DNA of 64,000 nucleotides. Source: Nautilus pompilius. Lineage: Eukaryota; Mollusca; Cephalopoda; Nautilida; Nautilidae. This document shows positions 1 to 64,000 of the stretch, in pieces. The notes below the pieces were generated by a model. The model ran no database searches, was not told the DNA's origin, and saw nothing but the letters and a program-made list of their open reading frames with translations. The translations under genes and the position numbers were made by a program. The DNA is taken from the NCBI GenBank assembly GCA_018389105.1, contig JACATO010001085.1:744001-808000 (forward strand), read 5' to 3'. Position 1 is the first letter of the stretch. Every line of letters starts with the position of its first letter.

Positions 1-1850
1 TTTAAACGAGTCTGTTATCTGACACCAGTTCTTCAAGTAGCCCATGGTCTGAAAACATTAGCCATAGCTCATCAATTGTGTTCTCTGCTGTTGTGCTATG
101 TATGTGTTTGACCTCTATCTATCTATCTAGACTGGCTATCGTCAGTACTAGGTAATAATCTCTACAGTTTTTCACAAAAATCAACATGAACTCTCTGAAA
201 TGACCAGGGGGTGCGATTTATATGTATGAAACAACACTTTTAAAGAAACATTTCTCACATTTTGACATAGTGCACCTTTAGCCCCCTCAGTCAATTTCAT
301 GGAACAGTTGTCTGTGTCTCCCAAAGCAATTCTTCAAGTATTTTCTCCCTAAACATTGCTGGAATTACTCACAGCCAATAGTAAACAATTCTGTTCACAT
401 GACATTTCAGGCTTTCGTCATCAAACTTCTGGCCAATCATTTCATAGCCATTGCTAAGTACTGGGTTAAATTTAGTTTTTCTTGCTATTAATGGGAAATC
501 ATCCTATACTACACCTAAATTATAACTTTACCCTTGTTTACCAACTTTATAATCATTGTGCCCTAATATGGATAATGCATCAACAATTAAATGATTCTAA
601 GATTCTTCATATTGAATATCATAATCATATGCTGATGGGGTCAATGCCCACTCACCTTTGCATTTTTGTGGTATGGGAGATTTAGGACCTGGTATTGCCA
701 ACAACAGTTTAATGTCGGTGACCAATGTAAAGTTCTGACTATACAGATATTGGTGGAATTTTTGTATGCCAAAGATTACGAAGAGTGCTTCCTTTTTGAT
801 TTGACCATAATTTATCTCACTAGAGTTCTTATTTGTATATGCAAATTCTATGGGTCTTTCTTTCCATCATCCATTACATGACTAATCACTGCTACAACTC
901 TCTAACTTGAAGCATTATGGGCCAGTTTTAGTTCCCTTTTTGTGTCATAATGCACTAACAATGCATCACTTGATGGAGATTTTGACCCTCATTTTCCCAC
1001 TTCCGTGGAATACCCCTTTTCAACAACTGATCAAGTGGTTCTAAATTTATAGCTAAAAATGCCAAGAATTAATAATAATAATGGATCATCCCTAAAAAAA
1101 AGGATCTAAAGTCAGACACATTACTCGGCACAGGATCTTTTGATAGCAAAATCTGGACTTCAGTGGGATGCCGACTGTCTTTGTCTACCTTCAAACCTAA
1201 ATACCTGACTTCTGGTTTTAAGAATTTTCATTTAGGTAACCTAGTGTACATTATATTTGTGCAGTCTTCCAAGTACCTCTGCTTGAATTACTAAATTCTC
1301 TTCTGCAAAATTTGGTCTATTTTGAATTGGTAAACTTTAGGACTAGATTTTTCACCATATAATAATTTAGCATACCAATACAACCCTTTGTATGTGTTTA
1401 TTGTGAGATATTCTCTACCATCTTCTTTAACACTTAACTAAACATAGGCATGTGACAAGTCAATTTTACTATAAACACCTTTGAACTACTGGGAGCTGTA
1501 AACAGATCTTGAGTTGTTAGTAATGGGTATGGTTCATCTTCTACTGTTTAATTTAGAGTAATTGTAATCCCAACATTTTCTTAGTTTTATCTGCTTTGGG
1601 TGCAATGACTACTGGAGTAGCCCACTCAGATTTTTTTCACTTATCTATCTAGTTCAGTGGTTCCCACTCAATCTGTGGATAATTACCTTTCAATGCAGTA
1701 TGTCTCAATTTTGCTGGCACTAATTTCTGAGAAAGGAATATGCCTCTGACCCTACCTCTACCAGGAATATTTTCTTCTTCAGTATCTCCCTCTTGTTCTC
1801 TTATATTTTTTGCAGTAGAAAATATGTGCACTCAACATGCAAGCTGAATA
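1..1850 (-). mobile_element. Decayed Gypsy/Ty3-type LTR retrotransposon pol fragment
   Basis: Translating the minus strand piecewise across many stops and frameshifts gives the order expected of a Gypsy pol. A reverse transcriptase start of the form SEWATPVVIAPKADK lies near 1590-1635, followed by a degenerate EDEPYPLLTTQDLF block. A post-RT block of the form VQILLSKDPVPSNVSDFRSF lies near 1100-1180, then RNase H-like remnants (600-1000), and an integrase-like stretch (APLGHFREF..D) near 190-280. No LTR is visible and the element runs off the left edge. No frame is long enough to be functional. Family assignment is firm from the RT and post-RT blocks; finer clade is not. Confidence 0.75.
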
Positions 1851-3775
1851 TTTCTTTTTCTGCTGAGAATTCACCAACCCTTTGATCAAAATCCACCATT
1901 TTGTTCTTTTTCTTGGACACACACACACACACTTGTGATGGACATTTTTTTTCTTTTTCTCTCAAAGGAAACAATACTTCTCCTCCTCTATCATTTTATG
2001 GCAGTCTTGGACATTTCAAACTTTAAATCACGGGTATTCTCTAATCCTCACTGCCAAACTGTAATATATTGGATATTAACAGGTAATTGTCTGAGAGAGA
2101 CTGAAACAAGGGACTGCTATTTCTGAACTGTTTATTGCACATGTGCTGACCAGGTCCAATGAGAGGTGGGCCCAGGAGGCCCATCTGGCCTGGGCCTCAG
2201 GCTTAGAGGGTGCATCAAAATTTCCACTTGTTTATGTTTATATTAAACTTATTAAATAACTTTCTTTTGTTTTATTTATTTGCAGAATACATGAAAGTCA
2301 AACCAACTTTGTATTATTTTAAATTATCAAATAAACCCTATGAAGAGCAGATTAGAAAGTGGAGTGAGAGAGAGTCAGAGAAAACAATCAATATAAACAT
2401 ACTGTCACTTTCCTTTGTGAATATGTACCTACCTAAATTAAAATAAGTTTAAACAAATACCTAAGCAAACAGAAATTACAACTAAACTGTGAAAAGGCCT
2501 GGTCGGATGGCCTCCTCTCAGAGGGCCTGTTGCTGAAACATCAACTTGATAAAATTATACACTACAGTAAGAAAAAATATAGGATGAACATGATAACATT
2601 ATGCTTTAGGTAACAATTAAATTTGACATTTGTAAAAATAATTTGCTAAGTCCATAATTATGCAAGAAAATTGGTATGATATCAATGCAATTAATAGTTT
2701 ATATATTTTTGATAGATGGTTTATTAGATTTTTAATGTCTTTCTGCTGAGATAATGCATTTTCATTAACAATAAAGTGTTGAAAATACAGATGGCAGTGT
2801 TTTTGTATGGCAGGCTCATGGTTTTTAAAGTCAGTGTATCATTTTATCAAATCTGTCTCAAGCACATTTTGCAACTCTTAAATTTTCTTGATTTTGTTTT
2901 TGAACGCTATTAGCTTTGATTTTTTTTTCTTGCTTTTGTTTGATATTTAAAGCTGACATTTATGCTTTAATTTTTTTTTATTTTTACTAAAACTTAAATT
3001 AATTTCCTAAATCATTTTCTAAAATATAGCTTTTAGTTAGAAAAGGATTGGGTTAAAACAATTTTTTTTAGTTGACTAAGCATAATAATTGCATCCAGTG
3101 TTGTTTTCTTTTTTCTCTAGTATTTCAAAACCCCAAAAGAAAATTTGGGGTTCACCAGTTGTACTACCTGACTAGAACAATTATTCCAACACCCCTGGCT
3201 TGTTCAGTTTTAAATTTTCAAGCCAATGCTCAGGCATAATTTTCTAAGAATTTGTTTTTACCCTTATCAATACTACAGTTAAAATTATTTTATCATTCAT
3301 TGAAAGGAGTCCCTAAAGTTTAAAGATGTTGTACATGCATATTAAGCATTTTCACATTATACAGGCTATTTCAGTTGGAAAAGGGCTTCTTTATACTGTG
3401 AACTGTCATATTTTAAAATACTCTTTCTTCCATATTTGCATAGGCAGTGGTTGTTAACAAAGGACCCTGATCCACATAGGAGGCAGTTATCTAGGTGACT
3501 GTTAATTGTTGTTACAAAGTCAGTGAAAACACAACTAAGATAAAGTAAGGCTCCTCGTGTGTTTGACAAAGTGGAGTCCCTGTAATTGTAATAAAACATT
3601 AAATAATTTTTAGTTTTCATTTGATGAAAATAATGGACTAGGTATAAGAAATATCTTTGTTTAGTACAAGCTCTTACATCTCATTCATATTTGTAATATC
3701 ACTTCCTGAATATCCATCCTGTCAACATTATATTCACAATTAAAATTTTATAAATTGTTTTATTTTGCTGCTGTT
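1851..3775. other. AT-rich intergenic sequence without recognised genes
   Basis: This stretch contains a short CA run near 1917-1932, a GC-richer island at 2150-2210 with 'ggcccaggaggcccatctggcc'-like purine/pyrimidine blocks, and T-rich runs. Small open frames here look like chance in AT-rich DNA. I see no coding signature. Confidence 0.5.
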
Positions 3776-3950
3776 CACAGTTGATTTTGGACAGACAAAA
3801 TGCTTGTAGGTTTATGTATATTCAGATTTAGTTAACCGAGGACTGCACCTTCACTACAATGTACACAGTTGATTTTGGACAGACAAATGCTTGTAGGTTT
3901 ATGTATATTCAGATTTAGTTAACCGAGGACTGCACCTTCACTACAATGTA
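3776..3950. repeat. Tandem duplication of an 88-bp unit
   Basis: The unit starting CACAGTTGATTTTGGACAGA is present twice, at 3776-3863 and 3864-3950. The copies differ visibly only by one A in the run after GACAGACAAA. The near-identity implies a recent local duplication. No protein or RNA signature is seen in the unit. Confidence 0.9.
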
Positions 3951-5138
3951 CATTAGACCATTTGAAGTCAAATTCAAGAGAAAAAACAACTAAACCATTA
4001 ATTTTACAAAATAGTGCTAACAACAAGAAGGAAAAAAAAACAAGTTTTAAATAAGCAAAATATTTTGGTTAACTAATTAAACACATGTTTACCAGAACCA
4101 TTCTCTGGTGTACTTTTGTGGTTGGCTGGCATCAGAGACTACTATACTTTTATTCCCACCGGTCTTCCAGTTACAATTAGTAGTGATATCTGTGTACATA
4201 AGGTAATAATTTTCAATAACTTTTTTGTACAGATAAAAAGTTAAAATAACATCTTTTGTAGAGAAGCAGGAGAAATAAGTAATGTTACATTAACTTTATT
4301 GGTTGTATATAAGCATTAATTTGTGGAGCTACATAGTTTATTTCAAACTTTCCTTCTGATTAAGTGTGGATAGAAATTAGAGCACCCATTTGGAACCCCA
4401 GTATATATAAAGGAACCATACCTCATTTATAAACAAGCAAAGCTCCATCTCCACTGTGAACATACAGTTACATTCTTAGTTATTGACATTTACCCTAGAC
4501 ACTAGTAATCTAACATTGGTGGGGCTGAGGCAAACATTACATTTTTACTGCATTGTTTCTGAGCAGCATAAGCATTTGTTGATGCAGTGAGAGGAAGTAT
4601 CATTGCTTCCCACCAGTTTAAATTTCAGTGGAAAGTAATTATTATTGGTTTGAATCACTTCAGCAATAAAATATAACGGTTATTTTCTTCCTTTTCACTG
4701 AAACTAGTTTAAATCTTTTAAATAATGAGCCATGACAGAGTAGAGTTAAACTCAGGAAATCCTGAAATTCAAGTTGTCTGCCTCTTTCCTACCTAACTAA
4801 TATTTCAAAAGTAATTTCAAGTTCAGTATTTTTTATTTTTTTAATGAAACCTCCGTTTTTATGGTATTTAGATTTATAAGGAAACTCTACATACATAAAA
4901 GTATAAAGTTAATTCAAAATTTTCCCCTCACCCTATTAATATTAACTGAACTATCCAAAATCCTGTTTTAACAGTCTTTCCCTGGTGCCATCATCAGGGT
5001 TTTGGTCTGCATTGATATGGCTTTGCAATGGACGTTTTTTTTTAATTTTTAATATTTTAGAGGAATAGCACAAACAGCTCAAGAATTTGTTGATCGCTAT
5101 AATTGTAGTTTTTCTTTTCACACAGCCTTGAGCAACCA
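3951..5138. other. AT-rich intergenic sequence
   Basis: No open frame with a recognisable domain, no tRNA and no transposon ends were seen. Short frames that cross 5057-5309 on the minus strand lie over transposon-derived sequence and are not genes. Confidence 0.5.
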
Positions 5139-5236
5139 AAGGTTGAGAATCTCATATCTGAAATCCTTGGGACCCGAATGTGTTTCAGATTCTGGAATTT
5201 TTCGGATTTTGGAATATAGATATACCAGCATAATTT
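5139..5236 (+). mobile_element. Half of a pogo-like MITE (one terminal end only)
   Basis: The sequence GTTGAGAATCTCATATCTGA and the following 'tttcggattttggaatatagatataccagcataatttgg' region match the reverse complement of the right end of the intact MITE at 6253-6746. Homology stops at about 5236 where the Tc1-derived fragment begins, and the partner inverted repeat is missing. Confidence 0.7.
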
Positions 5237-5253
5237 GGTAGTTAACCCACTGG

Positions 5254-5758
5254 GCTGCCATATCGCATGGTGGAAAGACAAAATCAACTTTCTTTGGAGA
5301 ACATTTCAATTCAGCTGGATACCTTTTAGCTCAAAGGCACCTCCTACCACCATATCAATAAGATATACTAAGAGTTGGTACCATATTCTTCAGGCTACAT
5401 GCCAAGTATCATCATGTGAACACAGTCTGAAAGAGGAATCAAGACATTCAACTTCTTCTCTGTGAACCCAAAAACTCTTGGATGAATGTGATCAAGCACC
5501 TGTGGGAGTATATATATTATCAGCTGAGAGAAACCCATCTGCATCCCACCAATATGATAAAATGAAAGGAAGCTCTCACACAGGTATAGCAAAACCTTGA
5601 CTGAACTATGATAAAAAAATCTGGTCAAATCAATGCCAAACAGGGTAGAGACTGTTCGTGCTGCTAAAGATGACTCAATCAAGTACTAACACAGAATTTC
5701 GCTCTACTGCTAGTCTCTATTTACTAGTTTCCACAAAAAACTGACATATTGTAATAAC
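5254..5758 (+). mobile_element. Tc1-like transposon fragment, copy 1
   Basis: Piecewise plus-strand translation gives the C-terminal third of a Tc1-type transposase: a KHLWEYIYYQLRETHLHPTN block (the 'E' side of the DDE region), then a SMPNR..TVRAAK..S.KY-like end. The frame carries stops. The fragment is nearly identical, with a constant offset of 55,682, to 60936-61439. The identical 95-residue antisense frames in both copies only reflect this duplication. The fragment lacks the upstream transposase part that is visible beside the second copy. Confidence 0.8.
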
Positions 5759-6252
5759 TGGTGAGGTCAGAGGGCCTGCAGTGATTTGTAATCATTATCT
5801 CTAATTAAGTAAAACAAACTAAAACATAATGGGTTTTGTTGTAATCAGAAAGAATAGCAAATAAAAAGAAACAAATTATGAAATACATCAGATCATTCTA
5901 ACTGTAGGAGCAGGGCAGGATACTCTGCAAACCCGTGCTGAACTCGTTTTCCTGTCACTGACCTTTTCTAGTAATGAGCCGCAGTGGAGTTTTGCCATTT
6001 TCTTATTTGCTGTCATGGCCAGTGCAAGGTCACAGAAAAGCCATTTAGCTTTAATTTGAAGAATTTTAACTAGATTAGGCCACCCACGAGATAGTGTAAG
6101 TCAGGGTTGGGTACGGTTGGTGACATGATTACCGTACCCAACAAAAGAAACAGGCCACAATAAAACTACTCAGATTGTCACAGATTTTCTTTATTTTTTC
6201 GTCATGAAACAAGACTCCGGTGACAGACCTTATGGTTTTTTCTTTTGCTTTA
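5759..6252. other. Unassigned spacer; CpG frequency rises here
   Basis: No gene is recognised. From about 5930 rightward the CpG dinucleotide becomes common (for example around 5935-6000 and 6110-6130), unlike the sequence to the left. Confidence 0.5.
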
Positions 6253-6746
6253 CAGGTCGAGCGAGAATCCCTTGTCCAAAATTCTGAAAACCGAAAAGCT
6301 CCAAAATCCGAAATATTTTTGGAGCGCCTTCATTGGAAAATTCCAGAAGGTTCCTGGGTGACACACAGGTCCTGACATGCTTGACGTATGTACATCACTC
6401 ACCTTAATTTTTGTGCTTTGTTATTGGTGGGAATATACTTTGAAAATGTCGAAAAGGCCTGCAAATACCCCTACAGTACCAGTAGGTCTACCGTAGTGAC
6501 AGCTTACCTTTCTGATGGTTAAATGTACATATTTTTCTTATGGTTTCATACACAAAATGATTTTAAAATATTGCATAAAACTACCTGTAGGCTATATGCG
6601 TCCATATGCAGTTATAATGTTGTAAGTGAACTTGTGCCCAGTCCCCACTCCTCGGTGAGTAGATACCAAATTATGCTGGTATATCTATATCCCAAAATCC
6701 GAAACATTCGGTCTCCAAGGATTTCGGATAAGGGATTCTCAATCTG
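6253..6746. mobile_element. pogo/Tigger-like MITE, 494 bp
   Basis: The left end starts CAGGTCGAGCGAGAATCCCT and the reverse complement of the right end starts CAGATTGAGAATCCCTTATC. Both ends continue with 'ccgaaa..ccaaaatccgaaa' type sequence. TA dinucleotides flank the element at 6251-6252 and 6747-6748, as expected for TA-targeting Tc1/mariner/pogo elements. There is no transposase inside. A degraded half copy lies at 5139-5236. Confidence 0.8.
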
Positions 6747-8646
6747 TAGTTCAGCAAGCCAGGTTCCGAAAGTCGAGGCTCACACGTCGCCCATAGGCCG
6801 AGTGTGCTGTCCGTCTAAACAGGTGATGGTGCTAACTGGGTACCCGCTGCTGCTAATCACTGGTTAACCCTGAGCCATGTCGGTAGGTTGGTGGGGGGAA
6901 AGGGAGTCCTGCTCGCTCATTCGTACTAATTTTGTATCAACCCTGAGCGACGTTTACTTATTTCTTCATGTTTCTCCCTAGCAACCTTACTGACCGCTCC
7001 CGCACCAACTACGGCTTCAATGGCGACTCGTGTTTGTGCGAGAGATGTACGTTCATTCTAGCAAACTATTTTGTTTCTTTTTCTTGGTGTAATTAATGTC
7101 TGTAGCCCATCTCTGATGAATGACAAGAATACAATAACTTAGCTAGAAACTGAATGACGAACCCAATATCAAAATCCGCAATAATTAATTGTACACCATA
7201 TTGATAAAAAAAATACCATATTTTAAAAAAATTCATTGTTTTTTATTAAAACAATGAAAATCATATTTTTATTTCTTGTTCACATTAATTTGTACAATAT
7301 TGTGGTGTATTATCACCAGTTATCTACGTATCACATGAGAGAAGATCTGAGTCCTGGATTACATCCCATACCTGTACCTCATGGTTGTGGGGGGCCTTCT
7401 GCCGCTGCGGGAAATGCTATGGCCAGGCAGAACCGTATATCACTTTACCTTTTTGGATGGCGTGGTTGATTTTTGTATTATTATGGATGCAAAATTGCCA
7501 TAATGTCGGGATGGTTTCGAAGTGTGGATCCCATCTCCGGTGATTATTGAAAACACTGGCCGACTCTTCTCACTATCTCGGGTGTTGCGGAACAATTGGC
7601 AGTTAAATTAAAGCATTAACACCGCATGTGGCCAACCATCCCATTAGAACCTCCACCACAGGCACCCGGAAAGCCCTGCTAGGAGGGGAACAGCCACGGG
7701 GCCGCCTGGTAAGGAAGAGAGAGTTGGACGGGGACGCTGAAGCCGACCGGAATTGGAGAGCGCGCGCCTTCAGTAGCCCACCGGAGTATTTAAAATACCT
7801 GTATCGTTCTTTGTTGTTTTTTAAAGCGTAGATAACAGAGAGCAAAAAAACACAAAACAACACATCACCTGTTAAAAATAGTTTGTGATATAAAAAGTTA
7901 CGATCAAATAACATCAGAACTTGCCTGAAATCTGAATTTCAAACAATAGTTTTTATTACTGTCAAACTTTCTTTGGTTCCATCCGTTAAAGCTGTTCACG
8001 TGTCGTGCGATGAGGTTTAAGGTGGCGTCGGCTGACCATCTGTCAACAAAGTCTAATTGGAGATTACGACTAAGCATTGACTGCCGAGAGACATGGCCGA
8101 GTTTGAATCACAACCGTTGGCTTTCCTTACATCCTCCTCGTGATGGCAACAAGGAAACCATTAGTCAGTTCTGTTACCACTAACAAGGGCCCGTCCGAAC
8201 TAACCCTCTGCTCTCTGTGAATATCGTATCCCCCAAATCACCTCCATCCAGACTTTTTTTTCTTGGGGGGTTTTGCTATTTAAAAGTCGAGTTTGGCATC
8301 ACTTCCACGTCAGATTTTATTAGAATATAAAAAAAAAACAGGTGAATTAAACTGATATTTTAATAATGCGGGGTTCTGACACCAGTCTTGTTCTTATGGG
8401 TGGGGCTTTAATTTGGCAGTAAAACCAGCCATGTTTCTGGCGCCACCATTCACCTCGAATGCATCCTGTTATATCACGGAAAAAATTATTCATTAGTCCA
8501 GTTACTCATATTTTCTGTTCTGGTTTCGGTGTAAGATGACAAGCATCAGTAACTCATGCAATGGCTGAGCTGGAAATCCTGCTTCTATCAGCAAAGTATT
8601 TCCTTTACATATCCCACTCTTATACGCTAGTTTAGAGTCAGTTGGT
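6747..8646. other. CpG-rich region upstream of the CCP gene; possible unannotated exons or promoter
   Basis: CpG is dense at 6760-7045 and 7640-7790, unlike most of the window. Short open frames occur on both strands (for example 7628-7831 plus and 7603-7914 minus), with no domain I recognise. A frame near 6968-7090 reads NLTDRSRTNYGFNGDSCLCE, and the same block offers a splice-like layout (acceptor 'tttctccctag' ending at 6981, donor 'gtacgt' at 7047). These are hints only. The distal promoter of the CCP gene probably lies in or near this region. Confidence 0.35.
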
Positions 8647-8755
8647 ATGTACTTTTACTGCACTGCGATTATGCATTGCTTACTGTGGGTAATATTGATT
8701 GCATCAGCTGCAGCCAAACACACTGTTTTAAATACACACCCTGATAATCGGAAAG
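8647..8755 (+). CDS. CCP gene exon 1: signal peptide
   Basis: The ATG at 8647 opens MYFYCTAIMHCLLWVILIAS, followed by AAA-KHTVLNTHPDNRK. This is a hydrophobic core with small residues at a likely cleavage point (Ala-Ala-Ala before Lys). The exon ends in AAAG|GTAAGT, a strong phase-1 donor matching the phase-1 acceptor of the first CCP exon. Joining makes a Gly codon and no other exon is required between them. The exon is short and lies almost 8 kb from the next. If transcription starts upstream, two short upstream frames (ATG at 8536 and 8561, the second ending at 8635) would precede it. Confidence 0.75.
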
Positions 8756-11700
8756 GTAAGTAGGAATGCTTTAATATATTATATTGTGTTATATTACACT
8801 ATACTGGCGCGGTACTACCAAGACTTCATCTGGGGATATTGTATGTGTGTGCTTTCATGCATAAGTGAAAGTAACTATTAAAGCTGCAGTAACAGTTTTT
8901 TAACCCTTCAGAGTTTCTCAAACGGTATATCTCGGCACTTCACCGGTTCTAGTTCTACTCTCACGGCCCCTGTCTGACCCGCTGCAGCAAAGCGGACCTG
9001 TCTGCACGAAAGGAATTCCATCACATTTACTTATTAACAGAGTACGATACATGTAGTGTGTATTCATAACTAATTACATCATTTAGACACTTTAGCAATT
9101 TTCAACAGTTACTTAAGTCAGCAACACCAGTTTTTTGATAGTTAGGTACCATGGCAACTAAAGTCCCAGAATTTGACGAAAACAAAGATGTAATACATTA
9201 TTTGGAAAATGAACTATCCTGTCACCGGAGGAATTTGTTGCTAAACACAGGCACATTCTGTTTAGGTAACTTTATATTGTTTTACATTTTCTTTACTACA
9301 GAATTCACTTAAACAAATGTAATCTTATAAATTTTAATTATTAAAAATTTGAGAGTTAATGTTTTATACTTCACCAAAATAAGTGTTTTATATACTTTTT
9401 AACAAAGTACTGCATTACATTTCCATTAGATTTTAAAGTAGATAAATAACGAGTTGTTAATGTTTAAGATCTCCACATATGAAATTAACTATGAATTATA
9501 TTCATAGTTAATTAAAATTTGAGATTAAGATTAATAACAGCAGCTATTGGCAGAGTGGCACCATGTTTAACTTGGTCTGAGCAGAAGTACTATGGATAGG
9601 TTCTCCCTACTAGTTCTTTATATTAGCATTTTGCTCTAGGTAATATGTAAATAACATTATAAAATTACAGTTTCGCTTTAAATACACACACCTCATTCAT
9701 TTACAGTAGAGCGCCTATTATCCGGATAATTGGACATTATCAAAAAATCGATACAAATAGAAATCGTTTACAGCATAAGTAATAAATGATTCCATTTACC
9801 TGTGTAATGTACACTCTTTAAACAACTACCATCACCGAGTACATATTTACACTACTGTAATTTGTTTAAGACAAAGGCTGAATGATTAATGGCTGATTTA
9901 AGGAAGACTTTTTTTTTGTAAGTAAATCATGCAATCTTTTAAAACACAGCAGCCGAATAGAGTCATATCCTTCTTATCCCTTCAGCTATATCATTGCAGT
10001 GTCTAGGCATTTGAAAGCCTCTGTATGCGATGACTCTTCTTAACCTTTGTCATCATCTTTATTTTCTTCTTGAGCTTTCTTCCTCCTCATCTCGTACAAC
10101 TTCGATGATTTTCTCTTCTGTTAACAGTTAACAGCCAGGGTCATTGGCGTTACAATTCATCCCCTCTCTGACAACTTCTGAATCACAATCCAAGCATCCA
10201 GGCATTCCTTTTAGTGTTACTGCTATGTCATTGATAGTTTTTATCCGTCTCTGGCCTTCTCTTTAGATCCAATTTAAAAATTTGATTCCATGCCTTCTGA
10301 AGCGTAGTATTTTTTAAGGAATTCAGAAAATCAGCTACCATCCAACAGCATACTTTAAGATCAAGATTTTAAAAAAATCCCCTAACCCTGACTTGGGCGA
10401 CGGCGGCCAATAAAACCTTCGAAAAAGTTGTTTCTTATATAGGCGTTTAATCGTTTCAATCCCTCTCTGGTCCATTGGCTGTATTACAGAAGTCACCTTT
10501 GGTGGGAGAAATATAATCTCCGACACGCCGTCCTCACGTTCCAGGAGTTCGGCTGAGAGATAAGGCGGCGCATTGTCTAGAAGAAGCAAGATTTGCTCGA
10601 CTATTCCGATGTACTTTTGGGAATTTCTTAACCTCAGGAATGAAGGTTTTGTCATACTATTCCAGAAGCACTTGAGCGTCCATCCACGTTTTTGTAATCT
10701 TCTGGTTGTTGTCAACAGCAGGCAAAGTTTTTCGCATTTTTGAATGGCTGACGTTTCTTGAGTTCAGTCAGTATTTCTCTGCTAACGTTTTACCTGATTC
10801 GCCGTTTGTTTTTCTTTTAAAACTTGTCCAGAAAGTTCACTTTATCACCCGACGAAAGAACCGCTCTTCTGCGTTTGGTAGACATTTTCACCCAAAAAAA
10901 GCTGCCGAACTCAATCGGATCGATGTCGCTTCTGATAAAGATACAGATGCGAGGTGGCCCCGCTGTACTGTCTGGTAGGAAGTAGTCAAACCTGTTTAGA
11001 CACATTTAACATTCATGAGATTTTCAGCGAATTTTTCTTTTTAAAGAAATATTTTTAATTTTCAAAATTTTATCCAGATAATCATCGCTCTACTGTACTT
11101 TTTTTTAAAAAAAAAAAAACAAACTTTCGTTTAGAAATCTGAGAGAACCGGTTGTTGTTCGTAATTACTGCTGTCAAGCGGGAAAGAGGAGGGGGATGCG
11201 TAAAAGCTGAATTTTCATTTCATCCACCACTTAGAAAAGTAAAAGAGATAAATTGTAGTAAAAAAATGGGAAGGTTAGGAACCAAGAAGGCATCTTGACA
11301 AAAAAAAATAAGTAGCCTAATAACGGCTACTTAAAGAAAAATGGCTAGAAATTTAACTAGACACCGATGGACAATTCGTCTTCCTATCCTTTGTTGCACC
11401 GTATTAGGCAGGCGTGAACTTGGTCGAGATTTCTATATCAGAAAAAACGATATATTTCCTTGTTTGAGATTTGAGATTGTCAGGCAAGGTCACCCTGAGA
11501 GTCAGTCAGACGAGCAAACAGCGGGGTCAACACCTCAGCAAAAAAAATTGTGGTAGGCAAATAAACATTTATTCTTAAAAAGATGAAAAGTATAATTTTT
11601 TTTTAAAAAATCTAAAGAATATTTATTATGAAAAAAATTCATCTGTTTAAATGTAACAAAATAATATTCTGATAGCTACATAAAATATTTTTAGGCTGTT

Positions 11701-14700
11701 CTAGTAATTCCTAATTAAAAGTTTCTCCGCATGACATCGAATTTAGTTCATTTATAACAAAGCAAAGAACATCGATTATCGCTTCATCTATAACGTAAGC
11801 ATATGACGTAAACAATAACCTCATCTATAACGCAAGTAAACGACGTCGATTATAGCTTCATCTATAACGTAAGCATATGACGTAAACAATAACCTCAACT
11901 ATAACGCAAGTAAACGACGTCGATTATCGCTTCATCTATAACGTAAGCATATGACGTAAACAATAACCTCATCTATAACGCAAGTAAACGACGTCGATTA
12001 TAGCTTCATCTATAACGTAAGCATATGACGTAAACAATAACCTCATCTATAACGCAAGTAAACGAGGTCGATTATCGCTTCATCTATAACGTAAGCATAT
12101 GACGTAAACAATAACCTCATCTATAACGCAAGTAAACGACGTCGATTATAGCTTCATCTATAACGTAAGCATATGACGTAAACAATAACCTCAATCTATA
12201 CGTAAGCATATGACGTAAACAATACCTCATCTATAACGCAAGTAAACGACGTCGATTATAGCTTCATCTATAACGTAAGCATATGACGTAAACAATAACC
12301 TCATCTATAACGCAAGTAACGACGTCGATTATAGCTTCATCTATAACGTAAGCATATGACGTAAACAATAACCTCATCTGTAACGCAAGTAAACGAGGTC
12401 GATTATAGCTTCATCTATAACGTAAGCATATGACGTAAACAATAACCTCATCTATAACGCAAGTAAATGACGTCGATTATCGCTTCATCTATAACGTAAG
12501 CATATGACGTAAACAATAACCTCAACTATAACGCAAGTAAACGACGTCGATTATCGCTTCATCTATAACGTAAGCATATGACGTAAACAATAACCTCATC
12601 TATAACGCAAGTAAACGACGTCGATTATCGCTTCATCTATAACGTAAGCATATGACGTAAACAATAACCTCATCTATAACGCAAGTAAACGACGTCGATT
12701 ATAGCTTCATCTATAACGTAAGCATATGACGTAAACAATAACCTCATCTATAACGCAAGTAAACGACGTCGATTATAGCTTCATCTATAACGTAAGCATA
12801 TGACGTAAACAATAACCTCATCTATAACGCAAGTAAACGACGTCGATTATAGCTTCATCTATAACGTAAGCATATGACGTAAACAATAACCTCATCTATA
12901 ACGCAAGTAAACGACGTCGATTATAGCTTCATCTATAACGTAAGCATATGACGTAAACAATAACCTCATCTATAACGTAAGCATATGACGTAAACAATAA
13001 CCTCATCTATAACGCAAGTAAACGACGTCGATTATAGCTTCATCTATAACGTAAGCATATGACGTAAACAATAACCTCATCTATAACGCAAGTAAACGAG
13101 GTCGATTATAGCTTCATCTATAACGTAAGCATATGACGTAAACAATAACCTCATCTATAACGCAAGTAAACGACGTCGATTATAGCTTCATCTATAACGT
13201 AAGCATATGACGTAAACAATAACCTCATCTATAACGCAAGTAAACGAGGTCGATTTAGACTAATCTAAATGTAAGCAAAAACGTAAATTGTAGCCTTATT
13301 TATAACGTAATCATACGACGTCGATTACAGTCTACTCGACAACGTAAGAATATTGCGCTCATTATAGCTTTAACTATAACGTAAGGATATGACGTCGATT
13401 ATAGCCTAATCAGTAACGTAATCAGGTGATGTCTATTATAGCCTCATCTGTAACACAATCATATGACGTCAATTATAGCGCCATATATAACGTAAGTATA
13501 TGATTGTAGCCCCCATCTTTTCATAAGTATATTACGTCGATTATAGACCCTACTATATCTAAACACGATGTAGATATAGCTTTTTATATTTAAGCACATG
13601 TCCTACATAGCCTCATCTATACGTAATTAAAGGACGTCATTTATAGCTGTATTTACCAAGTATCCATATGACGTCGATAATTGCTTCATCTATAATGTAA
13701 GTATATGATCTCGATTATAGACTTATCTACAACGTAACCATATCATTTCAATTATATTCTGAACTATGACGTAATCTTATGACGTAGAATACATCCTCAT
13801 CTATAATGTGATAATTTAACTTCGATTATTGCCTAATCTATAAGCTAATCATATGACGTCGATTATAGATTTATCTACAACGTAAGCATATCGTGTAGAT
13901 TATAACCTCGTCTGGAAAGTAAGCATAATACGTCGATCATAGCCTCGTGTATAACGTAACCATTATGTTATCGATTATGGCCTCATCTATAATGTAGGTA
14001 AATGAGGTCGACTGTAGCCACATTCATAAAGTAACCATATGCCGTAAATTATAACCTACTCTAAATATTAGCAAAAACGTCGATTATAGCCTCATTTATA
14101 ATGTAATCATATGACGTCAGTTACAGTCTACTCAATAACGTAATAATATTAGGTCGATTATAGCCTCAACTATAACGTAGGCATATGACATAGATTATAG
14201 TCTCATCTACAACGTGATCATATGATGTAGCTTATGATCGCATTTGTGATGTAAGCATTTTACGTCGATTAATGTCACATCTATAACGGGATGATATGAC
14301 GTCGTTTATAGTCTCATGTATAACGTAAGCTTATTACCTTGATTATAGCCTCAACTATAACGTAAGCAAATGACGTCGATTGTATCTTCATCTATAACGT
14401 AATCGTATTTCCTCAATTATAGCCTCATTTATAATGTAATCATATGACGTCAGTTACAGTCTACTCAATAACGTAATAATATTAGGTCGATTATAGCCTC
14501 AACTATAACGTAGGCATATGACATAGATTATAGTCTCATCTACAACGTGATCATATGATGTAGCTTATGATCGCATTTGTGATGTAAGCATTTTACGTCG
14601 ATTAATGTCACATCTATAACGGGATGATATGACGTCGTTTATAGTCTCATGTATAACGTAAGCTTATTACCTTGATTATAGCCTCAACTATAACGTAAGC

Positions 14701-17700
14701 AAATGACGTCGATTGTATCTTCATCTATAACGTAATCGTATTTCCTCAATTATAGCCTCATTTATAACGTGTGCAGATGTTTATTTTCTCGTATCGGCAT
14801 GATATGACGTTGATTATAGCCTCTTCTATAACGTATGCGTATCATTTCGATTATAGACTCATCTATACGTTTATTTCGGAATTACTTTATAACAACTTAA
14901 TTCTGTAGCAACGAACTGCAGTTCTCTCTTAATGATAGTTGAAATTTCCAGCGGAATTAAAACAGTTCACGTCATTTTCTTTTTTTTAATGTTGTCGTTT
15001 TATTTCCATCGAAAATTAAAAAATTATTTCAATTGTACCAACAGTTTAATTCTCCTTGAAATATTTAAATTTTGTATTTTTAAAAATATACATTCCATTT
15101 TTTTTGTCAGTCAAATACATTTTAAAACTTATTCTAAATATTTTTTGAAAATACTTTCACCAAAAAAGCAGCACGGAATGGATGTCTTTCTTGGCCTCTG
15201 CAGCGAAAATACCCGTATGGTCTCAGAATGGTCGCTCATTTTTCGTGTACATAAACGACACCTCCTTACGAATTGGAATAGCCAATGTGATAGTGGTCCG
15301 TTGAGCACTTTTATGTTTTCACTTAATTACCTCCCCTTACTTGAAAGTAGATTTGTGTTTCTCTGTCCTCAGATTTTGTTGCACGTTTGCATTCTATGGC
15401 ATTACACAATACTTCTAATTATCCTGCTACATGTAAACTCACACTGCATAAGAGAGTTAAGGAAAAGCCGTGTCCTCGTAGATGACTATCACCTGAAGTA
15501 TTCCCAGGAAGATTTCCAAGAGATTCTCCAGCGAACATGGAGAAAGCAGCGAAGAAATGAATAACAGTTTGTTTTTTAATTATCTCAGAAATATAAGGCG
15601 AGAGGTCTTTCGAACTTCATAAATTGGAAGATTTTGGGAGCTTTATGGAATACATTCCGCCAAAAGAACTGAGGCCCGGCAATTCAAGACGGGACTACTG
15701 ATGGAGATATAGTTGACATCAGTCATGACGAGGATTGATCAAGACAACATTGAAAACATAAAAGATAAAAACCATTTTCTAAAGTTTACTTTTCATGTTT
15801 TTCATTAATTTTAGTTCAGGGAAATAAATGGAATAAACCAATGTTTAAAATAATTAGAGAATACACCAAAGTAGCGGTTTTCCACTCTTTAGTTTAACGA
15901 AAATATTTAATGGACCGTCGCAATGATTATTATTTTTAATATTAACCTGTTTTAACACTTATTCTATTATTCACCAATATTTATTCACATTAAAATACAT
16001 TAGATTATTATCAATGTATAGACAATATTTGTGACATTTTTTTTAAATTAAATAGCGAGAATTCGATTATTACCTGCTTTTTCAATAGAGTTTTAGACCC
16101 TCACTTATCACTAATATGATTATCGTATTTTTTATGGACATTTTTCATTTTATTCGAAAGAATTATTAGAAATCTTTCATAAAAACCCTTTTCTTAATGC
16201 TTTTTTCCCCCGTGTGTGTTATGTTCTAATAGCAAGTAATTTCTAATCTCTCTCACCTGCAGTTCCTCACCTTTCCAAAAACAGTGAGACTATCGGGCAC
16301 TTTCTGAGCGAGAGGAAAGTAGCAAGACCAATTGTTTCCGTCATTAATGACCACTCACTCTTCAATTAGTAATGGACTGATCGTTCTACACACATCTCTG
16401 CTGAAACAAAGAACGCATCTCATTCGCGTTTCTTCTGTTTATTGCTATCATTTTTCAAAATCACGTAATATCGAATCCGCTTTTGTAAATTGCAGGAGAC
16501 TATGGAACCGGAAGAGATTCGCCTTGTCTGACCCCCCTTCTCGTTCTTTGCTAGTGGATTCTATTAACAATTTTCGGAAATTAATGACACTTTTAACACA
16601 AAATATTTGTAGAATGAATTTGCATTATTTACTTATTTATTTGTAATCACACACAATTATTTTAAACCGTTTATTACACTAGGTGATTGCAGAGCACCAC
16701 CGAAGATAGAAAATGGTTACCTGAAACAACGTTTCCTCAGAAAACATCCGTCGTTCAGACACAACCAAGTGGTGCGATACAAATGCAACGCAAACTTCAC
16801 AATAATCAGTTCGATCTCCAAGGCCATTTGTCACAGTGGCCACTGGCGGCGCTATAATCTCGCCTGCATACGTAAGTATACTTGGTCTGATTTGTGTCGA
16901 CGAAAATCTGTATCTGAAACAAATAAGCGAACGGCGGCTCGGGTCGGGTGACTAGGTCTGTATGAAAGGGTTAACCAGACGGCGCAGAGCCGTCTCTCCA
17001 AATAGAGTAACCCGCAATGGTTTATATTCTGTGATGCGCGGAAGGGTTTGTGAAGTTCTGTTAACGAGAGGAGCAAGTGCGGAATTCGAGGGCATTGTTA
17101 GCCCATTCCTGGCAGGGCGAAGAAAATATAGGGCGGTTCCTTCTAGTGTGAGAATAAAGGGGGCTTGTACTACTGTTTGATCTTTCACAGCCGTCTGCGG
17201 GGCCCCGCCGGATTTGGAAAATGGCCATGTTGACACGCGTTTTGATCATCGACTTCTGGGCAGAAGAATGTTCGGAGCGCACGAGGTTGTTCGGTACCGA
17301 TGTAACAAAGGACACAGCAACTGCGCCGACCTTGGAATGGCTGTGTGCCGAAACAGCCAATGGAGTGTGACCAGACTCTGCTGCAGCGGTAAGTCACGCA
17401 GTCGTTACTTTAATAAAGGGAGATAATTGTGTTCCGCGCTACAGCATTTAAAAGAGAGAATGAAATCTAAACGAGTCCTGGTTAATTTATTTAAATATTT
17501 CCGGTTTTGTTGTGTTAAATTTACAGGGAGATTGGTGGGGTTTTTTAAAAAAAATGTTAATGGTTATAATATGAATATATTCACAGGCTATTTTGTAGCA
17601 ATTTTTATGGAATGTCAACTTGCTTGTTGCAGAACAAAAGACAGTATTGATTATGAATTTAGAAACAACAGTAGTATATTTGACTGCACCATTAACTAAA

Positions 17701-20700
17701 TCAACAATTAAAACCAAAGCAAAAAGTCTGACACTGCATCTGCTTAGAAGTTATATTTTAAACTTTGTATTATAATTTTTTTAAAGTTTTCTAGGTGCAT
17801 GAGAAATACCACAGAGATCTCCTCCTTAAACTGCCACTATTGTTATTTGTTGATGTACTCTAATTTCTCACTTTTCTGGAGCTTAAATCAGCTACTACAA
17901 CTGTCATTGTCAACAGAGTATTAAATGGCTAATGGGAGATGGGAGAGGTAACTATTGTCTGACAACATCAAAATTAAAAAAAAAAAATGCCACCCCAAAA
18001 ATTATAAAGTACATTTTTTAAATATTTTCTTTAAGTATGAAAAAAAAATATTTATCTCTTTTTAATGACTACATCAACTAAATAGATTTTAAAAAAATAT
18101 ATTAAAATTTTTGTATAATATATATACTATGGATATTCAAATGAAACCAAGCCTGATACGATTGCAGATATTTTATTTTCAGTTGGGTATCATTTGAACA
18201 TCCCCAACATCAGGTATTGTAGCAATCCCTGCATGATGTACATAACCAGCGTTTAAGTTTATCCAGATGAAGCAGATGCAAATAATAATTTTTTTCTTTC
18301 ACTATTTAATTTCAGAAAATTGCACTTCTCCACCAGTTGTAAGAAATGCTGTGCACAATGAAAGTGCAACACAAAATAACTTTAGTGAAGGTGCTGTGGT
18401 TAAGTATACTTGTGAAAAGCATTACTTGCTAAGAGGTTCTGAGAAGGCATTTTGTAAGAATGGACTATGGACTGTACCTAAATTATTTTGTGAAAGTTGT
18501 AAGTAGAAGTGAAAAATTTGTTTCTGTACCTATGCCTAATGCATGAAAGAAAAAAAGAAAGCAAATTTCTGACACTGCCTATTTCACTAAACTGAATTTT
18601 TACAATAAGTTATAGGAGTATGCAGCTGATAATTGTCTTCTTTCTTTGGTTTTGTATTGTAGTCATTGTGAAAAGTAGTTTCATTATCTTGTTGTTACAG
18701 CGTATATCAAGGAAGTTATGTTGCAAGCCCCTTTTCCCTGCAGCAATGATCAATTTTTAGTACTGTTTGTACCCTATGTAGGGGTGATAAATGTAAATGT
18801 ATATCTACTAGAAGACCAATGTCTGGATATCTGTGCGAGAGAGAGAGACCAAAATGACAAGTCAGATTGATTAAAGCTGAAAACTTACACCATGAACTGG
18901 TACTTTTCTGCATTAATTCATAGTCTGCTGTTATTCTCTAAGCCTTCAATATGCCTGAATACGCACACATGACAGGAATGCCACTGATGCTGATATAAGA
19001 ACATATCTGTTAGGTGTTCCACACCTTTGATTTCTACCAAACAATCATCTAATCACATTAAAAAGATACCAGGTATTTTAAAGCATGATAATCATTATTG
19101 TATTGGTTGAATGACTTAAGTTATATTTTAACCTTTGATACATTACAAAAAAGTATGGTGTGTGTGTTATATCTCTAGTTTTTCTACTTCAAAGCACAAG
19201 ATGGCTGTCTCTGAAGCACTGATATGAAAATATTTATTTAGTTCTTATATGCATGTGTTGAAACTGAATAATTAGCAGTTGTATATGTTAAATTATATGT
19301 CCTCCTTCAAAAATGAACATTTATGCTTACTATTGTTGTGTTTGTTTGTTTAATTTTAGCTGGATGTGGGAAACCACCTATGTTGAAGAATGGCCACATT
19401 CATCGTCGGTTTTCCAAAAGAAGCCACTTTCGAGAGCACGAAATAGTGAGATACAGCTGCAATGATGGATACAGTCTTAAAAGTGTATTTGGAATGGCTG
19501 TGTGTCAGGGAAAAGTTTGGAAACATTTTCATATTCAATGCACAAGTTAGTGATTTTTATAAACATTTTTCATAAAATCTCATGCTGATGGTGGCAGGCT
19601 CATTGTAGATGATAACTGCACTTAAGAAATAAACTGAAACATTTACTGTCAGTTCTGATGTTGCATCTGTAGCACTTATTTGTACCTTAAATAGCAGTTT
19701 TAAAAATGAACCAGTGGTCACAAAAAAAGGGCTATAAAATCTTAATGATGATGACCTTTGAATCAAGTATCTGATCACAAAAGATTTTGTGAACCCCCTT
19801 CCTCCTCCAATATAAGCAAGATGACAGATGCTGTTTTCTGTGGCAAAACATGAGATGATGGGAGGTAAAATGTATTTTTATTTTTCTTGTTAATCCTCAG
19901 TACTTTATGAGAATGCACAGTTCACCTGTCTTGCAAACACTTATTTGGTAATTTCTGTAACATATATACCTTTGTGTGTAGGTGGTGGTGTCTCAGGTCT
20001 CTGATGTGTCTAGTGTGTAGTGGTGGCTTTTGGTGCTTTCTGGCTGATGCATGCTATCCTCTACACCACTGGCTAGCCACAAGGCGAAAAGAAAGCCGAG
20101 TGCGTAAGTCTCTCCTGCCAGTACATAACCTCTCCACAGTCAAAACTTCTGTAGTGCATCCTCGTGGCAATGCATGGCAACTGGACACCTTTTGGCTCCA
20201 GGCTAAACTACAGAGGATCTCAGAGCCACATGGGCCCTAGAGAATCACCATGCAGGCCCACCTGTGTGTGGACACACCCTGATGGTGATTCAACCATGTC
20301 CCTGCTTGGGTTATAGCACCAGTCATGGTCTAAATGGCGGGAGGGACACTCTCTCTGAGCAGAGGAGACCTACACAGTCCAATGGTGAAGTGTCAATAAC
20401 AGGTGTTAAGCACCTGAGAAGCTTGATAAAACAAGCCCAAATCTTTTCTTACATCATGATAGTCAAAGTCAAGTCAAATCCATGCTGGCCTGGTCATCTC
20501 CCGGCTTACCAAGGTCCGCACTGTGAGGATAGTGGGCCTCGCAGTGATAAATCAGCAACCACTACACTCACCTGCCAGAACTGTGGGTAAGTCTACATCA
20601 GAAAGCAACCTTATTTGAAACACTAAAATGTATGTACTACAACTAAAGCTCCAAGTACAAATGAAACAACCCAGCAGCACAAGTGCTAATGCTGTAACAA

Positions 20701-23700
20701 ATCTTACAAGTATGCAGGGAGCTGAATGAAACATCAGCTGTGGTGTGAAAAGAACTTGGACACAGTAGAAATCTCAACAGCTCCCAACAGAGCAAGAGGA
20801 TGACACTCATGTTACCAAACCTTTGCATTACTCAAAGAGTGGTAAACTACATCACCCAGAAAGTCTTAAGGTTATTATCTGGAAGGGAATACAAAAACAG
20901 TCAAGCCCTCATCAGACAGTCAAGAGATTAAGAAAACTATTCTTGATTCCAAATGACCTACAAGTTTTCATCAGAGGCAAAGAGAGAAGTAGGAGAGTTG
21001 AAGTGCGGTGCAAGGATAGGTCATCTGCTGAATCTCTACATAAGAGACTCAACCAAATCTGTAAAGAACAGAAAGTAAACATTTTCTGCACCCTTGGCTC
21101 CGAATACAATGAACGCAGAACATCCAAAAATAGCAGTAACCGTGTTCACAAAATCCAACTTGAAACTCAGCCTTCAGATTGTATCCCACCACCTTACATC
21201 AATGATTGCTCACAAGGAACTGAGGATATCACATCCTCCAGACTACTGAAGATACTTCAGTGGAATGCCCAATCTCTCAATAACAAACTAGATGAATTCA
21301 AACCTCTTACTGGATGAAAATATAGATATTGCTCTCATTTGTGAATCTAGAATAGAGGAAAGTGATGCATGGACAAAAAGAGTAAAAGGATATACTCTCA
21401 CCAACTTTGAAGGTGGTGGTGTGTGCATTCTCACTCAATCTAAATTTGGGATTTCTAACATCTCAACTCATTACTCTGAAGTGACCGAATACATCAGTGC
21501 TCAAATAACTGTAAACAAGAACTTCTTACATGTAACATCAATCTATGCTCATGAAGGATGCAAGAATAGCTCTGAGCTCGACAGCTTGGGCAATATCAAA
21601 CACTCATTTTTGGCAGGAGACTTCACTGTTAAAAACTCCCCGTAAGGAAGCAGCAAGAATGATGCATCAGGCAACCATCTCCAAGATTGGATCCACAACC
21701 ACAACATTGTTGTATTAAATGGCAATGAGCACACTTACCAAAACCACTCCAGTGGACAGACAGACATTATTGATATTACAATGGCCAGCCCAGATAATGC
21801 TGCACAAGTAGTCAAATGGAAGGTTCTGGATGACAGCCTAGGCAGTGATCACTTTCCAATAGAGACACAACTTGAGTATGCAGAACATGGAATTTCCAGT
21901 GCTAGTGCATCAAGATGAAATATCAGAAAAGCAGACAGACCACTTTTTAAGACCCTAGTGGGATGTAACATATCTAGCAACTACAATGTACTGCAACAAG
22001 AGAATACCATCAAGCTTGCTCAGATTATCACTACATGTATAACTGATGCAGCAAAAGTGAGCTACCCCCTGACCAAAGTTCACGAGACCTCCAACCCCAT
22101 GGTGGATCAAGGATATCGCCTCAGATAAAAGGGCAAAATGCAAAGCCAGGCATAAATGGAAAACAACCAGAAGGATATCAGACAAGATAGAATACAAAAG
22201 ACAACAGGCAACAGTGAAAAGGAATATTAAGCTGTCCAAGAGGCTTTCATGGAGGAATTTTATTGGATCCTTGAACAAAGACACTCCATCAAGAATAATA
22301 TGGAAAAAAAATCAAAGCTATCAATGGAAATTTCAAAGATGATCAACCTGCAATTTGTCAGGAAGGCCAGATGATTACGGACCATAAGGAACAGGCCCAT
22401 CTCTTTGGTGTTCACTACTCATCAAAATGCCACACAGAGGACACAACCTATGATGCTCTCTTAACATGCAAGAGCTGTAGATGGCCATGGATGAACTTAC
22501 TAACTCAGCACCTAGTCCAGACAAGATTCATAACCAAATGCTTATAGACACGCTACCAAATGGGAGAACTGCCATTCTAAATCTTTTCAATCAAATTTGG
22601 ACAAGTGGTGAATATCTGTCAACATTGATGTCAAGTCAGATAATTCCATTGCTGAAACCTAATAAAGACGAGCAAAGTATCAAATCTTACCGACCTGTGG
22701 CCCTTACTTCCTGCCTTGGCAAGCTTATGGAGAAGTTAATCAGTAAGAGACTCATATGGAGACTCCATAACGACAAGATCCCACATAGATCCTAGTGTGG
22801 TTTTCGTCCCAAATCAGGCACCATAGATGCTCTACGTCAACTAACTGAAAAGTGCCATGACACCTTACACAAGGAATACACCATAGTGGTTCTGATAGAT
22901 CTGGAGGGAGCCTTTGACAAAGTGTGGTGGGATGGTATCATTATCAAGGCAGCAGAAATTGGCATATTTGGCAGACTCCTAAAACTGCAAAGAAGTTTCT
23001 TGAGTAACCACACTATTCAAACCCAAATAGCAAATGAAATTTCAGAAAAATTCAAGATCAACACAGGAACTCCACAAGGGGCAGTTCTCAGCCCGCTGAT
23101 ATTCACTATCATGATGTACGATATTCTGTCTGTTGTTCCCGAATCTTGTCAACAAGTCACCTATGCTGACGATGGCACAACCTTCATAACTCACAAAAAT
23201 CTTGATTATGCAGTATCACAACTCAATATATGCATGAAGGCCATAGACAGGTGGGCAAAAGAGTGGAAATTGAAAGTCTCCAAGGAAAAAACAGAATACA
23301 CAGTAATTACGAAAAAGAGAAAGAACTCTCTGCCATTAGACAATCTTGGCATACAGCTGGATGGCGAAAGGATTAAATACAACAAGAACTCAATGATCCT
23401 AGGCTTCACTTTAGACCCTAGTCTCACCTGGCAGTGCATGTGGACCAACTTGTTGAAGATTGCACCAGACTATCTCATGAAAACCATCACTTCACATTAT
23501 GCAGCAAAGCACAAGTAAAAAGACTGTCAGCTATTCAAAACTCAGCTCTTTGTTTGATCACAGGAGCTCTCAGAACAACCTCAGCAGCAGCATTAGAAAT
23601 TGAAACTGACATTCCTCCTCTGGACCTATATATAGAATCAGTGATTCTAAACAGGTGACTTAGCTGTCATTTCATGCCCATAGATTCCCCAGGGCACCTT

Positions 23701-26700
23701 AAGAAAAACCATTTCCCTCACTCATTCTATGCAAGGTCTTCAAAAATCCTAAAGTCAAGAAGTATCTGTCTCCCAGACAGCAGCAGTGTTCAATTCCACT
23801 CACTTACAATCCAGAACAAGGTTCCTCCTTGAAAGTGGTCACCACCCAAGATAAAGACATCACTGCCAAGTGATGCAAGCAAGTCAGATATTCTCGCCAA
23901 GCTCCAGCAGTTTTCATTAGCGATGATCCAAGATTAATACTCCTCCAGCACTCCAATCTACACAGATGGGTCACTGGATCCCACTACTGGTATGACTGGT
24001 GCAGGCATCCATATTCCATCAGAGAAACTTAACATCATTCTCCCTCTGCCAAAATGTTCAATACTATGTGCAGAATTGTGGGCTATAGAGAGAGCAGTCC
24101 AGGAAGCTTCGACCATATCCAAAGATGACACCTCACAATCATTTGTCATTCTATTTGATTCCAAGTCCTCTCTACAATCTTTGCAGTCATACAAACCTTC
24201 TGAGCATTCCCACCAAACTCAAGCTATTCATGACGCTATTAACACCTGTTCTGCCCAAATTGCTCTCCAATGGAGTCCGAGCCATGTGGGTAACGAAAGC
24301 GCAGATGCACTTGCAAATGCGCTGCAGAAAGTGGACTAGTCAATAAAACCACTGGAACAGTGGCATCCCTACAATGTGACATCAGAAATTCCAAAAACAA
24401 CATCTGGACTAAGAGATGGGCAGGTGACTCCAAAGGTCGGAAATACTTCAATGTACAAAAGAAGCCTAATACCATCAGATACAAGTCCCTCAGCAGAAAA
24501 GATCAAGTCACTCTTTCAAGGATACGACTGCACCACTTTCCTTGTCAAAGCTACCTAGCTAGGTTTAAACTAGCTGAGGACCCAACTTGCCAACTTTGTG
24601 GAAATGAAGAGGAGGATCTTGGACATATCCTATTTCATTGTGATGAGCTTGGGACATCAGGTGATTTAACACACAAATGCTAGTTTAGCAGACCTGTTAG
24701 AAACCAGAAATGGTGAATGGTCCATCATCATCCAGATTGTCAACAAAAGAGAAAGAAAGAATCCATGCCAGATGCATGACACTACCCATAACCATAACCA
24801 TAATATACAGATTTTTGTTATGCACAAGAATTGGATGTTGAAACTAATATAACACACAGTCAATCCTAAAATTTCTGCATGTAATGAAAATAAAAATGAT
24901 GTATATTGAGGTTTTCAAAATTTTTATAATCTTTACTTTCCCAACTAGCTAAAATTATAAACAAATTTTTTAGGTATGCATTTTTAAATTATATTTTATA
25001 TTTTAAATATAAATAAAATTGAAAATTTACTTAATTCTTTGTTAGTTGGCTATTTATGCTTAATGTTTTTTTTTGTACATTTCATTATTTTTTTTTCTTG
25101 TTTATTCTTTCAGAAAACTGTGGCTTGCCACCAAACATAAGTGGTGCTGATTATCATGCTAGTAAGATGCAGAAAAGTTTCACTCATGGCACCATACTAC
25201 ATTATGTGTGTCACAATGGTTTTATTTTGAACAGTACAGATAAACATATTTCCATCTGCACCCATGGATCTTGGAGTCAGCCCAGCCTACAGTGTGACCA
25301 AGGTAGTACTTAACAGTCACTTTTAGAAAGATGATATTCTCTATTCTTCCATAAACACTGTTTTTGTTTCTTATGAATCAAATTTGAGAAGGTAAAATGA
25401 AACTCATTTAATGCCTTCAGTTTGTTTGGTGGCTGTTCAAGATGACGTTGTATCCAGGTTGAAAATGTTCATATCCTACTACTTGCCAGGCAATGTGGCT
25501 CAGTGGTGAGTGTGTTGGCTTCAAGACCTAAGGGTCCCGGGTTCAATCCCCACTGCTGGCACATTGTTGTGATCCTTGAGCAAGGTACTTTACTGGCATT
25601 GCTCCAGTTGCTGCTGGGAAGTGGCCTGTGTAGGCACTTGGACAGAAGAACCAAGGGCAGGGGATGCTCTATAGCTATGACAGAGGCAAGTCTCCTATGA
25701 TGAGGAAAAGTCAGAAGAATAAACCACTGATGAAGACGGATGCACTGGGCCAGAGTGCGCATAATGATGGTGCAATGCATCCCACTCTTATGAAATGAGT
25801 GATCAAAGAAGAAGATATCCTACTTTTATTTAACATTGCCTTTCTTTAGTTTTTCCTTCATGGGCCAGTGCCCCACAATGTTCTCTGTCTAATTCAGTTC
25901 ATTGTTTAGCTTAATAAGAGACAAACACATCCTGGAAGAAGCTCCTGATACCATGTATGTTCAGAGGGCATCACCCCTCCAAACAAGCACATCAATCATT
26001 AATGCAGTTTTTTTTTTAAAATCATGAATATTATAGAAAAGCTACAGCATAGCGCAACTAAACTGGCTAAAAAATTTTGTCATCAGAGGGTAGAAGTCTG
26101 TAAAGACAAAACAGATAAATAAAATGTATTAAGATTGCCATTTTTTTTTCACTACATTTTTCCAGGAAATTATTGTGGCTCTCCACCAGTGATTGAAGGC
26201 ACCATAAGGAAAGATGAGAACCAAAGCAGTTTTCTTGAAAACTCCATGGTAAAGTACTCTTGTATAAATGGTTTTGGCAATGAAAGTACCCAATCAGCCA
26301 TTTGTAAAAATGGCTCTTGGGTGGGACCCTTTTTGTCATGTGATGTAAAGCCACCATCTGCAGGTAAGCTTTAATTACTTTTGTCTTTTTAAAGATGAAT
26401 ACATCTAGTATTTTACTGGGGAAAATAAAACAAGACAAATTAAAACTGAAGGTGATCACAAAAAAGAGATATCACCTCAAAAAGATAGAATACAACACTT
26501 TAGGGAAAACTAGAGAGCATGATGTAATCTGCCTGGGATGCTTTATCGAGTAGAGCCAAAAAAGCATAAATGTTTTTAAAAACACACTTTATTTGCACTT
26601 AGTAAAAGAGGCACGTGTTATGTATAAGTTTTAGAAAGACTTTCTACTCTTCTGAATGTTTATGTTTGTCTGTCTATTATTTGTAGCTAACACATTTTAC

Positions 26701-29700
26701 AACTAATATTTTACTAACTTCCAACCAAAAAGCCTTACCTTGTGCCTAGTGTCCACGGTGGCATGGTAACCTATATGGATAAATATCTGGAGTCTCCAAA
26801 ACCTATAGACAGTAATCACAGCATCTTGGTCAAGTGTAATGAGGGATATTATACTAAAGATGAAGTTAACCTCATTTGTTTTAATGGTCAGAGGAACTCT
26901 GAATTTCCAACTTGTCATGCAGTTAAGTATGTTTATCAAGGTTTGCTGGGCTTATAAAACCTTGGATAGACGGCACAACAGTATTACCACTGATACTTTT
27001 CCAAGAGTGGTTAAAGAGATGCTTACTTTTTTGGGGAATCTCAGATGCTCAGTGTTTTTATGCAGTCTACAGGATGACATTAATAAGCACTTCATTCTAT
27101 TTCTCATTTTGAACTCACTGCTGAGAGAAAGTTAACCAACAAAAGACAGTTATTTGCTTAATCTGGTATTGGTCATCTGTGTAGAGATTCAAACTCATTG
27201 GATATCAAATCTAAGCAGCCTGTGGTTTTTCTGTTTTGGAACTCTAACTTACTGCAGAAATAATTCACAAAAATGTCCTCTCATGCAAAGTCATGTGATC
27301 CCAATAAAAAAAAAAACTTTATCTGTGAACCAATTAATCAATTCTTCTAAAGAAATCTTTACTTTAGGATTTACCAATTTGACAAAAAAAACCTGTTGAA
27401 AGGTGTTGCTGCAGTATTTTGGTTATAAAACCTTTGGAAGAATACAGCTTTTTACTGAATTTTTATCATACTTTCAGGAACTTGTCTAACACATGAAATC
27501 AATAATGGCTTCATAATCTCTTCCACGGGCATTACACTCCACTACACGACAACTGTGCAGAACGGTGAGACGACTATGGTCATGTGCGAATCAGGCTTCA
27601 CTGCTATTGGAATTAACCAGCAGAGTTGCATCAATGGAATCTGGTCTCGTCCATTTCCTTCTTGTGACCCAGGTATGTATTACTTATCCTTTTCTTATTA
27701 AAATCAAAAAGGATGATAACCTGTTTAAAAAAAATAATCTTGTGCAACAGATTATGAATTTAAACTAAGAGATTGGAAACTTGTTTAAAGTATTATATGG
27801 CCACTAACTGCAGTACTTTCATTTAATTAATTTTGTCAGATTTTTAAGTTTCAACTTTATAAGAAACTGTTTTGGAATAATAACCTGAAATATAAGCCTT
27901 TACTGACAAGGATACTGAATAAAAAATAAAGATATTAGACCAATACTATTTACAATGTACCATGTACTGTGTATTTTGTTCTAGAAAATAGAGGCCCTGG
28001 TTTTATCATTTTAAAATAACCCCAACCTTTTTTTAATGCATTATTTTAATTAATGATAATATTGATATACTGATTTTTTCAATTGCTATGTACACCACCA
28101 CCCCCTTATTTGGCCTTATTAGAGATCACTTTGGCCAAAATTTTGGTTTTAAGTCTTTAGAGACATGCCATTGCTAACTTATTTTAAAACCATGACTCCC
28201 CTTTTACATACATTGAAATGTTACCAGCTAAAATATTCAAGGAAGAAAATTTACTATTTAAAACATTCAATATCTTATTGTATCTGTAAGTTTGTAGACA
28301 GATAAAACCAGTTCCTTTTCTTGTTAAGCTCCCAAAGTAAACAAAGACAATAAAAGATGATTTTTTAAAAAATATTTAATCTACTTTGGGATAAATATTG
28401 ACAAATTTAAAGCACTTATATTTGGATATACATATTACCAAAAAAATCAAATTTAAAAAGTTTTGAATAATTTAGTCAGAATTTCTACATTTCCTGGGTA
28501 GAAAATAAATAAGTAGAAACTCCCAGCAAGTCTAAAATGTATGCAAATTTAAGTAATCTTGTTGTCTGTCCATTATATACACAAACAAAATATACAAAGG
28601 CAGCTAAAAACCAAATTAAGCAAAATACACTCCTCACAAAAAAGATCGGCAGCAAGCACCGTTTCCAAGCCTGCGGTGCTTGTGTGGTACATTCACACAC
28701 ATTCCTATTCTGGTTGAAGACAACCTACATACTGAGGAAAGAAACCCAAACATGACATTGCAAGCACAACATGTAATGCTACAGTCATCTTCTCTTGAAC
28801 TGAGTAGTCTTGGAAATTCACTCCCACTTAATCTATCTACATCTATGTACATGACCCATTACCATTTCTTGTATAACTGGCCAAGTCAATTTAGGAATGT
28901 CTAGGCATCATTTAACACAGAATGTGGTAGCTTTGGGCATCAGGATGACAGGCTGTCATTGCTTCCCAATACAATGTTCATCACAGTGTCATTTCTAGGG
29001 CACTAAGACAGTACTTTCGTGAGAGATTTCTCCATGATAATCATTATCTTGTCACCTTTGCCAGAAGGAACCATTTTGCAGCACATCTCCAATGTGACTT
29101 CCATAGAGCAACAAACCAGAGACTTTTGACATGGACAGTTTGCAAAAGACTTCATGCTGGTGGTATGTGGTCTAGAATACCACTGTTGCATATCCTGCTA
29201 ACGCAGAGCCATCAGCAGCTATGAATGCAATAGGTAATATAACATCACAACTGGAGGTTAAACAATTGGCTCTATAATCTTTTCACTGACAAGTCTATAC
29301 ATAAATGATGGATGGAATAGAGTCTGGAGAAAAGCATGGGAACTATTTGCTAACAGTACCTTTACCAGGCATGATCAATTTGATGGTATGGGCTGGCACT
29401 GCAGTTAGCTGAAAAATTGATCTTGTTATCCTTAAGGGTGGTGGCAGGACTGGTGTCAAACAGAGATGACATCATTATGGATGACATTACCCTGTGAATG
29501 TTGTCAATGCTATACTTCAGGTCCACATCATTACTTACATTGTGGTCTGCATGATCTCTGGACTTAAATCCAATTGACTACATTTAGTAAATCCTAGGGA
29601 GGCAAGTTTGTGGTCACCAAATCCACCAGAGTCTTATGATCAGCTGGAAGTGGCCCTGATCAAAGAATAGCATAAAATCCCCCATTGACAGCTGGATAGT

Positions 29701-32678
29701 CTGATTTTGTCAATACCAAGAATGTACAAGCCTGTATTGGGGTGAATGGTGATCACACTTCATTAAAGCCTTTTCTGCCAATGCCAATGTCTTTGATCAT
29801 TTTTATACTGGCTTCACTGCCATTTATCTTATAGAATGTTTAGATGAATAGGCATATGTACAAACATACCTACAAGTACTACAGGCTTGAAAACAAATTG
29901 CTTTTTTGTGTGAGAAGTACATACGTACATAAGCTGAGAGAGAGAGAGAAAAGTATGCTACTATTAAACAACAATCATGGGAAAGGATATCAAGGAGTGT
30001 GATTTGTGGTGCCCATACAACTGGCTCCTCCTCTCAGGGAAGTGGCTGCACCGACCAAAGTAACCATCAAGACAGTCTTCCAGCGTCCTTGCAATGGCAA
30101 CATAATGAGCAGGTTACGATCATTTATATCTGTAGACCTGGGCAACACATGACAAGTGACAGTTGCATTACAGTGGCCCAGATCATAGAAACATCCATCC
30201 AACAACTGTTTCTACACAAATAATGTATTGGGAGCTATGCATTTGGATGATGATGGGATGTTTCAGCACCTCCATCAATCAGGCCTGTGCGCATGTGCAG
30301 GAATGGCTTACAGAACAGAAACATGGTTTTACTCCACTTATCTTAGTTCCACTGAACATCTGCAGGCTGTATTGGAATAACACACCAGAATGTGGATCTA
30401 TCTATGCAGAGTGATCATGGACATGGCTACAAATACTACAAGTGGAATGCATGTGTCAAAGTCACTACTATTTGAGCCAGTGTTCCACTCATCATTAAGA
30501 TCATCGTTTAATTATTGGCCAATGAGAATAAACTTTAACATTAAATCATTGTTCACTTTTAAAAAGTTTTAAGTACTTGGAATTAGAGTGTAAATACTGG
30601 TTTACTATTTAAATCTCATTATTAGAAAAATGCATTTCTAAAGTGATCAATGGGCGCATTGTGTACACCACCATGGGGCAAAGTTGTTTGTCATTTGTGA
30701 TGAGGGATATGAAGCAATTGGCAAAAATCAGGTGACTTGTTCCCATGGTATTTGGCTTCATAGATTTCTTATATGCCATCCAGGTAAATTACTTCAAAAA
30801 AAATATTTTGTCTTTGTTTGTTTTCATTGCTTTAAGGAAAAAAAAATTAATCCACAACCATCCAGCAGAGTTATTATTTCAAACTGTTCTGTTGCAAAAT
30901 TTAAATCATCATCTTGCTACTTAATTTTATTGTCATTATGGGGATTCATCATCCACATTCAGTGATGCGTGTCAGCAGGATTTAAAATATGCATCATTTC
31001 AATATCTAACATTCAGGAGATTTTAAAACCGACTAACCCTCTGCAGAATTCAATGTTTGATTCTCCCCCCCCCATGTAGTATTCCTTTCATCAATGACTT
31101 AAAGTAAAACCTTTTCTTTCTTTTTTAAAATTTAGCATCTTGTTCCTTAAAAACTCTTGATAAAGGTGTGGTAAAATATCAAGACAGTGAGACCCTACCT
31201 GAAAGTGTCCCTCACAACGAGGAAATCTCCATCCAATGCAATCCCAATTTGGTACCACGGAATAAAACTATAAAATGCTCTTTTGGCGAATGGCAAAACT
31301 TTCCAGTGTGCCGGCATCGTAAGTAAAGACACCTGTGCATTCTCTCGAGTCTATTGGGAAATAACTCATGCTGGAAATGCACAGATATAGCTAACTTGTA
31401 TTTCATGGTTTCTTAAGAGTTAAAAAGAAAATCAAACCAGTCTTTGTTTTTAGCTACTAATTGTAGTAATTTTCCTTTTCTTTCTTTCTTTTAAAAATTT
31501 GCTTTAATATTTGTATGGCATTCATCTACATTTAAAAAAATGAATGGTACTAAGCTTTTTGTTTACTTTCACCTGGGCAAGTCCTTTTTTTTTTTAAAGG
31601 ATTTTAAGCGGTATAATTAAAAATAACTTTCACACCAATTCATTGTTTTCCTCTTAATGAGCCGAGAAACGTGAAAACTGTAAACCTTACTTTTTTATTC
31701 CTGCTTGCTGCCATTTTATAAACAGCAGTGTTTTCATTACCTTTTTAATTATTAAAACCACCTCTTTAACTGGTAGATTTAAAGTCAGATCTTGTAAAAA
31801 GATTTATCAAGATAATAAAAAAAAAAAAAAACACATTTGAATCAATTTTACTCTAGTATAGCATCTCTATTTACTGTTGGATACTTTGTTAAAACACATG
31901 TACAGATTGTGTGTTGATTTCTCATACATGATTGTTATCTAGGGTCTGTAGCAAATCTAATGATCCATGTGGTATAGACTAACAGTCTTTACTCACTTCA
32001 CATCATCATCAATAATAAAAAATATTTTTTTAGTTAATCTTCCATTATATTTCTAAAAGAACTATTAAATCTATTCACTATAATGTATGATAACATTTAT
32101 AATGTATACTAGATATGAAGAGCCATATAAGGGCCTTAGGATGCTAATGATGCATCTCAGGTAGATGAGTCTCTTCTCTCTGATTAGAAAAGGGAGAGAT
32201 GAATGTTCCCTCTCGTGCAGAACAAGCTGGTTTGGAAGGTCACAAAACTTTCAAGTGACCTTGCTAATTGCAAAAATATGAAATAGGTAGGTGGTGATGT
32301 AAAATTCACCCAGGATACCATGGATATGCCCAATTAAAACTACCATCTAATTCTTTCCTGCAAACAATAATTTTATCCAGCAGAATAAAACATTTGCTTA
32401 CTTTTATCATATCCTGTTTGCATTAGAACACTTCAAACAGAAGTGTGGCATTTTTTCCCCATTGATATTAATAAACAAATCATTCACTTACAGCACGGTG
32501 TCCTATGAACTTGCAGATAAAATCAGGATATGTTACGTATGACACAAAAGACGGACTGGTAGCAAACTTTTTCTGTAATGAAGACATCTACCTTGTAGAC
32601 GGAGCAGAAAGTATCAAATGTGTTGATGACAACAAATGGTTCCAAGAACCACCAAGGGAATGTTATAAAGGAAATTAA
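8647..32678 (+). CDS. Secreted CCP/sushi-domain protein (10 coding exons, 9 CCP modules)
   Basis: Coding exons: 8647-8755, 16683-16871, 17191-17388, 18316-18498, 19360-19545, 25114-25302, 26166-26363, 27478-27672, 31136-31318, 32494-32678. All have AG acceptors and GT donors, and every intron is phase 1. The joined length is 1815 nt, giving 604 residues and a stop. Residues 1-23 form a signal peptide. Each following exon is one CCP module with four cysteines, a central hydrophobic-x-C, and a G-x-W or equivalent tryptophan before the last cysteine. There is no transmembrane helix, GPI-like tail or catalytic domain. CCP-only secreted proteins in animals often bind complement components or other glycoproteins; which partner this one binds cannot be told. 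Two additional damaged CCP exons lie in introns. The gene converges on SMG7. Confidence 0.85.
8756..9703. other. Intron 1, left part
   Basis: No transposon is recognised. A 53-codon open frame starts at 9151 (MATKVPEFDENKDVIHYLEN...), with a possible phase-1 donor TTAG|GTAACT at 9265. It has no signal peptide and I do not recognise it; it could be a remnant of another gene or an alternative first exon. Confidence 0.4.
9704..11095 (-). mobile_element. Internally deleted Tigger/pogo DNA transposon
   Basis: The terminal inverted repeats are CAGTAGAGCGCCTATTATCC on the left and, reverse complemented from the right, CAGTAGAGCGATGATTATCT. TA flanks both ends (9702-9703 and 11096-11097). On the minus strand a transposase N-terminus (MSTKRRRAVLSSGDKVNFLD, from 10885) is followed almost directly by the catalytic half: LLLLDNAPPYLSAELLE near 10560-10590, IIFLPPKVTSVIQPMDQ, and KKQLFRRF to about 10420. 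Most of the DNA-binding region and the first catalytic aspartate block are missing, and the frame shifts. It is a non-autonomous relic of a DDE superfamily element (pogo group). Confidence 0.88.
11098..11730. other. Intron 1 spacer between Tigger element and satellite
   Basis: A 71-codon open frame at 11341-11556 shows no recognisable domain. Several A/T homopolymers occur. Nothing else is recognised. Confidence 0.45.
11772..13253. repeat. Homogeneous 74-bp two-part higher-order repeat, about 20 copies
   Basis: The 74-bp unit is two 37-bp halves. Half A begins TCGATTATAGCTTCATCTAT and ends GTAAGCATATGACG; half B begins TAAACAATAACCTCATCTAT and ends GCAAGTAAACGACG. By hand the halves agree at about 27 of 37 positions. 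Length 1482 is 20 x 74. Variants recur in several copies (GACG/GAGG, ATAGC/ATCGC, CATC/AACT), and single copies with small deletions occur near 12190-12230 and 12965-12990. Confidence 0.92.
14091..14756. repeat. 333-bp tandem duplication (9 x 37 bp) in the diverged satellite flank
   Basis: The segment starting CTCATTTATAATGTAATCAT at 14091 repeats at 14424, and its start motif recurs at 14757. The period of 333 equals nine 37-bp units. The two copies appear identical by eye although their nine internal units differ clearly from each other, so this is a second, independent and recent higher-order duplication. Confidence 0.9.
14871..16682. other. Intron 1, right part
   Basis: An uninterrupted 210-codon frame at 14932-15564 is Phe/Leu/Lys/Asn-rich with no recognised domain, and its composition matches chance reading of T-rich DNA. 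A polypyrimidine-AG ('aaattgcag', 16496) followed by a short frame looks like a decoy acceptor. No transposon was recognised. Confidence 0.45.
16683..16871 (+). CDS. CCP gene exon 2: CCP module 1
   Basis: The acceptor is 'ttattacactag' and the donor is C|GTAAGT. The module begins DCRAPPKIENGYLKQRF, contains VVRYKC for the second cysteine and AICHSGHWRR for the third cysteine and tryptophan, and ends NLACI. The module is basic and the exon is CpG-rich, unlike exons 4-10. Confidence 0.85.
17191..17388 (+). CDS. CCP gene exon 3: CCP module 2
   Basis: The acceptor is 'gatctttcacag' and the donor is G|GTAAGT. It reads VCGAPPDLENGHVDTRF, then EVVRYRCNKG, GMAVCRNSQWSV and a final CC pair. It shares the GMAVC block and the ENGH/NGHI start with module 4, which points to duplication of this module pair. 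This is the last CpG-rich exon of the gene. Confidence 0.88.
17389..18315. other. CCP gene intron 3
   Basis: AT-rich sequence in which CpG becomes rare from about 17,420 onward. No element recognised. Confidence 0.5.
18316..18498 (+). CDS. CCP gene exon 4: CCP module 3
   Basis: The acceptor is 'tttaatttcag' and the donor is T|GTAAGT. Module motifs are NCTSPPVVRNAV, VVKYTCEK and AFCKNGLWTVPKLFC, with all four CCP cysteines and the tryptophan in place. It has an NES sequon near residue 14 of the module. Confidence 0.9.
18499..19359. other. CCP gene intron 4
   Basis: No recognised element. A short GA run lies at 18836-18846. Open frames are short and unconvincing. Confidence 0.45.
19360..19545 (+). 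CDS. CCP gene exon 5: CCP module 4
   Basis: The acceptor is 'tttaattttag' and the donor is A|GTTAGT. Module motifs are GCGKPPMLKNGHIHRRF, EIVRYSCNDGY, GMAVCQGKVW and a final IQC. It resembles module 2. The next intron (5.6 kb) holds the LINE. Confidence 0.9.
19970..24860 (+). mobile_element. Inactive non-LTR retrotransposon with endonuclease, RT and RNase H
   Basis: Order on the plus strand: a GC-richer leader (19970-20580); a frame from 20823 ending in the endonuclease start LLKILQWNAQSLNNKLDEF (to 21317); endonuclease continuing in another frame from 21292, with GDF near 21620 and SDHFPIE near 21848; RT with KSYRPVALTSCLGKLMEKLI (22685-22745), LIDLEGAFDKVWW (22892), TPQGAVLSPL and YADDGT (about 23161-23178); RNase H with TDGS (23957), CAELWAIERAV and WSPSHVGNESADAL (24270-24315); and a CxxC...H....C knuckle (24588-24640). 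The 3' end has ACCATA repeats near 24785-24803. Frameshifts and stops (21310, 21643, 22794, 23650) make it dead. Domain order fits the I/R1/LOA-like groups; the clade is not settled. Confidence 0.9.
24861..25113. other. CCP gene intron 5, 3' remainder
   Basis: AT-rich sequence ending in a long T-rich tract and the 'ttattctttcag' acceptor. Nothing else recognised. Confidence 0.5.
25114..25302 (+). CDS. CCP gene exon 6: CCP module 5
   Basis: The acceptor is 'ttattctttcag' and the donor is G|GTAGTA. Module motifs are NCGLPPNISGADYHA, ILHYVCHNGF and SICTHGSWSQPSLQC. All CCP landmark residues are present. Confidence 0.9.
25481..25814 (+). mobile_element. tRNA-derived SINE with perfect 10-bp target-site duplication
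   Basis: Flanking direct repeats ATATCCTACT lie at 25471-25480 and 25815-25824. The head carries an A-box-like TGGCTCAGTGG and a B-box-like GGTTCAATCCC with tRNA-like spacing. It is followed by the core GTGATCCTTGAGCAAGGTAC and a 'gctccagttgctgctgggaag' block that is widespread in animal SINE core families. The tail ends in a GAA-rich stretch ('caaagaagaag'). The intact target-site duplication suggests a relatively young insertion in intron 6. Confidence 0.9.
25825..26165. other. CCP gene intron 6, remainder
   Basis: No recognised element. It ends in a T-rich tract before the exon 7 acceptor. Confidence 0.45.
26166..26363 (+). CDS. CCP gene exon 7: CCP module 6
   Basis: The acceptor is 'tttttccag' and the donor is G|GTAAGC. 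Module motifs are YCGSPPVIEGTI, MVKYSCINGF and AICKNGSWVGPFLSC, with a short tail VKPPSA before the splice junction. Confidence 0.9.
26733..26932 (+). pseudogene. Broken CCP exon A (skipped)
   Basis: A CCP-like block is recognisable: SVHGGMVTYMDKYLESP, SILVKCNEGYYTKDE, LICFNGQRN and FPTC. Three things are wrong. The exon is 200 nt, so it does not keep the phase-1 frame. The first-cysteine part (LPC at the start) is in a different frame from the rest, as if one base was lost near 26745. The donor reads G|TTAAGT instead of G|GTAAGT. The conserved tryptophan is also replaced. Because neighbours are phase 1/phase 1, skipping this exon leaves the frame intact. Confidence 0.8.
26933..27477. other. 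Intron sequence between broken CCP exon A and exon 8
   Basis: Two short open frames (26839-27135 and 27154-27399) have no domain signature. No mobile element recognised. Confidence 0.45.
27478..27672 (+). CDS. CCP gene exon 8: CCP module 7
   Basis: The acceptor is 'atactttcag' and the donor is G|GTATGT. Module motifs are TCLTHEINNGFIIS, TTMVMCESGFTAIG, INQQSCINGIW and FPSC. The long first loop makes it one of the longer modules. Its FTAIG-INQ-SC block is close to the FEAIG-like block in broken exon B, suggesting that pair arose by duplication. Confidence 0.88.
27673..28619. other. CCP gene intron 8, left part
   Basis: Very AT-rich sequence with no recognised gene or element. Confidence 0.5.
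28620..29830 (+). mobile_element. Old Tc1-like transposon remnant
   Basis: Piecewise translation shows Tc1-type transposase fragments: FARRNHFAAHLQCDFHRATN and RLLTWTVCKRLH-like HTH/linker sequence (29050-29180), a DQFDGMGWH-like block followed by LVILKGG (29375-29440), RDDIIMDDI, and LWSA..LDLNPIDY near 29545-29580 where Tc1 families have SPDLNPIEH. Many stops and frameshifts are present. The left edge 'tacactcctcacaaaaaagatcgg' resembles a Tc1 terminal repeat, but a matching right end was not found, so the boundaries are approximate. Confidence 0.65.
29831..30625. other. CCP gene intron 8, right part; unclassified repeat-like sequence
   Basis: A GA run (29937-29951) and a stretch of mixed composition at 29985-30420 with short open frames on both strands (for example 30163-30414 plus). 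It looks transposon-derived by composition, but I could not match it to a family. Confidence 0.35.
30626..30783 (+). pseudogene. Broken CCP exon B (skipped)
   Basis: Splice sites look usable (acceptor 'tcattattag', donor G|GTAAAT). The exon starts KCISKVINGRIVYTT in the phase-1 frame and then loses the frame: the second half, FVICDEGYEAIGKNQVTCSH followed by GIWLHRFLIC, reads only in another frame. At 158 nt it is shorter than intact CCP exons (183-198 nt) and is not a multiple of three, so an internal deletion is likely near 30665-30685. Inclusion would truncate the protein. Confidence 0.8.
31136..31318 (+). CDS. CCP gene exon 9: CCP module 8
   Basis: The acceptor is 'aaaatttag' and the donor is C|GTAAGT. 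Module motifs are SCSLKTLDKGVV, EISIQCNPNL, TIKCSFGEWQ and FPVC. It is more divergent than modules 1-7 but keeps the cysteines and tryptophan. Confidence 0.85.
31319..32493. other. CCP gene intron 9
   Basis: AT-rich sequence with long A and T runs (31580-31600, 31816-31832). No recognised gene or mobile element. Confidence 0.5.
32494..32678 (+). CDS. CCP gene exon 10: CCP module 9 and stop
   Basis: The acceptor is 'cattcacttacag'. The module reads RCPMNLQIKSGYVTYD, then ANFFCNEDIY, SIKCVDDNKW and PRECYKGN, followed by TAA. Only four residues follow the last cysteine, so the protein ends with the CCP module and has no anchor. Confidence 0.88.
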
Positions 32679-33090
32679 GTTGTTTTAGGAAAAGGTCAAA
32701 ATTAATGTGCTATCTTGTTGATACAAAAGAAATCATGTATTTCTGAGATGAGATTTTAGGTTAAAAACAAATTACAAAAAAATTAAATCTGTACATTTGC
32801 TAATCTTTGCTACTTGTTTAACTACATAAGAGAATTTTGAAGTATTAAAAATTAAACAGATTTACATCACACTATTTAGTAAATCTGTTGGTAGGTTAGG
32901 TTATACAGAATAAAGTGGAGATTTATCATTTGTCTCTGGAAAGAGAAATAGGGATTGGTCTGAAAAGTTGTTTATTTTCAAACAAAAGCAATTGTTGCAT
33001 CATTGTAGATATTAGAATTTTTGCATTTGTATTTTTAGTCTAGAATTGCTATTGCTAAATAAACCTGATTATTTAAAAAAAAATATTGTG
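32679..33090 (+). other. Probable 3' UTR of the CCP gene
   Basis: An AATAAA hexamer occurs at about 33057-33062 ('ctaaataaacctg'), some 380 bases after the stop codon, and is followed by a TG-rich stretch ('ttgtgtgtgtattc'). Both are typical of a cleavage/polyadenylation site. The exact cleavage point is not visible. Confidence 0.55.
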
Positions 33091-33099
33091 TGTGTATTC

Positions 33100-36000
33100 A
33101 ATATAAATAAGTCTACTGATCACAGCCTAGCAGACAGCTATTTACCACTGACAAAATTTAAATGCCCAGAAAACACGTCCTCTACTGTAAAAAAAACAAT
33201 TTAAAGTAATCAGACATGCTATATTTCTCAAACTTCTTTTCAACAAGAACCAGAAGTGGCAAAAAACACTGCAATCTTTAAGAACACCATCTGTATAGCC
33301 ATATTATCTTAAATTTTATATACGACAATAACTAAATGTAAAAAAAAAAAGGGTAAAGAGATAACATAGTAAATTTTACTTTGATCCATTTTTAAAGTCA
33401 ACTTAAATACACACAGAGACACTTTTTAAGAGAGATCTTTATTTCTCCTCAGTAACTTTGCTAATACCATTCACTATCTTTCTCAACGCACAAACAAGTC
33501 TGAAAACAGGCTTCAGTGTTGATATGAATCCTTTATTTTTCTTTGCTCATAACTCATAAATGGCATCTATTTTATACTTTTGTTGAATGAGAGACAGACA
33601 ACCTAACATACATGCTGCAGCAAACTCTTTCTGAGAAAGTTTACCAGCAATTTAAGGAGAGAATGTCACAGAGCCAAACAATAAAAAACTGGCAAACCAT
33701 TAGATTTTGTTTTTGTTTTCCTTCAAATTATGGGGGAGCAGCAGTATAATCAGGTAAAATATACTTAAATCGAGGCAGTTTTGCTCTTAACTCCATACTC
33801 TAAACATTCTGTTCCTGCACAAGTTCCGAAGATTATTTCTAAAACAGTGAAACTTCAATCATCTAAAAGTGACAAGGAACTAACCCTTTCCTAGAGCAAA
33901 CAAACAAACTGGAGCTGCAGTCAGTAAAACCAAATGTTTGATGCTTAAGGCCAATGGTTATGTCAGTCAGACTAACAGCAGTTAGTAGGAGCTACGACGT
34001 ATCTGTTACAGGCAGATGGACTTTCATGTAATGTCTAAACTCTCAAAACTGAGTACACCACAAAAGTAAAGACAATAGTTTCTGTAAGCCTACACGTACA
34101 AAGAAAGCACTAAGAATTTCAAAGGCATCATCGAGCCACGTCTGAGCTGGCATGATTAAAAAATAAAATAAATAAAAAATCCAAGCTGTTAGCATCTTTG
34201 GTCAACATTAGATGAAATAGTACAATCACTTTCACAAAGTCAGGTTTTTAAACCAATTTCAAATGTATTATCTACTGAAATACAGAGGGGGAGGAATTAA
34301 ATATTGTAGAAATGTTTAAATAGGAGGGTAAACACAAAAGGAAAATCCAAGAAAAAAAATCAAATTTGGGGTTTTTTGTGTACACAGAAAATAAAGAAAA
34401 TAAAATGTGTTTTATTTCAGTTTTTGCAGCCATTATATAGTATTAAGTAAAAAATCCCAATTGTACTGATTCAAAGTTTGAGAAAACCAGTGTATATGTA
34501 CATTTTTGTATGTTTTGTGCTCTCAATGACTTATCTGACAGCAGGCGAGTTCTCAGGGCGCGTCAGCACAATTTCACCCAATAAAGGTATACTGCAGACA
34601 AAGTGTACAGCTGTGCTCTTTACTCAGAGATGACAGTCTTACATGTTTACAGTACCCTGATCCTTCAATCTATGTCACAAGATGCAAATAAATTTAACAG
34701 TTTTTCATGAATTACCTAGACTGCCTCTGCAGGCTGTTTCAAAGAACACAGATTTTATTTATTTTTTAATGATATACCACCAAGAACTCTGGTCTAAAAG
34801 GCACTGGGTTGAATAGAGGAACAAGGAAAATGTCCTGTACAGCTTGGGATATTAAAAAACAAAACAAAAACAACAAAAAAATGAATGGATCACTGGTTAA
34901 CTGTGATACAAAAATTGTAGCTTTTAGTATTCTGTACTAGGACTAGACTGGAAAAGCATACAATTGCTTTAAAGTTTTCCAGGATGCAGAGGGAAAAAAC
35001 AACAACAATCTGATAAGCAATCAATGAATCAATCAGTCATGGGATAATTGTAAAATTACAGCAAGTGGATGTTTTGTTTTAATTCTTTAATTCAAGGTTT
35101 AAAAAGACAAAAAAAAAACTTTCATAACCAATGGTTACATAGAATAAGACAACTGGTAAAATTGTGAATGCAGGGTTTTGAATAAACAAACAGCTTTAAA
35201 AATAAATTGGCTATGCAACACAGGCAGAAGTTAATCCATTTAGAATGATGAAAAGGATTCAGATGAAAATCTGTAGCACAATTCTTACACATCACAAAAG
35301 AGAGTCATCTGCTGCTATTTTCTAATCACACAAAGGAAAGTTGTTCTTCCTACACTTACTGGTTACTTAAGTGGACAAAAAACAACAACAAAACAAAAAC
35401 TCATGTCCTCTCTAGGCCAAAGGTGCTGTAGCTTCAGATCACAGCTAAATGTCTGTCCAGAGTAAAGGTATAAAAATTTTTTATACTTCTCATCCAATCA
35501 GCTCAAACCAACATCAAAATCAGTTGTGAAGAATGGCTATCATCATAACCTCTATACAAAGGTGTGTCAGTGAACAAATAACTTAGTAGTATAGTGTGTG
35601 AAAATTTCATAAAATCATTATAAACAAACAAAAAAAAAAAAACCACAATGGTTAATGGATTTTGAATGACTTTATGTTGTATGTAGGCAAACAAACAAAG
35701 GTAATTCAACCATTTGTTGTTTATTTCCATCGAATACTAATATTCTGTGAACTGTTTGATTCTAACTTTATTCCTTTTAACAATGCATGGAGTCCAACTC
35801 CAGCAGTTGGGGGAAAAGGGTGTAAATCCTTATTGTATATATTTTTTATCTAAAAAATTCATTAAATATGCAAACAAAATTCTCATCTATGCACCCTGAC
35901 CACTAAGAAATAAAAATTTCTGACATTCAAAATATCAATGTTTACTAATTACAGAATTAAAATAAGGTAATAAAAACCATCACTCTGGATTGATTTTCCC

Positions 36001-37047
36001 ACTCCCTGACAAACAAAAGACCATTAACTATTTTCATAAAAGAAACCCTACAATTTTCTTTTTTATGAGCCCAAGTAGTGTCTGCAGAACTTTATGCCAA
36101 ACGTTGTATATTCAGACAAGACTCAAAGTATAATAAAGGAAGATAATCACAGCAAGTTTGCTATTTCATCAATCCAAAAGAATTAAGAGGTGCATGTGTG
36201 TATACTTAGTAAGAGATATAAATATGTATAAACACCACATTCATGCACATACCATAGATGCACCCTCAAACATATATAATGATTTTAAGTAGTAACCAGA
36301 TGATGATACCAAATGAGAAAGTAGTAGTATGCACTCCCCAAGTGGCAGCTAACCAGTACCTAGCCACCACCTGGGGGTGTGTTCTGCCCTAGTATTTAAA
36401 ACGTTACATGCACGCACACATGCCCACACATACATACACACACACAATCACAACTGTCAGCTTACCTAGTCATGCAGGCGGTACATACCAGCTGACTACT
36501 ACTAAACAGTAATACATAATTTCACTTGCTATATATATATATAATGATTTATTTACAAATGCTCCATCCAAAGAGACCATGGATGAATGCTACCAAAAAA
36601 CCTGCCAGTTATATGTGGGACAAACAAAACCAATTACTGGTATTCTAAGAAATCCCTCAGCACAAGATAGGAAGTAGACATCAAGTCGTCTTCTGCTATT
36701 CTGTCTATGTAGGTATGTATGCTGTTTTCATCAGACAAAACAATTGAACCTTTTTGTTACACATTTAGAATGTATACTTTCAGTGAAATACTTGGGAAAA
36801 TTTGTTGTTAGCATCATCTGGTTAACAGCAAAAAACAAAACAAAAAAAAACAAGTCAACTAAGTTTTGTATGAATTGAAGTAAAACAGCTCTAAAGAACT
36901 TAGGTGCTCCTCACCAACTAACTGTTTGTGCTGTTGGAAGTTTTCTGCACCTGGTCTTTTCCTCCAGAACACACCTGCCTCCATAGATGAACCACCTGGA
37001 TCAAGTAACCAAACAGAGCATACTTCATGCTGGCTGTGTGTTTGTAC
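33100..37047 (-). other. Probable SMG7 3' UTR and tail-to-tail intergenic region
   Basis: No coding sequence is seen over almost 4 kb after the SMG7 stop codon. Minus-strand AATAAA signals (TTTATT on the plus strand) occur at about 33441, 34746 and 36547, so the UTR may be up to 3.6 kb long. A CA/TA-repeat block lies at 36410-36545. The facing poly(A) signal of the CCP gene is at 33057, so the transcripts may end within a few hundred bases of one another. Confidence 0.45.
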
Positions 37048-40000
37048 TCAATGAGGATCATTCTGTCGCTGTTTCTGAACCTCCAAGAGTCTTTCCAGAG
37101 GAGAAGGTCCTGGGACTGCCCACAGGGACTGAAAACAAACAAATTACTGTCAGCTAAAGGCCGCAAGCAGTACATGTCTGTGTAGAGTGTATCACCAGAT
37201 TAAAGACATTTGAGGGAGAGAGAGAAACTACTACTCATCAAAACATTCTAAAATTCCTAAAAGTTTGAGAATTTGAATGTGGATAAGTTTTTAGAACTGA
37301 AAAGAAAGGCACCCTGATTTTAAACTGAAGACGACTAAGTAGAAAACTATTTTTTTCCATCAGGGTTCAATAAAGCTTTCTTTGTCTTTTTAATCACTTT
37401 TGTTCAGTTTACAAATGATTTATAATGAAATATGAAGAGGTCAACCCTCCCATCATTTTATATTAAATATACTGTTACTCGAAAATACCAAAAAAAATCA
37501 GTGCACGTCTGAATAGTAGTTTAAATATCTCTTTCTTTGATGCATAAAGAATAGTTTTAAAAAAATTCAGTTAAAATTTTTTAACACAACCTATAGATTT
37601 TTAATTGTTACTTAATTTATCCAAGACATCATTGCAAGCTAGACAGTTTTTTTTTTAAATAAAAGAAATAAATTCTATTCTTTAGTGATCATCAAATGTT
37701 TGAGGAACACACACAGAAATTGCCTTAATTTGTAGGATCTCTGGATGAGTTGTATGATAGGTACTATACTGTCATTTTGACAAATTTTTCAGACATTTAC
37801 CCACCTGAATGTTACCAGCAAGCAGAGATGAAGCTGTTGAAGCCATGCCAACAGGTGGGGGTGGGTTGGTCTGTGTTCCCCACTGGTCACTGCTAGTGTT
37901 GAAACTGAAGCCAAGCCCAGGAAAATTAGATGGCAGAGTTGGCAGTTCACTGCTGTATGGCTCAGACAGAGGGTCTGGAGAATTGCGAATGCTGCTTGCC
38001 TGAGAAGAAAATGGAGATGATCCCAAACCTACAAACAGAAATTTTTAAAAAGGTAAAGCTAATAGAGGGCAGTGCAGTTTGGCCTACATGTTACATGACT
38101 AAAGTTTTCAGAATTTGCTTCAATAATAAATACATTTACCCTATACAATTTGCATTATTTTCAACCTTGACAGCAGATTAAGTTTAGAAGTTTCTTTATA
38201 TATTTAGAAACCAGTCCCATTTAGACACCAACTCATTAATTCACTGTCAGACAGACAAATGGCAGTGGTTTACTCTAAACCTCTTCAATTAAAAGGATAA
38301 ATAAATGATACATTTTATATAATTACACTGAAAAACTAAATTTTTTTTTTAAATATGTCAGCTGCCTGCATTTCCTACTAAACCAGAGTAAAAAAAAAAA
38401 AACTTTTTTCTTTCTTTTGTCTATTTTCAACTAATATCAGAACCAATATTCTCAGGTTTCTAAGAATTGCTATTGCAAAATAAAGAAGCTTGGGTGACAT
38501 TTTTGGTTTCAAGCAAATGTACAAAAAACCAACAGAGACAACTTCTCGGCCTCACCCAGTTAAAAAGTACAGAATAAGTAGATAATACTTAGATGACTAA
38601 CAGATTAGAAAGTGATGGACTTACTCTTTGAGTCACCAGCTGCAGTGATGTGCACGGACCACGGGGAAGAGCTGAACAAAGAGTATGTTCCCTGGTGAGA
38701 GTTCAACTCAGTACTGTTTCCAGTTACCATCTCAGTTTCTATCCCCCCCAGCAGGCTAAAAAAGAAAAGAAAAACTCACCAGGTTAGAGAACACCTCTCT
38801 CCAGAAATTGTCACTTCCTCCAAAATAACATCCTCATCCAACTGTTAAGATGATAATACCATTTAGTACTTTTTCTCTTTTTTTCCACAAGTTCATCAAC
38901 TACATTCACTATTTTCTTTAATTATCAACAACCAAATCTAAGAATTAAAGGTGAAAATATCAATACTAGACCATAAAAGTATGGATTCTGTTTAGAATTA
39001 TCATTCAGGCTAGAGAATGTAGAGTTTTACACATTTTTTCAGTATAAAATAAAGTTTCTTTAATCTAGATGATAGTCATCACAATAAGCTGTTATTCAAA
39101 TGAATTTAAAAAAATTTTTATTAAGCTGACTGATCATTTATGATTGAATTAATAATGCAGCAGAATCTGGATTTTTTTTTTATCAATAATTTACTTAAGT
39201 GATTGTTTTCTTAAGATGCCCCTCACGAGCCAGGTAGTCACTCTTTACCATTCCCTAGGTCATCACTGCAGAAGCATCCGAAACAGTGTTATTTGAACAT
39301 ATTGCATCATCACAGATTTCAAAACATCTTTCAAAACGAAAATTGAAAAAAAAAAAAAATGAAAAGGTTAGAGGCATTTGAGTTTCCAGTATTGCACAGT
39401 ACAAATGTATACTAAGGTATGCAGATATAGTCCTGAGACAATACAACATGGGGAGCAGGCAGCACGTGTGATCAATTCTGACTTACTGCTGTGTGCTTCC
39501 TCCTGTGCTTTTGCTTCAACTAACTGATGAAGCTGTTAACTTTATCATCGGTAGGAAAGCTGCTGCTCTGACTGTCTTCCTTGAATGTAACCAGCGCTGC
39601 CGTGGGATTAATCACATAGTTGCTGTCTGTAAAAAGTCTCATTATTGTCAACCAGAATGGCTCCTGAACTCCCCGTACTGCGATATTCAGTGACTCATGC
39701 TTCTTGAAACTCGTGATGTGCTGTTGAATTTCAGCATCTAAAGGAAGGTCAAATCAATCGGGGTACTTCTTTCACAAAGCTTCAAGCATTCAACCTGGAC
39801 CCATTTTGTTTCTATTGTCTTCAACCCCCTTCATAAACATTTCTCATATATCCTCTTTGAATCCTTCAATATACTTGGTGCCATAAATTTTACTCTACAC
39901 AGGTAGTCTTGCCCATCCAAACAAGAAGGTCCCTGTCGTAGTCTCCTGGGATTTTTTACACCTCATTCTCAACTTCACCAATCATGCTAATAGCATCTGT

Positions 40001-43000
40001 ATCATCACTGTCTCATTGGGCAGCATTCATCTGCAAATACTTAATTTTTCCTTCAGTCATGAGCTGGGCAGCGTATCTCAAGTCGAATGAAAAAAGATCA
40101 TTGCTACATTTAGTGCCTTTGCACACGTCTCGTTTTTATGACAGTGGAAGCAAAAATCTTCTTACACATCCTGCATTTGGAGTCCTCGTCCTCATCTTTT
40201 TGTTGAAATGTACAGACAATAGCATTTGTTAAGAGTTTCACTATCATCTTCATGCTGCAATGCATCATGGCCCTGATCATCCAATGTTCCAGTTTCCTCC
40301 TCCTGTTGCTGTCTCTTTCTAAATCCATTATGAACCTGAAAAACATTATCACATCTTTTCTTCCTCTTGCTTCTTTTGTGTCTACCATTTCAGAGTACAT
40401 CGCCATTCATCAAGCTGGTTACAGAAATACATCCCGTCAATGGTGCTTTTGTTTCTTGTTCTTCCACAGCCAATGTCATGTATTTCTCATCAGTGTTTTC
40501 ATCAATTATTCCATTGTCTACCACTTCATTGCCTTGCTCATACTCTTCACAAACTAGTTCATCATCAAATGCACCAGGGTGAGCACTTGCAAATTTTGGA
40601 TCTTCAATGTTCGAGATATCAATAACCACGGGATCAATGGATGAATACTCATACAAATGCAGCTGATCACCATAAACAATCACCCCATTAAATCTCTTGA
40701 TCTTACCAAAAAATTGGAAAATGCGGCTGTATTGCTGGCCCAACAATCGATCAACGGTATTACAAAACAGGGTAAACAAGAAAACTGCCGTGTTCTGAAG
40801 TCCACCATTACTTTGAAGGGCTTCGAACAGCTGTATCGGAGAAATGACATTAAATCCCATATTCATGAAAGTCATTACCAACACCATAGTGATGACAAAA
40901 TGAGCATCAATCGGTCCTTTACCATCTTGCATTTCAGTGTGAACATAACTTTTGAGCTCCAAATCATGTTTCCTATTCACTAACAGTATACCCAAGAGCA
41001 AGACACCATTCTGGTAGCATTTGGCATTGTCCGACTGCAAGTAAATTTTTCTTACATTTGGAAAATCCTCCTTCAAACGCATCACAATTCCTTCGTAAAT
41101 GGAAAGGACGGCAATGCAGTCTTGTTTGGAATCACCTGAGGATATCTGATCATAATACAAGATGTTGTATCCATTATCAGCAGTGGAATCACGTGTGTAG
41201 ATCATACATCCATGCCATGACATGCCCTTTTCCCGTAGTTCTCCACCGTTTTTTCACAGAAACACAGGCTAGTACTTCATCTTGTAGTCCATCATAAGGA
41301 TCGCTTCATTTGTCACAAGATTTTTGTGTATCAATGCAATTTGGCTTCTCTGATTGTGCACACAAGCTATATAGCCCATCATAAGCTTCAACTTGTCCTT
41401 GTAATCATGTAACAAACTATGGTGCTTTTTGTCAATTGTTTTTCTTAGGAAATGTATAATATGAAACGGAATCTGACACTTGCTGCATTGTACACCCTGG
41501 CTTTCCGTTGAACGTTTTGACGGTGTAAAAACCAAGTTGTGAGATGGAGAATGTGATCAAATTCATATTTCAATCACGCTCAATCAGTTTAAGCATAGAG
41601 CTTGCTGCACTCCATCTACCAAGGTGCTAATTATTCTGTTGAGGATATCCAAATTGTCATAGAGTAAAATTCCACCAGCAGAGTCAACTAATTTTCAAGC
41701 TTTCTGATCGAAAGATGTTAATGAAGGAACGAGCTTCATAAAAGATCCATACGAAATTCTATCCTCACTAGCACTTTTGCATTCCAAGTAATTATGGTAG
41801 ACAAACTCTGATTTTCATTCGTGGAAATTGTGGTAGGGCCAATTCTTCTCCATCAAGCAGAAAAGTATTTGTTCCCAACGACAGAGTTCTTATATTCCTC
41901 GGCAACAAGATAAATTCAACAGCCTTCTTGACATTTGATTCTTGGTAACGAGATTTGCTCCTCTCTGGGGGTTGTATCTCTTGTCTGGCGATCAACCTTC
42001 AATAATTCACAATGCCTGTTCAAAATTTTATCTTACCAAATGGGTTGATCAGTGTCTTCAACAATTTTAGACTCATAGACGAACACAAAGGTGCTAGTAG
42101 CACTTTTCTCTGGATACTTTTCGGTGGCAAAGTACTTTGAACACTGATCATTGTAGTCAACAGAACTCCACAACTTGTTTTCCCTGATTCTCTGCTCAAT
42201 TTTTCCATAACTGCCTTCAATGTCATTTGGAACCAACACGGAATATACAAATGCAGAATCGTAACACAGAAGAGTACAATATGATTGCCATTCGGAAGCT
42301 TTGAGAATGATTTGGCAAGTTTTTGTCATCGTTCTTCGCTCTCGAAATTGCGGGTGGCGCCGTCATCAATCCCAAGAGACTTGAATATTCAGTAAATTCA
42401 ATTCTCCAGGGATGAGCCCTGATGAGGGCCTGGCAATATCAGTTGCAGTATTATGTTCATTAGGTAGTGATTCACTGTGTGCTCCATCTGACAACACAGT
42501 TTCTTCCTCAAGGATACCATCATCAGAATCCAAATGTAAAACAGTTGACCAATCACTTTCCCACACAATTTGATTTCACAGGCTGAACTCCACCTGTTTT
42601 TCAAGAAAGTTTTCTTCCTATATCCAAACCATCACAATCACAACCACAACGAGAGCAGCTGAAACAGATTGGACATCTCGGTTTCTTGCATTTGCATGTA
42701 ATTTGAGGTACTTTTGTTTCACTAGAGTTTCTACCTACAAAGTTGGGGAAGAGATTTTTCAATAATTTCTCACGTGAGGCACTAAGAATAAAACAAAGGG
42801 CAGTAAACGGCTTCTTTCAGCCCACAGAGATTCTCGAACAAAAAACGAAAACGAAATCTATTTTTCTGCATTGACCTGGGTTTTTGTACCAATGAGAAAG
42901 TGACCACCTGGATGGTGAAGGGCCTGTTAAATTACTGTTAATATAGTAGTTATAACTTGCAGCTATCCAAGTTTTAAAATATTTAACAGTTTGTTTCTAA

Positions 43001-46000
43001 AACAGACCTTATACAGTTTCCTGAAGTTTTGACTGTGTTACCAGTTTCACCCACAGAATTAATCATTAGTTCTGCTTTAGAAGAAAGTTAATTGTTGTAA
43101 TCCCAAGTTCAAACCATGGAGAATTCATGTGACAACAAAATTAAATTCAAAATAGAACCGCAGAAAAAATTTACTGTATATTCCCATTAATACCATTAAA
43201 CTACTTCAGCAATTTTGGTGATCTTTAGGTGGTGGGGAATAAAAAGTCTTCCCAGTTTTATAAACCATCTTAATATTAAAATTTGAATTCTTTCAATAAC
43301 CTCTGATGGATATCTAAAGCAAGGAGACACTGCCTTTTTTAGTGCAGACATCTTATAGGTTATATACCATTTACTGCTAGACAATATTTCTAAATAATTT
43401 AAATCCACCCACAGAAAGACTGGAAGCAGTCCCACAGACTGGATGGTGGCAGTCTTCATCAGAACTTCTCCATCCCTTGGCCTACCAAGCTGCTAATGGT
43501 CCCTGACAAGTTTCAACAAAGTCTGGGGGTATGGGTGGGTGAGAGAGAGGAAAAAACCATTAACACACAACACACTTACCTTTTTCCAGGTGCTGGACTG
43601 TCAGGTTTAGGTACTCCCTGGAGGGAAGGCAAGAAAGACAGAAAAAAGAAAGACAGAAAATAGAATTTGTTATCATTACACCACAACAGACTGGCAAAGT
43701 AGATTTAAAAAAGAGAGTTAATTCTTTTCTACCTAACAGTCACTCTGTTAAAATGGTTACAGATATGATAAATAGATAGAAAGGAAGCTCCAGGTTACTC
43801 ACAAACACAGAATTATCTACCAGTAAAATATAACTTTTAAAAAATGTTACAAAATGAAAGGAAGAACATTGAAGAGTGTATAGCCAATGAAAGGTTTGCC
43901 ATCATCCTAGAAATAACAGCAACACAAGCTATCTTCAGATCACTCTCATAGCTTACCACTGTACCCATGGCATGCCTGCTTTGGAATACTTCTAATTGAA
44001 CCACTCACATTTGTCTTGAGTTAAGTCATTTTGGAAATCATGTATTTAAATGTTAAATTTCAAATTGTTACATTTGTCAATAATGGTCATTTTTTCCATT
44101 AAGTACATGAAAAATTACAAAGTGGTATGTACTTCAATACATTAATTTAATACTATTATGCAAGTTCAGAAAATTTCATTTGACTTTTAAGCAAAATTGG
44201 AAAATTCTAGGATGGTGCAAATCTTTTGGCCATGGCAGTACAACCTCAACTTATCATTTAAAGTTGTAATATTTCTTAACCTTTTCATTTCCAGAATATC
44301 TTAATTTACCTGCAATCACTTGAAAATATTTGAGGTCAAAACAAAAATTTTGTCAGTTTTTATATTATGTTAATTTGAGGTTCATTTTTTGCATGCTAGT
44401 GAAGGTGTATGTAGATAAGTTATATATTGTTTTGCAGCCTGTGCTTTGGCATACATTATGCAAAACCTACTTTTTTAAAAATCATAAGATGGATATCTGT
44501 TTCAGGGTTCTGAGTGAAGCGTGGTTAGAAAAGTTTTTCATGCCATTTTGCTTCACGAGTTCAAACCAGGCCACAAAGCGAGCGAGGCAACTTGTAACAT
44601 TAAGCGAGCATGGGGCAGGAACACAGCAAATGAGCGGACAGTACAATGATGGTTTAAAGTTTTGATCAGATGTGAGCCTCGAAGATAAGGAACATAGCAG
44701 ACGTCCCTCCAGCTGTGATAACGACCGTCTGAAAGCCTCAGTTGAAGCTGATCCAAGAAAAACAGTGAGAGAAATTGCTGGAGAGCTTGACATGAGCACT
44801 ACAACCATTTCCCGGCAACTTGACACAATCAAACAAAGTGAAAAGGCTTGACAGGTGGGCGCCTCACGAGTTTAATGAACAACAACAAAATCATCGATTG
44901 AAGGTCTGCTCTTTGCTTGTCATAAGAAACCAAAATGACCCATTTCTTGACTGAATAATTACGTGTTATGAAAATTGGATCATTCACCACAATCACAAAC
45001 AATCAGCACAGTGGCTTGACAGAGACGAGGTGTCTAACCACATTCCATAACTCAGCCTCAATCCAAGGAAGGTCATGGTCACTGTCTGGTGGACTGCAAC
45101 CGGTGTCATCCACTATAACTTCTTGCAACCTGGCAAAACCATCACAGCTGAAAGGTACTGTCATGAATTAAGCATTGTTCATCAGAAACTCTCCCAATGA
45201 CAGCTGACATTGGTGAATTGAAGACAATGCTTGTCCTCGTGTTGCAAAAGTGACTCTTCACAAGCTGAACACATTGGGGTACGAAGTTCTCCCTCACCCA
45301 GCCTATTCACCAGACCTTTCTCCCACAGACTACCACCTTTTCAAACACCTCGACAGCTTCCTCCTTCTGGAATCCTTCTCCAACCGAACAGCAATTGAAA
45401 CTGCTCTCCAACAGTTTATCGACTCTAGAAATTGAGATTTTTTTCAAAATGGTATAAATGCACTTGTAACTCGTTGGCAGAAGTGTATTGATTGTAATGG
45501 AACTGACTTTGATTAATAAACTTCACATTCAGCAATGATATGAAGTCTCTTTGTTGCGGTAAAAAAACTGACAAAACTTTTGTAACAACCTAATAGATTT
45601 GCTGTATCTATTTGCACTTTCAACCTTAAAATCTCTTAAGGGTCTCATGCTGAAACAGATTAGTCTGGATATTTTTCATCACCATAGTAGTAGTAGTAAC
45701 TGAACTAATTAATAACCCTCAATGCATTATTTTATGCAGACTATCTCTTAAAGAAAAAACAAAAAACTACTAAATTTTTCACCCAGCAAAGTCAAACAAT
45801 GAAGAATCTTTTTTGTTAGTTCAAGACATTTTGCTAAGCATGGAAACATTGTAAACACTTGCAATTGTCTCCTATCTTTTGCTTTTTAAAAAAATCTAGC
45901 CAGAGAGAATTGCTACATAACCACGTGTACATTTTAACGTTACCAGTCCTCATGCAGTAGAAGATTAACATATGTAATGCTTGCACAACAATTACTACTA

Positions 46001-46076
46001 TACAGATACTTACTTCAGCATGTCCTTGGAAAGGTTTAGATGAAGCCAAAAAGTCCACTTGACTTGGCTTTGGTGG
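37048..46076 (-). CDS. SMG7: SMG7 C-terminal exons including the conserved PC end
   Basis: Exons 46014-46076 (PPKPSQVDFLASSKPF), 43580-43617 (38 nt, GVPKPDSPAPGK), 38625-38755 (HQGTYSLFSSSPWSVHI), 37805-38028 (NSPDPLSEPYSSELPTLP ... GFSFNTSSDQWG) and 37048-37128 (SLWAVPGPSPLERLLEVQ to PH-stop). The YSLFSSSPWS block and the final SLW..PGPS.LE.LL..QK block match the vertebrate C-terminus, the part known to recruit the CCR4-NOT subunit POP2. The longer open frame over 36918-37175 is a different frame and not the product. Confidence 0.9.
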
Positions 46077-49000
46077 CTTTAAAATAAAAAAAAAAAACAA
46101 AGTTGTGTTAGCATAAAGGGAAGAGAATTAAACACCCAGTTTAAGATGCCAGAGATATTACATAAATCAATTTTACATTATATGCACATTAAATCTGAAA
46201 CAGGGGAGATTTAAAGAAGAATTTACATAATGCATACTTAGCATTATAAAGCTTTAAGTCTGAAAATCTTCAGTGAGTGATTCTTTTACATGTTAATTTG
46301 TGCAATATGATTTTTTTTTTTTAAAAAAAAAAAAAAAGCTAATCAAAGATAATCATAGTGCTGGAAATATAATGGGAATAGTTTACAAGGGCTCCCTCCA
46401 TGACTCTTTGCCCTCTCCAGTGTCTGGACACTGAATTAACATAAATCTAGAAAATGTCTAAAAAGCATTAAAAACCCCAAAATGTTTCCCAATGCATTAT
46501 TCTTACTCAAAGAACCAGACTACAACTTTTCATACCAAACCATTCTAAATATCAATTAACCTATCACTAAAGAATGACAATCTAATCAACTGCCAGGTTT
46601 AAATAACTCAAATTGGGGATCCCCTACTGGATTATCAGCTAAATTGATTTACATATTTAAATCTATTCAATATTTTAAATACCCGAATGAGATTTATCCT
46701 TCCACTCAAAAACCTATACAAAAAATTGGCAAATCCCATTTCCCTTACTAATTATTTCATGTGTAATAGATCCTGTTTTTCACTAAATCAATAAGCTTCT
46801 TTTGAACATTTCCTAAACTTTCTGCATCTTTCTTACCCAAAAGGCATCATGCGTACATCAGGTATTCTACATTAAAATCTAAAATTAGAACCATGTCCTC
46901 CATTGCTTTCTAGTCTTATTTAATGTCTACCCAAAATAGTGCATGCTGACAATCATGTCAGATAATAAGATGACAATCAGATCTCTCTTGCCATCTTCTG
47001 ACATCATTATAGTATTTCAAAGCCTATAATCTGCTCCCCCAATTCACCATAATTTACTTTTATACATTTACATTTTAGATGGATAGTTAACAGCTGCTCT
47101 ATTGTTATCAGTATTGTTCACTTAAAATGTTTTTTTGTTTTATTTTTTAATTCTGCCATTATCCTGAAGGGATCTAAATGACATTATATTTGAATATCAG
47201 AATCATCTCAGTTAATTTCCACAGTCTGATTCAGCATACATTATCTCTGATCAGCTGCTGGAATAATTTACCCCAACAGAAGCTATCACACAGGTAATGC
47301 TACAACTATAGTTTGTTAAATGAAGATTACCACTGACGATTCATGAATGTTGCTTCTGCCACAACCTGTACCACAACTTCCCAGACATTTATATACGATA
47401 ATAGAAATATTTAAGATTAATACATTTGTCATTAGCCAGTCAAAAGAAATTCAGTTTCAAGTATAAAACCAGAGAACTGTTTTAAGTTAGCAATGCATGC
47501 CATCCCCATATAGCTGAGTCTAACAAAGCAATTTATTTCACTATGTCTTTTTTTACACAGTGCATCTTCTGACAACCAAAACTGAAAATCAGTAGCATCT
47601 TCGCCCTCCCTCCCTCCCTCAGATCAATGTTATATTATCTCTACTATAAGTCACAAGATAGTATTTGGACAAGTCTCATAGCAAAAACTCAAGAAATTTT
47701 CTCAAAGTTCAGCAGCAGCATTTCCAAATTGTCTACTTTATATACCAGCTAAACCTGTAGAGAGGTTCTTTTTGGACAATATAATCTCACACACCTTGTC
47801 TGGTGGTTACAAAAAAATGTAATACTCCTCTGGTAGAAACTAATCTCAATCTAAAATTTTCTATTTTATCTACTGTTTTGTTTTTCTAAATTTTCTTTTA
47901 ATTCTCCAGTCACTGGTCTTACCTGAATTGCAAGCCGAGAAAAGGATCCAAGAAAATCAGAATTATCTGCATGAAACTCTTCCTTGGGCTGCTGCATTTC
48001 ATTTCGAACTTTGTTGTCATTGGTTGGTGAACAGTTGTTCTTGGCAATTGATATCCCAAGTGAGCCTGGCAAGCTAGGCAAACTGTTGAGAAGAGCTTTT
48101 TGGAGAGAAGAGTCCATCAGCTGCTGTTGGGAGAGCTGTGTGGGGTTTTGTCCTTGTGGTTGAGACTTCAAAGAATCAGAATTGAATGGATGGGGGAAAG
48201 CACCCCCTGTTGTGGAGAATGGAAGGTACTGGTTGGGTAATGAGCCTGCCTGAGGAATTCCATTTGAGAATTTAGAAGTAGGCAGAAATGTCTGACTTGA
48301 TGGAAAGTTCTGCATTGGTGGTGTTGGACCCTGTGGCCGCACCAATCCTGGATAATGCTGACTGGATGAAGAATAATTTCCGTCAGCAAGTGACACATTC
48401 ATTCGGCTGACAGGCCCAGGGGATGCATACATCTCTGTAGGTCCAGTCTGTATTTGTGGTGGTGGGCCCATGTATGGTCCTCTTCTTGGAAAGCCCCCAG
48501 GACTCACAGGGAATGGCTGCCTGCTGGGAGGCATGCCAACACAAGACTGAAAAGAAGTGCTTGGTCCTCGGTATTGTATAGGGGGAGTAAACTGGTTAGG
48601 GGAATTGACACTTGGTGTCGGAGATGGCGGCAAGAAGTTGAGTGGTGCTGTAGTGGGGCTTTGTTGGTGGGAGGTGGCTGGTTTCGATGATGACTGTGAA
48701 GAGCTTGAGGTTGACGATGCCACCTGTCTGTTGGCACCCGGCTTCATAAATTGAGGATCAGTGGTTGGTACTCCCAACAGATATCTTGGTGGATTTGGGT
48801 TATTACATAACTTGTTCTGGTTCTCCATAGACCCTTTTACTTGCTAATAAAAAAAAAAAACAAACCATGAAGCTATTTCTTAAACACATTTTCATAAAAT
48901 AATAAAAAAAACAACACATTCAACTTTAAAGACAAAACCACCATTCAAAATGGCAAATCAGCAAATATTTTGAACAACAGCTAAAATAAATTTAAATATA

Positions 49001-52000
49001 TTCATCCTCTGTCTCTACCCTATTACCAAGTAAAATTAGATTCCAATTTTCATTTTAGTATCAAGCAACAATTAAATAAACGATATTGAGAGAAAAATGT
49101 GTAAAAATCTAGTCTACCAAAAGCATATAAAGTATTTAAGTAAATTTTCCAGAAAGATATGCAATAAATAAAAACATAATTATGTAAACATTAATTTTTT
49201 TATAAAAAACAAAAAAACACTATTCAAAAACTTAGTGAGATATTTCTATGAACTTTTCCAAAATAATTTTGCTTTATGGATTGAACAGTGCACCAGTACC
49301 AAGATTGAGAACAATCAATCAATCATTAAAAATTATTTGAAAACTGTCTGTGTTCATTTATTTCTGTACTTTTCCTCCTCTCTCACATCAACTATCTTTC
49401 TTGGTGTCATTACAGAAGGTTACTACAGATGCAACTTACAGTTTGTTTTCAACCAACTGCAAGAAGCGCTCATCAACCAACATCAAGATTGATCCAGATA
49501 TAGTAACCAGATAGTGTATTAGGAACAACAAGAATGCCAATTCTACAGATAATCTCTTCAAGATTTGCTGTCTTATAGAAATTATTAAATATTAAACTGT
49601 AAATACTATAAAGACAAACTTTTCCAAATGCAAATTTCCTAAAAATTGGCAGATTTATTTTTCTCATTCTTAAGATTTCATAGTTTTTCCTATAGCTACA
49701 ATATTTATGAATGAAACAGTAGTAGTTGTGGGTTTCTGTTAACAGCCACTTGCTATTTACAGAAAAAATAAAGTTTTAAAAAGAACTTACCTTTCTCTTT
49801 GTTGGTCAACCAAATCAAAAACTACTTTTATTAAATGCTTGTTTAGACTTAAATATAAATGTTTAATACAAAACTAGATAAAATGTATTCACAACTATCA
49901 AGTCAAGTCAATGCTGTATATATATATATATATTTAACATACCTCTTTGTAAATAACAATATCAACATGAGCCTTATTTTCAACAGAATTAAGCTAAAAG
50001 TACCCAACATAAGCCAGCTAGAGTCAATCTTTTCCACTCTACTTACTGAAGTGTATTCAATGCTACAACTTACCAGCTGTTTGGTAATAGGTTTGACTTC
50101 TTTGTCAAGAGAGTTTGACTCAGAGCTCTGGTTCTGTTTCTGAATAATTGCCTGCACAAAAATGGAAACAACATCTATAACTAACCAGATTATATTTGCT
50201 TAATTTAGCAAATTCAAATGTTCAAATAAATGAAAAAGTAAAAAAAAACAAAAAAACAAACAGATACACAAAAAAACATCAACTAATTAAGAAAGACAAA
50301 AGTAAAAATAAATATGTTTTTTTTATGAAAAAAAGGGATTTTACTCATGTTCTCCATCTAACTTCCTCTGCCATGTGTTTATTTTGATGAATGTTCTAAA
50401 ACAGTGGTTCCCAACCAGTGGGTTGCGACCCTCTTAGTGGGCTGCAGAACCCTGGAAGTTTCAATTTTTGTCGTATGACTAAATCAAGAAACTGTTCATG
50501 AGTATGTATTTGTTTTGTTTATATGTACCGTATTTGATGGCTTATAAGACGCACTTTTTTCCAGAAAAAAAGTATACAAAAATTACCCTGCAAAATTTAT
50601 TCAAATACGGAAGTGTAGCAGGGGGTTGCAGGTCTTTTGGGTATTAGAAAAAGGTCCACGAGTCCAAAAAGGTTGGGAACCACTGTTCTAAAACAATTAA
50701 ATATGAACTGGTTTTGTATAGCTACACATATTTAGCACTATTAATATTTTCAGAAAAATACAATCAGTAAATGTTACACAGATAAATAAAAATAATGAAT
50801 AAATAATTTCTTTGTGTTGATTCCATGCAATCACCAGTCACGACTTCAACACACAGTGGATCCATATAAGTACAATGAGTCTACGCAGAAGAAATTAATT
50901 ACCATCTGTTTACATATGAATAATACATTTTCTAAATAAATATACATTTCAGAAATCTATGCCTAAGATCTTCAATGCACTGTTTACTTACAAATGCCAT
51001 TTTATAATGAATGTAGTTTCTTCATGCAAAAAAAAAGAAAACCATTTCCATTGTATCACTGGAAAACAAACATTTTATCAACTGCTAACTAGTTGTGAAA
51101 TGATGCAATATATGAAGTTGCTTAGAAATTTACTGAGTGTAGCTGCATTTAGAGCATGAAAATGGTCCATAAATCTATGATAAATAATATGATGTTAGAA
51201 AAAATTTTGTTTGACAAATTGGCTATGCTCTGGAGTCAAAGCACAGAAAAACATTATCTTCCAACAGACCAAAGTAGAAAAGGAATAAGTAAAAAGTCTA
51301 GGTGCAGAGTTTCTTTAACCAAAGTTCATAAGTCAAATGCTGCTGTAGATGAATATAAGACGAAAGTATAGCTGCAAGTTACTGCTATAGAACACTCCCA
51401 ACAGTTTTGTGATAAACTACAAATGAATGTGTTGGCAGTGAACTAGTTCATGTTATCTTTCACTTGCTTCTAACAATTTTTCCTTTAAAACCAGCAATGA
51501 AATCTAAGCAACAATAATATAACAATTAATCTTCATTTTAGAACATGAAACAATTTAGATTCAATGTACTATTTTCTTCACAAAATTTTAGAAGACAATA
51601 TGATAGACCAAACTGTTTAACAAAAAAAGTCTTTCCGTATGAAATCCTTGAAAGATTATTGCAATAATGCACCATTAAATAAAATAGCAAGTCCTCTCCT
51701 CTAGATGATGATTACTTACATTCACATTATCCAAATTCAATAACCAATTCCTTATCTTAAAACGATATGACATCCCAATAAAAACGTTTAGTAGAGGCAA
51801 ACATTCATAGATCATTGTACTGTTTTGGCAGATGGTAAAAATTTCCAATATTTTAATCAAATGCTATTAATAAATATGGTATTGCTAAACAAGTTATAAT
51901 TTCACCTAACTGTAAACTTTGCAGGTCTGTTCAAATAAAAAACTAGATCAAGAATTATTACTTAATTCTAGTTCAACAAGAACAACAAAACTTGCCTGAA

Positions 52001-55000
52001 TTGCCACATTCTGCCTGACTGGTTTCTTCTCTATAACCACATTTGATAATTCCCCACCTGAAATAGTAAATAACAGTGGTATGAAGTCACCATATAGTTT
52101 CCTCCAAGAACAGTTAGCACACGAAGGCTACAAAAATATACACTTACCTGAAGATACTTTCCCTTGCTGTGCATTAGGTGCAATGAAATGTAACTTTCCA
52201 TTCTTTGTTGTCTGCATAGATAAAATCCGTAAGCTGTCAATAAATATAAAAAAATAAAATAAAAAATAATTAATAATAATAAAATAAACAAACAATTTTA
52301 GACGGCGCAAAGAATTGTGATTTTGGTGACTCACTTGTTACATGGAAAAGAAAATTAAAATTTTAAAAAATACATCAAACAAATTTCTTAGAACTTTTTA
52401 ATCAAAGTAGTAGATCTGAAAAGAGAAGTAGCTTGTATTAACAAGTTCTCAGACAATTTGAGCCACAAATAAAGTTAACATTTCTTACTGAAAGATTTCA
52501 TGCTATCTGGTGCTGAGCTCTAGTTACTTACTCAGAACACTTCTCAGCAATCCATTTCCCATAATTTACAAGTCGTAGGCATCTCAGGTTTGTTTCAATA
52601 TCCAATGGTAGATTTTCAGCTTGAAAACTGTAATTGCTAGTTAAAAAAATACATACAAAACAAGTTGTAGCCAAATCCTGTCAAATAACAGCAATTAACT
52701 CCATTCCTTCACAATACGAGAATAAAAGTTTACATTAAAGTTTTTCTTTTCCCAAATAACTTGTCATTCACAAGCATTTTATAGGACTAGCAGGGAAATA
52801 AGCTTATAACATGAAAAAATGCATATATTACAAAAAAGTCTTTTCATGTCCCCTCCTTTTAAATGACACATCACTTCAGAAAACTATGTTGAAAATGTCT
52901 TACCTGTGTGCTTTCTCAATTGGTTGAAAACACCGAAGATCAAAGTCTTCTGGCAGTGGTACATCTGTATCTTTAAACCAAAAAAGATAAGAATAACAAA
53001 CTTAAATCTGCAACCACTACCATTGCAAAGCAAAATCTTTTCATTGCTTCTATAAACTGCTCGTGTGTTAGTAATATAACTGTGCATTTACAGTGGCTGA
53101 TTTGGTTACTGTCAGTTTTCAATGCAAAAATTAAATACAAAAAGGGAGAAACAAACGTACACTGGGTAATGTCTGGCTGCGATTCATTACTTCCAGATTG
53201 ATCTTGCATCAGATTTAGCAACTTGGATAGACTAGACCACAAACTGAAACAAAAATCAGCACAAATTAATAAAAGAAATTTTATAAAGACATTAAATTTA
53301 AAAAGTAAAAGATTTAGAAAATTGCCAAAACACATGGTTTACCATATTAAAATTCTTTGCAATGAAATGACTCCACACAAAGCAGCAAACAGATTTTAAT
53401 TATCAGTAAATATATTTCACAAAAGCATTAAAACATTCTTTAAAAAAAAAGAAAGATATAACTTTATTAAAGACATCCTTCTTCAAAGTCTAAAAGTACA
53501 TTATTTAGAAAAATACATTGCAAATACTGCAACAATCACATATTTTTAGCTTTATTTAAATATGAAATTATATTTTTTCAAAAAATAAATTAAAAATGCA
53601 GTCTATCAAGTAGTTTCTGTCACTAAAAAAAACATCAAATATGCTTTTCAAATAATAAAAAAAAATTTTTTAAAATCATTTTTTCTATACAAAATTGCAC
53701 ATTAAAATGTTTTAGTTTTTTAAGGGACTGTAGGGTCATATAACTTTAATGCTTTAAAATTCATTTTGCTTTAATAATGCTACAAAAATTTTTAATAAAT
53801 CAATCAATCAATCAGTATATATATTTTTACACTGGTTTCCCATCATCTTGTTAAATTTTAAAAAAAACATCTACAGAAAATACTAAAATAACTTTTACAA
53901 TATCTGTCCAAGTTACAGGTATCTTCTTAACAAATTCTGAACATTTATCAAACAAATAATCTTCCTCAGAAAAATGTTTCTTTATCTTGATCATTTTAGT
54001 GGTTGATCCAAAGTTTACTTTCACTTATGTGTTAGTGCAAAAAGTAAAATCTAATGAGTCTTCCTGACTTTGTGATAAAGGGACAGTGAAAACAATACTA
54101 AAGATAAAGACAGGAGTACAAACCAGGAAGATTTGAGAAAGTGATTGTAGAAATAAAGGGGGTGTGCCCAGAGCCAATCCAGCAAGATCTTGATAGCTGG
54201 CAGAGTGAAGAAATCTCGCAGTTTCTGCTCCTGCTTGGGAGTGTAGTGAAGCAGAATATCCAGTAATAACACTGAGAGAGAAAAAAATTCATGCAATCAT
54301 AAATATGGTAAAAAAAAAACAAAAAAAATTCAATAATCATATAAATAAAATCTGAAACACTTTCTCTTATGAATAGCAATCTTCTGTTGAAGATGTTGAT
54401 TCGTTGCAATGCTTGTCTCTTTTCTACATTGAAAATACTGTAGGACAGAAGGTAATCTAAAATCCATAAACAGGCAAGAACTAACTTGACAAAGATTCTA
54501 AGTGCATACAGCATGAGGTCTTGAAGCAAAGCACCAGCTGTGAGTTTTTAAATGCAAGAGACCAAGTTCTTATAAACTTTCATTATATTGTTTCACTTGC
54601 AGAATTTCATTGGTATATTTCTTTCTTTTTAAAAAAACCAAACAGTCATGTGAAACAAATTTTCAACATTCCTTCTGTCAGATCAATAAAATAATATGGA
54701 GTGGTGCTACTATACATAATACCAGCAATGTCCTTCCAACAGCAGCCAGTGCACATCCCTAACCAGTTTTTTTATGAGCAATAATGAATCATTACCCTTT
54801 GATTAGACAGCTATCTTTCTTTCACTTTTGCACCATAAGAAATTGATTGCTTTGCCATTTATAGTATCCAGTAAATAGAAATTTCCTTAGCATGCCTGCC
54901 TTACTCTAAAAAGAGAGAAAATCTTAACATAATATATGTTGAGATTTTTTTTACAGATCCTGTCAATAAGGTTTCATAAGAATAATACTTAAATAAATAA

Positions 55001-58000
55001 ATAAATACGACTAAAGTAGTAAACAAGATTACCAGTGAATTTAAAAACCAGTTCAAAACCCCTTTGTTCATCTTTGCTGAGCTCTTCCTGCTTCTCCCGA
55101 TGGTTGGTTTCCATGGCTCCATCATTCATTTGTCGCCTAGCATGGTGCATAGTAAACAGATTGATAGTGACAATCTGTACCAGAACAGGCGTTGAGAAAC
55201 TCTGAGATGTGACATGGGCTGGAAGACTAGCTAGAAGCTTTTCTGACAGACTAGCTGCCCTCTCGTAGTCTAGGAAAAAAAATATGTGCATACAATTTAT
55301 ACAAAGTTTCAATAGATTTAGCACAGCTATCATACCCAGAAATAATCTTGAAATTTTACTGGAGATTGATATCAATGCACACAAACCAATCACCTACTAA
55401 GGTTCAGCATTTATTATCCTCTAGACAGACCTAACTTTATCCTTGTAATGTTCCCAAGTTTAAAAACATGTATACTGGCTCTGTTTTTCAGTAATTGTTA
55501 TACCTCAGTGCCTCCTACAAAGAAGGTCTAGCACCTGGCTAAACCAAGTGAACAAAGCTACAAAAAACAAGGAAAAACCAACAACAAACATAATGAAAGG
55601 ATAAGTGTTGCAGAAAGGAAGCTGGAATTATACATACTTAACAACATGGAACCTCAATGGAGTATTTTTTATTTGTTTTCAAGTGAAAAAATGTAATAAA
55701 ATAATGCATGAAGATTTTTTTATGTTGCCCCAACAAAAAAATAAAACATTGCAAAAGAATTTTAAAAAACAATTGAGTAAATCCAATATTAGCCAATATT
55801 GCTAAAAAAGAATAGTAAGTAAAGAAAAATATGCATTGAACACTTATCTTTTCCCCTTTAAATAGCTATTACTTATTCCCACAATAATTTAGAATATACA
55901 AGATATTTACCAGTACTGAGATGTATCAAGGCATGGAACTGCAAGAATGCTGTTATCACTTCACTCATGGACAGCTTTCCTTTAAATTCAGTCCTGAAAG
56001 AAAGGCAGAAAGTTGAAGTAGTATTTTTGAATTTTCTAATATAACTTTTCAATCACTTCTCTGACATTGAATAATACAGGGATAGACACTAAAGTAAATA
56101 CTTAAAAAATGTTAAAATAAACTAACAAAAACACAAGTAGCTCACATGTCTTTGGTAAGTTTGGCATAAAACTTTTCCAAGTTGGTAGCAGCTACAGGAA
56201 ATGGATGCCTCACTGCCAGGCTGCGGATGTAGTAGAAGACAGTAGATAGCTTGTTTCCTCGAGCAGCTTCCAAGATTGCCAACTGGTTATAAGGCTGACC
56301 TGGGGGGGAAACAACCAAACAAAACTCTACTGTTTGGCAAATGAATAATCAAATATCACCAAGTCATTACAACCTGCTAATGTTTTCAGCACTATAGGTG
56401 TTTTGATATGGACAAACCACTACTTTAATCCTTTCCTGTTCAAGCCGACTAACAACAACCAGCCACTGATGAATCATTTAATAATCACTTCTGTTTATAC
56501 TATAGATGGTACATGTAGAAAAATGCCAGTCCATATTATCCCTTCCTCTGGCTATTTATATCACTTCATTTTCCCACAAAAATAGTTTTACTAGTAAAGC
56601 TACTAGCATGAACCATGTGCTTTGCTTAGCTTGTTTATTTGCTTCATATTGATGGAAGCAAAGTGAATCCTTTCCTTCTGGTGATGTGGAGGTCTCAAGT
56701 ATTCACACCTAGATTCTCTCATACTTTAACTGGTTGGACAGCTATGGAGAAACATTAGGAAATGCATTGGAGGAAGAGTGACAACAATGGTAAGGGGAGA
56801 GATCATTGGGTGGAGTTCCAGCTATCTGCAAATGATTAATGTGCCAGCGCATCCAAAGATTAATGTCCGTGGCCAATGAGTTTCTTCCACCACATGGCTG
56901 AGCAGACTAACCACTATGGCACATGAACCCAAAGGCAGACAGGCAGGAAGAGCTGACAACATCTAGATGGACACCACCATTGAAGAGATTAAAGCATTCC
57001 TGGAGATAAACATAACCATGAATCTCCATTCTGTGACATCCACTAAGGATTTTTGAGTGATGACAACAGACTAGTGTCACAGGAGTGTCAAAAGTAATCA
57101 GTGGTGAGATTCAAGAAATTGTATTAGTATTGACACTCTGTGATAACAGTTGGACACCTGCCTTTGATGACCCTGACAAAGACTGCCTTGTGTACACCAA
57201 GAACCAATCACACAAGGAGATCAGCATCAATGAGGCTATGATAGCTTTCAAGGGCAGGTGCCACATGAAGCAGTACCTTCCAATAAAACCAAGTGGGGGC
57301 TGAAGGTGTGGGCAGCAGCTGACGCTCACAATGGCTACATGCTAAACTTCAGCATTTACATGGAAAAGAACCTCAGCAGTGGATTAGGTGCATGTGGTGG
57401 AAAATCTTTCAGAACACCTACAGGAGAAAGAACACCTATACTTTTATTACTTCTTCAGCTCTCCAAAATTGTTGGAAAGGTCAAGGGAGAAGGGGTTTCA
57501 TGCCTGCTCTGCTGTTTGCAAGAAAAAGAGAGGTTTGCCTGCCAACTTCAACAAGCAGGGGAAAGCAAGATGTGGAGAAGGGTGATCCTATGACCATCAA
57601 GTAGCATGGTAAGCAAAATTCCATGCTGCTAACTAACAAATGCAGCATGAGGAAGTCACAATCCAGAGGTACTTCCATACCAACCAAAGTCCCATCCCCT
57701 ACTGTGAAGCTGTGCAACCAGTACATGGGCAGGGGACCTCACAGATCAGCACAGGTCATACCACCTTATAGAGAGGAAGGATATGAAGTATTGGAAGTAC
57801 TTGGTATGGTTTGTGTTCAACACAGCCAACATCAGTGCTTTCATGCTGTACTCTGAATCCCCTCAAGACCAAAAATGAATCCATGTGGCTGGACACCAAG
57901 AAGGGTTTAAAAGATGGTTTCTGCTCCAGAAAACAGAAAGCAAACAAAAGTGACAACAATGTGCACTCCAACAACCAAGACCATGACATCCTCGCAAAAA

Positions 58001-61000
58001 TAGAGAAAAAAAAAGGTGCTGTGCTCCAAGAATAGTCACAAAACCTCTCCAGGTCACAGAGTGGAGACCAGCTTTTGCTGCCATATACTCATGTGCAGAG
58101 TGGGATGTTTCAATGACCATGCTAATCGACAATAACTGCAACAGTGACTGACTATTTCCTGGAAGTGAGTGATTTTACTCTACATTTTTTACTTTCTGCA
58201 CTATAAATTAAAATGTTTTTTTTGTTTTCTGAACATATTTCCTTTTCATTTGGATTACTGAACTGGCTAAGTCATTTATGCTGAGTCATTTCATGACTTC
58301 TTAATGTTTTTTTTAAATCAGGTAGGTGCATTTGAACAGCCATCTTGGAAATTGTTTTAACATTTGCATGTTTCCTGAATGGGAAATGGCTAAAGACTTT
58401 TTTGTTTTTCACTTAGTGTACTATGAAATATAACCAAATTTTATTCTAATATAAAAGTCAGAATCAATATACATACACTTTACCTAAAATATTTTAGGAA
58501 TAGAATGTAAAAAGAAAAATTTGTTTTAAAATTGTTTTTAATCTTTGAATGTACTTATTTATTTAGCAATTGATAAAACTTAAACAAAAATAAAAGACGA
58601 TGACTTACCATTAGAAGGAACGAGATTTGCTGCATGCCAATAATAGGTTTGTGCTTGATCAACTTCTTGACGATAACGAGCTAAAATTTAAAGTTAATTA
58701 TAATTTCAAGCTAAAAATAAATGAAAAATTTATTTAAATGATTGTTGCTTTCTGATTATGTTAAAATTATATTAATAGAAAATTTTCCATTTAACTGGCA
58801 GATTGAAAAAAAACTGTTAAGGATTAAGATCTCAAAGACATTTAGGGTAGGAGTTAATAATAAATGCTTGTCATTTTTTGTGTGATATGTTACGGATGGC
58901 AAAAACCTGTCAGACAAAAAACTGAATGAGTAAAGCTATGATCATTAATAGCATAAAACACTAATTTAAAAAAAATAAACATCTACTTGTTAACTTGAAC
59001 TGTTGTCTCAGCAAAAGTTTAGGAAAGAAAAAAGTATTAAGGTTTATATACCATTCTGGCTGCATTATAAATTTTATTTTTTTCATACTAAAAACAAAAA
59101 GGTAATTAAAACTTAATCTATTGCAATGATTAACAAACTGCCTTTACAACTTCAAAAAAGTAGTAACAACCCATTATTTGTTATTTGCAGACATGAACAT
59201 GCTGCGGCCTACCTACCTATATCACCCAAATGAACCAGGCAGTGCTGACAGATGTACAGGCAAGAATTTTTCTTGGGAGGGGTTATTTTCGTCTTCAGGG
59301 GACTTCTCTCTGTAATAAAGACACTAACAAAGGTCAGAAGAGACCAAAAAAAGCATTTTAATTTTGAAATAAAATGTCAGTTATAATCTATCTATGGTGG
59401 CTACATTTTAGTTCCAGCTGCAGAAAATAAGTTTTCAAGCTGATAGACAGAGATGTAGACTTTAAACATTTCTTCACCCTGACTTTATTTGTTCTATCTT
59501 ATCTGCACCTTTTTTCTTTTTGAAAGTAGATCTCACTTGGACAAACAGCAATCCAAAGTGAAATAGGCATCTTTAAAGCAACAGGAGGATCAACAATACA
59601 AGTTTGCTTCAGTGTATTTTCTGAAATTAACATTTGCATGTACTGCTGCTCTGTAGAGTGTTTGCTCTAAACAGTTTTGTTCTTATTAAATCAACAAATC
59701 CACAGAATGTTGTTGTGATGAAAAAAGAATTTATCTAGACTATTATTCATTTAAAAGTGCATGCTGGAAGAATATATTATTACTTTTTTTTGTTTTAAAT
59801 ACTACATAGAAATAGGTATTACTTTTTTCTAATAGCAGTTAGTTTACAAAAAAAACAAACAAAAATACAAAACAATATATAAGGAAATATTTTGTTTTTG
59901 CCCCTTTCATTTTCTTGCTTGTTGTTCTGTGAAGTTTGTGTTTTGTTATTTTTTTTTTTGGTGGAATCTACTGTTAAACATACTTTTACATGATGTTGCA
60001 CAAGTATTATTCATTATACAAAGTAGGTAGAGTTCAATATAAAACCAATCATAACTTAATTTGACTATGGTTACCACCAGTGAAATAGCTAACCATGCTT
60101 ATAACAATCTTAGTGGCTGGAACTGTTGTTGTTGCATTGAATTATCCCCACCCCCCCAACTAAAGCAATTATTCAATTATAATTGTTGTTTCTCTTCAGC
60201 AAATTACCAAATCCTGTTGTTATGGTGAACTTGATGAAGAAGAAAACTTTTTCTCAGACACTCACTCCCTCATACTCACACAGTGCCCTGCCATATTAAT
60301 TTTCCCATATCTCATAAATAAATTTATCTGACTAAAATTTACATATTTCAGGTGTTCATGTATTGGACATCAAAGCAGTCTGATAACCAGTGTGCACTAT
60401 TACCATAGCAAAAACAAGCACATCCAATGATATTTCCCAATCTCCATTTATCTCAGCTTGAGTTATAAGCCATTCAGAGTGTAGCCATAATCAATGACAA
60501 ACTGCAAACTGCCAAAGTTCTCAACATTTCTTATTGATCTGTGGCCAGTATTATTGCATAATTCTCCAAGGTGAATGCCACAACCTGAAAGACCTTCAAC
60601 AGTGGCACCATACAAACACATGCCATTAACCATGACATCCACACTATCTATATGGATTTCCTTGCTGGCATCACCAATGCAACAGAAATTAGCTAAAGAA
60701 TGGTCCAATATGTTCACCAACTTGGCCACACAGAGTATGTAGCACATAATAAACACCTGTCCAATAGGAATAAAACATGTTGAAAGGTCTTGAGTGGACA
60801 TCTGACAAGACCCTTGAGTATCAGTAACATATACTTTTCACTGATGAGTTTGGGTTTCACCAATTCACATCTGGAGGTCGAATCTAGGTTTGGAGAAGAC
60901 CTAAAGACGACTCATGGTTAGGTGTCATACAGTGAGCTGCCATATCACATGGTGGAAAGACAAAATTGACTTTCTTTGGAGAACATTTCAATTCAGCTGG

Positions 61001-62554
61001 GTACCTTTTAGTTCAAAGGCACCTCCTACCACCATATCAATAAGATATACTAAGATTTGGTACCATATTCTTCAGGCTACATGCCAAGTATCATCATGTG
61101 AACACAGTCTGAAAGAGGAATCAAGACATTCAACTTCTTCTCTGTGAACCCAAAAACTCTTGGATGAATGTGATCAAGCACCTGTGGGAGTATATATATT
61201 ATCAGCTGAGAGAAACCCATCTGCATCCCACCAATATGATAAAATGAAAGGAAGCTCTCACACAGGTATAGCAAAACCTTGACTGAACTATGATAAAAAA
61301 ATCTGGTCAAATCAATGCCAAACAGGGTAGAGACTGTTCGTGCTGCTAAAGATGACTCAATCAAGTACTAACACAGAATTTCGCTCTACTGCTAGTCTTT
61401 ATTACTAGTTTCCACAAAAAACTGACATATTGTAATAACAATGTGACCAAATTATTACGGCAGGGTGATGTATAGATTAAAATTATTTTCATGCCTATAA
61501 CTCCAAAGTATAATTTAAAATAAGTGACTTCATTATTTCATTTTTTTGAATCTATCCACTAAGAGAATAAATTTTAGGAACTTTTTAGGCAAAGGGAAAC
61601 ACAAAATACTAAATAATAAGTTTTTTTGGAGTGAATTTTTTCTTCAAATTTCTTTTTGCAAGCTTACAGATCATAATTGGTTGTATTAAAATGGTTAAGG
61701 CAAATCATCAGGTGAATAAATAAAAGACACCACTGTATATTTAATTTATCCATTTTCCTATAAAAATGAGCTTCATGTAACTCAAAACTAGCATAAAATA
61801 AAATAGTCAGGAACATACTACATACCTTTCATAATACCATAAGTTGACGATTTTCTGCGGAATGGCAGGTCAAGTTTAAAGGTTGTACAAATGAGCTGCA
61901 GTAGCTGAAGAGAGATAAAAAATGATTTTTCTGGCAATAGTTTTTCATTTTCTCAAGATATCACTGTTTTAGTGTCTGCTTTCAAAAGGTCCATTTTAAC
62001 TGACACCAGCTTACATAGGATAATAGCAATGAGTTACTCATTAAGGTTGTATAGTTAATCCATATAATTAAACCATAATCTTTACATTTCTTTAGATATT
62101 ATTTATTTACAGAACAAATTTAGTGTAGTAAATTAGGTGTTGTCCCCTTGTAAGCCATGAAGGTAATGTTATTAAACAATACCTGGAGATAGAATCCACT
62201 AGCTGTCTCAAGGAACAAGTTCAAGCTGGCCTGCACCTCACCTCGTTTTGGGTTCTAAAATTTAAAAAAAAATAAAAGCAAAGTAGCTGTCACAAACCAT
62301 TATTTTATCCCCTCCTCCCTTTAAAACCTAGTATTTTCTTTTTTCTTTTTTTAATGAGTTAAAACAAATCCCAAATGGCCTAAACTAAATAGAAAATAAA
62401 CCTATAAAAAGGCACTGTTACAAAGTTTAAAAAACTTGTAAAAAAAATTTTTTACTGCAAATTTTAGCATAAAATACATATGAAAAAACTCACCTGATTG
62501 TCTTTAGCTTGAGACTGCAAAGAATTGATTTGATTTTTAAATGCATGATTCCAT
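37048..62554 (-). CDS. SMG7: SMG7, nonsense-mediated mRNA decay factor (5'-incomplete, 21 exons)
   Basis: Exons from 5' to 3' on the minus strand: 62554-62494, 62254-62183, 61904-61826, 59309-59217, 58680-58609, 56299-56146, 55993-55911, 55269-55033, 54271-54124, 53243-53161, 52970-52904, 52627-52532, 52233-52148, 52057-51996, 50151-50074, 48843-47923, 46076-46014, 43617-43580, 38755-38625, 38028-37805, 37128-37048. All phases agree and the joined frame gives 975 residues and a TGA. SMG7 pairs with SMG5, binds phosphorylated UPF1 through a 14-3-3-like fold, and uses its C-terminus to recruit mRNA decay enzymes. Conserved blocks seen include WNHAFKNQI, CQHCLVHLGDIARYR, LVPSNGQPYNQLAIL and SLWAVPGPSPLERLL. 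Only the first roughly 60-70 residues are missing, beyond the right edge or unrecognised. Confidence 0.95.
38756..39480. other. SMG7 intron sequence next to the DDE-type element
   Basis: AT-rich with T runs. Nothing recognised other than the beginning of transposon-derived sequence near 39480. Confidence 0.4.
39480..42800 (-). mobile_element. Broken DDE-type transposon-like element of unnamed family
   Basis: Minus-strand frames in order: a Cys-rich block (ITCKCKKPRCPICFSCSRCG, near 42620-42715), frames at 42020-42329 and 41792-41995, a Cys-His frame (41535-41269) ending AILMMDYKMKY, then a 277-codon frame (41223-40390) starting MSWHGCMIYTRDS and holding YLQSDNAKCYQN and MQDGKGPIDAHF. The trailing part has a CRMCKKIFAS..H zinc-binding motif (40110-40200). 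The pattern D (MDYKMK) - D (SDNA) - E/D (DGKG..D) looks like a catalytic triad. I have seen this architecture in uncharacterised invertebrate proteins but cannot name the superfamily. Frames are broken by shifts and stops, and no terminal repeats were found. Confidence 0.6.
42801..43579. other. SMG7 intron remainder
   Basis: No element is recognised. An 87-codon minus frame at 43196-43459 has no domain. Confidence 0.4.
44207..45593 (+). mobile_element. Dead mariner element related to Hsmar1/cecropia group
   Basis: The right terminal repeat, reverse complemented, reads TTAGGTTGTTACAAAAGTTT; a diverged left end CTAGGATGGTGCAAATCTTT lies at 44207. Plus-strand translation recovers transposase blocks in order: SRRPSSCDNDRLKASVEAD, REIAGELDMSTTTISRHL (helix-turn-helix, near 44767-44822), and HPAYSPDLSPTDYHLFKHL (last catalytic Asp, 45295-45355), followed by LVTRWQKCIDCNG. 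Stops and frameshifts throughout make it inactive. It lies in the SMG7 intron between exons 46014 and 43617, opposite to the gene. Confidence 0.9.
46077..47922. other. SMG7 intron, 1.8 kb
   Basis: Contains a T/A homopolymer pair at 46311-46336. I recognise no gene, repeat family or terminal inverted repeat. Confidence 0.5.
47923..48843 (-). CDS. SMG7: SMG7 large Pro/Gln/Ser-rich exon
   Basis: A 921-nt exon (307 codons, phase 0 at both ends) bounded by 'ttttattag' and CAG|GTAAGA. The reading frame starts QVKGSMENQNKLCNNPNPPR; the internal Met is not the start of a protein. Composition is strongly Pro, Ser, Gln and Gly, as in the disordered middle of vertebrate SMG7. A helical patch LMDSSLQKALLNSLPSLPG and an acidic EFHADNSDFLGSFSRLA motif may be short linear interaction motifs. 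Confidence 0.93.
48844..50073. other. SMG7 intron, 1.2 kb
   Basis: AT-rich sequence with a TA run at 49917-49933. Open frames here are short and without domains. Confidence 0.5.
50074..53243 (-). CDS. SMG7: SMG7 exons for the helical C-terminal half and linker
   Basis: Exons 53161-53243, 52904-52970, 52532-52627, 52148-52233, 51996-52057 and 50074-50151. Landmarks are TDVPLPEDFDLRCFQP, LRCLRLVNYGKWIAEK and GKLHFIAPNAQQGK, which mirror the LPEEFEL, ISIGKWIA and GKLLFI blocks of vertebrate SMG7. The exon at 51996 ends CAG|GCAAGT, a GC donor. The last two exons begin the Gln-rich unstructured region. Confidence 0.92.
50402..50685. mobile_element. hAT-type MITE with perfect 8-bp target-site duplication
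   Basis: The ends are inverted: CAGTGGTTCCCAACCAGTGG on the left, and the reverse complement of the right end begins CAGTGGTTCCCAACCTTTTT. The target-site duplication TTCTAAAA is at 50394-50401 and 50686-50693. The 284-bp length, CAGTGGTT..CAACC terminus and 8-bp duplication are diagnostic of hAT non-autonomous elements. Inside, 'accgtatttgatggcttataagacgcactttttt' (50527-50560) resembles the end of another common DNA-transposon family, possibly a nested fragment. Confidence 0.92.
50694..51995. other. SMG7 intron remainder, 1.3 kb
   Basis: No gene or mobile element recognised. Plus-strand open frames at 50959-51159 and 51156-51371 show no domain signature and lie antisense within the intron. 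Confidence 0.45.
54124..56299 (-). CDS. SMG7: SMG7 exons for the TPR end and start of the helical domain
   Basis: Exons 56146-56299, 55911-55993, 55033-55269 and 54124-54271. The first gives QPYNQLAILEAARGNKLSTV and FYYIRSLAVRHPFPVAATNL; the next gives a MSEVITAFLQFHALIHLST block. The third carries the helical TPVLVQIVTINLFTMHH stretch, and the fourth has LPAIKILLDWLWAHPLYF. All are in the order found in SMG7. The donor of the last exon (TG|GTTTGT) departs from consensus. Confidence 0.92.
56760..58160 (+). mobile_element. piggyBac transposon remnant
   Basis: Piecewise translation gives the piggyBac transposase order: TTIEEIKAFLEINITMNLHS (56970-57030), the catalytic-region blocks SINEAMIAFKGRCHMKQYLP (57225-57285) and KWGLKVWAAADAHNGYMLNF (57288-57350), then YMEKN..GLG, and a degraded later half to about 58150. 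Frame changes at about 57290 and several stops inactivate it. It lies in the SMG7 intron between exons 58609 and 56299, in the opposite orientation. TTAA-flanked ends were not identified. Confidence 0.85.
58609..62554 (-). CDS. SMG7: SMG7 exons for the 14-3-3-like N-terminal domain
   Basis: Five exons. WNHAFKNQINSLQSQAKDNQ is encoded at 62494-62554, a NPKRGEVQASLNLFLETASG block at 62183-62254, CTTFKLDLPFRRKSS at 61826-61904, SCLYICQHCLVHLGDI at 59217-59309 and ARYRQEVDQAQTYYWHAANL at 58609-58680. In known SMG7/SMG5/SMG6 structures this region forms the 14-3-3-like TPR fold that binds phosphoserine. Identity to vertebrate SMG7 is obvious by eye, particularly around the LGDIARYR block. Confidence 0.93.
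59310..60430. other. SMG7 intron sequence left of the Tc1 remnant
   Basis: AT-rich sequence with T runs and a C run at 60152-60159. Nothing recognised. Confidence 0.4.
60440..61439 (+). mobile_element. Tc1-like transposon remnant, copy 2
   Basis: Bases 60936-61439 match 5254-5758 almost exactly. Upstream, bases 60835-60930 hold a further Tc1 transposase piece: a TDEFGFHQFTSGG-like stretch and RFGEDLK-type sequence near the second catalytic aspartate, in shifted frames. The terminal block contains the KHLWEYIYYQLRETHLHPTN stretch. The more distal part (60440-60830) is probably the 5' part of the same element but is too diverged to read. It is inserted in the SMG7 intron between exons 61826 and 59309. 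Confidence 0.75.
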
Positions 62555-64000
62555 CTGCAACATAAACAAATAGTCACTTTAAAGAACTGTGTGTACATAA
62601 TAGAATAACAGTACTATATTTAACTAAACTGTTATAGCTCTATTCCTTTGGCAGACAATCACAGGATGGCTGTGATAGAGCAGAAAAAAAATGCAATACA
62701 ACTAATGTTACAGCAACAATAACACTGTTGTATGTTTGTTTTACCTACCATCTCCTGAAAGTTACCAACATTTCCAGAATTTTTTTAAAATCTTTTTTTT
62801 TGTTGTTTTCTTTTATTTGACATCAACTAGATTTTAAACAATCAGCTAATAAGCTTCATAACAACAAACAATACATGGATACATTCTCCAAGTTTCACTT
62901 AGCACTGTTTTTTTTTTTTTTTGTAGAATGTCTAATTTAAATAATACATTCAGATTGACAGACTGACTGAAAATTGAATATAAATCTCGCTCTCAGAAAC
63001 TGTATCAAATAAATATACTTGATCAAAGCATTCCTAGAATTAATCACAAAACCTTCAAACTGGTCGTTTTCTTTTCACATTCTAAATAAAGAAATATACA
63101 CACCAGTAAATAGTACATCAGTGGGAAACCTATTAGCATGCTTTTTCTTGCAATAAAATTGCCTCCAGTAGAAGTCTTTCATAATGTTTGTTTTTAAGTG
63201 AACTAAAAATAATAAACCTATAATATACACAGGCAGAATATTGTTCCAAGTGCAAGGAAATAAAATCCCCCCCATAAATGTTCCAACCAAAATACATTAA
63301 ACACCAGTTACATCATTGCATTGTGTGCCCTAAATTTTCATTGTCATTCAATGGTAAAGAACAGCCACCTAATAATCTATCAAACAACATATTTTAACAC
63401 AAAGATGGAAACCTACACATTGAATTTTCTAGATGTTATTTTAATTAATTTAAATACACATGACAATAGAGCATTATAATAATAAAAAGTAACATTATCT
63501 AATGCAAAAGTCTTTTTCCTTTCATGTCAGCTCCACACAGGTATATTGAAGATACAAAGTGAAAAATAAGTTTCATCCACTCAGCACTGTTAATATTCTC
63601 TCATTCTATTCTTTTCATCATGAAAGTAAAAGGAATATAATAAAAGCTAAGTCTGCTGAAGGTCACTTAAAAAATGAATATACATGCAGTCATTCAAAAT
63701 GATGAGCCAATCATACAAAAACAGTTGCCTTTTGAACACATTGTTAGTGAAAATGTATTATTCCAAGGAGAGGAAATAAAATTGGAATATAACATAATAT
63801 AAACAATTAATTGTGCTGCTGTAATCCCTTGAAGCTATTTTCATCCAAATAGCTACCTTTCATGTGAATAACTGTTGCAAATATTTTGGATCAGTAACTT
63901 TTTAAAACATAAGTAACCCATTCAGTTGCTCTTGCAAGTAATTCTACAGCTGGTTGGAAATGTTGGACCTTTTCCTTGACTCTTCAATCTAGTCAATCTC
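62555..64000. other. SMG7 5' intron (or upstream) sequence to the window edge
   Basis: I searched both strands for the missing SMG7 N-terminal exon(s), which should encode a block before WNHAFKNQ, and saw none. The minus frame at 63075-63290 is hydrophobic, without a domain. The intron therefore probably continues past the right edge. Confidence 0.5.

Follow-up and report, generated by a model that had tools for sequence, protein, structure and literature searches.

The window, by which we mean the whole 64-kb stretch that was analysed, contains nine plus-strand exons for CCP (Sushi) domains, a candidate signal-peptide exon ahead of them, and the remains of two further CCP exons. The features of this locus, with the evidence on which each was placed, were as follows.

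5933-17502, no strand: CpG-retaining domain that takes in exon 1, CCP1 and CCP2 (two-rate change-point fit of the edges)
8647-8755, plus: candidate exon 1, with start, signal peptide, short linker and phase-1 donor (sequence, join, signal and donor score)
11775-14770, no strand: satellite of a 37/74-bp unit in intron 1 (repeat analysis)
16683-16871, plus: CCP1 exon (CCP profile, join)
17191-17388, plus: CCP2 exon (CCP profile, join)
18316-18498, plus: CCP3 exon (CCP profile, join)
19360-19545, plus: CCP4 exon (CCP profile, join)
25114-25302, plus: CCP5 exon (CCP profile, join)
26166-26363, plus: CCP6 exon (CCP profile, join)
26733-26922, plus: dead CCP exon A (weak profile match, E 0.0042)
27478-27672, plus: CCP7 exon (CCP profile, join)
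30626-30783, plus: dead CCP exon B (profile match, E 3.4e-6)
31136-31318, plus: CCP8 exon (join, PDB matches)
32494-32678, plus: CCP9 exon with stop codon (join, PDB matches)

Several other elements were found in the window. On the minus strand, an exon at 56172-56300 carried an EST1 DNA/RNA-binding domain (E 9.5e-14) and a long proline-rich frame lay at 47866-48843. These two probably belong to an SMG5/6/7-type gene, a name we infer from its pieces, in a tail-to-tail arrangement relative to the CCP gene. SEC24 was rejected as the minus-strand neighbour; no Pfam match was obtained in 33,000-52,999 and no PDB match in 33,000-47,900 (E up to 0.01), and the EST1 domain points to the SMG5/6/7 type. 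A retroelement piece (RT_RNaseH, E 2.6e-10) was located at 678-863 on the minus strand. The 287-codon open frame at 40390-41253 (minus strand) gave no Pfam match and lies where CpG is somewhat raised; judged by eye, it is perhaps a young transposon. Within the CCP4-CCP5 intron, a LINE-type element occupied 22796-24339 of the plus strand; its frames encode reverse transcriptase and RNase H.

The joined gene and its CCP exons

Joining exon 1 to the nine CCP exons gave an open stretch of 1,815 nt, equal to 605 codons including the stop or 604 amino acids, with consensus-like splice sites, in agreement with the preliminary description, which had put the joined gene at exactly 605 codons. AATAAA words follow CCP9 at 32909 and 33058. 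All eight internal exons have a length that is a multiple of three and are of phase 1-1. The join had also been said to be free of frame conflict, and it is indeed open; as evidence for exon 1 this agreement is weak because, with every internal exon of phase 1-1, any phase-1 first exon would fit and agreement is nearly automatic.

Sushi (PF00084) was the sole Pfam family on the joined product, with five stretches among the nine domains passing singly. In our own CCP profile, which was built from seven of the window's CCP exons, CCP8 fell below threshold (E 0.43) and CCP9 was unlisted. Both were recognized through PDB matches, in which the last 122 residues (CCP8-CCP9) matched factor H (E 8.7e-19) and beta-2-glycoprotein I (E 9.5e-16). 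The description of the locus as a CCP-only gene stands. The chain ends in RECYKGN, five codons past the last cysteine region, and is free of a membrane anchor by eye, which would fit secretion. Among the domains, CCP1, CCP2 and CCP4 group together as kin at 33-46% identity, and CCP5 and CCP6 are 42% identical.

We read two stretches overlooked in the preliminary description as dead CCP exons. In exon A (26733-26922), Tyr stands in place of the first Cys, Arg in place of Trp and TT at the donor position, and an in-frame acceptor/donor pair was not found for it. In exon B (30626-30783) the frame is broken inside the exon, and its two frame pieces, set against CCP7, show 44% identity across the aligned positions. 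As many as eleven CCP units would therefore once have been part of the gene or been copied in it. Since all internal exons are of phase 1-1, the two decayed exons could be skipped without harm, and they illustrate how a gene of matching phases may lose domains harmlessly.

The probable first exon and its rarity

Exon 1, short and easy to overlook, is 109 nt long and consists of 36 codons, MYFYCTAIMHCLLWVILIASAAAKHTVLNTHPDNRK, plus one base, followed by GTAAGT. Its coordinates, its AAG|GTAAGT donor and the 7,927-nt length of intron 1 all bear out the earlier account of a 36-codon exon with a strong phase-1 donor 7.9 kb before CCP1. In the signal region, small residues come after the hydrophobic core LLWVILIA, and cleavage would probably fall near the ASAAA|KH junction, giving the joined CCP protein a predicted mature N-terminus of about KHTVLNTHPDNRK. 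Translation could alternatively begin at 8671, where another in-frame ATG, with A at −3, would give a shorter signal peptide. The closest in-frame stop upstream of the exon 1 start is at 8566. Two upstream ATGs that had been pointed out were present: that at 8536 opens a 10-codon frame stopping at 8568 and that at 8561 a 24-codon frame stopping at 8635, both ahead of the main ATG. The DNA of exon 1 is single copy in the genome searched (727.6 Mb in 2,558 contigs).

Each ATG was scored on whether it opened a signal-peptide-like stretch with a phase-1 donor after it, using a home-made score and a generic donor matrix, with exon 1's own values, chosen after exon 1 had been seen, as the thresholds. 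The two strands of the window together yielded 80 candidates, and the sole donor at the level of exon 1 was its own, reached from two ATGs. Eight candidates were found on the plus strand of 1-16683, where the exon 1 donor scored 11.82 and the next best donors 5.85, 5.73 and 4.33. At these post hoc thresholds, block-wise dinucleotide shuffling of 1-16683, repeated 300 times, never reached the exon 1 level (six of the 300 shuffles passed a looser cut). Nor did any of the 205 candidates that entered from 200 kb of other DNA of the same genome, taken as twenty 10-kb stretches on both strands; there, the looser cut passed two distinct donors. One of these, in stretch L004, resembles by eye a real secreted-protein exon. 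The predicted signal peptide, earlier called a textbook one, passes this home-made score, and its combination with the donor does not recur in the controls at that level.

These counts bear on whether a different first exon starts the gene, either one beyond the window upstream or a non-coding exon joined to some other signal exon, so that 8647-8755 would belong to another transcript or to none. Exon 1 is short, its score was set after the fact and the window covers just 8.6 kb upstream of it, all of which leave such an arrangement some room. Against it, every other plus-strand donor in 1-16683 scored 5.85 or less vs. 11.82, and neither the shuffles nor the 200 kb of other DNA produced a site at the exon 1 level. 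We consider another first exon very unlikely and keep 8647-8755 as the start of the coding sequence.

CpG retention and the start of the gene

The window is mostly depleted of CpG, with 44 of its 64 one-kb bins below 0.3 observed/expected (O/E), and the domain at 5933-17502 stands out from this background. CCP1 and CCP2 have CpG O/E of 0.98 and 1.02, respectively. The intron-1 satellite is part of the domain with a high CpG count of its own, and its flanks are CpG-retaining as well. Exon 1 holds only two CpG (O/E 0.47), below the level of its domain. Further downstream, CCP3, CCP5 and CCP6 have zero CpG, and CCP4, CCP7, CCP8 and CCP9 have O/E of 0.52-0.62. Elsewhere in the genome, in 17 ten-kb stretches (three stretches adjoining the window were excluded), 95 of 170 bins fell below 0.7, the other 75 reached or exceeded this value, and 14 lay between 0.4 and 0.7. 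CpG content in this genome is two-state, as mosaic methylation leaves it. CpG-retaining domains with sharp edges were seen in the window (5933-17502) and also in stretches L004, L005 and L011. A repeat pair flanking the 5′ CpG edge (5134-5240 and 6664-6751, 73% identical) was tried as a clock and rejected, as it has too few CpG differences.

With a start near 8.6 kb, the first 37% of the gene span is CpG-retaining. The domain fits exon 1 as the 5′ end but is no proof, since such a footprint reflects methylation of the germ line in the past and is not direct evidence on transcripts. In a two-state genome such as this one, a CpG-retaining domain can point to where a gene begins even if a tiny first exon lies 8 kb off.

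The 3′ edge of the domain falls inside the gene, 114 nt beyond the CCP2 donor, and therefore leaves room for an internal start. The main transcript could begin near this 17.5-kb edge or just before CCP4, at an ATG such as 19323, and encode a shorter secreted CCP4-9 form, with exon 1 minor or unused. The reading from ATG 19323, MLTIVVFVCLILAG, runs straight into CCP4 and has a higher signal score than exon 1 (5.13 vs. 4.41), and CpG depletion begins at 17,502. The acceptor tracts of CCP3 and CCP5, however, are also signal-like on read-through, as expected by chance, and we take the stretch at 19323 as an artefact because pyrimidine-rich acceptor tracts tend to read this way. An internal start would also leave the open, well-spliced CCP1-CCP3 unused. 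The kinship of CCP1, CCP2 and CCP4 spans the CpG edge and thereby ties the 5′ and 3′ portions of the gene to each other. An edge within a gene has precedent in octopus, for which a class of 6,545 genes is described as lacking methylation over the first third and carrying it toward the 3′ end (PMC9476566). We regard an internal main start as unlikely, and a start at exon 1 remains the preferred reading.

Intron 1 does contain the satellite and transposon insertions reported for it, the satellite at 11775-14770 and a DDE_1 transposase piece (Pfam) within the minus-strand frame 10335-10763. A 223-codon stop-to-stop frame without a Pfam match also lies in this intron (14893-15564, plus strand). 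The satellite holds 22 TGACGTAA, 33 TAACGTAA and three TGACGTCA words, with zero elsewhere in the window; the 55 TGACGTAA or TAACGTAA words fall within 3.1 kb. That this array works as a set of bZIP-like sites, keeps the 11.6-kb domain unmethylated and switches between the full-length form and an internally started, shorter secreted one strikes us as highly improbable.

The signal exon is supported by the rarity of its signal and donor combination, by its phase-1 donor, which is compatible with the CCP acceptors, and by the CpG-retaining domain, and the gene model of the preliminary description is very probably right. We are fairly confident that the gene has ten exons, that its coding sequence opens with 8647-8755 and that its product is secreted and has nine CCP (Sushi) domains. 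The sequence, the exons with their phases, the rarity of exon 1 and the CpG domain were observed; the splice join, the start site and secretion are what we infer here. Transcription would begin upstream of 8647 in CpG-retaining DNA, and the 7.9-kb intron 1, swollen by a transposon and a satellite, would be spliced out. The phase-1 donor at 8755 would join the phase-1 acceptor at 16683, and the signal peptide would direct the chain into the secretory pathway, with no anchor after CCP9 to hold it. A complete gene model is thereby proposed where homology alone misses the 5′ end.

Known CCP proteins and the molluscan host

The host is almost certainly a mollusc by its haemocyanin loci, and probably a cephalopod. 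Of 15 candidates scored for the haemocyanin beta-sandwich family PF14830, which is molluscan, 14 matched, with seven of them on one contig and seven on another, and one haemocyanin unit of this genome matches haemocyanins in PDB. Seven haemocyanin units per chain are found in nautiloids and octopods. A vertebrate origin, to which the domains and the CpG-poor DNA had first pointed, was rejected on the strength of the CpG histogram and these haemocyanin loci. Other Sushi loci were also encountered when 150 of 487 candidates were scored: contig C617:1551415-1555983 (minus strand) has a single 1,549-codon frame with many Sushi repeats, and contig C1005:26201-36122 (plus strand) has Sushi copies ~336 bp apart.

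The kind of gene described here is well known and its layout is ordinary; vertebrate CCP protein genes usually consist of a signal exon and, after it, CCP exons of phase 1-1. When the whole joined chain was compared with PDB, it matched CR1, factor H, CR2 and FXIII-B, which shows kinship of domains and does not identify an orthologue. The vertebrate CCP proteins (factor H, CR1, CR2, coagulation factor XIII B and beta-2-glycoprotein I) are likewise chains of CCP domains, and the PDB matches extend over several domains; they differ in that none is a one-to-one match with this gene. As the host is a mollusc, vertebrate complement regulation is not to be assumed for the product. Regulators of complement activation (RCA) are defined in part by cofactor or decay-accelerating activity. 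For RCA proteins, motif patterns are described in many phyla, molluscs included, and the criterion given in that source is an ordered series of motifs M5-M3-M1-M2(-M4) across three CCPs (PMC6683126).

We claim, from the predicted chain, only that the product is a soluble, secreted CCP-only protein. Our guess is that it serves as a soluble binding or matrix protein of the mollusc, in defence or in shell building. Sushi/SCR/CCP is listed as a shared shell-matrix domain (PMC8257504), and a shell set of Nautilus pompilius is given with two 'Sushi-like protein' contigs (PMC8700984). Molluscan Sushi-bearing shell matrix proteins, those of Nautilus included, are likewise secreted and Sushi-bearing, a likeness drawn by description and not by sequence.
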